Assembly: GCA_030606215.1 (NCBI GenBank)
Contig: JAUWGW010000011.1
Location: 1 to 44,477, forward strand
DNA: 44,477 nt
Direction: 5' to 3'
Origin: a bacterium
Lineage (GTDB): Bacteria > NPL-UPA2 > JAUVJM01
Shown here: one piece after another, positions 1 to 44,477 of the stretch
How the letters are laid out: every line of letters starts with the position of its first letter
How positions within the stretch are numbered: the first letter of the stretch is position 1
The notes under the pieces: generated by a model
The model's database searches: none
What the model was told of the DNA's origin: nothing
Seen by the model: only the letters and a program-made list of their open reading frames with translations
Program-made: the position numbers and the translations under genes

Positions 1-240
1 AACTGTCTTGATATTTTTGACTTTGCTTACTGCCGCCTCAATGGGTTTGGTAACCAGGGTCTCTACATCCTCAGAAGCTGCGCCTTCATATGTAGTGATA
101 ACTGAGGCGATAGGATAGGTTAAATCGGGCATAATCTCCAGCGTCAGCCTGCTCAAAGAAACTAATCCTAAAATGACAATTATAAGGATTAGCATTAATA
201 CCGTAACTGAACGATGGACAGAGAATTCAGGTAGTCTCAC
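1..240 (-). CDS. RND-family efflux transporter, N-terminal fragment
   Basis: Reading the minus strand from a GTG at 238-240 gives 80 codons running off the window edge. They begin MRLPEFSVHRSVTVLMLILI, continue with a hydrophobic helix, then EIMPDLTYPIASVITTYEGA and a VETLVTKPIEAAV stretch. This is the usual start of an AcrB/MdtB-type pump: TM1 followed by the first periplasmic porter segment, where a 'P.A..E.E..V..PIE' pattern is typical. The start overlaps the adaptor's stop as GTGA, so the two are translationally coupled. The pump would export substrates with the adaptor and the TolC-like protein. Substrate cannot be inferred; the rest of the gene lies outside the window. Confidence 0.88.
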   Translation of the reverse strand, partial: MRLPEFSVHRSVTVLMLILIIVILGLVSLSRLTLEIMPDLTYPIASVITTYEGAASEDVETLVTKPIEAAVSKVKNIKTV

Positions 241-1160
241 AGGATGTCTCCCGTGGTTTCTATAAGAACGTTTGTATTATCCTTGAGGCCATAGTTTCCT
301 TCTATGATCACAATCTCGCCTGCATTTAACCCTTTCGTAATTTCCACAGAATCTTTTTGATATATTCCCGTCTTTACTTCTCTCTTGCGGGCAATAGAGC
401 CGTTAACAACAAAAACAAATTTGCGATTGTTTTCGCTAAGGATTGCCTTAATAGGAACAAGAAGCGTGTTTTCTTTCTTTTCAATAATGATATTCACTCT
501 GGCAAACATTCCCGGCTTAAGCTGATGTTCTCTATTAGCAATTCTTATTTCCACCTCGGATGTCCGGGTGGCAAGATCAACCAAAGGAGCAATCCTTGTA
601 ACCTCACCAACAAAAACCTCACCGGGATAGGCATCCACCTCAACCTTTGTCTCAGCATTTTCTTTCAGCCTGCCCAAATATTTCTCAGAGATGTTTACCA
701 ACACCTTTACTGTATCAATATTAGCCACCATAACCACTGGAATTCTCATCAAAGGGTTTGCACTTGGTTCAACCTGGGAACCTTCGTCTAAAAATTTCTT
801 CATCACCATCCCATCGATCGGCGATTTAATCAATGCCTTTTCATATTTCATCCCTTCTATATCCCTGTCAATCAATACCAGTTCATCTCCCTTTTTTACT
901 TTATCACCTTCCTTAACAAGGAAACTATCAATCTTTCCTGAAACCTTACTCATCAAAGTCACCATTTCTTGGCCAGCAATATTACCTACACATGATATTT
1001 TATCTTCGACTTCACCTTTTGTAACTTGAGTTACCTCAACAGCGGAGATTCTTACCCCTTCCCGGCTTTGCTCATTATCACCCTTTATAGTCTTAATAAC
1101 CCTAAAACTGCCCAGTGCTGCCAAGAAAATCGCCAATACCCAGATTATAAGTTTCTTCAT
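237..1160 (-). CDS. Periplasmic adaptor (membrane fusion protein) of an RND pump
   Basis: The 307-residue protein has an uncleaved N-terminal hydrophobic anchor (about residues 4-20). A lipoyl half-motif follows at about 72-100 (SGKIDSFLVKEGDKVKKGD), a second at about 110-135 (IKSPIDGMVMKKFLDEG), then beta-barrel and membrane-proximal domains ending in LNAGEIVIIEGNYGLKD. This is the HlyD/AcrA order. The two lipoyl halves are separated by only about ten residues, so the long alpha-helical hairpin that normally contacts the outer-membrane channel is essentially absent. The start ATG overlaps the upstream tolC-like stop as ATGA, and its own stop overlaps the pump start. Its role would be to bridge pump and channel in the periplasm. 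Family assignment is secure; substrate is unknown. Confidence 0.9.
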   Translation of the reverse strand: MKKLIIWVLAIFLAALGSFRVIKTIKGDNEQSREGVRISAVEVTQVTKGEVEDKISCVGNIAGQEMVTLMSKVSGKIDSFLVKEGDKVKKGDELVLIDRDIEGMKYEKALIKSPIDGMVMKKFLDEGSQVEPSANPLMRIPVVMVANIDTVKVLVNISEKYLGRLKENAETKVEVDAYPGEVFVGEVTRIAPLVDLATRTSEVEIRIANREHQLKPGMFARVNIIIEKKENTLLVPIKAILSENNRKFVFVVNGSIARKREVKTGIYQKDSVEITKGLNAGEIVIIEGNYGLKDNTNVLIETTGDIL

Positions 1161-2575
1161 AATTCTTTGCCCCCTGATTTACCTATCGCCTTTTCTAATC
1201 TTGCCTCACTCAAAATATGGTTGTATAAAGCCTCAAGATGATTTGTCCTGGCTTGAGTCAAAGCTAATTGAGCAGCTAATACTTCTACATTATCTACTCG
1301 GCCATTCTTATACCCGATTTGTACACTATTTAGACTCTCTCCAGCCTGAATTACCGCTTTCTCCGATACTTTAATCCTCTTTTTCGCCTCTTCTAAATTT
1401 AAGAGAGCTCCTTTTACCTCTAATGCAATTCCATCTTTTAGTTGAGCTTCAAGATGTTGCAGCTCTCTCAAGACAGCTTTCGCCTGACCTACCTGTGCTT
1501 TAGTTTCACCCCAATTCCAGATGTCCACACTAACAATTATTCCCGCCATCCAATCTTCTTCCCATTCTACGATAGGCTCATCACCTTTATGGTATTCATA
1601 ATTTCCGAAAAGCCCCACTTGCGGCCAGTAGTTACTTTTAGCTATGCTAACACCAGCCTCAGCCATCCGGATATTGTATTTCATCTCATAGAGTTCGGGC
1701 CGATTTTCCTGAGCCTGTGTAAGTAACTGGCCTAAGTTGTATTCTTCGTCCCTAACCTCAAATACATCAACTACCTCTACCGGCAAATTTAGGCCTCTGC
1801 CTAATACGGTATTGAATGAAGACTTTGCTAACTCAACCCCGTTTTCAGCTTTGATGAGTGCTTGCTCTGCATTTGCCGATTGCACCTCTGTTCTTAGAAG
1901 GTCAATATTTGAAACAGTGCCGGCGCTATAAAGACCCTTTACCGTTTCAAGGTGTGCTTTCATCTGTACCACTGCATCTTGACAGACCTCTTTGAACTTC
2001 TCTGCTACCAAAACTCCAAAATAAGCTTCTTTAACCTGTAGGATTAGATTTTGCTTTGCGCCTTCGTAATTATACTTTGCAGCTTCTAAATTGTTTCTTG
2101 CTTGCTTATTTAGGGAAGAGATTTTACCTCCTGTAAAAAGGGGCTGTTGAACTACAGCCCGTGCACTATACATATTATCATCACCTATCTCTATTGATAG
2201 AGCTTGGGGGGTAAGAATGCCTGCCTCAAGGTCTAAACTCGGAGCCTCGCTCAAGCGGGTATAAGAAGATTCTGCTTTGAACTTGGGTAAGAACAGAGTT
2301 CTTGCTTCCCAGCTTTTTTCTTTGGCGCCAGTTATTTTTTCCGAGGCGGCTCGTAAACCATGGTTATCCTTTAAGGCTATATCAATACTTTCCTCTAAAG
2401 TAAGTGCCTTGCTCTCTGTTTTAAATTCTTCTGCATGTGAATGTATTGGTAAAAGCTGTGCTAAGCAGATTTGTACGAAAATGCACGCTAAGGATAATAC
2501 CCCAATGTGAGCTAATCCCCTTGCTGCACCACTTCCTGAAGCTAATCCTCTTTTGAGCTTTTTACTACCACTCAT
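1157..2575 (-). CDS. TolC-like outer-membrane efflux protein with patatin-like N-terminus
   Basis: A 472-residue outer-membrane efflux protein (OEP/TolC family). From about residue 55 it shows the two-repeat pattern: LTLEESIDIALKDNHGLRAA, a first long helical region with TGGKISSLNKQARNNLEAAK, and a second repeat containing YWPQVGLFGNYEY and VSVDIWNWGE. It ends in an amphipathic helix with GYKNGRVDNVEVLAAQLALT. The signal region is around residues 24-48, ending ...PIHSHA before EEFK. Upstream of it residues 9-30 (RGLASGSGAARGLAHIGVLS) match the start of the patatin encoded at 4174-5013, which is not expected in TolC proteins. An AGGAG sequence seven bases before the ATG supports the listed start, so the odd N-terminus is probably translated. 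It overlaps the adaptor gene by four bases and forms an efflux operon with it. Confidence 0.88.
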   Translation of the reverse strand: MSGSKKLKRGLASGSGAARGLAHIGVLSLACIFVQICLAQLLPIHSHAEEFKTESKALTLEESIDIALKDNHGLRAASEKITGAKEKSWEARTLFLPKFKAESSYTRLSEAPSLDLEAGILTPQALSIEIGDDNMYSARAVVQQPLFTGGKISSLNKQARNNLEAAKYNYEGAKQNLILQVKEAYFGVLVAEKFKEVCQDAVVQMKAHLETVKGLYSAGTVSNIDLLRTEVQSANAEQALIKAENGVELAKSSFNTVLGRGLNLPVEVVDVFEVRDEEYNLGQLLTQAQENRPELYEMKYNIRMAEAGVSIAKSNYWPQVGLFGNYEYHKGDEPIVEWEEDWMAGIIVSVDIWNWGETKAQVGQAKAVLRELQHLEAQLKDGIALEVKGALLNLEEAKKRIKVSEKAVIQAGESLNSVQIGYKNGRVDNVEVLAAQLALTQARTNHLEALYNHILSEARLEKAIGKSGGKEL

Positions 2576-2628
2576 ATCTGACTCCTACTAGTCCCCAATC
2601 CTCTGTCTACAACAGAATTGAGATTGAA

Positions 2629-3591
2629 TTAGAAGTGACTGTTTTCAGGAACATAAAGTCTTCGCATATGTTCTGACCTTTTAACTAAATTTTTTACATA
2701 CACAACCCTTTTTTCTTCCACTTCCAAAACCTTAGCTATCTCAAAATTGTCCCATCCTTTTCCTAAAGCCAATAAGATTAAATCCAACCTCTCGTAAGGG
2801 ATTCCTATTGCTTGTTCATCAGTAATGCCCGGAATAATGTCAGGGGACGGAAGCTTTTCCAAGATGTTCGAAGGTATGTTTAAATATCGAGCGAGTTTTC
2901 TTACCTGAGTTTTATATAAGTTCAGAAGTGGCATAACATCAGATGCATCGTCACATCCATGCTTTACAAAAAACCCAATTTCATACTCGCTTCTATTCGC
3001 AGCTCCAACCACCAATTTATTTTCAAGCTCTGCGTAAAAATAGATTAGCATCATTCTCAGTCTGTGCTTTATTCGATAATAAGCATTACTTTTTTTTAGA
3101 TAAGAGCCAAATTCTTTATCTTTAAAACCCAAAATACTGGCTGAGAAAGGAGTCTCTCCTGTTTTCCTTTCATAGGAACTATAGGCCTTTTTAACTAAAT
3201 CCCCTTTTAATTTTTCCAAGAACAAAGGTTTATTTAATGGAAATAATTCATATACCTTAAATTTTTTAAGATATGGAGTTATGTCAATCAACTTTGTTTC
3301 AATCTCCAATTCGCTGGCAAAATTCACGGCATCTTCTATATTTTCCTTTTTTGAATCCTTCTCTGGCATAATTATAGCTAGAGTTCTCTCTGAGCCGACT
3401 GCCCTTTTACACAAAGCGGCAACCACTGCTGAATCAATTCCTCCACTCAAACCTAATATCGCTCCTTCCCTCTCTAATTTTTCTGCATATTCTCTGATAA
3501 AATTCCCTAAAGAAACAGATAGTTGTCCTGGCACGATTTCCATTCCAGACTTGAGTTCATTTAATTTAGTAGCCAAATTCATTTTTGTCAA
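2629..3591 (-). CDS. NAD synthetase-like N-type ATP pyrophosphatase (divergent NadE paralogue)
   Basis: The 320-residue protein has the PP-loop SGGIDS at about residues 49-54, the adenylation signature of the NadE/GuaA/AsnB group. NadE-like blocks follow: RIKHRLRMMLIYFYAE, VVGAANRSEYEIGFFVKHG, LLNLYKTQVRKLARYLNIP and a C-terminal helical tail. It differs from the canonical ammonia-dependent NadE at 30691-31404. The GDGGVDILPL block reads GCDDASDVMPL here, and about 60 extra residues lie between the two halves. It may be a divergent NAD synthetase or a related amidase-type ligase with another substrate. The listed start is a TTG; an ATG three codons in (3582) is an equally plausible start, and no strong ribosome binding site decides it. 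It follows the acyltransferase gene by 11 bases. Confidence 0.75.
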   Translation of the reverse strand: MTKMNLATKLNELKSGMEIVPGQLSVSLGNFIREYAEKLEREGAILGLSGGIDSAVVAALCKRAVGSERTLAIIMPEKDSKKENIEDAVNFASELEIETKLIDITPYLKKFKVYELFPLNKPLFLEKLKGDLVKKAYSSYERKTGETPFSASILGFKDKEFGSYLKKSNAYYRIKHRLRMMLIYFYAELENKLVVGAANRSEYEIGFFVKHGCDDASDVMPLLNLYKTQVRKLARYLNIPSNILEKLPSPDIIPGITDEQAIGIPYERLDLILLALGKGWDNFEIAKVLEVEEKRVVYVKNLVKRSEHMRRLYVPENSHF

Positions 3592-3602
3592 TCGGGGGAG
3601 CT

Positions 3603-4181
3603 CTATTCCATTTCTATTTTTAACTTTTGAATTACTTCTTTCTCAAAACTTTTCATCAATTCTTTGTCCCTAAAAGATGGAGGATAAAGGGGTTGGTAAA
3701 ATTTTACTTTGATTTTACTTACTCTTATTCTCTTATTGCAGTTTTCCTCAGGGTTTTCCACAACTACAGGAATGACAGGAACTTTCGCTTTCTCTGCAGC
3801 AAAAAAAGCCCCTCTATAAAATCTTTTTCTATTTATCCCTCCCTGAGGGAATATCGCTACAATTTCCCCGTTTTTTAGTGCTTTTACTATCTTTATCAAC
3901 CCGCTCGTAGACGAGTTACCTCCCACAGGGATTGACCCAACCCATTTTAGCCCAAGAGAGTAAATAGGATGAGAAAAGAGAAACTCAGCAGAAGTAAATC
4001 TGGGAGGTCTCGGGAGAGCACATGCAAGGATAGGTGCATCCAAAAAAGATTGATGCTTTGCAATTATTACCATGCCCTCCCCCGGAAGGTTTCCCATTCC
4101 TTCTATGTTCAGAAACAATGCTCTGAGAAAAGGACTTAAGAAGCTCTTGGTTAATCTACAATAACTTCTTAGATTAGACAT
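3603..4181 (-). CDS. PlsC-family 1-acyl-glycerol-3-phosphate acyltransferase-like protein
   Basis: A 192-residue member of the lysophospholipid acyltransferase family. The HX4D catalytic motif is present as HQSFLD (H43, D48). The glycerol-phosphate binding block is IFPQGG at about 110-115, where most members have FPEG(T/S), so the acidic residue is replaced by Q. It also has VGSIPVGG, KNGEIVAIF and PVIPVVVENP. The protein would transfer an acyl chain to a lysophospholipid or related acceptor at the inner membrane. It overlaps the patatin gene by eight bases. A lipase-like protein next to an acyltransferase suggests membrane lipid turnover or remodelling. No long transmembrane segment is obvious. 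Confidence 0.85.
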   Translation of the reverse strand: MSNLRSYCRLTKSFLSPFLRALFLNIEGMGNLPGEGMVIIAKHQSFLDAPILACALPRPPRFTSAEFLFSHPIYSLGLKWVGSIPVGGNSSTSGLIKIVKALKNGEIVAIFPQGGINRKRFYRGAFFAAEKAKVPVIPVVVENPEENCNKRIRVSKIKVKFYQPLYPPSFRDKELMKSFEKEVIQKLKIEME

Positions 4182-5013
4182 AGATAGAATTTTTCAAGTC
4201 TTTCAAACCCTTTATTGCTGCTTTTCTTCCCGCATTTACTGCTTCTTTAGCTCTATAAAATTCAAGAAGTTTGATATTAGAGACTTCTGAGTCAATAACA
4301 AGGTTTGCCTTCGGAAGTGAATCCCTTATCATCTTCCGCTGCATGATGCTTGTTGATTGGAGGAGAATTGTAAAAATACTTGGAACTTTGATTTTATTCT
4401 TCGTTCGTACGTCTTCTATTTCCATTGGTGGCTTGCTAAACAGGGGATTAACATTTGAAGCAATAACAAAATCTGCCCCCATTTTTGAAACAACATTTAC
4501 CGGAATAGGATTTACTATTCCTCCATCAGCAAGTATTCTTCCATCAAGAATTATTGGAGTTAATATTCCCGGAATGGAAATACTCGCCCTAATTCCATCT
4601 ACCAAGTCTCCCTTATCAATTATTATCTCTTCTCCTGAAAGTACATCTGTTGCTACACAGGCAAAAGGAATTGGTAATTCTTCAATTTTTTTATTTCCTA
4701 AAAATGAGCGGAGATATTTTTCAATCCTTTCGCCACTCACTAAACCACTTTTTGAGGGAGAAGGCGCAAGTAGAATAACTGCTTTTTTCCAGTCAGTCTG
4801 ATAAGCAAATTCCTTTAATTCTTTTATTCCAAGTCCGGATGCATAAAGCCCTCCAATCAAAGCTCCCGCACTCGTTCCAGCAATATAATGAACGGGTATT
4901 TTTTCTTCTTCCAGAGCTTCAAGAACTCCAACATGCGCGAACCCTCTTGCCGCACCGCTCCCCAGTGCTAACCCTATCTTAGACATTTTCTTTTTGAGAA
5001 ATCCCATCTTCAT
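4174..5013 (-). CDS. Patatin-like phospholipase (RssA/YlbK type)
   Basis: A 279-residue single-domain patatin. The oxyanion-hole glycine stretch is GLALGSGAARG at about 14-24. The nucleophile elbow is GTSAG (residues 46-50, Ser48), and the catalytic Asp lies in ADGGIVNPIP (Asp163). Together these form the Ser-Asp dyad of patatin lipases, and the length fits the bacterial RssA group. Translation could also begin at the second or third Met (residue 10), because no clear ribosome binding site precedes the first. The gene overlaps plsC and is followed by the NadE-like gene. Its first 25 or so codons are the apparent source of, or share an origin with, the N-terminus of the TolC-like protein 1.6 kb downstream. 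Confidence 0.92.
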   Translation of the reverse strand: MKMGFLKKKMSKIGLALGSGAARGFAHVGVLEALEEEKIPVHYIAGTSAGALIGGLYASGLGIKELKEFAYQTDWKKAVILLAPSPSKSGLVSGERIEKYLRSFLGNKKIEELPIPFACVATDVLSGEEIIIDKGDLVDGIRASISIPGILTPIILDGRILADGGIVNPIPVNVVSKMGADFVIASNVNPLFSKPPMEIEDVRTKNKIKVPSIFTILLQSTSIMQRKMIRDSLPKANLVIDSEVSNIKLLEFYRAKEAVNAGRKAAIKGLKDLKNSIYV

Positions 5014-5085
5014 AACTTATTGTACAGGAACTTCGTAATCATTAAGCAGTCAGAAAAAGCTCGCCACAAAGGGCGGCCGCATCCT

Positions 5086-6525
5086 TCAGGATGAAGACAG
5101 ATACTCCTTTTTCCAGATATCTCTGGTAAGTTTTTCAATTTCCTCCCCGTAAGCTGTAAGACCTCGCTGGTATTCTTCGTCCTTAAGAGCTTCTTCAGCG
5201 TTTTCGTCAATCGGGGAAGCTCCGCAGCCCTTGATGAGTTCGTGCATGGCAGCGTAGTGGTCCCGTATCGGGCAGGGACGCATCAAATTCCCAACCTCGT
5301 TCTTTGCTCTCTTCAGACAGTAGTTATCCTGCCACTCTCTTATACCCTTCATAAAGGGAGAGAATAAAACCGTATTCAGGTTACCTCCGCTCGCGTAGAC
5401 ATCATTGATATTGTGCGTGGAATACGGATTAAAAACACACGGAGTGACGTTACCGTTCCATTCTATGTAGATGTAACCTGAGCCTCTGCCTGCTGATATA
5501 CATCCGTAGCTGGCGGTGCCGCTATTCCAGAAATCGGCAATAAACAAACCCTTGTCCTTCACAAGCGACCACATCCTCCTGAACATTCTCAGGCGCTGTT
5601 GAGGCGTAACCATCATATCAAGCGTGAAACTTCGTCCAATAGGCATGTACTGGAATATCCACCCATAAAGCGCTCCCTGTTCTTTGGAGTAATAGTCAAT
5701 GAGCTCGTCACTCAGAAGCATCTCAGCATTATCTCTTGTTGCAGTCATTGAGATTCCGAAAGGCACGCCGACATTCCTCAGGTTTGCAAATGCTCTCAGT
5801 ATTTTCTTGTGGACTCCTTTTCCTCTCCTCTCATCAGTCTCTTTCTCAAAACCCTCTACTGATATTGCAGGGGTGATATTCCCAACCTCAGCCAATCTCC
5901 CCGCCATATCCTCGTCAATGAGTGTCCCGTTTGTATACATAAGGAAGAAATTGTCGGAGTGCTTCTTCGCTATGTCGAAAAGGTCCTTGCCGTCGCTTCT
6001 GTAGAGAAGCGGCTCTCCCCCAGAAATTACGGTGAAATATGAGCCCCACAGCTTCTTTTTCTCTTCCATAATGCGGTCAAACACCTCAAAACTAAGTGCT
6101 GGAGCTGAGGCATCCGAACTCCCGGCGTAGCATCCAGTGCAACGTAAGTTGCAGCGTTTGCCAGGGCTGATGGTGACAAAGCCGGGAGGTTTGAACCCAT
6201 GTTCCTTTTCGAACTCTCTGGCAATATCTTTCCCGCCCTCAAGCAGGACATTCTGTATGTAACACCTGAGCCCTTTTCTCACTGAATCGGATATGGTTTT
6301 GTTCTTGTAAGCTTTATCAACGGCATGTATCATACTGCGAACCATGTAGAATTTGTCTTCCCTTGTGCGGTCCGGAGAGTTTCCCACATTCTCCCCCAGA
6401 AAAGCTCTGTAGGCTCTTCTCTCAATGACTCCCAGAACCGGGGCTCTGAGGCGGTCGTTAGCAATCGCCGCATCCAGCGCTTTTATGATTGGCTCACGCA
6501 ATAATTTTTTCTTACGTATCTTCAT
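5086..6525 (-). CDS. Radical SAM enzyme with C-terminal cysteine-rich (SPASM-like) region
   Basis: A 479-residue protein with the radical SAM cluster motif CNLRCTGC (C125, C129, C132) and the SAM-binding SGGEP at about 168-172. A TIM-barrel core follows with FLMYTNGTLI, PAISVEGF and FGISMTATR. The C-terminal part has GCISAGRGSGYIYIEWNGNV followed by TPCVFNP, then further cysteines (DNYCLKRA, RPCPIRDH, KGCGASP). These could ligate auxiliary Fe-S clusters as in SPASM proteins. An N-terminal region of about 110 residues with no recognised domain precedes the core. The substrate cannot be told. By eye the gene is richer in G+C than its neighbours, which could mean separate acquisition. It lies 40 bases downstream of ubiB and 72 bases upstream of patatin, so co-transcription is possible. 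Confidence 0.85.
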   Translation of the reverse strand: MKIRKKKLLREPIIKALDAAIANDRLRAPVLGVIERRAYRAFLGENVGNSPDRTREDKFYMVRSMIHAVDKAYKNKTISDSVRKGLRCYIQNVLLEGGKDIAREFEKEHGFKPPGFVTISPGKRCNLRCTGCYAGSSDASAPALSFEVFDRIMEEKKKLWGSYFTVISGGEPLLYRSDGKDLFDIAKKHSDNFFLMYTNGTLIDEDMAGRLAEVGNITPAISVEGFEKETDERRGKGVHKKILRAFANLRNVGVPFGISMTATRDNAEMLLSDELIDYYSKEQGALYGWIFQYMPIGRSFTLDMMVTPQQRLRMFRRMWSLVKDKGLFIADFWNSGTASYGCISAGRGSGYIYIEWNGNVTPCVFNPYSTHNINDVYASGGNLNTVLFSPFMKGIREWQDNYCLKRAKNEVGNLMRPCPIRDHYAAMHELIKGCGASPIDENAEEALKDEEYQRGLTAYGEEIEKLTRDIWKKEYLSSS

Positions 6526-6565
6526 TGCCTTTGCCTCCGTTTTGATTTTTCAACTTCCCCTTTGC

Positions 6566-8266
6566 CTAAAATCTGCCCGAACGCAGTATCGCTACAGCTA
6601 ACCATAACCCCATTACACCTGTAATGACGAATCCAATGACTCCAAGTATAGGAAATCCAAAAAGTATTGGTCCTTTATCTGTCTGCATTATTACAGATGA
6701 CCCTACAACTAATGCTGCTATAATCAAACTGAAGGCAATTCGATTACTTGCCTTATCCGTCTGCGAGATTAAATCTTCAAGACCCCTATGTTCAAATTCT
6801 ATCCTTAGAGTTCCGCTTTTTATTTTCTCCAGTATCTCAGTGAAATCCTTTGGGAAGGATTTCGTAAGACTGATTACCGCTGATGCAAGTTTTCTGATAT
6901 CCCTGGCTATCAATTTAGGACTATATTTGTCCCGGATAAGTCTCTCTACAAAAGGTTTTGTCTGCGCTACCATATCAAAATCGGGATCTAATTTTCTACC
7001 TATTCCCTCAATTGTTATTAATGCCTTTGTCAGAAGGAACAAATCATGCGGTACTTTTATCCTGTTTTCAGAAACAATATCTACCATATCTACCAAGAAT
7101 TGTCCCATTTTCAGCTCTCTTAGAGAAATTCCATAATAACGGTCTACGAGCTCTGCCACATCTAACTCAAATTTTTCAATATCCGCCTCACCTTCAACCA
7201 TGCCAATTGCTGTAAAAGCCTCTATTATCTCCGGAGCATCCCGCTCAATAACCGCGGTCAAGATATTAGCAATCTGAGCCTTTATTCTTTCATGAATGTG
7301 CCCTACTTGACCAAAATCCAAAAAGGCAATTCTGTTCCCTTCCAATACAAATATATTCCCAGGGTGTGGATCAGCGTGGAAGAAACCATCTACAAAAACC
7401 TGCTTCAATACAGCATTAGCCCCATTTATTGCTATCTGTTTCCTATCCAGTCCGAGTTTTTCTATTCTTTCTAAATCACTTACCTTTATTCCTTCAATTC
7501 TCTCTATGGTTAACACCTTCTTGGTTGACAGGTTATGAAATACCTTTGGGATATATACCGTATCATCCTCTTTGAAATGTCTTCTGAATCTCTCAGTATT
7601 GTTTGCTTCTACACTGAAATCTATTTCTTTTAGAATTGCTTTCCTAAACTCACATGCTGCTTCTACCGGACTATAGGGCTTGCTTTCCTGAATATATTTC
7701 TCTGCTAACTTAGCCAGCGCGTGTAAAATCTCCAAATCCGCCATAATTACTCTTTCTATATTGGGCCTCTGTACTTTAACAATGACCTTTTCGCCTGTCT
7801 TTAATTCGCCTGTATGCACCTGGGCTAATGAAGCTGCCGCTAAGGGCTCACGAGAAAAATTGTCAAACAATTTATCAACATCACTTCCAAATTCATTCTT
7901 AATTTGCTCTTCTACCTTCCCATATTCAAACGCGGGGACATCATCCTGAAGTTTCTCAAATTCCTTGCAAAAATTCAGTGGAATCAAATCAGGCCGCGTA
8001 CTTAGTATCTGACCTAATTTAATAAATGCCGGCCCCAGTTCTTCTAACACCTTGCGCGCTCTGACTGGTGGAGGGATGTCAAATATGTCAAGTTTTCTAA
8101 TAGGAGTGAGTCTGAAAAGGCTTCGGCCAACAACATTCTGGTCAATATTCAGGCGGTTAACAAGGTAACCAAAACCATACCTAACCAGAACCTGCAGAAT
8201 CTGGCGAAGCCTTTGCACATTATGAATCTTTTGTGTAATGGTTCCTAATCTCAAAATGCCCCTCAC
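6566..8266 (-). CDS. AarF/UbiB-family atypical protein kinase-like protein
   Basis: A 566-residue member of the UbiB/ABC1/AarF family. The family-specific KxGQ is KLGQILSTRPDLIP (about 83-96), followed by the alanine-rich loop LAAASLAQVH (about 142-151), the ATP-site lysine in VKVQRP (K164), EIDFSVEANN, the catalytic HADPHPGN (about 297-304) and the metal-binding LDFGQ (about 316-320). Two C-terminal transmembrane helices end the protein. Family members support isoprenoid quinone or lipid metabolism at the inner membrane; the exact role here is unknown. The listed start is GTG. An in-frame TTG four codons later has a GAGGGG just before it and may be the true start. It lies downstream of tetR and a phasin-like gene, a pairing common for this family. 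Confidence 0.92.
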   Translation of the reverse strand: MRGILRLGTITQKIHNVQRLRQILQVLVRYGFGYLVNRLNIDQNVVGRSLFRLTPIRKLDIFDIPPPVRARKVLEELGPAFIKLGQILSTRPDLIPLNFCKEFEKLQDDVPAFEYGKVEEQIKNEFGSDVDKLFDNFSREPLAAASLAQVHTGELKTGEKVIVKVQRPNIERVIMADLEILHALAKLAEKYIQESKPYSPVEAACEFRKAILKEIDFSVEANNTERFRRHFKEDDTVYIPKVFHNLSTKKVLTIERIEGIKVSDLERIEKLGLDRKQIAINGANAVLKQVFVDGFFHADPHPGNIFVLEGNRIAFLDFGQVGHIHERIKAQIANILTAVIERDAPEIIEAFTAIGMVEGEADIEKFELDVAELVDRYYGISLRELKMGQFLVDMVDIVSENRIKVPHDLFLLTKALITIEGIGRKLDPDFDMVAQTKPFVERLIRDKYSPKLIARDIRKLASAVISLTKSFPKDFTEILEKIKSGTLRIEFEHRGLEDLISQTDKASNRIAFSLIIAALVVGSSVIMQTDKGPILFGFPILGVIGFVITGVMGLWLAVAILRSGRF

Positions 8267-8273
8267 TTCTCTA

Positions 8274-8303
8274 CCTGCCCCCGACTGCCGGACAACGGGC
8301 AGG
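8274..8303. repeat. GC-rich intergenic palindrome (CCTGCCC/GGGCAGG)
   Basis: Seven-base arms CCTGCCC (8274-8280) and GGGCAGG (8297-8303) flank a 16-base loop, with more GC-rich sequence on the right. It lies in the 148-base gap between the phasin-like gene and ubiB. It resembles the other CCTGC...GCAGG palindromes in this window (inside carA, in the glnA1 leader), so it is probably a copy of a dispersed repeat. It could also affect message stability between the two genes. The rest of the gap (8304-8414) shows no clear promoter or terminator. Confidence 0.6.
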
Positions 8304-8414
8304 GGCGGGGTTCAGTAGGTCAGTATATTGCGCTTTGCGTGCAAGGTAATGCGTGTTTCTCTCTTTACAGTGCGCACGCTGCCGCATGCTGGAGGAGTAA
8401 ATCCGGGTCTCTTT

Positions 8415-8717
8415 CTATTCCTTCTTATCCAGTTTCTCTTTTAACCGCTCAATCTCGGATTTAAGCTCACTGAGTTCCTTGCGCGTCGGGAAATCCAATT
8501 TTGCCGTAATACTCTCAACTATCTTTTCAAGTCTTGCCTCTATTTCCCTTTTGCTTTCTTCTCCCTTTTCAATAAGCTCACTGACTAGCTTCTTGCCTTC
8601 CTCCTGACCAACTTCGCCTTTCTTAACCAACTCACTTACAATATCTTCTACCTTCTCTTTCGTTATCAGCAGGGCTCCAACTCCCAAACTAAACGCTTTC
8701 TTCAAAACGTCTTCCAT
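8415..8717 (-). CDS. Phasin-like helical protein
   Basis: A 100-residue, highly charged helical protein. The first 20 residues are mildly hydrophobic (FSLGVGALLIT). Heptad-like helices follow with VEDIVSELVKKGEVGQEEGK and a coiled-coil tail rich in E, K and L. This matches the small phasin/polyhydroxyalkanoate-granule-associated family that is often encoded beside aarF/ubiB genes in bacteria without any PHA genes. Its start lies inside the last 29 bases of tetR, so translation is probably coupled. Granule binding should not be assumed, because nothing else here belongs to PHA metabolism; a membrane-surface role is as likely. Confidence 0.72.
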   Translation of the reverse strand: MEDVLKKAFSLGVGALLITKEKVEDIVSELVKKGEVGQEEGKKLVSELIEKGEESKREIEARLEKIVESITAKLDFPTRKELSELKSEIERLKEKLDKKE

Positions 8718-9345
8718 AACTTTTCCCTCCTCGTGATTTTTGCACTCCCCTTAAGAATATCTCAATTAAAGAGGGAGCCTGAGCGAGCAATCTCCCTCTT
8801 CTTGGACTTGTGACCCACCGGGAAATAGAGGAATTCAATAGCCCTGTAAGGGCGTAAGCCGCCTCTTTAGGATTCAAATTCCTGAATTCACTGTGTTTTA
8901 AACCATCTTTGATAATTCTTGCGACAAAATCAATGTGGGTTTGGTAAACTTTGTTAACCCTGCCGCCCACGTCTTTCCCGGCCATCCATTCAAAACTGTC
9001 TCTTTCTCTAACGAATATTTTGAAAAAGTTTCTATTCTTCTCAAAAAAAGCCATCTGTGCTCTTATCAGACACTTAACCTTTTCCACCGCGCCGCCTGTT
9101 TTAGATACCTGTTTACGGAGATAGTCTAAAAGCTCCTCGCTTTTCTCCTCAATAAGACTATGATAGAGGTCTATCTTGCTTTTGAAAAAGTTGTAGAGCG
9201 TTCCTTCAGCGAACTCAGACTCCTTAGCTATCTCACCCATAGTAGCCTTGTGAAATCCCTTGGCGGAAAAAACTCTCTCTGCCGCTGTCATTATTTCGGC
9301 TCTTCTTACTTGGTACTCCCTCTCCTTCCTTGTAAACTTTGGCAT
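8689..9345 (-). CDS. TetR-family transcriptional regulator
   Basis: The N-terminal helix-turn-helix is typical of TetR: EIMTAAERVFSAKGF, then KATMGEIAKESEFAEGTLYNFF and KSKIDLYHSLIEEKSEELL. It is followed by a larger all-helical ligand-binding domain. An in-frame GTG nine bases further upstream falls inside the ribosome binding site (GGAGGTGAAG), so the ATG at 9343-9345 is taken as the start, giving 218 residues. The gene leads the tetR-phasin-ubiB cluster, so it probably controls that cluster and itself. Fatty-acid-type regulators share this general look, but the ligand is not visible from sequence. Confidence 0.9.
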   Translation of the reverse strand: MPKFTRKEREYQVRRAEIMTAAERVFSAKGFHKATMGEIAKESEFAEGTLYNFFKSKIDLYHSLIEEKSEELLDYLRKQVSKTGGAVEKVKCLIRAQMAFFEKNRNFFKIFVRERDSFEWMAGKDVGGRVNKVYQTHIDFVARIIKDGLKHSEFRNLNPKEAAYALTGLLNSSISRWVTSPRRGRLLAQAPSLIEIFLRGVQKSRGGKSYGRRFEESV

Positions 9346-9372
9346 TAGCTTCACCTCCAGTTGTTAATTAAA

Positions 9373-9417
9373 TGAGCCATCACTCAGATTTTATACTATT
9401 CACTCATAACTTGTCAA
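9373..9417 (-). promoter_or_regulatory. tetR promoter with candidate autoregulatory operator
   Basis: On the minus strand a perfect -35 TTGACA (9412-9417) is followed after 16 bases by -10 TATAAA (9390-9395). The spacer contains ATGAGTGA. Just downstream of the -10 is a related TGAGTGATGGCTCA (9373-9386), an imperfect palindrome with TGAG/CTCA ends. Two related half-sites around the -10 are what a self-repressing TetR protein would use. The operator role is inferred; the promoter boxes are seen directly. Confidence 0.65.
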
Positions 9418-9453
9418 GTACTAAATGCAAAAAAAGTGCAAAAAAAGTTTGAC

Positions 9454-9481
9454 TTGCCAATTCTTTCCACTGTGTTATAAT
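9454..9481 (+). promoter_or_regulatory. Promoter of the PIN toxin module
   Basis: Plus-strand TTGCCA (9454-9459), a 16-base spacer and a perfect TATAAT (9476-9481). It is preceded by two A-tracts in a repeated GCAAAAAAAG pattern (9427-9447) that could act as an UP element. It lies back-to-back with the tetR promoter, so the region 9346-9510 is a divergent control region. Confidence 0.65.
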
Positions 9482-9510
9482 ACGACTGGGAGATTGGAAG
9501 AAAAACAAAG

Positions 9511-9972
9511 TTGCGAAAGCTAAACTATTACTTTGATACTTCAGTATTTAATTTCATTTTTGCCGAAGATGAGCCCATAAGAAAAAACAGAACTCAAAAA
9601 TTATTCAAGAATCTGTCGGAATTAGGAGAGAGCTTCATCTCAGAAGTCGTCTTGCGTGAAGTCAACAATGCTCCCGAGCCTAAAAGGACCCAGCTTACTG
9701 AATTGATAGATAGGTATAATCCTAAGGTATTAGACGTCGATGAGGAAGTGGAGAATCTAGCGCGAAGATATGTGGAAGAAGACATTATTCCTGTAAGATA
9801 CCATGACGATGCTCGCCACATCGCAGTGGCTGTAGTCAATGATCTGGACGTCATCGTCAGTTGGAATTTTGAGCATATTGTAAAACTGAAGACCCGGTTG
9901 GAGATCAATGGTATTAATAAGCTGCTTGGCTACCGAGAAATAGAAATATGTTCTCCAGAGGAGGTGATATAA
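9511..9972 (+). CDS. PIN-domain protein, probable toxin ribonuclease (VapC-like)
   Basis: A 153-residue PIN domain. The first acidic residue is in NYYFDTSVFN (Asp9). A central glutamate lies in FISEVVLREV (about 45-50). The C-terminal acidic pair lies in YHDDARHIAVAVVNDLDVIVSWNF (about 99-113), and the SWNFEHI ending is typical of one VapC-like subgroup. These residues would bind Mg for RNA cleavage. The start is a TTG with a GGAAG-type ribosome binding site. It is the only leftward-to-rightward gene pair in the window and has its own promoter. A small helical protein gene follows immediately, giving an inverted toxin-first order. Confidence 0.82.
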   Translation: MRKLNYYFDTSVFNFIFAEDEPIRKNRTQKLFKNLSELGESFISEVVLREVNNAPEPKRTQLTELIDRYNPKVLDVDEEVENLARRYVEEDIIPVRYHDDARHIAVAVVNDLDVIVSWNFEHIVKLKTRLEINGINKLLGYREIEICSPEEVI

Positions 9973-9975
9973 CCA

Positions 9976-10155
9976 GTGGGCATGGAACCAAGGGCTATGA
10001 AGGAAATCCACAAAATAATGGAGAAGTTATATGAAGAAGAGAAAAGCTTGAGTCAGGAAGAAATTCTAAAGAGAATTCACGAATCATCCGAAGCCCTGAT
10101 TAGAGAAAAGGGATTGAAATTAGAGCGAGTGAGAAGAAAAGCTCAGATTGTATGA
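9976..10155 (+). CDS. Small helical protein, candidate antitoxin partner of the PIN protein
   Basis: A 59-residue ORF starting with GTG at 9976, three bases after the PIN stop. It is preceded by a near-perfect Shine-Dalgarno sequence (GGAGGTGAT, 9960-9968) that overlaps the end of the PIN gene. The protein reads MGMEPRAMKEIHKIMEKLYE followed by EEKSLSQEEILKRIHESSEA and a basic tail ending RVRRKAQIV. It is strongly charged and almost entirely helical, with no recognisable RHH or AbrB fold. Position, coupling and size suggest an antitoxin that wraps the PIN domain, but this is inferred from context only. If translation starts at the ATG at 9982 the protein is two residues shorter. Confidence 0.72.
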   Translation: MGMEPRAMKEIHKIMEKLYEEEKSLSQEEILKRIHESSEALIREKGLKLERVRRKAQIV

Positions 10156-10202
10156 CTCTCATGGTTCGGTTTAGGACATTATCATTTTCTGGTGTTTTAC
10201 CT

Positions 10203-11573
10203 TTATTCCTCAAATGCATTTTTAGATAATCTCTTAGAATGTTTTATAGGGTAGTTTCCATTAAAGCAGGCTGTGCAGAACTCGTCCCTGGATAACATCA
10301 TAGACTCAAGCATGCCTTCCAAACTTAAATACTCTAAGCTATCCAATCCAATGAAGTTTTTTATCCACTCGACCGAGTGATTTGAAGCAATTAATTCCCT
10401 TTTAGTGGGAAAGTCTATGCCATAGAAACACGGATACCTGAGCGGGGGGCAGCTAACACGCATATGGATTTCCTTAGCACCCGCTTCTCTGAGCGTCCTT
10501 ACCCGGATACGGCTGGTCGTTCCCCTAACAATTGAATCTTCTATAATAACTATACGTTTATTTCTAAGAACATCTTTTATCGGATTAAGCTTCACCCTGA
10601 CCCTGAAATCCCTGATAAGTTGTGAAGGTTGAATAAAAGTTCTTCCAATATAATGGTTTCTTATCATTCCAACCTCATAAGGGATTCCGGATTCTTCTGC
10701 AAAACCAACTGCCGCATAATTCCCCGAATCCGGGATAGGCATTACGAAATCGCAATCCGCAGGGCATTCCCGGGCAAGTTGTCTGCCCAGTCGTTTCCTG
10801 GTCAGATATACACTCTTGCCAAATATATTGCTGTCGGGTCTCGCAAAATAGATATATTCAAAGATACACAAGGAGTGTTTATCACCGGGGAAAGGTTTAA
10901 TGGATTCCAACCCATTCTTATCAATAAATACAATCTCGCCGGGCTCAATTTCTCGTATATAATCAGCCTGGATCAAATCTAAAGCGCAGCTCTCACTTGC
11001 TAAAACATAGCTATCTCCAAGCTGCCCCAGGCATAGAGGTCTGAATCCATAAGGGTCTCTTGCGCCAATTAGCAAATTATCCAGCATTAAGACCAATGAA
11101 TAGGAACCTTCAATCTTAGATAACGCCTCAACAACCCCGCGCTTACTATCTTTCTTCTCCGACTTAGCTAAGAGATGGACTATTATTTCAGAATCCATCG
11201 TAGTTTGAAAGATAGAGCCTTCCTTCTCCATCGCCCGGCGTAATTTTAGAGCGTTCGTAAGATTGCCATTGTGGGCGACGGCAATATGACCTCTTCGTAA
11301 AGTTACCAGAAACGGCTGGATATTTTTTTCATGGCTTAAACCGGTCGTTGAATAACGAACATGGCCGCAAGCCGCACTGCCGCGCAGGGACCTGATTACC
11401 TTCTCATCAAAAACATCGCCAACCAGACCCATACCCATATGGTGTTTGACCTTCTTCCCATTATAAGCGACTATCCCTGCGCTTTCTTCTCCACGATGTT
11501 GAAGGGCATACAAACCCAGATAGGCAAGTCTTGCCGCATCTTTATGTCCGTATATCCCAACTATTCCACACAT
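10203..11573 (-). CDS. purF: Amidophosphoribosyltransferase
   Basis: Catalyses the first step of purine synthesis, making phosphoribosylamine from PRPP and the amide of glutamine. Translation is taken from the ATG at 11571-11573 so that Met-Cys-Gly begins the protein. Cys2 is the class II glutaminase nucleophile (CGIVGIYGH, then ALQHRGEESAGI), giving 456 residues; an upstream in-frame extension has no counterpart in the family. The phosphoribosyltransferase domain has the PRPP loop IVIIEDSIVRGTTS. The C-terminal EFCTACFNGNYP and upstream cysteines suggest the Bacillus-type [4Fe-4S] enzyme. It is the last gene of the carA-to-purF series and faces the PIN module tail to tail, 47 bases apart. 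Confidence 0.95.
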   Translation of the reverse strand: MCGIVGIYGHKDAARLAYLGLYALQHRGEESAGIVAYNGKKVKHHMGMGLVGDVFDEKVIRSLRGSAACGHVRYSTTGLSHEKNIQPFLVTLRRGHIAVAHNGNLTNALKLRRAMEKEGSIFQTTMDSEIIVHLLAKSEKKDSKRGVVEALSKIEGSYSLVLMLDNLLIGARDPYGFRPLCLGQLGDSYVLASESCALDLIQADYIREIEPGEIVFIDKNGLESIKPFPGDKHSLCIFEYIYFARPDSNIFGKSVYLTRKRLGRQLARECPADCDFVMPIPDSGNYAAVGFAEESGIPYEVGMIRNHYIGRTFIQPSQLIRDFRVRVKLNPIKDVLRNKRIVIIEDSIVRGTTSRIRVRTLREAGAKEIHMRVSCPPLRYPCFYGIDFPTKRELIASNHSVEWIKNFIGLDSLEYLSLEGMLESMMLSRDEFCTACFNGNYPIKHSKRLSKNAFEE

Positions 11574-11598
11574 ATAACCCTCACTACATTCCAAGAAA

Positions 11599-11650
11599 GC
11601 CCAATAAATTGGGCAACTACAAATAACTGCAGTTGCTTGATTTATCAAGC
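11599..11650. repeat. Pair of short palindromes between pyrG and purF
   Basis: Two perfect short inverted repeats sit 20 bases apart: GCCCAATAAATTGGGC (11599-11614, seven-base arms) and GCTTGATTTATCAAGC (11635-11650, six-base arms). A third, larger palindrome follows at 11682-11745. None is followed by a U-run on the coding strand, so they look like dispersed repeats and not terminators. They separate the pyrG stop from the purF start by about 195 bases, the widest gap in this gene series. Confidence 0.65.
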
Positions 11651-11681
11651 TAAAGAAAGTTCACTGGACCACACCACTGCC

Positions 11682-11745
11682 TGTCATTCTGAGGAGCCCT
11701 GCGACGAAGAATCTCCATAGATTCTTCACTCCGTTCAGAATGACA
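11682..11745. repeat. 64-bp imperfect palindrome with TGTCATTCTGA ends (MITE-like)
   Basis: The element begins TGTCATTCTGAGGAG and ends CGTTCAGAATGACA, with an inner palindrome AGAATCTcctAGATTCT-like around 11708-11727. This TCATTCTGAG...CAGAATGA palindrome is a widely dispersed repeat in many bacterial genomes and metagenome bins, where it occurs in intergenic positions. It carries no gene. It is probably a non-autonomous mobile or RNA-level repeat. Confidence 0.75.
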
Positions 11746-11768
11746 TGGAGTTGACTGAACTTGCACTT

Positions 11769-13373
11769 TCACAGTGCTGCTCTGATAAAGTCTCTGAAAA
11801 GCGGATGCGGAGCTCCAAATCTGGACTTAAACTCGGGGTGGAATTGACATGCGACAAACCACGGATGTTCCGGCAGCTCAATAACCTCTACAAGGCGTCC
11901 GTCCGGCGAAAGTCCACTCAGAACCATCCCCGCCTTTTCAAACTGTTCCCTGTAACTCATGTTAAATTCATAGCGGTGCCGATGTCTTTCACGAATCTTC
12001 CTTACTTTATACGCCATATGTGCAAAAGTTCCACTTTTAAGCTCTGCCGGGTAAGAACCAAGCCGCATTGTTCCACCTTTCTTTTTCACTTTCTTTTGCT
12101 CCGGCATCAAATCAATTACCGGGTGAGCTGTTGTGGGGGCAAACTCAGAACTGTTGGCGCCGCTAAGCTTACATTTTTCTCTTGCGAATTCAACCACAGC
12201 GCACTGCATACCAACACATATCCCCAGGAATGGAATCTTTTTCTTCCTGGCAAAACCTGCTGCGATAATTTTCCCTTCGATTCCCCGGCTGCCAAACCCT
12301 CCGGGGATGAGGATCCCATCCACCTTCCTCAAAAGCTTACCAGGACCATTTTTTTCTACCTCTTCAGCATCCACCCAGGAAATTTCCACACGGGAATCAG
12401 AAACGATGCCCGCGTGGACAAGTGCTTCATTAATACTCTTGTATGAGTCAAAGAGCTGGGTGTATTTCCCGACAACCGCAATAGCAACTGACTTGCGAGC
12501 ATTCTTGAGTCTCTTCAGATTCTCCTTCCATTTCCCGAGATTTTGTCTTCTTCCCGGAAGATTCAACCGCTTCATGATCATCCTGGCGAGCCCCTGTTCT
12601 TGCAATTTGATGGGAACTTCATATATAGATTCAACATCAATTGCATCAATTACAGCTTCTTCAGGCACACTGCAGAAAAGGGCAATCTTACGCCTTGCAT
12701 CTTGTGACAGAGGCTTCTCAGTCCTGCAGAGAAGCATATCAGGTTCAATTCCGATCTCTCTCAATCGTGCCACGCTATGCTGGGTAGGCTTGGTTTTCAC
12801 CTCTCTGGCACTTCTTACATATGGCACGAGTGTCAGGTGAATGTTCAGACAGTTTTCTCTCCCGATGTCAAGAGGAAACTGCCTTATTGCTTCAAGAAAA
12901 GGCAGTCCTTCTATATCTCCTACGGTGCCGCCAAGTTCAACAATAACCACATCCAGGCTCCCTTCCCGGGCAATTCTTTTTATGAATCTCTTAATCTCAT
13001 CAGAAACATGCGGCACGACCTGAACAGTTTTACCAAGATAATCCCCTCTGCGCTCCCTCATAATTATGGAGTGATAAATCTGCCCGGCAGTGAAATTATT
13101 TTCTTTCCTTATCTTCAGAGATGTGAAACGTTCATAATGCCCCAGGTCCAGGTCCGTCTCAGCTCCATCATCAGTAACATAGACCTCACCGTGTTGATAT
13201 GGGTTCATTGTGCCGGGGTCAACATTAAGGTAAGGGTCCATTTTCTGAATGGTAATTTTCAGCCCGCGACTTTCCAGGAGACACCCAATTGAAGCAGATG
13301 CAATCCCTTTACCCAGTGAAGAAAGAACACCGCCAGTTATAAAAATATATTTAGGCATTTTCATCCCCTTCAT
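11769..13373 (-). CDS. pyrG: CTP synthase
   Basis: Converts UTP to CTP using ATP and glutamine. The N-terminal synthetase domain starts [17 protein letters not shown] (P-loop), with [20 protein letters not shown] shortly after. The C-terminal class I glutaminase has GICVGMQ with the nucleophile Cys, an [10 protein letters not shown] block and HPEF. At 534 residues it is full length. The first ATG overlaps the hisF stop as ATGA. An ATG five codons in (13358) has AAGGGG six bases ahead and gives the usual [10 protein letters not shown] start, so the true protein may be 529 residues. Confidence 0.96.
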
Positions 13374-14140
13374 ATCCTGACCGGAATACCTTTGCTTTTC
13401 AAATATTGTTTCGCTTCTTTAATCGAATACTCACCGTAATGAAAAATTGAGGCTGCAAGCGCAGCATCAGCCTTACCTTCAGTAAAAGCACGACAGAGAT
13501 GTTCTAAATTCCCAGCTCCTCCAGAGGCAATTACAGGGATATTCACTGCCTCCGATATCGTTCTGGTCAACTCTAAGTCATATCCCTCTTTGGTGCCATC
13601 CTTATCCATACTGGTTAGGAGAATTTCTCCTGCCCCCAACCCTTCAACTTTCCCCGCCCATTCGAGGACATCCATATCAGTAGATTTCTTGCCTCCGTAA
13701 ATATAAACCTGCCACCGCTTGGTTGATGGTTTACCGTCAACGGACTTTGCATCTATAGCGACTACAATACATTGAGTTCCAAATTCTTCAGATGATTCTC
13801 GAATCAAATCAGGATTCTCTACAGCCGCTGTGTTCAGAGATACTTTATCTGCTCCAGATTTAAGCAGGAGTCTTATATCCTCTATATCCCTGATTCCCCC
13901 GCCGACAGTCAGGGGAATAAAGACCTTTTCTGCACATTTCTCGACCACCCCTAAAATTGTTTTGCGCTTTTCAATGCTAGCAGTGATATCCAAGAACACT
14001 ATCTCATCAGCACCCTCTTCGGAGTACGCAAAAGCTGATTCCACAGGATCCCCGGCATCTCTCAAGTTCAGAAAATTAATCCCCTTTACGACGCGAGCAT
14101 CTTTAACATCCAAACAAGGTATAATCCTTTTAGCTAACAT
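13370..14140 (-). CDS. hisF: Imidazole glycerol phosphate synthase, cyclase subunit
   Basis: A 256-residue TIM barrel that joins PRFAR and ammonia to give imidazole glycerol phosphate and AICAR. It starts [20 protein letters not shown], with both catalytic aspartates visible in [11 protein letters not shown] and [14 protein letters not shown]. The phosphate site is PVIASGGAG. It overlaps hisH by 11 bases, as expected for partners that form one complex, and overlaps pyrG by four. No other his genes are nearby, so this pair is separated from the rest of the pathway. Confidence 0.96.
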
Positions 14141-14789
14141 AACGGCAAAAATTCTCCAGGAATTTCAAGCCAAGTTTTGCGCTTTTCTCAGGGTGAAATT
14201 GTACACCGATAACGTTATCTTTGTTCACTACTGAAACAAAATCTTTGCCATATTCAGTCGTAGCCACAATTGTCTCTTTATCTTCCGGTTCAACATAGTA
14301 GGTGTGAACAAAATAAAAATACGACTCATCCGGAATACCATCAAAAATTTTCATGCTTAATTCCTGACTCCCGGCAGGCAAGGTTTCATTTTCCGTTTTG
14401 AACTTTATTTTGTTCCATCCCATATGAGGTACTTTACCCCCGCACTTATGTATATCTGTGGTGGTGAATCTTTTCACCCTGCCCTTTACGATATCCAAGC
14501 CATGGTGGAGCCCGTGTTCTTCACTTTCACTAAATAATAACTGCAACCCCAAACAGATCCCAAGAAAGGGCTTACCCTCTTTAATAGCCTTAAAGATGGA
14601 AGGCAGAATGTCAAGTCTTTCAAGATTTTCCATGCCTCGATGGAATGCTCCTACCCCAGGAAGAACTAATCCTCTTGCCTGAGCTATCTTCCTTCGATTA
14701 TTAGTAATCTCCACTTCCGCGCCAACAGATTCCAGAGCTTTGCTTACACTCCTTAAATTTCCCAGGTCATAATCAATAACTGCTATCAA
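14130..14789 (-). CDS. hisH: Imidazole glycerol phosphate synthase, glutaminase subunit
   Basis: A class I glutamine amidotransferase supplying ammonia to HisF. The nucleophile Cys79 is in [11 protein letters not shown], and the His-Glu pair is in [18 protein letters not shown] and [10 protein letters not shown] are family signatures. At 219 residues it is longer than the usual 200 or so. The extra stretch lies at about 132-147 ([16 protein letters not shown]), and its DNA contains CTTGCCTGCCGGGAGTC, reminiscent of the GC-rich repeats elsewhere in the window. It overlaps hisF and follows guaA by 13 bases. Confidence 0.95.
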
Positions 14790-14802
14790 CCTGTCTCCTT
14801 TC

Positions 14803-16356
14803 TTATTCCCATTCTATTGTGCTTGGCGGCTTTGAAGAAATATCATATACTACTCGATTTATCCCTTTGACTTCATTTATAATACGATTAGAGATTTCCT
14901 CCAGCAGCTCATATGGAAGTCTTGCCCAATGAGCAGTCATTGCATCCTCGCTGGTTACTGCCCTTATAGCAGCAACACTTTCATAGGATCTTCGGTCTCC
15001 CATAACACCTACCGTTTTTATTGGTAAGAGTACACAGAACGACTGCCACAACTTCCGATATAATTTTGCGCGTTTTATCTCATCTATCAAAATCCAGTCT
15101 GCCTGGCGCAAGATATCCAACCTTTTGGAAGTTACTGCGCCAATAATTCGTACTGCCAACCCCGGCCCCGGAAAAGGCTGCCTGTAAATAATGTCATCAG
15201 GCAGTCCCAGCTCTCTGCCGACGAGTCTCACCTCGTCCTTAAATAGATACTTAAGCGGCTCAACTAACTCAAATCTCAAATGAGGCGGTAGTCCTCCGAC
15301 ATTGTGGTGTGTCTTGATGGTTGCCGAAGGTCCACCGAAAACAGAGCCCGACTCAATTACATCAGGGTATAGTGTGCCCTGAGCTAAGAACTTAATCTTT
15401 CCAAGTTTTTTTGCCTGTTTCTCAAAAACATCTATAAAGATTCTCCCGATTATTTTGCGCTTTTTTTCAGGGTCTTTAACGCCTTTCAAAGCCTTAAGGA
15501 AAACACCCTTTGCGTCAACCATCCTCAAGTTAATACGACAATGACTTCTGAACCTCTTTTGAACAAACTTTGCTTCATCTTTGCGCAATAGACCATTATC
15601 AATAAATATGGCTATTAGACTCTTGCCTATCGCCTTATGCAGTAGTATTGTCAAAACAGAAGAATCTACGCCGCCACTTAATGCGCACAAGACCTTTTCC
15701 TTACCTATCGTTTCCTTTAGCTCATTAATGGAATTCTTGACAAAAGAATGCATACTCCATGAAGATTTGCAATTTGCTATATTGATGAGGAAATTTTTCA
15801 ATATCACTTTGCCTTTTGGTGTATGCACCACCTCGGGATGAAACTGAACTCCGTAGAACTTTCTTAGTCCATTCTCCATCGCTGCAATATCAGCATTCTC
15901 TGTTGACCCGATTATTCTGAAACCCCGGGGCAGTTTTGCAATCCTGTCTCCGTGGCTCATCCAGACTATCTCTTTTTTCGAAAGTCCCTTGAATAGATTG
16001 TCTCTGCACTTAGTCTTAAAGGTTACCTTGCCATATTCCCCTGCCTTAGCTTTCGCGACCCTGCCTTGTAAGCTCCTCGCCATGAGCTGGGCACCATAGC
16101 AAATTCCAAGGATCGGAATGCCCATACTAAATATATCCTTATCGCACATAGGGCTTCTTTTTAAAATAACGCTCGCTGGTCCGCCGGACAGGATAAGGGC
16201 TTTGGGAGACCGCTTCACAAGTTCGCAAGCACTAATATTATGAGCGACTACCTCGGAATAAACACCGCACTCTCTCACTCTACGCGCAATGAGATGGGTA
16301 TATTGTGAACCAAAATCTAAAATGGCTATCCAATCCTTTTCACATCCGCGATTCAT
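14803..16356 (-). CDS. guaA: GMP synthase (glutamine-hydrolysing)
   Basis: Aminates XMP to GMP. The N-terminal GATase begins [20 protein letters not shown] with nucleophile Cys in [12 protein letters not shown] and VQFHPEV. The PP-loop ATPase has [15 protein letters not shown], and the C-terminal dimerisation domain ends KPPSTIEWE. The start chosen is the ATG at 16354-16356 (MNRGCEKDW), which has GAGG eight bases upstream and gives a normal 517 residues. The frame stays open further upstream into carB, but that extension is not conserved. With this start it overlaps the carB stop by 17 bases. Confidence 0.95.
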
Positions 16357-17980
16357 CTTCTGCCTCATAGGTAGAATAATAGTAAGGAGTAAAAGCCTCA
16401 AATTCTGCGCCACAGGTATCTACCGACTTGAAAGTAGGTACAATTCCCTTCTCTTTGCGAAATTTATAAATTCGGCTTTCATCCATTCCTAAGAGTCTGC
16501 CCAATTGTTTGTCTGAAAACCCATATTCCTTAGCCCTGCGCAATAAATCAACTGAATCCTGAATCCTGAGTGCTGAGAGTTGACTCTCTAACTCCACAAT
16601 CTGTTTAATATTATGTAAGAACCATTTGTCAATCTTAGTTAATTCATAAATCTCATTTAGACTCATTCCTTCCTTTAAGGCATATTTTATGTAAAACACT
16701 CTCTCTGCATTAGGTATCCTTAAATTCTCTTCCAGACTTTCGTTCGAAACCTCACAACTCAGATCTTCTAATCCGGAAACCCCCACTTCTAAAGAGCGCA
16801 GCCCTTTCTGCAATGCTTCTTTAAATGTTCTACCAATAGCCATCGCCTCACCTACAGATTTCATAGAGGTGGTTAGAGAGGAATCCGCTTCAGGGAATTT
16901 CTCAAATGTAAAGCGCGGGATCTTCACTACACAATAGTCAATAGTCGGCTCAAAACAAGCTGGAGTCTTCTTAGTAATGTCATTTGGGATTTCATCCAGG
17001 GTATAGCCGATAGCCAATTTCGCTGCAATCTTTGCAATAGGGAAACCCGTAGCCTTAGAAGCTAAAGCCGAACTTCTTGAGACCCTGGGATTCATCTCAA
17101 TAATAACCATTCTACCGTCATCCGGATTCACGGCAAATTGAATATTTGAGCCTCCAGTCTCAACCCCTATTTCTCTAATACAGGAAATCGCCGCATCGCG
17201 CATCTTCTGATACTCTTTATCGGTCAATGTTTGCGCCGGGGCAACAGTAATTGAATCTCCTGTGTGAATTCCCATAGGGTCAAAATTTTCTATTGAGCAT
17301 ATAATGACAACATTGTCTTTTAAATCTCTCATTACCTCTAATTCAAATTCCTTCCAGCCAACAATGGATTCCTCAATCAATATCTCATTGATCATGCTTG
17401 CCTCAAGACCTCTCTCTGCAACCTCCTTAAATTCCTCCCTATTATTTGCTACACCCCCTCCTATGCCACCTAAGGTAAAACTTGGCCGAATAATCACAGG
17501 GAAGCCTATCCTCTCAACTACCTCAAAGGCTTCTTTCAAATTATAAGCTTTGTCACTCTCCGGTAAATCCAGTCCTATTCTCTTCATTGCTTTCTTAAAT
17601 AATCCTCTATCCTCCGCTTTCTTGATCGACTGTATACTTGCGCCTATCACCTCTACATCAATACCTCTTTCTGCTACCGCTACGGTAACATTTAAGGCAG
17701 TCTGGCCACCCAATGTTGGTAAAATAGCATCTGGCTTCTCTTCCTTAACTATTTCCTCCACTACCTCCGGGGTAATCGGTTCAATATAAGTTCTATCAGC
17801 TATTGCCGGGTCAGTCATGATAGTAGCAGGATTACTGTTCAGCAAAATCACCTTAAACCCCTCAGACTTCAAAACCTTACAAGCTTGTGTCCCTGAATAA
17901 TCAAATTCACAAGCCTGGCCTATTACAATCGGCCCTGAACCAATTATCAGAATTTTTTTAATATCAGTTCTCTTCGGCAT
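16340..17980 (-). CDS. carB: Carbamoyl phosphate synthase large subunit, N-terminal half (split CarB)
   Basis: The 546 residues cover exactly the first half of a normal CarB of about 1,070. The carboxyphosphate ATP-grasp domain starts [20 protein letters not shown] and includes [31 protein letters not shown]. The oligomerisation domain follows, with [19 protein letters not shown] and [16 protein letters not shown]. It ends [16 protein letters not shown], precisely where the second ATP-grasp half would begin, and the stop lies inside guaA. The carbamate-phosphorylating half is not in this window. Split carB genes are known in some archaea and bacteria such as Aquifex, so this is probably a working half whose partner is elsewhere. 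Thirty bases separate it from carA. Confidence 0.94.
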
Positions 17981-18010
17981 CTTTCCCTAAAGGCAAAGCA
18001 ATCTTTGCCA

Positions 18011-19249
18011 CTACATCTTAATCCTCATTAAATCAACAAATTCCCCGAATAAATATTGCGCGTCGTGAGGACCGGGAGAAGCTTCAGGATGAAATTGCAC
18101 TGAAAATACGGGCAGTGTCCTGTGCCTCATTCCCTCACACGTGCCATCGTTCAAATTTATATGTGTTATCTCTATATCTTCATTGCCCACCATATAATAC
18201 TTTTTCTCTGTTTTCTCCCCCATTCTTACACAGAATCCATGGTTCTGAACCGTTATAGCTACTTTGCCTGTCTTTAAATCTTTAACCGGGTGATTTGCTC
18301 CATGATGCCCGAATTTAAGTTTGTAAGTCTTACCACCGAGGGCTAATCCCAGCATCTGATGCCCTAAACAGATGCCCATAATGGGCAGTTTATAATTGGC
18401 AGTTGATGATTGATAGATGAGTTGCTTCACAGTCTCTACAACATAGGGGACACCGGCAGGGTCACCGGGACCATTGGAAAGTAGCAGTCCATCGGGTTTC
18501 ATCTTCAGAATTTGCTCAGCAGTCGTTTTCGCAGGAACAACTACTACATGGCAACCCAAGTTAACCAGGCTTCTTAAGATATTATATTTTACCCCGCAGT
18601 CAACAACTATCACTTCAAATCTATCTGTCTCTCGGAGACTAACCCCTGCGCAAGCAGGGACTGCGGTTACGTCTGTCTTCTGGTTTCTGGTATCCGGCAC
18701 CTGGTTTCCCGGAACACCCACCAAAGGTGGGTCGGGTTTCTGGTTACTCCAACCATATGTTTGGCCGCATGCAACTTCCTTGACCAAATCCCTGCCAACG
18801 AGACCCTGCGAAGACTTAGCCTTTTTAACCAGACTTTTATCGTCTAAATCTTCAGTAGAGAGCACTGCTCTCATTGCTCCCTGTAACCTAATATGTCTGG
18901 TAAGCGCGCGTGTATCTATGCCCTCTATCCCCATTATATTATTTTCCTGTAGATAATCGTCTAAACTCTTCTGTGAACGCCAGTTGCTAACAATGCGACT
19001 GCACTCTTTAACGACAAAACCTTCTACGAAAGGCTTTCTTGATTCAACATCCTCCGAATTTACACCATAGTTACCAATAAGAGGATAGGTCATGGTGACA
19101 ATCTGACCTTTATAGGAAGGATCCGTGAGGATTTCTTGATAACCGGCCATACTGGTATTGAAAACTACCTCACCAAATCTCTCGCCAGTTGCGCCGAAAG
19201 AAGAACCTTCAAAAATCCTGCCGTCTTCTAAAGCTATCTTTGCCTTCAT
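18011..19249 (-). CDS. carA: Carbamoyl phosphate synthase small (glutaminase) subunit with an in-frame repeat insertion
   Basis: Supplies ammonia from glutamine for carbamoyl phosphate (pyrimidine and arginine synthesis). The N-terminal CPSase domain starts [14 protein letters not shown] with [17 protein letters not shown]. The C-terminal class I GATase has [11 protein letters not shown] with the nucleophile Cys and [11 protein letters not shown]. At 412 residues it is about 40 longer than usual. The excess lies at about 169-210 between the two domains, after YGW and before [14 protein letters not shown], and it is encoded by repeat-like DNA. The reading frame stays intact through it. Active-site residues are all present, so the enzyme is probably functional. 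It is the first intact gene of the series carA-carB-guaA-hisH-hisF-pyrG-purF. Confidence 0.95.
18620..18745. repeat. Palindrome-bearing repeat inserted in frame in carA
   Basis: This stretch encodes the extra 42 residues of CarA. It contains two perfect hairpins: ACCCACC-AAA-GGTGGGT at 18716-18732 and CCCTGC-GCAA-GCAGGG at 18644-18659. It also contains several copies of a CTGGTTTCTGG/ACCAGAAACC motif. The flanking codons rejoin the normal CarA alignment, so this is an insertion into the interdomain linker. The hairpin style matches the intergenic palindromes elsewhere in the window. Confidence 0.7.
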
Positions 19250-19354
19250 TCAGTTTAGCTTAGCATACCTTTAACATACTTAGCAATTGCTAAAAAACCA
19301 CTCCTCACCAGACATCTCCTGAATAAAATGTGGAAGCTGTTACGAGGAGGGCCT

Positions 19355-19417
19355 CGGAAAATTACCTCTTGCAGAAACTACTGACTTATACAATAAAACG
19401 ATTGCGGTAATTTTCCG
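19355..19417. repeat. 12-bp perfect inverted repeat, 63 bp end to end
   Basis: CGGAAAATTACC (19355-19366) and GGTAATTTTCCG (19406-19417) are perfect inverted copies separated by 39 A+T-rich bases. The structure lies in the decayed end of the glutamate-synthase-like pseudogene. It could be a small MITE or a chance remnant of a hairpin. The remaining 19250-19354 before carA holds a perfect 14-base palindrome TTAGCAATTGCTAA (near 19286) but no convincing promoter. Confidence 0.55.
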
Positions 19418-19419
19418 TG

Positions 19420-19841
19420 GAGTGAAGCCACCAGATGCATTTAGAATCCTTGCTGAACGTCCCAACGAGGAATAGCAGACAAAGATTTCCTTTTCGGTTT
19501 TTCCAAATTCAGACACAGTCTTTGGCAATTCATTATTTTTAATCCAATTGCCAATATTTTCACCAACCAGGCCTGGTATCATCAAAGCACGCCCCATACA
19601 AACCGCTTTTACGAAAGGAGCTCCCATACTCAGCTACGCCCAAACGCGTATCTTCTACATTCACCTGCACTAATATTTCGCCGTAACCTTCATAGAACCT
19701 CTTATAAATCTCTATGCGCCGATCCATATCCGGGGAACTTTTGACCCTGCCTTCACTATCAAGCTCAAGGCCGGGGTCAATACCGCAAACATTCTCCCTG
19801 CAGAACAGGAAACTTCCTGGGAAAAGTGCACCATCTATCAT
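19420..19841 (-). pseudogene. Remnant of an FMN-binding glutamate synthase family gene
   Basis: Two fragments in different frames match the FMN-binding glutamate synthase family. The upstream part reads GIDPGLELDSEGRVKSSPDM, then RRIEIYKRFYEGYGEILVQV and NVEDTRLGVAEY. Directly after the EY codons, in another frame, comes GAPFVKAVCMGRALMIPGLV, GENIGNWIKNNELPKTVSEF and KEIFVCYSSL. In intact members these blocks lie more than 150 residues apart, so a large internal deletion with a frameshift has joined them. The N-terminus and the C-terminal tail are also missing. The remnant lies between gdh1 and carA, next to other glutamate-metabolism genes, and its expression would have been under the attenuator at 19891-19967. 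Confidence 0.8.
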
Positions 19842-19875
19842 TCACACAACTGCTGCATAATCCTTTCTTCTTCAT
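19777..19875 (-). CDS. Truncated small cysteine-rich protein
   Basis: An ATG at 19873-19875 with AAAGGAG eight bases upstream opens a 32-residue frame, MKKKGLCSSCVNDRWCTFPR followed by KFPVLQGECLRY. It has two CxxC-like pairs and looks like the start of a small zinc- or iron-binding protein. The frame ends abruptly where the DNA becomes glutamate-synthase-like sequence in another frame, so the original gene was probably cut by the same deletion that ruined its neighbour. It is the first reading frame after the third ANTAR attenuator. It may be translated, but function is unlikely. Confidence 0.5.
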   Translation of the reverse strand: MKKKGLCSSCVNDRWCTFPRKFPVLQGECLRY

Positions 19876-19890
19876 GGCTCTGCTCCTTTC

Positions 19891-19967
19891 AAAAGAAAAA
19901 CGCCCTCCTTAGCAAACTTTGCTGCTAAAAAGGACGTCGTTATCCAGTCTTTCCTAACTTTGGAAAG
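19891..19967 (-). promoter_or_regulatory. ANTAR-type attenuator between gdh1 and the carA series
   Basis: On the minus strand, 25 bases after the gdh1 stop, hairpin P1 is CTTTCC-AAAGTTA-GGAAAG (19949-19967). Three bases on, P2 is GGAT-AACGAC-GTCC (19932-19945). Both loops have A1 and G4, the reported ANTAR RNA signature. A terminator with a 15-bp stem (three wobble pairs, arms 19923-19937 and 19900-19914) follows, with a T-rich run to 19891. Its 5' arm begins inside the P2 loop, so P2 and terminator cannot form together. No promoter separates it from gdh1, so it would gate read-through from gdh1 into the damaged genes and on to carA. Confidence 0.72.
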
Positions 19968-19991
19968 AGTATGAAACAAGGAAATTCATCA

Positions 19992-21239
19992 CTAAATCCA
20001 ACCACGAAGTTCCATTGCTTCGACCACACGCTCAACAGCAACCACATAAGCCGCTTGCCGCATATTTATGCTGTATTCCTTTGAAGTATTTAGTACAGAG
20101 TCATAAGCAGACGTCATTTTTTTATTCAGACGTTCATGAACTTCTTTTTCGTCCCAGTAATCCATATTGAAATTCTGGACCATCTCAAAATATGAAACTG
20201 TCACGCCACCAGCATTACACAGGAAATCAGGTAATACGTGAACACCATTTTTACAAAGAATATCATCCGCCTCTGGTGTAGTTGGCCCGTTAGCTAACTC
20301 CGCGAGGATCTTGGCCTTAATGTTTGGGGCATTCTCCTCGGTAATAACATTTTCCAAAGCGGCAGGAACAAGTATATCTACTTCGATTTCCAGAATTTCC
20401 TCATTTGAAATAGATTCAGCATCTGGGAAATTGATTACCGAACCTGTTTTGGCTTTATATTCATGAACCACCTCTGGTTCAATTCCTTCCTTACTGAATA
20501 TGCCTCCTTTGCTGTCACTAACCGCTATTATCTTAGAACCGAAGAGAGTTTTAGCAAGATATGCCGCATTATACCCAGCATTCCCATAGCCCTGTATAGC
20601 AACGGTAGCTTCTTTAAGATCTACACTGCATTCTTTAGCTGCTTCACGAACAGTGTACATACCACCCCTGGCAGTTGCATCGCCGCGCCCTGCAGAGCCG
20701 CCTATACTGAGCGGTTTCCCAGTAATAACACCGAACTGATTCTTCCCGACAATTTTTGAGTACTCGTCCATCATCCAACCCATTATTTGAGGGTTTGTGT
20801 AAACATCAGGTGCAGGAATGTCTCTATCCGGTCCAATTAATTGCCATACCCGATTGATATATGCACGACTCAAGCGTTCCAGCTCACCTTTGGACATCTG
20901 TTTGGGATTACAGATAATCCCGCCCTTCGCTCCTCCAAGAGGTAAGTCAAGAAGAGCGCATTTCCAGGTCATCCAGGCTGCAAGAGCCCGTACAGTATCA
21001 ATCGTTTCATCAGGATGAAATCGAATTCCCCCTTTTGTTGGACCTCTCGCATCATTGTATTGAACTCTGAACCCCTGGAACACCTTAACAGAACCATCAT
21101 CCATACGAATTGGTAACGATATATGAAATTCACGCATCGGAATACGAAGGATTTCACGCACACCAGAATCTAACTTTAGAATCTTCGCACACTCACTCAA
21201 TTGTCTCCCTGCAATCTCAAATGGATTAAGTTTTGCCAT
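19992..21239 (-). CDS. gdhA: Glutamate dehydrogenase 1
   Basis: A 415-residue hexameric-type enzyme interconverting 2-oxoglutarate plus ammonia and glutamate. The substrate domain has [11 protein letters not shown] and the catalytic-lysine block [10 protein letters not shown], then [20 protein letters not shown] and [20 protein letters not shown]. The Rossmann domain has [14 protein letters not shown]. The C-terminal region includes [10 protein letters not shown] and [17 protein letters not shown]. It is a paralogue of the enzyme at 29097-30350. It is transcribed alone from its own promoter through an ANTAR leader, unlike the second copy, which lies in an operon without such a leader. Confidence 0.95.
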
Positions 21240-21290
21240 TTTCTCCTATACCTTCCCTTTTGCTGTCTTCTTCATAGTACTCTATCCATG

Positions 21291-21373
21291 ACAAAATAAA
21301 AAAAGGCATTCTTTCCCCCTTCTTTGGGGTTTCAAGAACACCTTTGTTCCATTTTGATACTAACGTTGTATCA
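21291..21373 (-). promoter_or_regulatory. ANTAR-type attenuator in the gdh1 leader
   Basis: On the minus strand: P1 TGATAC-AACGTTA-GTATCA (21355-21373), five bases, then P2 GAAC-AAAGGT-GTTC (21336-21349). Loop positions 1 and 4 are A and G in both. The terminator's 5' arm AAAGGTGTTCTT starts with the P2 loop itself and pairs over 12 bp with AAGAATGCCTTT (21302-21313), enclosing a CCCC/GGGG mini-hairpin and followed by a long T-run (21291-21304). P2 and terminator are therefore mutually exclusive. This is the cleanest copy in the window and lies between a strong promoter and the gdh1 start. Confidence 0.82.
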
Positions 21374-21379
21374 GCTTGT

Positions 21380-21408
21380 ATTATAATCTATAATTATTGG
21401 TCGGTCAA
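21380..21408 (-). promoter_or_regulatory. gdh1 promoter
   Basis: Minus-strand TTGACC (21403-21408), a 17-base spacer and a perfect TATAAT (21380-21385). Transcription would begin near 21373, at the first base of attenuator hairpin P1. Upstream lie repeated TTTTTCTGAA tracts (21411-21430) that could serve as an UP element. A run of ten G/C bases (21441-21449) separates this from the gltB-3 stop. Confidence 0.8.
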
Positions 21409-21465
21409 ACAAAAAAATTCAGAAAAATTCAGAAAAAGTGGGGGGGGGCAAACCTCGCTTAGAAG

Positions 21466-22284
21466 TTAGTATGCGTACAACCTTCCATAAGGTCGGTGGG
21501 TATGGGGAATTAATTTTACAAAGTCAGTATCCATAACCTCTTTAAAATCCAATGAAAAACAAGCACAATACTCCTTTAGATATTTTCCTAACATTTTATC
21601 ATCCTCATCATTCAGCCTGAATTTCTTCACCTCTTTACCTAACTGGTAATCTTCTATATCACCCCGAATATACATTGTTCCGCCATGCATACCTGTGCCA
21701 CAATAGTTGCCAACCAGTCTATAATCCATAGTCGGTAGTCCATAGCCCTTTATCTTCTTCTGTGGACTATGAACCGTGGACCGTTGACTTCTTTCCCGGT
21801 TTAGACCCAGTACTACTATAAGTCCGCCTGCCATATATTCTCCCAAAAAATCTCTTACAGTACCCCCTATTATGATTACCGGATATAAATCCTTATAGGA
21901 TTTCATATGAATTCCAGTTCTATAACCAGCACTCCCTCTTATATAAATCTTACCTCCTCGCATAGAGTGTCCGGCGATATCGCCAACATCACCATGGACA
22001 ACAATTTTACCAGCATTCATCGTATTCCCAATCCCATCCTGCGCATTAGAATTAACAACAATAGTCGGACCGTCCATAAAAACAGCTAAATCATTGCCTG
22101 GCACTCCATTAATGGTAATTTTTACATCACCGGCTAATCCATCCCCAATATAGCGTTGACCATTGACATTATCTAAGACGAGTTCCTCAGTGCCACTATT
22201 GACAGCCTGATGGACTTTCTCGTTCAGCTCCTTGTAGTATAAACCCCTTGCATTTATTCTAAATACTTTGGACTCTTTCTTCAT
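21466..22284 (-). CDS. Glutamate synthase, GXGXG-domain subunit (GltB C-terminal domain) with repeat insertion
   Basis: A 272-residue subunit equivalent to the C-terminal right-handed beta-helix domain of GltB. It shows the repeated G-x-x-G pattern: DGLAGDVKITINGVPGNDLA, GIGNTMNAGKIVVHGDVGDI, HSMRGGKIYIRGSAGYRTGI and FLGEYMAGGLIVVLGLN. The motif resumes at VGNYCGTGMHGGTMYIRGDI. Between these last two blocks, about residues 163-190 (HSPQKKIKGYGLPTMDYRL within it) form an insertion encoded by tandem GTCCAC/CTATGGACTA repeat DNA. In bacteria this domain is normally fused to the others; separate subunits are the archaeal arrangement, also found in some bacteria. It overlaps the flavoprotein gene by four bases and ends the operon. 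Confidence 0.88.
   Translation of the reverse strand: MKKESKVFRINARGLYYKELNEKVHQAVNSGTEELVLDNVNGQRYIGDGLAGDVKITINGVPGNDLAVFMDGPTIVVNSNAQDGIGNTMNAGKIVVHGDVGDIAGHSMRGGKIYIRGSAGYRTGIHMKSYKDLYPVIIIGGTVRDFLGEYMAGGLIVVLGLNRERSQRSTVHSPQKKIKGYGLPTMDYRLVGNYCGTGMHGGTMYIRGDIEDYQLGKEVKKFRLNDEDDKMLGKYLKEYCACFSLDFKEVMDTDFVKLIPHTHRPYGRLYAY
21715..21798. repeat. GTCCA-type inverted tandem repeat inserted in gltB GXGXG subunit
   Basis: Read on the minus strand, one arm has TCAACGGTCCACGGTTCATA and AGTCCACAG, then a purine-rich linker, then the inverted arm GCTATGGACTACCGACTATG continuing GATTATAGACTGG. CTRTGGACTA units occur in both arms in opposite orientation. A sister copy lies at 25056-25128. Both are read in the same frame, giving HSPQ...MDYRL in each protein. 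Confidence 0.72.
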
Positions 22285-23582
22285 ATTACCGCGACCTCTC
22301 CTGCTACAAGATGTTTTCTATACTCCTTAGGCAAACTGATCAAACCGAAGTCTTCTTTTAAAAGATGTTCCTTAAAACTCGCGGCATCAACTTTATCCTT
22401 AATAAGACCTGTGTAAATCCCTGCTCGTTCTATATCGCTTACAAAGATAGCACCTACTACCTTATTGTTTTTTAAAACAATTTTCTTATACACAGAATTC
22501 TTTTGATCAAAACACTCCAAAACTTGATACCCTTTTCCCTCAGGATAAGTTTCCCCCACTGAAATAGTCGGAATTCCACACAGCTCAACAGAATTCATGG
22601 CGAAGCTTCCTGGATATTCTTTTCTCGCTCCAGCCATATTGAAACCTGCAATTTTCCCCTGCCTCACCGCTGCCGGCCAGATAGCAATGGGACGCTTCAT
22701 TTCCAGGAGTAAATCTTCTGCCTCACAGCAATCTCCTGCAGCGTAAATATCTTTGATATTTGTCTGCAAAAAAGCATCAACTAAAATTCCTTTATTTGTC
22801 TTAATTGGGGTATTTTTTACAAGCTCTATATTTGGTCTAACACCGACAGCAACAATAACTAAACTCGCTGAAATCTTTTTCCCATCTTTTAGAATAACTC
22901 CTTCTGCTCTCTTATTTTTGCCCTTTATCTCCACAACAGTATTATTAGTAATCAATTCACAACCCTTCCTGCCCAAAGCATTTTCAATTATACTTGATGC
23001 CTTTTTATCAAAAGTTGCAGATAGAACTCTGTCAGCTAATTCGACAATGACTACTTTAATCTTTAGTTCCATCAGAGCTTCAGTTGCCTTCAAGCCAATT
23101 AACCCTCCACCGACAACAACCGCTTCCTTAACTTTGTTAGTCCTTATATAGTTTTTTATGTTCCGGGCATCAGCCAGCCTGGTAAAAGTAAATACACCTC
23201 CTGAATTCAAACCTTTTATCTCCGGTATAACAGGCATACCACCAGCAGCTATAAGCAACTTATCAAAAGGGAGCTTTCGGTCACCTGCGAGAACAACTTC
23301 TTTTTTCTTCAAATTTAGCTTTGTTGCCTTCCTATTTAAAATCAGCTCTACTCTATTATCTTTATAAAAATCTTCTCCACGATACGGCATTTTATCAAGG
23401 GTTACCTTCTCGCCTAATAAATAAGATATCAAAGGTCGGGAATAATTAATATGTGGTTTACCCCGCACAAAGATGCGGGGTTCGTCGGAAATAACGGTTA
23501 TCTCACCCTTCTTATCACATTCACGAATAGCTTCTATCGCAGCAATTCCACCTGCAGAATTACCGATAAGGACATACCTCAT
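22281..23582 (-). CDS. FAD/NAD(P)-dependent oxidoreductase of the glutamate synthase operon
   Basis: A 433-residue flavoprotein of the NADH oxidase / nitrite-reductase-like group. The FAD site is MRYVLIGNSAGGIAAIEA, the NAD site is AVVVGGGLIGLKATEALMEL, and the second FAD block is IKDIYAAGDCCEA. It probably passes electrons from NAD(P)H through the four-cluster ferredoxin to the FMN subunit, replacing the usual GltD. An eight- to eleven-residue insertion lies at about 36-46 (RIFVRGKPHIN), between ISDEP and YSRPLISY, where relatives read straight through. The DNA there is a perfect palindrome. The gene overlaps both neighbours by four bases. Confidence 0.88.
   Translation of the reverse strand: MRYVLIGNSAGGIAAIEAIRECDKKGEITVISDEPRIFVRGKPHINYSRPLISYLLGEKVTLDKMPYRGEDFYKDNRVELILNRKATKLNLKKKEVVLAGDRKLPFDKLLIAAGGMPVIPEIKGLNSGGVFTFTRLADARNIKNYIRTNKVKEAVVVGGGLIGLKATEALMELKIKVVIVELADRVLSATFDKKASSIIENALGRKGCELITNNTVVEIKGKNKRAEGVILKDGKKISASLVIVAVGVRPNIELVKNTPIKTNKGILVDAFLQTNIKDIYAAGDCCEAEDLLLEMKRPIAIWPAAVRQGKIAGFNMAGARKEYPGSFAMNSVELCGIPTISVGETYPEGKGYQVLECFDQKNSVYKKIVLKNNKVVGAIFVSDIERAGIYTGLIKDKVDAASFKEHLLKEDFGLISLPKEYRKHLVAGEVAVI
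23460..23481. repeat. 22-bp palindrome inserted in frame in the flavoprotein gene
   Basis: ACCCCGCA-CAAAGA-TGCGGGGT: eight-base perfect arms and a six-base loop. It encodes the extra residues after DEP near the N-terminus of the oxidoreductase. Its style matches other GC-rich palindromes in the window. The insertion keeps the frame and falls between strands of the FAD domain. Confidence 0.7.
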
Positions 23583-24025
23583 TTCTCCTCCTCACAAACA
23601 ATTGCTTCGTTAGGACAATTCTTCACACAAACAGGTACTTCTTCACCCACACATAAGTCACATTTAGAAGCTATCTTTTTACCTTCAATATTTCTTGAGA
23701 TAACTCCAAATGGACAGACCATAATGCACATCCAGCAACCTATACATTTATCCTCATCGCACAAGACAGCCCCTGTCTTTTTATCCCGATACATTGCCCC
23801 GGTTATACACGCCTCTAAACACGGAGCATCTTCACAATGACGGCATTGAAGGGCAAACGACACATACCCTTTCTCTTCTACAATAATCCTTGGGATAGGT
23901 TTTGGATACTCCCCCTTATATGCCTTTATTATATTCTTCGTCTTGGAATGTTGCACAAGGCAATGAACTTCACAGAGCCTGCACCCCATACAATACTCTT
24001 CCCTTATATAGATCCTCTTCACCAT
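23579..24025 (-). CDS. Four-cluster ferredoxin-like electron carrier (HycB family)
   Basis: A 148-residue iron-sulphur protein with four cysteine motifs in the HycB/DmsB order: CMGCRLCEVHC near the N-terminus, CRHCEDAPCLEACITGAM, CIGCWMCIMVCPFGVI and a closing CDLCVGEEVPVC...CPNEAI. This pattern holds four [4Fe-4S] clusters and works as an electron wire. Sitting between the FMN subunit gene (seven-base overlap) and the flavoprotein gene (four-base overlap), it probably connects NAD(P)H oxidation to the glutamate synthase core. Confidence 0.9.
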   Translation of the reverse strand: MVKRIYIREEYCMGCRLCEVHCLVQHSKTKNIIKAYKGEYPKPIPRIIVEEKGYVSFALQCRHCEDAPCLEACITGAMYRDKKTGAVLCDEDKCIGCWMCIMVCPFGVISRNIEGKKIASKCDLCVGEEVPVCVKNCPNEAIVCEEEK

Positions 24026-25575
24026 GCCTCCCCCGCTGGTTTTATTCCGAGCAATTTCAAGTCGGTGTCGGACAAACCTACCCCCCTCAACTGTTCACGG
24101 TTTCCTCTTAAACTCTCAATTGCATTTATGCCCATGCCACCGAGCATCTCTTTTATCTCCAGGCTCCAGGCACGCAGTAAATTAACTAACCTTCGAGTGC
24201 CTATATCCGGGTTGAGCCTCTTGGTTAGATACGGGTCCTGAGTAGCAATACCCCAGTTACACTTTCCCGTGTAACAGCGCTGACAGAGGTTACACCCCAT
24301 TGCTACCAGGGCTGCTGTGCCGATATAGACAGCATCTGCACCTAAGGCAATAGCCTTGATAACGTCAGAGCTTGACCTTATACCTCCGGCAGCAATCAAA
24401 GAAGCTTGATTTCTAATGCCTTCTTCCCTCAAACGATTATCCACAGCGGCAATTGCTAACTCAATCGGTATCCCCACATTATCCCTTATTACTGTGGGGG
24501 CAGCTCCTGTCCCTCCTCGCAGACCATCTATAGCCACAAAATCTGCCCCTGCTCTAACTATCCCAGAAGCAATGGGAGCTACATTATGCACAGCAGATAT
24601 TTTTACCCCTACCGGTTTACTGTACCGAGTAGCCTCTTTCAATGCAAAGATTAGCTGCTTCAAATCCTCAATTGAATAAATATCGTGATGCGGCGCAGGA
24701 GACAAAGCATCTGTCCCCACAGGAATCATTCTGGTCTGACTAATCTCCTCTGATACTTTCTCACCTGGCAAATGGCCGCCAATTCCTGGTTTTGCACCCT
24801 GGCCAATCTTTATCTCTATAGCAGCTCCTGCTTCTAAATATTCCCTATGCACTCCAAACCTTCCCGAAGCTACCTGGACAATTGTATGAGCACCATATTC
24901 ATATAAATCTTTATGTAGTCCTCCTTCTCCCGTATTGTAGAATGTCCCGATTTCTTTAGCAGCCCTTGCAAGAGATATGCAGGCATTCAAACTGATAGAA
25001 CCATAACTCATTGCGCTGAATAGAATCGGCGTTTCCAGTTTGAGTTGAGGACTTAATTTAGTCAATAGTCGATAGTCCATAGCCGATGGTATCTTATTTT
25101 TTTCTGTGGACTGTGGACTGTGAGCTGTTAACTCAATTCTATCCGGCTTCCTTCCAATATAAGTACGCAGTTCCATTGGTTCTCGTAACGGGTCAATTGA
25201 AGGATTTGTAACCTGAGAAGCATTAAGCACAATATGGTCCCAGTATACAGGATAGGGTTTATCACAGCCCATCCCGGTTAAAAGCACACCGCTTGTTTCA
25301 GCCTGTTTGGTGATATTTCTAATGACCTGAGCACTCCAGTTAGCATTTAGCTTAAACTCGGAAGGATTGCGTTTTATTATAATTGCGCCGGTTGGGCAAA
25401 TGGTCTCACAGAAATGACACCCAACGCATTTTGTGCTGTCAGAAGTTACCGTATCAGTCTCAGGATCATAAGAATGTGCATCATTAGAACACATTCTCAC
25501 GCATACCTGACAGGCGATGCATTTTCCCTCATCCCTTTCTATAATAAATTCCGTTGGTGTTGGGCGTTTAGCCAT
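24019..25575 (-). CDS. gltB: Glutamate synthase FMN/Fe-S subunit (GltB central domain) with repeat insertion
   Basis: Taken from the ATG at 25573-25575 ([10 protein letters not shown], preceded by AAAGGG), 518 residues. An N-terminal two-cluster ferredoxin domain has [11 protein letters not shown] and [14 protein letters not shown]. The FMN barrel has [50 protein letters not shown] and [20 protein letters not shown]. The [3Fe-4S] ligands are in [15 protein letters not shown]. It condenses 2-oxoglutarate with glutamine-derived ammonia. About residues 150-174 ([20 protein letters not shown] within it) are an insertion of the same repeat family as in the GXGXG subunit. The start overlaps the GATase subunit stop by eight bases; a longer frame upstream is not needed. 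Confidence 0.92.
25056..25128. repeat. GTCCA-type inverted tandem repeat inserted in gltB FMN subunit
   Basis: Minus strand: CACAGTCCACAGTCCACAG, a purine-rich linker, then GCTATGGACTATCGACTATT followed by GACTA. It is the same family as 21715-21798. The right arms agree almost base for base over GCTATGGACTAYCGACTAT, and the left arms share AGTCCACAGAA. It is read in the same frame as the other copy, encoding HSPQ and later MDYRL. Confidence 0.72.
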
Positions 25576-26659
25576 TTTTCCCTTTAAGCCTCCCGATAAC
25601 CGGCTCTCCTGCCTTAGGCATCCAGACTTCATCCGGTGTTGGGCAAACCTCTCGGATTGCTGATTCCTCAGACGCTATGTAAAGTTTATTCCCAGAAGTT
25701 GCAGCTACCAAAGGCCTCAGCTTAATCCTATCATTCAATCCCACCATAGTATTTGTATTTGCTACGATAACACTAAAAGGTCCGTTAACCAGCGCACTTC
25801 CATAAATAATACGGAGTGCTTGTGAAATTTCTCTCTTCTCCTCAGACTGTCTCTCTATATCATCCCAAAAAGGAGCTGTTAATATATCAGCCGCTACTTC
25901 AAAAGAAAGTTTATGTTTCCTGACTAAAAGGTCAAAAAGATATGTTATTACTTCAGTATCCGTAAAAAAGGCACAAACATATCCATAATTTAGAAGGAAC
26001 CTTTTGTTTATTCCATAGGAGGAAATCTCCCCATTGTGTATAACCGACCAATCCAGAAGTCCAAATGGGTGTGCACCACCCCACCAACCAACTGTATTGG
26101 TAGGAAATCGGCCATGCGCTGTCCAGATGTAAGCTTCATATTCTTCTAATCTATAGAATCTTCCAATATCCTCCGGATATCCTACGCCTTTAAACACACC
26201 CATATTCTTGCCACTTGAGGCAACAAAAGCGCCGCTAATTCGAGTATTTATCTCTATTACTGTCTTAGCCACAAAATCTTCTTCTGTTATATCATAATGC
26301 AACTTTTTCTTTTCTTCCTTAGGTTGTAGGAAATACCTCCATAAGAGTGGCCTATACTTTATGGACTTATCTTCTTTTGTAGGTATAATTTCGTCCTTTA
26401 CTATTTTATAATTATCCCTGATGTATTCCTCCGTTTGAACCATGGCAGATTTATTTTCAAACATCATATGAAAACACCAGTCTCTTTTGAACTCCGGGTA
26501 TATTCCATAAGCGGCGAAACCGCCACCTAAGCCGTTGGCTCGTTCGCGCATGGAAGCAATTGAGGTAATTATGTCTCTACCTGAAAACCTCTTGCCACTC
26601 TGCTCCATTATCCCGATTATGCCACAGCCACTTATATCCTTTTCGTGAAACCTATCCAT
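25568..26659 (-). CDS. Glutamate synthase, class II glutamine amidotransferase subunit
   Basis: A 363-residue stand-alone version of the GltB N-terminal domain. The nucleophile is Cys12 in [10 protein letters not shown], so an 11-residue propeptide must be cleaved, as is usual for archaeal-type subunits. Other GATase residues are in [20 protein letters not shown] and [14 protein letters not shown], with [14 protein letters not shown] following. It hydrolyses glutamine and feeds ammonia to the FMN subunit. It is the first gene of the glutamate synthase set, 65 bases downstream of glnA1. No promoter or terminator is evident in that gap, so it is probably co-transcribed with glnA1 under the ANTAR leader. 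Confidence 0.92.
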
Positions 26660-26724
26660 TGGAATCTCGCCCCATAGCTCCAGGACCTTCTATCAAAATA
26701 TGCTTTATGATAAGAATCACACTC

Positions 26725-28059
26725 TTAAAGGATTGGAAGAAGCTTATCTAACTCATATTTGGTTAACTGTATCCTATAATCCTCCCATTCTTTTTTCTTC
26801 AGTTCAATAAATCTGCTAAACACATGCAGGTCTAATGCTTTTCTGACAAGCTCACTCTGTTCAGTAATGAGAACTGCTTCTCCCAAACTGTCAGGCAGCG
26901 ATTCAATCCCTAACTCCTTTCTTTCGTTACCGGAGAGATGATACAGATTCTTCTCCATATGCTCTGGCAGTTTATATTCCTTCTCTATTCCCTCCAGTCC
27001 CGCATGAAGCATCACTGCAAATGTGAGGTAAGGATTACATGCCGGGTCGGGACATCTAAGTTCTACTCTGGTGGCTTTTTCCTTACCCGGATGATAACCC
27101 GGAACACGAATCAGTGCTGAACGATTTCTCCTTGACCAGGCAATATACACAGGCGCTTCATATCCCGGAACAAGCCTCTTATAAGAGTTTACCCACTGTG
27201 CAAATATGGCACTCATCTCCCGCGAATGCCGCAGTTGACCAGCAATAAATTTCTTGGCTATATCGCTTAAATGGTATTTATCATCTTTGGAGAAAAACGC
27301 ATTCTTATCACCTTTAAAAAGTGACTGGTGAGTATGCATGCCACTTCCATTCTCACCAAACAAAGGTTTTGGCATAAATGTGGCATACACCCCATACTTC
27401 TGCGCTATCTCTTTAACCACTATCCTGTAGGTGAGCACACTATCAGCCATATCCAGGGCATCCGTGTATCTCATATCAATTTCGTGCTGACTTGGTCCTA
27501 CCTCATGATGTGAATATTCTATAGGAATACCCATTGCTTCCAGGCAGAGAATTGTATCTCTGCGGAGGTCACTCGCTACATCCAGGGTTGTTAAATCAAA
27601 ATATCCACCCTTATCCAAAACCTCTGTCAGCTGGTCATTCTTAAAATAGAAATATTCTAACTCAGGCCCAAGATAATAATGGTCAAAACCCATTTTCTTC
27701 ATTCGCTCTAATGCTCTCTTTAAGACATAGCGCGGGTCACCTTCATAAGGCTCCCTTTCAGGAGTCAGAATATCACATATCATTCTGGCAACCTTCTTCT
27801 CCTCCTGCGGCCTCCACGGGACAATCTGAAAGGTAGATGGGTCCGGCATTGCTACCATATCGCTTTCTTCAATATCCTGATAACCGGTAATTGAAGAACC
27901 GTCAAAACCCATACCGTTTTCCAATGCCCCTTCCAACTCGTTATCTGTAATTGCAAAGCTTTTCACCTGACCCAAGATATCAGTGAACCATAATCTAATA
28001 AACTTCACATCCTGCTCTTTAACTATCTGTAAAACCTCTTCTTTAGTCTTTCCACTCAT
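26725..28059 (-). CDS. glnA: Glutamine synthetase 1 (GSI)
   Basis: Makes glutamine from glutamate, ammonia and ATP. The start is set at the ATG at 28057-28059, preceded by repeated GGAGG; the frame is open further upstream but that part is the ribosome binding site. The 444 residues include FDGSSITGYQDIEESDM, LGPELEYFYF with metal-binding glutamates, the NGSGMHTHQSLF loop and WSRRNRSALIRVPGY. The length and the tail NLYHLSGNERKELGI fit the GSI-alpha type without an adenylylation module. It is about 90% identical by eye to glnA2 at 31419-32750. It is transcribed through a leader with two ANTAR attenuators. Confidence 0.96.
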   Translation of the reverse strand: MSGKTKEEVLQIVKEQDVKFIRLWFTDILGQVKSFAITDNELEGALENGMGFDGSSITGYQDIEESDMVAMPDPSTFQIVPWRPQEEKKVARMICDILTPEREPYEGDPRYVLKRALERMKKMGFDHYYLGPELEYFYFKNDQLTEVLDKGGYFDLTTLDVASDLRRDTILCLEAMGIPIEYSHHEVGPSQHEIDMRYTDALDMADSVLTYRIVVKEIAQKYGVYATFMPKPLFGENGSGMHTHQSLFKGDKNAFFSKDDKYHLSDIAKKFIAGQLRHSREMSAIFAQWVNSYKRLVPGYEAPVYIAWSRRNRSALIRVPGYHPGKEKATRVELRCPDPACNPYLTFAVMLHAGLEGIEKEYKLPEHMEKNLYHLSGNERKELGIESLPDSLGEAVLITEQSELVRKALDLHVFSRFIELKKKEWEDYRIQLTKYELDKLLPIL

Positions 28060-28121
28060 CTTCTCCTCCTCCTCCTTTTCTAACTCCATTAGATGTTTAC
28101 TATCTTATATTTCTCCTCATT

Positions 28122-28218
28122 AAAAAAGGCATCCAATCCCAATTTGCCATCGCGGCATCAGACTGGACGCCTATGTCCGATTACTACCTGCCTGTTTGCG
28201 ACAGGCGTGCTTTGTAGT
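28122..28218 (-). promoter_or_regulatory. Second ANTAR-type attenuator in the glnA1 leader, P1 loop interrupted by a palindrome
   Basis: P2 is GGAC-ATAGGC-GTCC (28165-28178), with A1 and G4 in the loop. The terminator's 5' arm AGGCGTCCAGTC starts in that loop and pairs over 12 bp (two wobbles) with GATTGGATGCCT, followed by a T-run (28122-28127); together they span 28122-28172. Four bases upstream of P2 a stem ACTAC/GTAGT (28214-28218 with 28183-28187) encloses a loop beginning AAAGC, as P1 should. The loop is 26 bases long because it contains a GCCTGT-CGCAA-ACAGGC hairpin (28190-28206). This looks like a normal P1 with a palindromic repeat inserted in its loop. The interruption is an inference. 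Confidence 0.62.
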
Positions 28219-28219
28219 T

Positions 28220-28318
28220 AAAACATAAAAGGCGCTCTTTTCTGAACGCCTTTGTTCCTTTTCTTCACACCGCAAGAGACCAAAAATCTTACGGAGCTTA
28301 AGCACCAACCTTGTGCTT
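28220..28318 (-). promoter_or_regulatory. First ANTAR-type attenuator in the glnA1 leader
   Basis: P1 is AAGCAC-AAGGTTG-GTGCTT (28300-28318), P2 is GAAC-AAAGGC-GTTC (28244-28257); both loops have A1 and G4. The terminator AAAGGCGTTC-AGAAAA-GAGCGCCTTT (28228-28253) reuses the P2 loop and 3' arm as its 5' arm and is followed by TTTTATGTTTT. P1 and P2 are 42 bases apart here, much further than in the gdh1 leader, because an extra hairpin (CCGTAAGA/TCTTGCGG, within 28266-28295) lies between them. P2 and its stem are identical in layout to those of the gdh1 leader. Confidence 0.78.
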
Positions 28319-28334
28319 TACTCTATTGTCTAAT

Positions 28335-28364
28335 AATTTACCACAAGGACTTAACCCTTGTCAA
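28335..28364 (-). promoter_or_regulatory. glnA1 promoter
   Basis: Minus-strand TTGACA (28359-28364) lies 10 bases after the GAF-ANTAR stop codon. After an 18-base spacer comes TAAATT (28335-28340), a four-of-six -10 match. Transcription would start near 28328, just ahead of attenuator hairpin P1. The -35 is perfect and the -10 is modest. Confidence 0.65.
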
Positions 28365-28373
28365 GAAAATTCG

Positions 28374-29078
28374 TCACTTCGACTTCTTCATATCTTGAGC
28401 TAAAATAATTGCATCAGCTACTTCACGCATTGCTTTACGGTGATCCATGCTATACTTTTGAAGTTTTAGGTAAGCTTCCTCTTCTGTTAAACCCTCCCCC
28501 TTCATCAAAATTCCTTTAGCGCGCTCAATCCTTTTGCGCGCTTCCAACTCCTCTTGAATTACCCTGGTTCTTACCATCAACTCAGTATTTTCAATAGCTA
28601 CAGCCGCCTGGTTAGCTATGGATGTTAAAATATCTATCTCTGTTTCGGTAAAGTCATGCGGCTCCGGAGTATAACAATTTATCACCCCGATAACTTTTCC
28701 CTTCACCGCTAAAGGAACACATAGAAGAGAGCATAGTCCTTCTCTTTTAGCGATGTCCTGATATTTATATTCTTTTTCCTCAGTAACATCCTTAACAGCT
28801 AAAGGCTTATTCTCTTTAGCCACCTTCCCTGCAATTCCTTCCCCTATTTTTAAAGGGGGCTTTTTGTTATACTCTTCACTGATGCTCTGCGTGGCTCGAA
28901 TCACGAGCTCGTTCTTTTTTTCATCAATAAGCATCAATGAACATATATTAGAACCCATTGCCTGTGCGGTTACCACTACTATAAGGCGAAGAATATCTTC
29001 TAAATATAACTCTGAAGCAATAGCTTTGCTTATTTTGGATAAAGCTTTAATCTGTTCTTCGTAAGGTGTAGTATCCAT
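28374..29078 (-). CDS. GAF-ANTAR RNA-binding antiterminator, probable nitrogen regulator
   Basis: A 234-residue protein. A GAF domain occupies about residues 20-165 (LEDILRLIVVVTAQAMGSNI, KIGEGIAGKVAKENKPLAVK, LCVPLAVKGKVIGVINCYT, ILTSIANQAAVAIENTEL). The C-terminal ANTAR domain at about 175-230 has RKRIERAKGILMKGEGLTEE, EAYLKLQKYSMDHRKAMREV and ADAIILA. ANTAR domains bind paired small RNA hairpins and stop an overlapping terminator from forming. The signal sensed by the GAF domain is not visible. The gene follows gdh2 by 18 bases and stands directly upstream of the glnA1 promoter and attenuators, and identical RNA layouts precede gdh1 and the carA series. It is the obvious regulator of all of them. 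Confidence 0.9.
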   Translation of the reverse strand: MDTTPYEEQIKALSKISKAIASELYLEDILRLIVVVTAQAMGSNICSLMLIDEKKNELVIRATQSISEEYNKKPPLKIGEGIAGKVAKENKPLAVKDVTEEKEYKYQDIAKREGLCSLLCVPLAVKGKVIGVINCYTPEPHDFTETEIDILTSIANQAAVAIENTELMVRTRVIQEELEARKRIERAKGILMKGEGLTEEEAYLKLQKYSMDHRKAMREVADAIILAQDMKKSK

Positions 29079-29096
29079 GATTTGAGTTTTTTATTT

Positions 29097-30350
29097 TTAT
29101 GGATAGAGCCCTCTTGTGAGGTGAGCGTCTGCCACTCTGGATACAGCAAGAATGTATGCGGCTGTTCTCATGGTGACTTTCTTTTTACGTGAGAGTCTAT
29201 AGACATTATCAAAAGCCTTTTGCATTATGTCTCTCAGTTTCAGGTTGATTTCCCTCTCACTCCAGAAATAAGCCTGCATTCCCTGCACCCACTCAAAATA
29301 TGATACCGTAACCCCGCCTGCATTTGCCAGGATATCAGGGATAACGAATATCCCTTTATCCTCAAGTATTTTATCTGCTTCCGGGGTTGTGGGCCCATTA
29401 GCCGCTTCAAGAAGCACTTTTGCTTTTATCCGTCGTGCATTACTTTTAGTAATCTGAGTTTCGATGGCCGCTGGCATGAGGATGTCGCAGTTTAGAGTGA
29501 GCAGCTCTTGATTTGTCAGGTTTTCCGCCTCTTTATAATTTACAACAGAACCTGTTTTTCTACTATGTTCATACACCTTATACGGGTCCAAACCATCTGA
29601 ATTATAGATCCCCCCTTCTACATCACTTACACCAATAATTTTACACCCTTGCTCAAAAAGCAATTTTGCTGAATTCCATCCAACATTTCCATATCCCTGC
29701 ACAACAACCCTCTGCCTATGGAGGTCTAACCCAAGATATTTCACAGCACTCATAAGCGTATAAACACATCCCCTTGCTGTTGCTTCATTCCTGCCGAGAG
29801 AACCTCCTATAGAAAGTGGTTTCCCAGTAACAACTCCAGGAACTGAATATCCTTTATCAATACTATAAGTATCCATAATCCATGCCATAATCTGTTGATT
29901 TGTATTAACATCTGGCGCCGGTATGTCACGTTCCGGACCAATCATAAGTATTATCTCAGATGTGTAACGTCTTGTAAGACGTTCTAATTCATCAGAAGAC
30001 ATTTCTTCCGGTTTGCAAACTATACCACCTTTTGCACCTCCAAACGGGATATTGACAATGGCGCATTTCCAGGTCATCCACATAGCCATAGCCTTTACCC
30101 CGTCAAGCGTTACATCCGGATGGTATCTTATTCCACCTTTACCCGGGCCTCTACTTATATTGTGCTGGACCCTGTATCCTGTAAAAACTCTAACGCTGCC
30201 GTTATCCATTCTAACAGGTATGGAAACTATCAAAGATTTCTTAGGATGTCTGAGAATAGCATGTACATTTGGGTTGAGCTTCATTTTTCTTGCAACGCTG
30301 TCAAGCTGCTCAAGCGCCATCTCCCATGGATTAAATTTAGTAGATTGCAC
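29097..30350 (-). CDS. gdhA: Glutamate dehydrogenase 2
   Basis: A 417-residue paralogue of gdh1 with the same blocks: [65 protein letters not shown] and a Rossmann VVVQGYGNVGWNSA. The start is a GTG preceded by GGAGGAGGT and overlaps the PII gene by 14 bases. It sits between PII and the GAF-ANTAR gene, without an attenuator of its own. Having two dehydrogenases under different control suggests separate assimilatory and catabolic roles, but the sequence does not say which is which. Confidence 0.94.
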   Translation of the reverse strand: MQSTKFNPWEMALEQLDSVARKMKLNPNVHAILRHPKKSLIVSIPVRMDNGSVRVFTGYRVQHNISRGPGKGGIRYHPDVTLDGVKAMAMWMTWKCAIVNIPFGGAKGGIVCKPEEMSSDELERLTRRYTSEIILMIGPERDIPAPDVNTNQQIMAWIMDTYSIDKGYSVPGVVTGKPLSIGGSLGRNEATARGCVYTLMSAVKYLGLDLHRQRVVVQGYGNVGWNSAKLLFEQGCKIIGVSDVEGGIYNSDGLDPYKVYEHSRKTGSVVNYKEAENLTNQELLTLNCDILMPAAIETQITKSNARRIKAKVLLEAANGPTTPEADKILEDKGIFVIPDILANAGGVTVSYFEWVQGMQAYFWSEREINLKLRDIMQKAFDNVYRLSRKKKVTMRTAAYILAVSRVADAHLTRGLYP

Positions 30351-30678
30351 TTTTACCTACCTCCTCCGTACTTATTCTGACTGCATCTTCAACCGGCACA
30401 ACAAAGATTTTCCCCGCTCCTATTGTGCCGGTGCGTCCAAGTTTTTTTATCAGAGCAATTATATCCTCAACCATTTCTTCATCCACAACAATCTCAAGCT
30501 TTGTCTTTGGCAAGAATTTTACTTTCTTTTTTGGTTTCTCTTCGGCTGTATATCCTCTCTGACGTCCTACCCCGCGCACATCCGTAACACTTAATCCCTC
30601 TGCACCTGCGCTGAAAATAGCATCCTTTATAGTATCCAGCTTGGAAGGTTGGATAAAACATTCAATTTTCTTTAGCAT
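30337..30678 (-). CDS. glnB: PII-family nitrogen signal protein with atypical T-loop
   Basis: A 113-residue PII protein starting MLKKIECFIQPSKLDTIKDA, with GLSVTDVRGVGRQRGYT and FLPKTKLEIVV. The C-terminal signature is GTIGAGKIFVVPVEDAVRIS. The ATP and 2-oxoglutarate binding frame looks normal. In the T-loop the usual RGAEY around position 51 is KPKKK, so the tyrosine modified in enteric PII (Tyr51) is Lys51, and there is no Ser49 as in cyanobacteria. The protein would therefore signal by ligand binding alone. It lies between nadE and gdh2 in the operon, not beside an ammonium transporter. Possible partners are glutamine synthetase, NadE or glutamate dehydrogenase. Confidence 0.9.
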   Translation of the reverse strand: MLKKIECFIQPSKLDTIKDAIFSAGAEGLSVTDVRGVGRQRGYTAEEKPKKKVKFLPKTKLEIVVDEEMVEDIIALIKKLGRTGTIGAGKIFVVPVEDAVRISTEEVGKSAIY

Positions 30679-30690
30679 ATTTTTTCTCCC

Positions 30691-31404
30691 CTAAAAAATT
30701 GGCACTTTAGCCCTTTTGTGCTCTGAATCTCTCATCATCTTTTTTACTTTCAATAAGCTGTTCTCATCTATATCTTTTATCTGGCCTTTTTCAAGCGCCT
30801 TTATCACTTTATCAAGCTCCTCATATGTAATCCCCATCTCACCTTCGTCCGTCTGACCATCCCATAAACCTGCTGAAGGTACTCTATTTATTATTTCATC
30901 AGGGATTCCCAGGTCTTTTGCCAGCTCTCTCACCTCAGTTTTGAGTAGCCCACCCAAAGGCAAAATATCTACCCCCCCATCGCCATGCTTTGTGAAATAA
31001 CCAACGAGAAACTCACTCTTATTGCCCGTGCCTGCTACCAGATAATTTAGGGTGTTGGCAAAATAATACAATATAGACATTCTCAAACGTGGTTTTAGAT
31101 TAGCCTTTGCCATATTGTTAGATTCTATGCACGTCTGGACTAACTTATCAAATACATCATCCAAAACTACCTTCTCAGTTCTTATATCAAATTTCTCCGC
31201 TACCTTTAAGGCAAGTTTTTCATCTTGAGGACTGCTTTTACAGGGAAGGAGCAAACCCAATACATTCTGTCCCAATGCCTTTTTAGACAATACTGCTACA
31301 GCTGCTGAATCAACACCACCGCTTAAACCGACAACAACCCCTTTTTTGTTTGCTTTCTCAACCTGCTCTTTTATCCAGTTTGCTATTTCTTTAGAAAGTC
31401 CCAT
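30691..31404 (-). CDS. nadE: NAD synthetase (ammonia-dependent)
   Basis: A 237-residue NadE amidating nicotinate adenine dinucleotide. It has the PP-loop VVGLSGGVDSAAVAVL, RLRMSILYYFANTLNYLVAG, TGNKSEFLVGYFTKHGDGGV followed by DILPLGGLLKTEVRELAKDL, and SAGLWDGQTDEGEMGI. The length matches the ammonia-using form without a glutaminase domain. PII proteins of some bacteria are known to activate NadE, and here the two genes are adjacent (12 bases apart), so a regulatory link is plausible. It lies 14 bases downstream of glnA2, among ammonia-handling genes. Confidence 0.94.
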   Translation of the reverse strand: MGLSKEIANWIKEQVEKANKKGVVVGLSGGVDSAAVAVLSKKALGQNVLGLLLPCKSSPQDEKLALKVAEKFDIRTEKVVLDDVFDKLVQTCIESNNMAKANLKPRLRMSILYYFANTLNYLVAGTGNKSEFLVGYFTKHGDGGVDILPLGGLLKTEVRELAKDLGIPDEIINRVPSAGLWDGQTDEGEMGITYEELDKVIKALEKGQIKDIDENSLLKVKKMMRDSEHKRAKVPIF

Positions 31405-31418
31405 ATCAAAGAAAACCC

Positions 31419-32750
31419 TTAAAGGATTGGGAGAAATTTATCCAACTCATATTTAGTCAACTGTATTCTATAATCCTCCCATTCATTTTTCTTTAGTTCA
31501 ATGAATCTCGTAAAAATGTGGTCCCCCAATACATTCCTGACAAGCTCACTCTGTTCCGTAATAAGAATTGCCTCCCCCAAGCTATCGGGCAAAGATTCAA
31601 TCTCCAGCTCTTTTCTTTCCTCGCTGGACAAAGAATACAGATTCTTCTCCATAGGCTCCGGTAGTTCGTATCCCTTTTCTATTCCTTCCAATCCCGCATG
31701 AAGCATTACCGCAAATGTGAGGTAAGGATTACATGCCGGGTCGGGAGATCTAAGCTCTGCCCTGGTAGCCTTCTCCTTACCCGGATGATAACCCGGAACG
31801 CGAATCAGTGCTGAACGATTCCTCCTTGACCAGGCAATATACACAGGCGCTTCATATCCCGGAACAAGCCTCTTATAAGAATTTACCCACTGCGCAAAGA
31901 TGGCACTCATCTCACGCGAATGCCGCAGCTGACCGGCAATAAATTTCTTACCTACATCGCTTAAATGGTATTTATCATCTTTGGCGAAAAACGCATTCTT
32001 ATCACCTTTAAAAAGTGACTGATGAGTATGCATGCCACTTCCATTCTCACTAAATAGAGGTTTTGGCATAAATGTAGCATACACCCCATGCTTCTGCGCT
32101 ATTTCTTTAACCACTATTCTATAGGTAATCACACTATCAGCCATATCCAGGGCATCCGTATACCTAACATCAATTTCGTGCTGACTTGAGCCTACCTCGT
32201 GATGTGAGTACTCCACAGAAATTCCCATTGCTTCCAGGCAGAGAATTGTATCTCTGCGGAGGTCACTCGCTACATCCAGGGTTGTTAAATCAAAATAGCT
32301 GCCTTTATCCAAAATCTCTGGCAGCTTGTCATTCTTAAAATAGAAATACTCTAACTCAGGCCCCAGATAATAATGGTCAAAACCCATTTTCTTCATTCGC
32401 TCTAATGCCCTCTTTAAGACATACCGCGGGTCACCTTCATAAGGCTCTTTTTCAGGAGTCAGAATATCGCATATCATCCTTGCATCTTTCTTCTCCTCCT
32501 GCGGCCTCCACGGGACAATCTGAAAGGTAGATGGGTCCGGCATTGCTACCATATCGCTTTCTTCAATATCCTGATAACCGGTAATTGACGAACCGTCAAA
32601 ACCCATACCGTTTTTCAATGCCCCTTCTAACTCGCTATCCGTAACCGTAAAGCTTTTCACCTGCCCTAAAATGTCTGTAAACCATAATCTAATAAACTTC
32701 ACATCTTGTTCCTTAACCATCTTTAGGACTTCTTCAGCCTTTTTAGCCAT
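31419..32750 (-). CDS. glnA: Glutamine synthetase 2 (GSI)
   Basis: A 443-residue glutamine synthetase nearly the same as glnA1 in sequence and at DNA level. It has FDGSSITGYQDIEESDM, LGPELEYFYF, NGSGMHTHQSLF and WSRRNRSALIRVPGY. Differences are scattered (for example GSSQHEID for GPSQHEID and RSPDPACNP for RCPDPACNP), so both copies are probably active. It overlaps folD by eight bases and is followed by nadE and PII. No ANTAR leader precedes it, so its expression follows the upstream operon, unlike glnA1. A recent tandem-type duplication or ongoing gene conversion explains the similarity. Confidence 0.95.
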   Translation of the reverse strand: MAKKAEEVLKMVKEQDVKFIRLWFTDILGQVKSFTVTDSELEGALKNGMGFDGSSITGYQDIEESDMVAMPDPSTFQIVPWRPQEEKKDARMICDILTPEKEPYEGDPRYVLKRALERMKKMGFDHYYLGPELEYFYFKNDKLPEILDKGSYFDLTTLDVASDLRRDTILCLEAMGISVEYSHHEVGSSQHEIDVRYTDALDMADSVITYRIVVKEIAQKHGVYATFMPKPLFSENGSGMHTHQSLFKGDKNAFFAKDDKYHLSDVGKKFIAGQLRHSREMSAIFAQWVNSYKRLVPGYEAPVYIAWSRRNRSALIRVPGYHPGKEKATRAELRSPDPACNPYLTFAVMLHAGLEGIEKGYELPEPMEKNLYSLSSEERKELEIESLPDSLGEAILITEQSELVRNVLGDHIFTRFIELKKNEWEDYRIQLTKYELDKFLPIL

Positions 32751-33612
32751 TTTCTTTCTCCTCTTTTCTCGCCGCCATTACTGTATTCCTTAAAAGCATT
32801 GCTGTTGTAACAGGACCAACCCCGCCTGGAACAGGTGTAATCCAGCCTGCTCTCTCCTTTGCTTCTTCAAACTCCACATCACCAAGAATTTTCCCCTCTA
32901 CGCGGTTTATCCCTACATCAATAACTATTGCCCCTTCTTTTATCCATTCACCTTTAACCAAGTTAGCCTTTCCGACAGCAACAATTAAAAGTTCAGCTTT
33001 CCTGACATATTCAGCTAAATTCCCTCTCTCCCCAGTAGCTATGTGGCACACAGAAGTCGTTGCAAACTTATTCAGAAGAAGAAGAGCAACCGGTTTCCCG
33101 ACAATATCAGAATGCCCCACCATCACAGCTTCTTTACCGTAAAGGTCAACTCCTGCAGCCTTAATCAGTTCCATAACTGCAGCTACAGTGCAGGGTATGA
33201 GTCTCGGTTTCCCGTAAGTTATCCAACCAAGGTTTGCAGGATTCACTCCCTCAACATCTTTCCCAACATCAATTTTAGATTGCACCTCAACCGCAGATAT
33301 CCCCTGTGGAAGAGGCAACTGCAGGATGATTCCAGTTACGCTGTCATCCTGATTAAGTTTCTGAATATGCTCAATAATTTCCTTCTGTCCCAATCCCTCA
33401 TCAAGTATTGTTAGTTCATAATCTATCCCGAGTTTCTCGCAATTTTTCTTCTGAGCTCTTGTATAAACGCCTGACGCTTCACTCTCCCCAACCTGAACCG
33501 CTGCAAGTTTAAGCGGGCTCCCCTCTTTTTTCAAAACTTCTATTTCCGCTTTTAATCCATCTTTTATCCTTTGTGCAATACTTTTTCCATCAAGAATTTT
33601 TGCAGTCATCAC
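32743..33612 (-). CDS. folD: Bifunctional methylenetetrahydrofolate dehydrogenase/cyclohydrolase
   Basis: A 289-residue FolD interconverting 5,10-methylene-, methenyl- and 10-formyl-tetrahydrofolate. It shows the catalytic region SGVYTRAQKKNCEKLGIDYE, with Lys in the expected place. The blocks GIILQLPLP and DVEGVNPANLG follow, then the Rossmann signature VMVGHSDIVGKPVALLLL (His where most have Arg). PVPGGVGPVTTAMLLRNTV is near the end. It overlaps the M16 peptidase gene by four bases and glnA2 by eight, so it is part of the same transcription unit. It supplies one-carbon units for purines. Confidence 0.95.
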   Translation of the reverse strand: MMTAKILDGKSIAQRIKDGLKAEIEVLKKEGSPLKLAAVQVGESEASGVYTRAQKKNCEKLGIDYELTILDEGLGQKEIIEHIQKLNQDDSVTGIILQLPLPQGISAVEVQSKIDVGKDVEGVNPANLGWITYGKPRLIPCTVAAVMELIKAAGVDLYGKEAVMVGHSDIVGKPVALLLLNKFATTSVCHIATGERGNLAEYVRKAELLIVAVGKANLVKGEWIKEGAIVIDVGINRVEGKILGDVEFEEAKERAGWITPVPGGVGPVTTAMLLRNTVMAARKEEKENG

Positions 33613-34883
33613 AAACCCTCCATTTCCCCATAAAATATTTTCTCCACCGTTTCATGCTCATGCGGTCCGATGAGGGCGAGGTTCATCCCTCCATCGTGGA
33701 AAAGCTCCGATGACAGACGGTGCAAATCGTGAGCAGTGACTTTCTCAATTCCCTCAAGAACTTCTTCAACCGGCGGGACTCTTCCAAGCGCAAGTTTGTT
33801 CTCACCCAGCCATAGCATTCTGTTTGAAGTATCTTCCATTGAAAGTAAAATCTGCCCCCTGCAAAACTCCTTTGCCTGGAGCAGTTCTTTCTTGAAGACA
33901 TCTTTCTCCCTGACTTTCCTCATCTCCTTCAGAATAACCCTGATTGCACCGGATATACGGCGTGAATCAATTCCGGCAGAAATAACGAAAGCTCCTGTAT
34001 CAACAAATTTCTGCACATGTGAGTCTATATGATATGCAAGTCCTCTTTTCTCCCTCACTTCCTCAAAAAGACGGGAACTCATATTTCCTCCAAGAATAAT
34101 GTTCAGAATACTGAGGATATATCTGTCAGGATGGCCATGGGGAAGAGCCCTTGTGCCAAGACAGATGTGAGTCTGTGCTGTTTTTCTACTCTCTACCACC
34201 AATCGTGGTTTTGTTTGTTTCTTTTTCAAGAGTGAGGGTTTATTCCCCATTGATTTGCGGATGGATGAAAACCTTCTAAAAACCACTTCAACTATTCTCT
34301 CATGCTCCAACTTCCCTGCAACTGCGACTACTATATTGGCAGGTTTATAGAAGCTCCCTTTATATTCAGAAATATCTTTCCTGGCAAGAGAATCTACTGT
34401 CTCAGCAGTTCCGCAGATATTTGAACCAAGCGGATGTTTTCCCCACATTAATCGGCTAAAGAGAACATGAACATATTGCATCGGGAGGTCTTTCTGCCTG
34501 CTTATTTCCTCCCTGATTACACCTCTTTCTTTCTCTATATCCTCCTTCCTGAGAAGTGGATGTAGAACCATATCAGCCAAAACATCAAGAGCAAGTTCCA
34601 ATTTCCCGCCAACTACCTTTGCAAGGTAACAGGTGCATTCCTCAGTTGTGAAACCATTGAGGCTGCCTCCAACCCCTTCAATATCTTCCCTTATTTTCCT
34701 GCTGCTTCTTTTCCTCGAACCTTTAAATAAAAGGTGCTCAAGGAAATGCGAAACGCCATTATTCCTGCCCGTTTCATAACGACTACCGACACCTATCCAT
34801 ATACCGAGAGTGGCTGAATTCATCTCAGGCATCTGGAAACTAACAATACCTATCCCATTATCAAGAATAGTCTCTCTATACAT
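33609..34883 (-). CDS. M16-family zinc peptidase (processing-peptidase-like)
   Basis: A 424-residue member of the M16B group. The inverted zinc motif HxxEH is HFLEH (about residues 46-50) within NNGVSHFLEHLLFKGSRKRS. The distal glutamate is expected in the ERGVIREEISRQKD segment. The inactive second half has GGNMSSRLFEEVREKRGLAY, the R/Y pair typical of this family. It is a soluble peptidase of unknown substrate, often encoded near translation genes. It overlaps leuS by eight bases and folD by four. Confidence 0.92.
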   Translation of the reverse strand: MYRETILDNGIGIVSFQMPEMNSATLGIWIGVGSRYETGRNNGVSHFLEHLLFKGSRKRSSRKIREDIEGVGGSLNGFTTEECTCYLAKVVGGKLELALDVLADMVLHPLLRKEDIEKERGVIREEISRQKDLPMQYVHVLFSRLMWGKHPLGSNICGTAETVDSLARKDISEYKGSFYKPANIVVAVAGKLEHERIVEVVFRRFSSIRKSMGNKPSLLKKKQTKPRLVVESRKTAQTHICLGTRALPHGHPDRYILSILNIILGGNMSSRLFEEVREKRGLAYHIDSHVQKFVDTGAFVISAGIDSRRISGAIRVILKEMRKVREKDVFKKELLQAKEFCRGQILLSMEDTSNRMLWLGENKLALGRVPPVEEVLEGIEKVTAHDLHRLSSELFHDGGMNLALIGPHEHETVEKIFYGEMEGL

Positions 34884-37311
34884 TTCTTGTAACTATATTT
34901 ACAAGTTTCCCTGGAACCACGATAACTCTTTTAATTTTCTTACCTGCTAAAAGTCCCTTAATGCGGTCATCTTCAAGAGCAATTTTCTCAAGTTTCTCCT
35001 GAGAAAGGTTTGCAGGAATAGTTATTTTCTTCCTCAATTTCCCGTCAATCTGGATAACTAAGGTAATTTCCTCCTCCTTCGCAGTGTCCTCATCATAGGA
35101 TGGCCAGGATTCATTGAAAACACTTCCATCATTCCCTATTCTCTCCCATAACTCTTCACACATATGAGGGGCAAACGGGGCAAGGAGCAAAATAAGAACA
35201 CGAATTGCTTCCTGCCGGTCCTTTTGCCCAACTTCCTTCCCAACATCAATTAAATAATTGACATACTCCATCAGGGCACTTATTGCTGTATTGAAATGAA
35301 ACCTTTCAATATCCTGTGTGACTTTCTTGATTGTCCTGTGTTCACTCCTCAGGAGAGACCGTAAGTTTACAGTCTCTCCGCCTGCTTCACTCTCCGCCAT
35401 AAGTTTCCACACACGCCCTAAAAAACGAGAAATACCGTTTATCCCTTTATCACTCCAGTCTCCTCCCTCTTCATAGGGACCCATAAACATTAGATACATC
35501 CGGAAAGTGTCTGAACCAAACTTATCAATGAATGCATCAGGATTTACGACATTACCTCTTGATTTTGACATCTTCGCACCGCGATTTGTAATTGTCCCCT
35601 GATGAACGAGTTTAAGGAAAGGTTCATCAAAATGTATCAATTTGAGGTCATATAAAACCTTTGTTATGAATCTTGCATAAAGCAGGTGCAGAACAGCATG
35701 TTCTGCTCCGCCTACATAATGGTCAACCGGAAGCCATTTCCCGACAAGTTCAGGGTTAAACGCTCCATTGTCATAATCGGGCTCCGGGAAACGGAGGTAG
35801 TACCAGGATGAGCATACAAAAGTATCCATTGTATCAACCTCGCGCCGCGCAGAACGACCACACTTCGGACATTCTGTCCTGACAAACCCAGGCGCAGTAT
35901 CAAGCGGAGCTCTCCCCTTTTCCCCGGGAAGAAAATCAACCTTCTCAGGTAATAGCACAGGTAGTGACTCTTCTAAGACAGGCACCTCTCCGCAGTTCGG
36001 GCAATAAATAATAGGTATAGGAGCGCCCCAATATCGTTGACGGGATACCAACCAATCACGCAGTTTATAATGGATGCTGAACTCTGCAAGCTCTCTCTCT
36101 TTCAGGTATTCAACAACTTTTCTTCCACCTTCTCTTGAGTTCATTCCGGTAAACTCACCTGAATTTATCATTTTACCTTCACCGGTATAAGCCTCTTCAA
36201 GTTCATCAGATTCGCTCTGCTCCTCACCAAGAACGACCTTCCGCACAGGGAGAAAAAATTGTTTTGCAAACTCAAAATCCCTCTCATCATGAGCCGGAAC
36301 AGCCATAACAGCTCCCGTCCCGTAGCTCAGAAGAACATAATCAGAAATCCAGATTGGGATTCTCTCGCTATTTACAGGATTAATTGCGAAACTGCCGGTG
36401 AAAACACCTGTCTTCTCCTTCACAGTCGATGTTCTTTCAACCTCACTCTCCTGTCGTGTCTTTTCAATGTACTCAGTAACTTCTTTCTTTCTCTCACCCG
36501 TTGTTAGTTTATTAACCAGAGGATGTTCCGGAGCGAGCACCATGTAAGTAGCTCCAAAAAGTGTATCAGCTCTTGTTGTGAATACAGGAATAACCTCATT
36601 GCTTTCAGGAACCTCAAATCTTACCTCCGCACCTTCACTTCTTCCAATCCAGTTAGTCTGCATCAACTTCGTCTTCTCAGGCCAGTCAATACGGGAGAGC
36701 CCGTCAAGGAGTCTATCTGCATAATCAGTGATTTTTAAAAACCACTGTTCCATATCCTTCCTTGTGACCTGAGTTCCACATCTCTCGCAAGAGCCATCCA
36801 GAACCTGCTCATTCGCAAGAACAGTGAGACATTTCGGGCACCAGTTAACAGCAGAAAGTTTCTTGTAAGCCAGCCCTTTTTTATAAAGCTGGAGGAATAA
36901 CCACTGTGTCCAGCGATAATATTCAGGGGAACTTGTATTTATCTCTTTACTCCAATCATACATCGCCCCGATTGCTTTTAATTGCCTGCGGATATGACTG
37001 ATATTCTCCGCAGTGCTTTTTGCAGGATGTATCCCTTTCTCAATAGCATAGTTTTCCGCAGGCAGCCCAAAAGCGTCATACCCCATCGGTTCAAACACTC
37101 TGAAACCGCACATCTTTTTATACCTTGCCCACGAATCCGTCGGTCCGTAATTGTACCAGTGCCCAACATGCAATTTCTGCGCAGATGGATAGATGAACAT
37201 GACAAGACAGTAATATTTTGAGGTGCTTACGCTCATATCAAGTCTATGAGCACCTGTCTCATCCCACCTCTTCTGCCACTTCGCCTCTATTTCTTTAAAC
37301 GGATATTCCAT
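34876..37311 (-). CDS. leuS: Leucyl-tRNA synthetase
   Basis: An 811-residue class I synthetase. The HIGH motif is KLHVGH within YPSAQKLHVGHWYNYGPTDS, and the KMSKS motif is AKMSKSRGNVVNPD. The zinc-type insertion NWCPKCLTVLANEQVLDGSC and the CP1 editing domain (VFTTRADTLFGATYMVLAPE, GTGAVMAVPAHDERDFEFA) are intact. The anticodon-binding C-terminus carries the usual IDGKLRKKITIPANLSQEKL. It begins three bases after the NYN gene stop. It has no T-box-like leader; it simply continues the trp transcript. Confidence 0.96.
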   Translation of the reverse strand: MEYPFKEIEAKWQKRWDETGAHRLDMSVSTSKYYCLVMFIYPSAQKLHVGHWYNYGPTDSWARYKKMCGFRVFEPMGYDAFGLPAENYAIEKGIHPAKSTAENISHIRRQLKAIGAMYDWSKEINTSSPEYYRWTQWLFLQLYKKGLAYKKLSAVNWCPKCLTVLANEQVLDGSCERCGTQVTRKDMEQWFLKITDYADRLLDGLSRIDWPEKTKLMQTNWIGRSEGAEVRFEVPESNEVIPVFTTRADTLFGATYMVLAPEHPLVNKLTTGERKKEVTEYIEKTRQESEVERTSTVKEKTGVFTGSFAINPVNSERIPIWISDYVLLSYGTGAVMAVPAHDERDFEFAKQFFLPVRKVVLGEEQSESDELEEAYTGEGKMINSGEFTGMNSREGGRKVVEYLKERELAEFSIHYKLRDWLVSRQRYWGAPIPIIYCPNCGEVPVLEESLPVLLPEKVDFLPGEKGRAPLDTAPGFVRTECPKCGRSARREVDTMDTFVCSSWYYLRFPEPDYDNGAFNPELVGKWLPVDHYVGGAEHAVLHLLYARFITKVLYDLKLIHFDEPFLKLVHQGTITNRGAKMSKSRGNVVNPDAFIDKFGSDTFRMYLMFMGPYEEGGDWSDKGINGISRFLGRVWKLMAESEAGGETVNLRSLLRSEHRTIKKVTQDIERFHFNTAISALMEYVNYLIDVGKEVGQKDRQEAIRVLILLLAPFAPHMCEELWERIGNDGSVFNESWPSYDEDTAKEEEITLVIQIDGKLRKKITIPANLSQEKLEKIALEDDRIKGLLAGKKIKRVIVVPGKLVNIVTRNV

Positions 37312-37314
37312 GAA

Positions 37315-37797
37315 TTAGACCTTCTGATGTCGCTGGCTAAATTCTTCAAGCCAGGTACTAACTTCCCCCTCACTCATACTTTCCGGAGAAGGTTTCTCAT
37401 CATCTAAGAACTTTCTCCTCTTTTGAATACCTTTATTCAGGAGCATATCAAATTCCGATGGAGATTTTATCTTCACACCGCATTCCCTTACATCTCTTAA
37501 AATCCCTTCATCCTCACTTACCACCAGAATTGAAGCTTTTCTCTGACTATTGTTTACTATCTCCCTTATATAATCATCAGCATCCTGGCAGAATACAACC
37601 TTCAATCCTTTTTTGGAAGAAACTGTTGAGGAGTATTCATTCTCCTGTGAATCAAATACAACTTCTATTCTCACTTTTTTCTTCTCAATATAATTCTGTA
37701 AGCGCAGAAGAAATCTCTCCCTCGCCTTCTGAAGCTCTGTATACTTAAAATTGTATATCCTGAAAATAAAGTTATACCCGTCAATAATAATATGCAT
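37315..37797 (-). CDS. NYN-domain ribonuclease-like protein (YacP/Rae1 family)
   Basis: A 160-residue NYN domain related to PIN nucleases. It begins MHIIIDGYNFIFRIYNFKYT with the first acidic residue in IDGYN. FDSQENE, FCQDADDYIREIV and VVSEDEGILRDV supply the remaining acidic residues. YacP/Rae1 of Bacillus is a ribosome-associated endonuclease; the function here is inferred from family only. The ATG directly follows the trpA stop (TGAATG) and the stop is three bases before leuS, so it sits between a tryptophan operon and a tRNA synthetase gene. Confidence 0.85.
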   Translation of the reverse strand: MHIIIDGYNFIFRIYNFKYTELQKARERFLLRLQNYIEKKKVRIEVVFDSQENEYSSTVSSKKGLKVVFCQDADDYIREIVNNSQRKASILVVSEDEGILRDVRECGVKIKSPSEFDMLLNKGIQKRRKFLDDEKPSPESMSEGEVSTWLEEFSQRHQKV

Positions 37798-38586
37798 TCA
37801 ATCTCTCATCAGTTCTGTAACATAATCCCCAACTTTTTTTACTAAATTCTTTTTCCCGAGGTTACGTCTGATTACATCAATTATTGCGCTTCCAACTACA
37901 ACTCCGTCCGCCCATTTATTAACTTTCTGAACCTGCTCAGGACGAGATATTCCGAAACCAACGACAAATGGTTTATCAGTTGTTTTTCTTATCCTTTCCA
38001 AAAAAGGTCTGAGGTCATGTTCAAGTTTTTCCCTCACCCCGGTAATACCGATGTGGGAGAGACAGTATATAAAACCTGTGCTTTCCCTTGCAATAAGTTT
38101 CATTCTTTCAACCGGACTGTTTTGCGCAAGAAGAAATATGAGAGATAATCCATATCTTCCAAAAGCATTTTTCAAACGAGAGGACTCTTCAGGAGGCAAA
38201 TCAGGGACAATTATACCATCAAGACCAGCATCCGCTGCTTTCCTGGCGAGCCTCTCAATCCCGTACTGATACACAGGATTATAATATGTCATAAGGATAA
38301 GCGGGACCTGAGTATCTTTTCTCAACTTTCTCACCAGCGAGATGATTTTATCAAGATTTATATTGTTGAGAAGCGCTTTAAAAGAAGCCTCCTGAATAAT
38401 TACTCCATCTGCAAGCGGGTCGGAGAAAGGAACTCCAAGTTCAATCATACTCACACCCCTGCCAGCCAGTTCCAGAACAAGTTCTTCTGTTGTCTTCAAA
38501 TCAGGATATCCTGAAGTAAGATACACAACAAATGCCTTTTTATTCGATTCTTTGAGCCTAACAAAGGTCTCATGGATCCTATTCAC
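37798..38586 (-). CDS. trpA: Tryptophan synthase alpha subunit
   Basis: A 262-residue TIM barrel that cleaves indole-3-glycerol phosphate to indole. Catalytic Glu is in [14 protein letters not shown], the second acid in [12 protein letters not shown], and the phosphate loop in [11 protein letters not shown] and VVVGSAIID. Translation begins at a GTG overlapping the trpB stop as GTGA. It is the last trp gene. Confidence 0.96.
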
Positions 38587-39758
38587 TTTATCTTCCCCGC
38601 AACTATATCCACATCTTTATCCCCTCTACCGGAAAGATTTACTATAATTACCTTATTCTTATTTAGTTTTGGGGCAAATTTAACGACATATGCGATAGCA
38701 TGCGCGCTCTCAAGAGCAGGAATAATTCCCTCAGTTTCAGAAAGAAGTTTAAAACTTGACAGAGCTTCTCTGTCAGTAACTGTCACATATTTTGCTCTCC
38801 CGGTTTTCTTGAGGTAGCTGTGTTCAGGACCAACTCCGGGATAATCAAGTCCAGGCGCAACTGAATGAGTTTCCCTTATCTGCCCATCTTTATCCTGCAG
38901 GAGGTAGCTCATAGTTCCATGCAGGATACCCACTTTCCCTCTGGCAAGAGTCGCCCCGTGATGACCGCCTGCTAAACCAAGCCCGCCTGCCTCAACACCT
39001 ATGAACTGAACTTTATCTTTAATAAACGGATAAAATAACCCTAAACTATTACTTCCGCCGCCAACACATGCAACAAGATAATCAGGAAGTCTTCCTTCAA
39101 CTTTCAAAATTTGTTTCTTAGTTTCTTTCCCTATTACTGATTGAAAATCCCTCACCATCATTGGGTAAGGATGCGGTCCAACCACAGAACCAATAACATA
39201 ATGAGTAGTTAGAACATTTGTAGTCCAGTCTCTTATCGCTTCATTGATAGCATCCTTCAAAGTGCAACTTCCGCTGTCAACGGGGATAACCCTTGCCCCG
39301 AGAAGTTTCATCCGGAAAACATTCAATTCCTGTCTCTTTATATCCTCTGTTCCCATATATATATCGCACTTCAATCCAAAGAGTGCCGATGCTGTCGCTG
39401 TTGCCACTCCATGTTGACCTGCTCCCGTCTCAGCGATAATCCTGCTCTTACCCATTCTCTTAGCAAGAAGGAGTTGTCCAATCGTATTATTTATTTTATG
39501 TGCGCCGGTATGGCACAAATCTTCCCTTTTTAAATAAATCCTTGCGCCACGCAGTTTCTTCTCAAGTCTCTCAGCCCGATATAGAGAAGTCGGTCTACCT
39601 GCATACTGGGAGAGGTAATATTTAAATTCTTCCTGGAATCTCTTATCTTTCTTAGCCTGAAGGCAAACTTCGTTAAGTTCATCAAGCGCAGACATTACCG
39701 TCTCGGGGACAAATTTCCCTCCAAAAAACCCAAAACGACCTCTCTTATCAGGTAACAT
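38583..39758 (-). CDS. trpB: Tryptophan synthase beta subunit
   Basis: A 391-residue PLP enzyme joining indole and serine. PLP lysine is in [20 protein letters not shown], with [15 protein letters not shown], the phosphate-binding GGGSNSLG and GPEHSYL. It is the standard TrpB1 type that pairs with TrpA, as expected from the adjacent trpA (four-base overlap). It overlaps trpF by 11 bases. Confidence 0.97.
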
Positions 39759-40374
39759 AATTAACCCTCACGATTTGTACGAACTCCCTTAATTTCTCTG
39801 GATCCTTCTTTCCCGGCATTGATTCCACTCCACTGCTGACATCAACCATTTCCGGTTGAACTTTCCTGATTGCCTCGCCAACATTCTTAGCATCAAGCCC
39901 TCCGGAAAGGACAATCGGACAGCCAAACTTTTTTACCTCAATCGCAAGTTCCCAGTCAAAGGATTCCCCTGTCCCACCATACACTCCTTCAACAAATGTA
40001 TCAAGAAGATAGGCATTTACCCTGTATGATGGGATAGGAATAAGGTCAGTTTTATCCCTGAGTCTGAAAGCTTTGAAAACTTCACTCTCTCCCATAAAAT
40101 GCAGACAATAATCCGGTTTCTCATCTCCGTGAAACTGAAGAACATCAAGTCCACAGAAATTAGCTATATCCTCAACCGTAGTCAAGTCCTCATTCACAAA
40201 AACACCAACTTTCTTCACTGCTTTAGGCAACTCATCTATAATCTTTCTTGCAGACTCCTTTGTTATACGCCTGGGGCTCTCAGCAAAAACGAAACCAATG
40301 AAATCCACACTAAGATTTGCACATGCTCTTGCATCCTCAATATTCGTCATTCCGCAAACTTTTATCTTAGCCAT
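39748..40374 (-). CDS. trpF: Phosphoribosylanthranilate isomerase
   Basis: A 208-residue TIM barrel starting [20 protein letters not shown], the family signature with catalytic Cys. [13 protein letters not shown] and VDVSSGVES follow. The ATG at 40372-40374 is chosen because it has GGGAAAAG ahead and gives the normal protein. An open frame further upstream lies inside trpC and is not conserved. It overlaps the trpC stop by eight bases. Confidence 0.95.
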
Positions 40375-41158
40375 CTTTTCCCAGCAATTCCCTGACCTTA
40401 GCAGGAATATTTTCAGCACGCATAAATGCTTCCCCAACAAGAATTGCGTTTACTCCAAGGGAAATGAGAAATTCAACATCAGCCCTCGTATTAATTCCGC
40501 TTTCACTTACTATAAGTTTATCTTCAGGAACCATTCCTGAGAGCCTTTCAGTTACCTTTAAATCAACCTTGAAATTTTCAAGGTTTCTATTATTTATACC
40601 TATAATCTCAGTTCCAGAACTTATTGCTTTTTTCAACTCAATCTCGTTATGAACCTCAACCAGACAATCCATTCCAAGTCCCCGTGAAATTTGCAAGAAA
40701 TTGCTCAGAGTATCTTCCTCAAGAATCCTCACAATAAGAAGGATACTGTCAGCGCCGCTAAGTTTTGCTTCATAAATCTGATACTCATCAATAAAGAAAT
40801 CCTTTGCAAGAACCGGTTTTGAGGTAACTCCCTTAACTTCAAAAAGAATGTTCAGGGACCCTTTAAAAAAATCCTCCTCTGTAAGAACGGATATGGCATC
40901 TGCTCCTACTTCATACTCCTTAGCAATTCTAACAGGGTCAAAATCCTCTCTCAGAACTCCAGCTGAAGGAGAAGCCTTCTTTATCTCTGCAATGAGAGCT
41001 ATACCCTCTGGCTCGGAGATTGCCTTTTTGAAATCCCTTGACACAGTTCTTCCTTCCTTAATCCGGTCTTTAAGAACAGCCAGCGATACCTCCTGCTTTC
41101 TCTTTTCCACCCTTGCTTCTTTGCCCCGAACTATCTTATCAAGAATATCCCCATTCAC
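40367..41158 (-). CDS. trpC: Indole-3-glycerol phosphate synthase
   Basis: A 263-residue TIM barrel. The catalytic region ALIAEIKKASPSAGVLREDF carries the conserved K and S. FKGSLNILFEVKGVTSKPVL and AKDFFIDEYQIYEAKLSGAD follow, then GINNRNLENFKVDL and VSESGINTRADVEFL. It is a single-function enzyme, not fused to TrpF. The start shares one base with the trpD stop. Confidence 0.96.
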   Translation of the reverse strand: MNGDILDKIVRGKEARVEKRKQEVSLAVLKDRIKEGRTVSRDFKKAISEPEGIALIAEIKKASPSAGVLREDFDPVRIAKEYEVGADAISVLTEEDFFKGSLNILFEVKGVTSKPVLAKDFFIDEYQIYEAKLSGADSILLIVRILEEDTLSNFLQISRGLGMDCLVEVHNEIELKKAISSGTEIIGINNRNLENFKVDLKVTERLSGMVPEDKLIVSESGINTRADVEFLISLGVNAILVGEAFMRAENIPAKVRELLGKDG

Positions 41159-42231
41159 TACAATTTAGCTCGCTTCGTCGGACAAATTTGACTCCATGAA
41201 CGCTTAGCGCCGCGAATCCTTGATGAATTACTATACTGTCTTAAAAGTTCCAGTTTCTCAAGTGCATTCCCCGAATCAATAGAATGAGAAGCTTTAGATA
41301 TACCCTCTTTAAAATTTTTTGCCAGCCCACTTGCTATGATTGCCGCCGCCGCATTAAGAAGAACAATATCACGTCGTGGTCCTCTTTCCCCTTTAAGGAC
41401 ATTCTGCAAAATCTTTGCATTATGCTTTACACTGCCACCGCTTATTCTGTCAACCGGACATTTCTTAAACCCGTAATCACGAGGGTTCAATGTATATGTC
41501 AAAACCTTACCATTCTTAAGCTCTGCTACAATTGTCCTGCTTAGCGATATCTCATCAAGCCCATCAAAACCATGCACAACTAATGCTCTTCTTGACCCGA
41601 GATCTGAAAGAACATTTGCCAGTTTCTCAAGCAGATTCCTATCATAGACCCCCAGGACCTGTGCTTTCGCCCCGGCAGGGTTGGTAAGAGGACCAAGAAT
41701 ATTAAATACTGTCCTGATACCAATTTCCCTCCGCGGAGGAAGAGCATGTTTCATCGCACCATGAAAGATTGGAGCAAAGAGAAAAGCTATCCCGACTTTC
41801 CTGAGACATTCCTCAACTGCTTCTCTGCCAAGCATTATATTTATTCCAAGAGCCTCTAAAACATCCGCACTACCGCAGTGACTTGATACAGAACGATTTC
41901 CATGTTTGGCAACTGTGATACCTGCTCCTGCTACAACAAACGCAGCAGTTGTTGATATATTGAATGTATTACTTCTATCCCCACCGGTTCCACATGTATC
42001 AACAAGTCTTCTCCCGCGGAACCTCACTTTTACAGATTCCTCCCTCATTGCCTTTGCAAAACCCACAATCTCAGGAACTGTCTCTCCTTTCATACGGAGA
42101 GCTGTTATGAGACCTGCAATCTGTGAAGGAGCAGCCTCTCCCCTCAAAATCACTCTCATTACTGACCTGGCGTCTCTCTCAGAGAGATTTTCCCCATCAA
42201 CTACCTTAGCAATAGCCTCCTTAATCTGCAT
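41158..42231 (-). CDS. trpD: Anthranilate phosphoribosyltransferase
   Basis: A 357-residue enzyme transferring the phosphoribosyl group to anthranilate. The PRPP site is [20 protein letters not shown], with [20 protein letters not shown] and [17 protein letters not shown]. The C-terminus carries about 20 residues ([20 protein letters not shown]) beyond the usual end, of no known role. It overlaps trpG by 11 bases and is not fused to it. Confidence 0.96.
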
Positions 42232-42808
42232 ATCTCATTCCCCCTTTAAACTTCAAGAAATTAGAGAGGAGTTTCTTCCCTTCGGCTGTAAGAATTGATT
42301 CTGGATGAAACTGGACTCCATCAATAAGGAAACTGCAATGCCGTATACCCATTATTACTCCTTCCTTTGTATAGGCACTTATCTCAAAACAATCAGGCAA
42401 ACTTTCCTTATCCACAATAAGTGAATGATACCTTGTAGCGGTGAAAGGAGAAGGCAGTTCCTCAAATATACCTTTGCCGTCATGAAAGATTTCGGATGTC
42501 TTCCCGTGCATAAGTTTCCCCGCAAGAACAACTTTCCCTCCAAATTCCTCTGCAATAGCCTGATGCCCGAGACAAACTCCAAGAATAGGGATAACTCCGG
42601 CAAACTTCCTGACAACTTCCTTTGAAAGTCCGGCTTGTGAAGGAACTCCGGGACCAGGAGATATGACAATTCCATCAGGGGACAGTTTTTTAACTTCCTC
42701 CACATGAAAAGCATCATTGCGCCTTACCACAACCTCCTCACCAAGTTCACCGAGATACTGGAAGAGGTTATAGGTAAAAGAATCGTAGTTATCCACGAGA
42801 AAAATCAT
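42221..42808 (-). CDS. trpG: Anthranilate/aminodeoxychorismate synthase glutaminase subunit
   Basis: A 195-residue class I GATase. It begins [20 protein letters not shown], with [19 protein letters not shown], the nucleophile Cys in [17 protein letters not shown] and a closing [15 protein letters not shown]. It gives ammonia to TrpE. It may also serve folate synthesis, as the family commonly does. Its start lies 20 bases inside trpE. Confidence 0.96.
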
Positions 42809-44279
42809 TTCCTGCCTCTGACAAAGCTTTTAAAAGAGCCTGTGCCTTATTTGCTGTCTCCTGGAACTCTCTCTCAGGAATTGAGTCCGCCACAATACCA
42901 GCTCCAACCTGTATATAAACCTGTTTCTCCTGTACCAGCACTGTTCTTATTGTAATACATGTATCCATCACTCCTGAGAAACCGAAATAACCCACAGCTC
43001 CGGCATATGGACCTCTCCTTGTCGGTTCAAGTTCATCAATGATTTCCATTGCCCTTATCTTTGGAGCGCCTGAGACAGTGCCTGCAGGGAAAGAAGCCCG
43101 CAGGACATCAAAAGAATCCTTGCCGCCCTCAAGTTCTCCACGTATGTTGGAAACAATATGCATAACATGAGAATACCGTTCTACTGTCATAAATTCAGTA
43201 ACGTTCACAGTTCCAACCTTTGCAACGCGCCCTAAGTCATTCCTCCCAAGGTCAACTAACATGAGATGTTCAGCCCTTTCCTTCTCATCGGCTAAAAGAG
43301 CTCTTTCCAGCTCGTTATCCTCATTAGAAGTTTTACCCCTTCTCCTTGTCCCTGCAATTGGGCGAATGGTTACCTCATCACCGCAAACTCTCACAAGTAC
43401 CTCAGGTGAGGAGCCAACAAGATACATATCCCCGAACTTCAAATAAAACATATAGGGTGAAGGATTTATCCTGCGCAGTGCCTGGTAGATATCAAAAGGA
43501 GAACTGGCAAGATGTGTCTTCAACCGCTGGGATAAGACCACCTGGAAAATATCCCCTTTCCTGATATACTCCTTCGCCTTTCTTACAGCTTTACAGAAAT
43601 CGCCTTCACTGAAATTTGATTGAATCTCAGGCTGAAGTGGAGCTTCTCTTAAAGAGATTGGCGTCGCTACTTCAGGCACTTCTTTCTTGAGAGACTCAAC
43701 TATTCCCTCAATTTTCTCAATTGCCTCGTGATAAGCTGCATCCGGATCTCCTTCAATATATGCATTTGAGACAATCTTCACAGAAGAGCTAACATGGTCA
43801 AATATTAGAAGAGTCTTACTCAAAATGAAATATAAGTCAGGCAGTCCAAGGTCGTCTGTATTTTCATCAGGAAGCTTTTCAAAAAAACGAACCGTATCGT
43901 AACTCAGATATCCAACCGCTCCCCCGTAAAATGGAGGAAGATTTTCATAAGAGTTCGCTTTGTATTTACTCATACAATCTTTCAGCAAATGAAGTGGGTC
44001 ACGGTTTTCAAGATTAACAGTTTCACACTTCTCCCCCCTCACTATTTCTGCTCTTTTCCCTTTACATCGTAGAACAAAATCAGGTTCTGCACTGAGAAAA
44101 GAGTAACGTCCAAGTTTCCCTCTCTCAGCACTTTCAAGAATGTATGCATATTCACTTTGAGGAAGTTTCTGAAAAGCAGAAATCGGGTTTTCTCCCTCCA
44201 TAGGCAATTCCCTGTAAACAGGGATACAATTCACCCTTTTAGATGCTTTCCTGAACTCTTCAATAGTCGGATGATACAT
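42789..44279 (-). CDS. trpE: Anthranilate synthase component I
   Basis: A 496-residue chorismate-utilising enzyme. The N-terminal region has the tryptophan feedback element [15 protein letters not shown]. The chorismate-binding domain has [66 protein letters not shown] and [16 protein letters not shown]. It opens a complete trpEGDCFBA operon in which every junction overlaps or abuts. No Shine-Dalgarno sequence is visible before the ATG, and the promoter predicted just upstream would give a 5' leader of only several bases, so translation may be nearly leaderless. Confidence 0.96.
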
Positions 44280-44293
44280 AATATACGGGGAGA

Positions 44294-44322
44294 ATTCTAC
44301 CAGAGAAAGACCATCAATGCAA
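44294..44322 (-). promoter_or_regulatory. Predicted trpE promoter
   Basis: Minus-strand TTGCAT (44317-44322), 17 bases, then TAGAAT (44294-44299). Transcription would start near 44287, about eight bases before the trpE ATG. A perfect TTGACA further upstream (44339-44344) has only a weak -10 (TGCATT) at the right distance and could be a second promoter. There is no room for a Trp leader peptide or attenuator. Confidence 0.55.
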
Positions 44323-44357
44323 CAAAATCATAGAGGCGTGTCAAGACAATTTAAAAA

Positions 44358-44418
44358 TGTCCTATTTTTAGCAAAATCAAAGTGTCCTATTTTGATAATT
44401 GTTTTCAATAATTGTTTT
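44358..44418. repeat. Direct repeats TGTCCTATTTT and ATAATTGTTTT upstream of trpE
   Basis: TGTCCTATTTT occurs at 44358-44368 and 44383-44393, 25 bases apart. It is followed by two copies of an ATAATTGTTTT motif (about 44395-44405 and 44408-44418). A related TAGGACAT sequence stands at about 10172-10179 beyond the PIN module. Such AGGACA-type ends occur at borders of some insertion sequences, but no transposase is present. The remaining sequence to 44477 shows no gene. Confidence 0.45.
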
Positions 44419-44477
44419 TGAGTTTTTTAACATATTAAATCAGTAGTAGTCGGCCTTGTGTGAAATGTGGGTAACTG

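What the first reader, a model, noticed from the sequence alone, without database searches (positions are those of the whole stretch)
10203..19967. Glutamine-dependent enzymes grouped by chemistry, not by pathway, downstream of an ANTAR attenuator
carA, carB, guaA, hisH, hisF, pyrG and purF belong to four pathways (pyrimidine/arginine, GMP, histidine, purine). What they share is use of the glutamine amide. They are co-directional and mostly overlapping. hisHF is pulled out of the his pathway; it is the one his step that uses glutamine. Just upstream are glutamate synthase, two glutamine synthetases, two glutamate dehydrogenases, PII and NadE, and further up trpEG. The first element of the series is an ANTAR attenuator after gdh1. 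I infer a demand module in which glutamine status gates the main glutamine consumers together.
Basis: partly seen in the sequence, partly recalled or inferred. Interest (0 to 1): 0.85.

Follow-up and report, generated by a model that had tools for sequence, protein, structure and literature searches.

The report
Glutamine-using enzymes share ANTAR-type switch
In this small uncultured bacterium, and in relatives from several phyla, genes from unrelated pathways that all take nitrogen from glutamine sit side by side next to the glutamine-making genes, and RNA switches of the ANTAR type precede many of them, which suggests a gene set built around a shared donor molecule rather than a shared product.

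Summary
carA, carB, guaA, hisH, hisF, pyrG and purF are co-directional, mostly overlapping or a few bases apart, and lie just downstream of glutamine/glutamate assimilation genes. The rest of the his operon (hisD-B-A-I) is on another contig. The leader before carA has the ANTAR-target anatomy (two hairpins with A1/G4 loops, the second overlapping a 17-bp terminator). Two more such leaders precede gdh1 and glnA2; strict scans found 3 real sites and none in 60 shuffles. The genome's only ANTAR protein (GAF-ANTAR) lies in the same cluster. The grouping is not a one-off: a guaA-hisH-hisF core occurs in 6 of 6 sampled genomes of the phylum with hisH, in shuffled order, and similar clusters occur in other phyla. 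A covariance model finds such leaders before carA, hisH, guaA, glnA, glt, gdh, amt and the ANTAR gene. Corrections: carB is only an N-terminal half; a decayed glutamate-synthase pseudogene separates attenuator and carA; carA's membership is unique within the sampled phylum; NadE is probably ammonia-using; since supply and demand genes carry the same switch, they probably rise together. Transcription, ligand and direction are inferred. A new variant of known ANTAR nitrogen regulons.

The parts
28374..29078 (-). GAF-ANTAR regulator, 234 aa; the only ANTAR protein found in the genome
   Evidence: Pfam GAF_2 2.8e-25 and ANTAR 4.5e-20; one ANTAR hit in genome; EutV RNA contacts Arg142/Lys149/Tyr164 align with R181/K188/Y203 (residues named in PMC8934654)
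28228..28319 (-). ANTAR-type leader of glnA2: P1 AAGCAC[AAGGTTG]GTGCTT, P2 GAAC[AAAGGC]GTTC, overlapping terminator
   Evidence: CM hit
28128..28178 (-). second, imperfect attenuator before glnA2: P2 GGAC[ATAGGC]GTCC and terminator; would-be P1 interrupted by palindrome GCCTGTCGCAAACAGGC
   Evidence: by eye; fold
26725..28089 (-). glnA2, glutamine synthetase type I
21466..26659 (-). split, archaeal-type glutamate synthase (glutaminase-like, FMN synthase, Fe-S, FAD oxidoreductase, GXGXG genes)
21380..21408 (-). promoter-like site (TTGACC-17-TATAAT, 11/12) for gdh1
21299..21374 (-). ANTAR-type leader of gdh1: P1 TGATAC[AACGTTA]GTATCA, P2 GAAC[AAAGGT]GTTC, terminator
19992..21239 (-). gdh1, glutamate dehydrogenase
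19948..19968 (-). P1 of the carA attenuator TCTTTCC[AAAGTTA]GGAAAGA
19932..19945 (-). P2 (antiterminator hairpin) GGAT[AACGAC]GTCC
19899..19938 (-). intrinsic terminator, 17 pairs, overlapping P2
19463..19832 (-). decayed pseudogene of an FMN-type glutamate synthase (gltS2 family), two frames with a large internal deletion
   Evidence: tblastn with L115 protein, E 3e-31 (75% id) and 1e-24 (65% id)
18011..19249 (-). carA, glutamine-hydrolysing small subunit of carbamoyl phosphate synthetase
16340..17980 (-). carB, N-terminal half only (546 aa)
14803..16413 (-). guaA, GMP synthase (true start near 16356-16368)
14130..14789 (-). hisH, glutaminase subunit of IGP synthase
13370..14140 (-). hisF, cyclase subunit of IGP synthase
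11769..13373 (-). pyrG, CTP synthase
10203..11648 (-). purF, amidophosphoribosyltransferase
29097..32750 (-). gdh2, PII, nadE (synthetase domain only), glnA1: assimilation genes upstream of the regulator

Best explanation
A nitrogen regulon assembled around glutamine itself. A GAF-ANTAR protein senses nitrogen status (by inference the glutamine/2-oxoglutarate balance through its GAF domain, perhaps with PII), dimerises and binds the two small hairpins P1 and P2 in nascent leaders. P2 shares sequence with the intrinsic terminator, so binding prevents termination and lets RNA polymerase into glnA2, gdh1 and, through the attenuator after gdh1, carA-carB(N)-guaA-hisH-hisF-pyrG-purF. Enzymes that make glutamine and enzymes from several pathways that spend its amide are thus raised together. 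Shown here: the gene cluster, the leader anatomy with covariation, the regulator next door, and the recurrence of the association in other genomes. Inferred: that the leaders act, that this protein acts on them, the GAF ligand, the direction (I think antitermination under low glutamine/high 2-oxoglutarate, about 55%), and one long transcript from gdh1 to purF.
For: Three strict ANTAR-type sites in the window, 0 in 60 shuffles. The nascent carA leader folds as P1+P2, the full one as P1+terminator (z -4.2, none of 200 shuffles as stable). Covariation in 11 leaders (score 0.38 versus 0.23 shuffled, 13 double-change cells versus 5, 93% paired; sliding destroys it). Leaders directly before glutamine consumers elsewhere: carA in L002, L010, L020, L033, hisH-guaA-pyrG-hisF-purF in G008, hisH-guaA-pyrG-purF-ANTAR in G046 (P2 only), a guaA C-terminal subunit (L169), an ANTAR gene followed by pyrG (L175). 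In 145 genomes of the L002 (Omnitrophota) group, 24 sites at E<=0.01 in 18 genomes; nearly all those inspected lie by amt, glnA, glt, gdh, PII, ANTAR or amidotransferase genes. Clustering: 6 of 6 genomes of the phylum with hisH have it beside guaA, against 2 of 15 other-phylum genomes fetched the same way; 0 of 14 planctomycete controls. GAF best PDB matches are the EI-Ntr (PtsP) and NifA-like GAF domains; EI-Ntr senses the Gln/2-oxoglutarate ratio (PMC5024086).
Against: No expression or binding data. A 650-nt stretch with a dead glutamate-synthase gene lies between attenuator and carA, so the attenuator may be left over from regulating that gene, and untranslated RNA invites Rho termination. 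carA in the cluster is not found in the other sampled genomes of the phylum. Some genomes cluster the genes without any ANTAR gene (G005, the two planctomycetes), and some with an ANTAR gene gave no leader (G001, G007, G067, G068). Other amidotransferases of the genome (two glmS, pabA-like, asnB-like, a second carA) are elsewhere. P1 mostly has a 7-nt loop, not the classical six.
Confidence: 0.68

Rival explanations
1. Nucleotide-economy cluster: the genes are together because purine, pyrimidine and histidine synthesis are coupled through PRPP and AICAR, not because they use glutamine.
For: carA, pyrG (pyrimidines), purF, guaA (purines) and hisHF (releases AICAR into the purine pathway) can all be read as nucleotide genes; carA-pyrG adjacency alone is common among Omnitrophota (23 of 80 loci have pyrG near carA).
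Against: Only the glutamine-using step of each pathway is taken (no purD/B/H, pyrB/C/D, guaB, hisA); hisD-B-A-I stay on another contig. In the sister genome G001 the fourth gene is glmS (hexosamine). The group lies beside glutamine/glutamate assimilation genes and ANTAR genes in the window, G001, G007, G046 and L039.
Confidence: 0.15
2. Fossil attenuator: the ANTAR leader after gdh1 served the now dead glutamate-synthase gene; carA-purF is expressed from some other, nitrogen-independent start.
For: The pseudogene lies exactly between attenuator and carA; in G069 an intact member of that family directly follows an ANTAR leader.
Against: P1, P2 and the 17-pair terminator are intact although the gene behind them has decayed, which suggests that something further downstream still needs them; no promoter-like site of 9/12 or better on that strand in 19000-21300; in L002 the order is gltS2-ANTAR leader-carA and in L010, L020, L033 the leader lies 52-93 nt before carA.
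Confidence: 0.15
3. Plain terminator and neutral or selfish clustering: the hairpins are an ordinary gdh1 terminator and the gene grouping drifted together or travels as a block by horizontal transfer.
For: Two planctomycetes carry carA-guaA-hisH-hisF-pyrG-carB without an ANTAR gene while their class mates keep ordinary his contexts, which suggests transfer or a separate assembly; HisH of cluster genomes from other phyla is scattered in the tree.
Against: A plain terminator needs no upstream A1/G4 hairpin pair; covariation supports both hairpins. Gene order differs between families while membership stays, which drift or a single transferred block does not predict.
Confidence: 0.07

Closest known systems
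ANTAR-regulated nitrogen regulons predicted by Ramesh et al. 2012 (PMC3369931), e.g. Desulfotomaculum acetoxidans with 13 leaders in six units
   Same: Dual-hairpin leader with A1/G4 loops overlapping a terminator; several leaders per genome, some in tandem; targets in nitrogen metabolism including glutamate, glutamine and arginine synthases, PII and ammonium transporters
   Different: Here the targets also include the enzymes that spend glutamine (carA, hisH-guaA-pyrG-hisF-purF, a guaA subunit), grouped by co-substrate; P1 loop is mostly 7 nt; the regulator is GAF-ANTAR, a type that paper calls uncharacterised
EutV/EutW, NasR and AmiR attenuation systems
   Same: Mechanism by competition between P2 and terminator; RNA-contacting residues of EutV are conserved in this ANTAR domain
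   Different: Those act on one catabolic locus and sense ethanolamine, nitrate or amides; here the sensor is a GAF domain and targets are biosynthetic
EI-Ntr (PtsP) and NifA GAF domains
   Same: Closest solved-structure relatives of the GAF part; both are nitrogen-status sensors (glutamine/2-oxoglutarate; PMC5024086)
   Different: Their outputs are a phosphotransferase and a sigma-54 activator, not RNA binding; ligand not tested here
E. coli PurR regulon (from general knowledge)
   Same: One regulator over purine, pyrimidine and some glutamine-related genes (carAB, guaAB, purF, glnB)
   Different: DNA-binding repressor answering purines, genes scattered, pathway-wide rather than only glutamine-using steps

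Membership tests
ANTAR-target RNA (dual hairpin attenuator) | Two small stem-loops before the gene | tested here: met
ANTAR-target RNA (dual hairpin attenuator) | A at loop position 1 and G at position 4 in both loops | tested here: met
   AAAGTTA and AACGAC (carA), AACGTTA and AAAGGT (gdh1), AAGGTTG and AAAGGC (glnA2); invariant or nearly so in A3
ANTAR-target RNA (dual hairpin attenuator) | Loop of six nucleotides in both hairpins | tested here: not met
   P2 has six; P1 has seven in all three window leaders and in most relatives. Hence filed as a variant, not a standard member
ANTAR-target RNA (dual hairpin attenuator) | P2 overlaps an intrinsic terminator so the two exclude each other | tested here: met
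   terminator 19899-19938 shares 19932-19938 with P2
ANTAR-target RNA (dual hairpin attenuator) | ANTAR protein in the same genome | tested here: met
   one, in the same cluster; across genomes leaders at E<=0.05 in 8 of 14 with and 0 of 6 without an ANTAR gene
ANTAR-target RNA (dual hairpin attenuator) | ANTAR-dependent antitermination | not testable with these tools
   needs in vitro transcription or reporter assays
GAF-ANTAR RNA-binding antiterminators | N-terminal GAF and C-terminal ANTAR domain with the RNA-contacting residues | tested here: met
GAF-ANTAR RNA-binding antiterminators | GAF ligand that signals nitrogen status | not testable with these tools
   only homology to EI-Ntr and NifA-like GAF domains
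Glutamine-dependent carbamoyl phosphate synthetase | CarA with glutaminase triad plus CarB with two synthetase halves | tested here: not met
   CarA complete (GICLGH); CarB here is the N-half only; no separate C-half gene in the genome, but a complete CarAB on C1
Canonical his operon | hisH and hisF next to hisA/hisB | tested here: not met
   hisD-B-A-I on C22 without hisH or hisF

The most novel reading that the evidence does not exclude
A regulon and linkage group defined by a shared nitrogen donor: enzymes of pyrimidine, purine, GMP, histidine and, in a sister genome, amino-sugar synthesis are kept together, in shuffled order and across phyla, because all draw on the glutamine amide, and are switched together with glutamine supply by GAF-ANTAR antitermination.
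Probability: 0.5. Interest if true: 0.8.

Novelty: new variant of a known kind. Interest (0 to 1): 0.66.

Why it matters
Bacterial genes are normally grouped by pathway and regulated by end product. A conserved group chosen by co-substrate would mean that some bacteria regulate the allocation of a scarce donor (the glutamine amide) as one budget. It extends ANTAR attenuation from nitrogen supply to nitrogen demand, gives GAF-ANTAR proteins a concrete regulon, and is directly testable in vitro with one protein and a few leader RNAs.

Tried and rejected
Rfam at gathering thresholds finds nothing in the window, so the motif had to be found by eye, by a purpose-made scanner and by own covariance models. 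A first MAFFT alignment with the two oddest leaders (carA of the window, L002) was misaligned and dropped. The idea that the whole carA-to-purF order is conserved in the phylum was rejected: only guaA-hisH-hisF is constant, carA is not. The idea that the planctomycete clusters reflect a class-wide arrangement was rejected: 14 of 14 sampled class mates lack it. The idea that the 626- and 612-aa genes beside carA in L026 and L002 are amidotransferases was rejected: they are mnmG; in G001 the comparable gene is glmS. A contingency count used 7 and 16 genomes by mistake; the right numbers are 6 of 6 versus 2 of 15 (one-sided hypergeometric 105/203490, about 5e-4). Literature searches for a described cluster of glutamine-using genes found none in the open-access library, which is weak evidence since most subscription papers are not held; the Geobacter GnfR work (known to me from memory only) was not available there.
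Full report
Setting. The window is one whole contig (C30) of a 1.52-Mb, 34-contig, 93% complete genome. The same-phylum relatives held are few (8 genomes); the nearest named carA relatives are mostly Candidatus Omnitrophota and other uncultured lineages, so the organism is an uncultured bacterium of a small phylum whose name I could not read.

What is in the sequence. On the minus strand, in order of transcription: trpE-G-D-C-F-B-A, a YacP-like gene, leuS, an M16 peptidase, folD, glnA1, nadE, PII, gdh2, a GAF-ANTAR protein, glnA2, a five-gene glutamate synthase of the split type, gdh1, then carA, carB, guaA, hisH, hisF, pyrG and purF. carA to purF spans 10203-19249; most neighbours overlap or are within about 30 nt, the largest gap being 120 nt before purF. 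Four class I glutaminase genes keep the catalytic cysteine motif. Of 13 glutaminase-domain genes found in the genome by two Pfam models, five lie in these 9 kb (simple scan probability about 8e-6). The remaining histidine genes hisD-hisB-hisA-hisI form an operon on C22 without hisH and hisF; a second, solitary hisF is on C13.

carB here is a 546-aa N-terminal half; the genome also has a full-length CarB beside a different CarA (33% identical) on C1. NadE consists of the synthetase domain only, a type reported to use ammonia (PMC3376133), so it is not a clear glutamine consumer. Between the attenuator and carA lies a decayed gene: tblastn with an intact FMN-type glutamate-synthase protein from G069 (L115) matches in two frames with a large deletion, E 3e-31 and 1e-24.

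The attenuators. After the gdh1 stop codon (19992) come P1 TCTTTCC[AAAGTTA]GGAAAGA, P2 GGAT[AACGAC]GTCC and a 17-pair terminator that shares the 3' side of P2. The stretch up to P2 alone folds as exactly these two hairpins, the longer RNA as P1 plus terminator, which is what an antitermination switch requires. gdh1 and glnA2 have such leaders too. A scanner requiring P1, P2 and terminator finds these three and one spurious intragenic site on this strand; with stricter limits 3 versus 0 in 60 shuffles. In 11 leaders from several genomes the pairing covaries. There is no promoter-like site of 9/12 or better on this strand between the gdh1 leader and carA, while gdh1 has an 11/12 site, so read-through from gdh1 is the simplest source of carA transcripts. 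This is inference, not proof.

Conservation of the grouping. In the window's phylum all sampled genomes with hisH have it beside guaA: G001 (ANTAR-guaA-hisH-hisF-glmS, downstream of the split glutamate synthase), G002 (guaA-hisH-hisF), G005 (hisH-guaA-pyrG-hisF-purF), G007 (pyrG-ANTAR-PII-gdh-gltS2-hisH-guaA-hisF), G008 (hisH-guaA-pyrG-hisF-purF). Outside the phylum G046 has hisH-guaA-pyrG-purF-ANTAR-gltS2-ANTAR-carA-carB(N), G035 nadE-hisH-hisF-guaA, two planctomycetes carA-guaA-hisH-hisF-pyrG-carB, and L039 ANTAR-gdh-carA-carB(N)-purF-pyrG. Thirteen other-phylum genomes fetched in the same way and 14 planctomycetes have none of these neighbours, mostly with hisA or hisF beside hisH. Membership stays while order changes, which argues for selection on the grouping. 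On the HisH tree the cluster label needs three changes against a shuffled mean of 9.8.

Conservation of the leaders. Covariance models R1 and R2 find such leaders before carA (G066, G069, G070), hisH (G008), gdh1 directly downstream of hisF and a guaA subunit (G006, weak), the ANTAR gene itself (G035, G061), and glnA, PII, gdh and glutamate synthase. In 145 genomes of the L002 group 18 have 24 sites at E<=0.01, next to amt (L177, L179), gltB (L181), glnA/PII (L119, L182, L184), a glutamine amidotransferase with glnA (L170, L172, L183), a guaA subunit (L169), carA (L102), a carB (L186), ANTAR-gltS2 (L171, L173, L174, L178) and ANTAR-pyrG (L175). L180 is unexplained. Leaders at E<=0.05 occur in 8 of 14 genomes with an ANTAR gene and 0 of 6 without.

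How it most likely works. The ANTAR domain carries the residues by which EutV holds its loops. The GAF domain is closest among solved structures to those of EI-Ntr and NifA-like proteins, whose known members sense the glutamine/2-oxoglutarate balance. I therefore propose that the protein binds nascent leaders when nitrogen status demands and prevents termination. Because supply genes (glnA, glt, gdh, amt, PII) carry the same leaders as consumers, the simplest reading is joint induction; since amt and glnA are classically induced by nitrogen limitation (general knowledge), I lean to activation at low glutamine/high 2-oxoglutarate, where more enzyme would offset a low substrate level.

Relation to the known. 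Ramesh et al. predicted ANTAR regulons for nitrogen metabolism, including glutamate, glutamine and arginine synthases and tandem leaders. The control principle is therefore known. New as far as I can see are the inclusion of glutamine-spending steps from several pathways, their physical grouping, its recurrence across phyla, and the mostly 7-nt P1 loop. I file it as a variant because the six-nucleotide P1 loop was tested and not met.

Weak points. No functional data; the pseudogene leaves room for a fossil attenuator; several cluster-bearing genomes lack ANTAR genes or detectable leaders; carA in the cluster is not seen elsewhere in the phylum sample; most genomes are incomplete assemblies.

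Noticed in passing
window 16340-17980; also L004, L007, L009, L017, L022, L023, L026, L028, L030, L032, L034, L039: CarB is a stand-alone N-terminal half of about 550 aa in many uncultured genomes. Some have a separate C-half gene elsewhere (G276, G278, G230, G277, G155, G209), others, like this genome, only a full-length CarB of a second CarAB; the half beside CarA may work as a homodimer.
   Followed up: partly
window 19463-19832: Decayed pseudogene of an FMN-type glutamate synthase between attenuator and carA, preceded by a 32-aa cysteine-rich ORF (19777-19875) that may be partly fused to it.
   Followed up: yes
L086 7390-7610 (G008): Three tandem ANTAR-like attenuators after purF; the middle one is nearly identical to the window's carA terminator although the genomes are of different families, and related GGAT[AAxGAx]GTCC versions occur in L131 (4322) and L133 (9786).
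   Followed up: partly
window 28128-28225: A second attenuator before glnA2 whose P1 region is interrupted by the palindrome GCCTGTCGCAAACAGGC; no other copy among the fetched loci.
   Followed up: partly
L082 1-736 and L126 13638-15170: DUF1846 proteins lie next to the amidotransferase/ANTAR cluster in two genomes; a candidate member of the glutamine regulon of unknown function.
   Followed up: no
L119, L123, L182, L184 (upstream of the leaders): A repeated GGTTACCAAAA box followed by a T-run and ACTT upstream of glnA and PII leaders, possibly an operator or promoter element.
   Followed up: no
window 9511-10155, plus strand: PIN-domain protein and a neighbouring 59-aa ORF, converging with purF; looks like a toxin-antitoxin-type pair.
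   Followed up: partly
L128 1008-5883 (G008): An ANTAR leader precedes NuoE/NuoF-like and ferredoxin-domain genes followed by gltS2, which suggests a glutamate synthase fed by an NADH-oxidising module.
   Followed up: no
L010 11145-17314 and L033 4101-11782: Two full-length carB genes close to a single carA in Omnitrophota.
   Followed up: no

Follow-up and report, generated by a model that had tools for sequence, protein, structure and literature searches.

A GAF-ANTAR protein and four putative RNA attenuators in a nitrogen assimilation locus of an uncultured bacterium

Antitermination by ANTAR proteins was described in 2012 by Ramesh et al. (PMC3369931), and the mechanism, like its connection with nitrogen genes, is already known (PMC3369931; PMC8934654; PMC7496416). 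Published descriptions of ANTAR targets call for hexaloops, and M172 of EutV has been proposed as a gauge of loop size. In the eut leaders the linkers between the two hairpins, P1 and P2, are 5-12 nt long; a 14-nt linker sharply lowers function and a 20-nt extension abolishes antitermination (PMC3369931, PMC8934654). The 2012 paper also predicts an ANTAR regulon for Desulfotomaculum acetoxidans with 13 or more sites spread over six transcription units, together with sites at the glutamate synthase genes of D. reducens and at genes for glutamine synthase, P-II, and ammonium transporters; it states that no GAF-ANTAR protein had been characterised as of 2012 (PMC3369931).

Gene order and anatomy of the RNA elements

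The window, a 44,477-nt stretch of DNA analysed as a whole, comes from an uncultured bacterium whose genome is assembled to 1.52 Mb in 34 contigs (92.9% complete). Genes were called from Pfam and NCBIfam profiles and from ORF order within the window, and all features described here lie on the minus strand. A head-to-tail series comprises glnA2, nadE, glnB, gdhA, the GAF-ANTAR gene, RNA copies 1 and 2, glnA1, five glutamate synthase genes, copy 3, and gdhB; 3' of gdhB it continues with copy 4, a tiny ORF, carA, carB (N half), guaA, hisH, hisF, pyrG, and purF. The glutamine synthetase gene glnA1 (26725-28089; Pfam Gln-synt_C, 1.6e-129) is the first gene behind copies 1 and 2, and is followed by the split glutamate synthase set of GATase, FMN/FeS synthase, ferredoxin, NAD(P) oxidoreductase, and GXGXG (21466-26659; Pfam). 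The second glutamate dehydrogenase gene, gdhB (19992-21239; Pfam ELFV_dehydrog, 4.6e-82), stands behind copy 3, and carA (18011-19249) is the first large gene behind copy 4. These calls bear out the earlier note: copy 1 is immediately preceded by the GAF-ANTAR gene. The note had called the regulon complete, a word that can be used only of a 92.9%-complete assembly in which no ammonium transporter (amt) gene was found; since none was found, a possible ammonium transporter leader elsewhere in the genome was dropped.

The window was scanned for three parts: a P1 hairpin with A at loop position 1 and G at position 4 (A1/G4), a P2 whose hexaloop has the same two bases, and a terminator starting in the P2 loop. 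Copies 1, 3, and 4 were recovered as full elements, in the order P1, P2 hexaloop, and intrinsic terminator with its 5' arm starting inside the P2 loop; of copy 2, the scan picked up just the P2 and terminator, which it combined with another hairpin. With stricter settings, three elements were found in the window versus 0.04 per dinucleotide shuffle. The claim of four copies with P1, P2, and an overlapping terminator therefore holds for copies 1, 3, and 4, and for the P2 and terminator of copy 2, but not for an ordinary P1 loop in that copy. Similarly, of the eight loops said to carry A1/G4, seven are ordinary hairpin loops with these bases, and the eighth, in copy 2 P1, is interrupted by a hairpin. 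Elements were also scored with a covariance model, R1, which was built from eight leaders of other organisms and excludes all window sequences. Its seeds have 7-nt P1 loops, since MAFFT misaligned P1 when leaders with 6- and 7-nt loops were mixed.

Copy 1, the glnA1 leader, spans 28317-28221 (R1 30.3 bits, E 7e-6 in the window; supported by folds). Its P1 (AGCAC-AAGGTTG-GTGCT, 28317-28301) was omitted by the earlier start at 28300; P2 (GAAC-AAAGGC-GTTC) occupies 28257-28244 and the terminator 28253-28228. The long linker between P1 and P2 (28258-28300) contains a third hairpin, CCGTAAGA/TCTTGCGG, which the earlier note did not mention. Copy 2 (28122-28218; R1 16.5 bits, E 0.02; also a P2-plus-terminator site) follows in tandem, with a perfect P2 (GGAC-ATAGGC-GTCC, 28178-28165) and a strong terminator. 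Within its P1 stem, ACTAC/GTAGT, lie AAAGCAC and, after it, a complete 17-nt hairpin, GCCTGTcgcaaACAGGC (28206-28190), and the want of an ordinary P1 loop was counted against reading the locus as a regulon. There is no support for that hairpin being a dispersed repeat: its sole match in the genome, at up to 2 mismatches, is copy 2 itself.

Copy 3 (21293-21373; R1 46.1 bits, E 8.5e-10) is the leader of gdhB, with P1 GATAC-AACGTTA-GTATC (21372-21356), P2 GAAC-AAAGGT-GTTC (21349-21336), and a terminator. Copy 4 (19892-19968), assigned to class B, has P1 TCTTTCC-AAAGTTA-GGAAAGA, P2 GGAT-AACGAC-GTCC (19945-19932), and a terminator at 19938-19899; it was recovered by the strict scan and by the P2-plus-terminator filter described below, and its weak score with R1, a class-A model (13.4 bits), was counted against the regulon reading. 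Copies 1 and 3 each lie just downstream of a sigma-70-like promoter, a point absent from the earlier note. The first is TTGACA-18-TAAATT with TG before the second hexamer (28335-28364; 10/12 matches, among the four best in the 11-kb region scanned), and the second is TTGACC-17-TATAAT (21380-21408; 11/12 matches, the best promoter-like site in the region). No promoter-like site was found before copy 4 in the same 11-kb scan; therefore, its probable role is to gate transcription that reads through from gdhB.

When folded as full leaders, all four RNAs have the terminator in their structure of lowest energy. When the nascent RNA extends to 8 nt past P2, the probability of P2 is 0.91-0.99 in copies 1, 3, and 4 and only 0.06 in copy 2. 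P2 and the terminator share bases and are mutually exclusive in silico, so that the earlier description of a terminator arm starting in the P2 loop and of competing folds agrees with both the scan and the folding.

Leaders across the genome and in related loci

A search with an ANTAR RNA covariance model had been proposed earlier. When R1 was run over the whole genome, the two top matches were copy 3 and copy 1. Further R1 matches on contigs C2, C22, and C33 (14.7-17.9 bits) were rejected, as they lack an overlapping terminator and resemble coding DNA. A model-free filter, which covers copies 2 and 4 with their low R1 scores, combined the P2 pattern RRAYANNGRYGTYC with a terminator. The pattern occurs 19 times in the genome, and an overlapping terminator accompanies 4 of the 19, exactly copies 1-4, all in this locus. 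The 1.52 Mb genome holds a single ANTAR gene, that of the GAF-ANTAR protein, in the same locus as these four sites.

The related set was made up of 80 loci, each with a close homologue of the GAF-ANTAR protein, from Omnitrophota, Aerophobota, Desulfobacterota/Myxococcota, Actinomycetota, and others. R1 gave 55 matches in these loci, 50 on the plus strand and 5 on the minus strand, with nearly all loci oriented so that GAF-ANTAR is on plus. A broader model, R2, gave 54 matches in the window and related loci together. Among these 54 leaders, 96.3% of pair cells are formed, a share that falls to about 35% once the 3' partner is shifted by one column. Changes on both sides are seen in 7/9 pairs, and the covariation score was reached by 0/500 shuffles; a 32-leader set gave the same outcome. 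Compensatory changes in P1 and P2, proposed as a check in the earlier note, are thus found across about fifty related leaders. The alignments used for covariation are fitted to the model; therefore, hairpins before P2 plus terminator were also taken without any loop requirement, and in the 35 nt upstream A1 and G4 were present in 16/29, versus 0.8 in shuffled sequence. The two positions, expected to vary freely if the claim were wrong, are largely kept across relatives (A1 22/23 and G4 22/23 in 7-nt P1 loops; A1 41/48 and G4 44/48 in P2). At E<=0.05, R2 matched 7/11 ANTAR genomes and 0/14 ANTAR-free genomes (one-sided Fisher p about 7e-4, by hand), with 4 of the 7 positive genomes having supplied R2 seeds.

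In relatives, like leaders stand in front of amt, glnB, glnA, glt, gdh, and GAF-ANTAR genes. A genome of the same family as the window (G001) has two tandem leaders before porin, amt, glnB, glnA, and glt genes and, on its contig C63, a tandem pair after gdhB that is the counterpart of copy 4; another genome (G008) has three tandem attenuators after purF. In G035, G046, and many Omnitrophota, a leader lies ahead of the GAF-ANTAR gene itself, an arrangement that suggests autoregulation.

The seventh base reported for three P1 loops is real in copies 1, 3, and 4. The two hairpins do not both have hexaloops: P1 has 7 nt in these copies and in most leaders of the clade, and P2 has 6 nt. Among relatives, 7-nt P1 loops (n=23; consensus AANGTTR, in RNA AANGUUR) occur beside 6-nt loops (n=15). 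A search that starts from P2 and uses no model gave nine 7-nt and eight 6-nt P1 loops, versus 0.9 and 0.7, respectively, in shuffled sequence. When mapped onto a tree of 87 GAF-ANTAR proteins, loop size takes 4 changes, versus 10.4 with shuffled labels (0/500), and in the window's supported clade the P1 loop is 7 nt in 14/15 labelled rows. The M at the position of EutV M172 is kept in all labelled homologues; therefore, loop size is not explained by this residue.

Linkers are of very different length, 42-43 nt with an internal hairpin in copy 1, about 6 nt in copy 3, and about 2 nt in copy 4. Set against 5-12 nt in eut and the 2-25 nt accepted in actinobacteria, the copy 1 linker exceeds the eut range, which was counted against the regulon reading. 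Both class-A leaders of G001 have a hairpin in the same place as copy 1 with different bases. To judge from these three sequences, the hairpin could bring P1 and P2 close to each other.

The regulator, a proposed mechanism, and its rivals

The GAF-ANTAR protein (28374-29078; 234 aa) has a GAF sensor (Pfam GAF_2, 2.8e-25), a long helix, and a C-terminal ANTAR RNA-binding domain (PF03861, 4.5e-20; 71.6 bits, above the Pfam cut-off of 27.3). Its AlphaFold2 model (pLDDT 91.7) shows the GAF domain, a helix at 145-195, and two ANTAR helices; the long helix is suited to dimerisation in the prediction, and the protein may dimerise on it. Of the EutV residues that contact RNA, K143, Y164, M172, and R175 are the same, and K147 is replaced by R. 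R168, N173, and R177 are changed to Q, D, and A, respectively, and these changes were counted against the regulon reading. The top matches of the GAF domain, in sequence and in fold, are the GAF domains of EI-Ntr/PtsP (PDB 3trc), at about 27% identity; NifA comes next in NCBIfam. Since the GAF domain of EI-Ntr binds glutamine (PMC4848567), glutamine is a first guess for the signal, by analogy, at a little under even chances; 2-oxoglutarate or P-II are alternatives.

The locus very probably holds a nitrogen assimilation regulon that is controlled by one-component ANTAR antitermination. The proposed mechanism, a GAF-ANTAR protein acting on dual-hairpin attenuators of nitrogen genes as the earlier note had it, is strongly supported at the level of sequence by covariation, genome-wide specificity, and relatives. 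The system works like an ANTAR antitermination regulon in most of the defining features tested, the P1 hexaloop being the exception. In the off state, the leader terminator would fold and transcription would halt before glnA1-glt, gdhB, or the carAB-guaA-hisHF-pyrG-purF block. The GAF domain would sense nitrogen status, and the dimeric protein would then bind P1 by its 7-nt loop and next P2 by its 6-nt loop on the emerging RNA. With P2 held, the terminator would be excluded; as the two cannot coexist, it is proposed that RNA polymerase reads through when P2 is bound. Copies 1 and 2 would form two gates in series, and copy 4 would serve mainly as an internal gate. Binding of the leaders by the protein and the direction of control are both presumed here, and the mixture of assimilatory and glutamine-consuming genes was counted against the reading.

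All four hairpin sets lie between genes, where intrinsic terminators are common, and P1 of copy 2 is odd; they might therefore be ordinary operon-end or inter-gene terminators with chance hairpins upstream, the GAF-ANTAR protein controlling something else. This is very improbable, since two copies stand directly behind promoter-like sites, ahead of glnA1 and gdhB, only these four P2-plus-terminator sites exist genome-wide, similar leaders recur in relatives, and covariation in P1 and P2 already contradicts it. Even less credence is given to metabolite riboswitches or T-boxes that act without the ANTAR protein, an idea that a terminator overlapping an alternative fold and target genes of amino-acid metabolism would both suit. 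No Rfam family reached its gathering score in the window, and therefore no known riboswitch is present there at that threshold. Moreover, the conserved part is two small A1/G4-loop hairpins, the ANTAR target layout (PMC3369931), and the leaders were found in ANTAR genomes only.

A different possibility is that the leaders are true ANTAR targets, but that a P1 loop of 7 nt or a long linker with a hairpin in it turns some copies, chiefly 1 and 2, into weak or decaying relics, only copies 3 and 4 being fully working. The linker limits measured for EutV (PMC3369931, PMC8934654) speak for this, as do the interrupted P1 of copy 2 and the low covariance-model scores of copies 2 and 4. It is nevertheless unlikely, because a 7-nt loop is the norm for this regulator clade and the linker hairpin recurs in the two G001 leaders. 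A joint account of the antitermination regulon, plausible but rather doubtful, is that the clade recognises its RNAs by a code of its own, in which a 7-nt P1 loop (AANGUUR) is combined with a P2 loop of 6 nt and, in some leaders, a hairpin bridges the linker. P1 would be the recruitment hairpin and P2 the antitermination hairpin, the two being non-equivalent, and the GAF signal, probably glutamine, would set both ammonia assimilation and glutamine-consuming biosynthesis.

Comparison with known ANTAR systems

The earlier note regarded the four-site arrangement as new. This was too strong, because multi-site ANTAR nitrogen regulons were already predicted in 2012 (PMC3369931), and the regulon is not new in kind. 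In the main texts of freely readable papers, no earlier report of this GAF-ANTAR/RNA pair was found, and the matched pair across uncultured phyla looks new. The same can be said of the 7-nt P1 loop (AANGUUR), whose distribution tracks a single regulator clade, of the extra linker hairpin within the window's family, and of an attenuator ahead of glutamine-consuming genes (carAB, guaA, hisHF, pyrG, purF). The 7-nt loop, given earlier as a deviation, is a more novel part than the four-site layout. Asymmetric loops of 7 and 6 nt bear on the question of whether an ANTAR dimer binds P1 and P2 sequentially, with M172 as gauge, as proposed for EutV. The compact set of one protein and four RNAs, with dozens of natural variants in uncultured phyla, is amenable to in vitro testing, and points to a possible nitrogen circuit in Omnitrophota, Aerophobota, and neighbouring phyla.

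Like the EutV system of Enterococcus faecalis with its eutP, eutG, eutS, and eutA leaders (PMC3369931, PMC8934654), the locus has several dual-hairpin attenuators, and the two share A1/G4 loops, the overlap of P2 with the terminator, and conserved K143, Y164, M172, and R175. However, EutV is a phosphorylated response regulator for ethanolamine use with hexaloops in both target hairpins, whereas the window has a one-component GAF protein, ammonium assimilation genes, and a 7-nt P1 loop. NasR/nasF of Klebsiella oxytoca (PMC7496416) is likewise a one-component sensor-ANTAR antitermination system of nitrogen assimilation, but with a NIT nitrate sensor and one site instead of a GAF sensor and four. 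Clostridial NitR-type regulators, encoded near ammonia assimilation genes, also tie an ANTAR antiterminator to this process; Clo1313_2030 is a response regulator (receiver-ANTAR) and nitR of C. acetobutylicum is reported with an antisense RNA (PMC4676874). The predictions for D. acetoxidans and D. reducens resemble the locus in their multiple attenuators on genes of the glutamate synthase, glutamine synthetase, P-II, and ammonium transporter type. The window belongs to another phylum, the 2012 search was set up for hexaloops, and the accessible part of that account makes no mention of attenuators on carAB-guaA-hisHF-pyrG-purF (PMC3369931). Overall, from its sequence, this lineage appears to use a known mechanism with a slightly altered RNA recognition site, and one sensor for four terminators.

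Genes around the attenuators

A tiny Cys-rich ORF (19777-19875, minus strand) is conserved in the window and in 11 relative loci, for example at position 8607 in locus L141, 5979 in L144, 5570 in L043, and 7609 in L048, with the motif KGLCxxCxNDxxCxFxRxFPVxxCEEF. It usually lies directly upstream of carA or pyrG, or near the GAF-ANTAR gene. In the window its terminal part departs from the motif and reads LQGECLRY, an ending that possibly results from a frameshift.

The window's carB gene (16340-17980, minus strand) covers only the N-terminal half (NCBIfam residues 1-545 of 1058), and the C-terminal half is absent beside it; in relatives, carB consists of two pieces side by side. No ammonium transporter (PF00909) was found in the whole source genome, while it is present in 14 of 14 control genomes. 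Ammonia may enter this organism by diffusion, or the transporter gene may lie within the missing 7% of the genome.

Residue 209 and loop length

Two residues ahead of the conserved Met in the RNA-binding helix of GAF-ANTAR (28374-29078, minus strand), residue 209 is Tyr or Phe in every homologue paired with 7-nt P1 loops and variable in those with 6-nt loops. This pattern may be a lineage signal only.

Possibly duplicated leaders

In the Aerophobota genome G041, one ANTAR leader occurs in near-identical copies at several sites (L126, L127, L130, and L131), one upstream of a small HTH-like ORF and another upstream of a 467-aa ORF, as if the leader itself had been duplicated and scattered. The leaders at 9877 in L042 and 6417 in L044 are the second members of tandem pairs, with P2 of the type GGATAAAGRCGTCC. 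Since the hairpin upstream of their P2 is TTCG-GCGTG-CGAA, without A1/G4, the P1 rule may be loosened in second tandem copies, as in copy 2 of the window.
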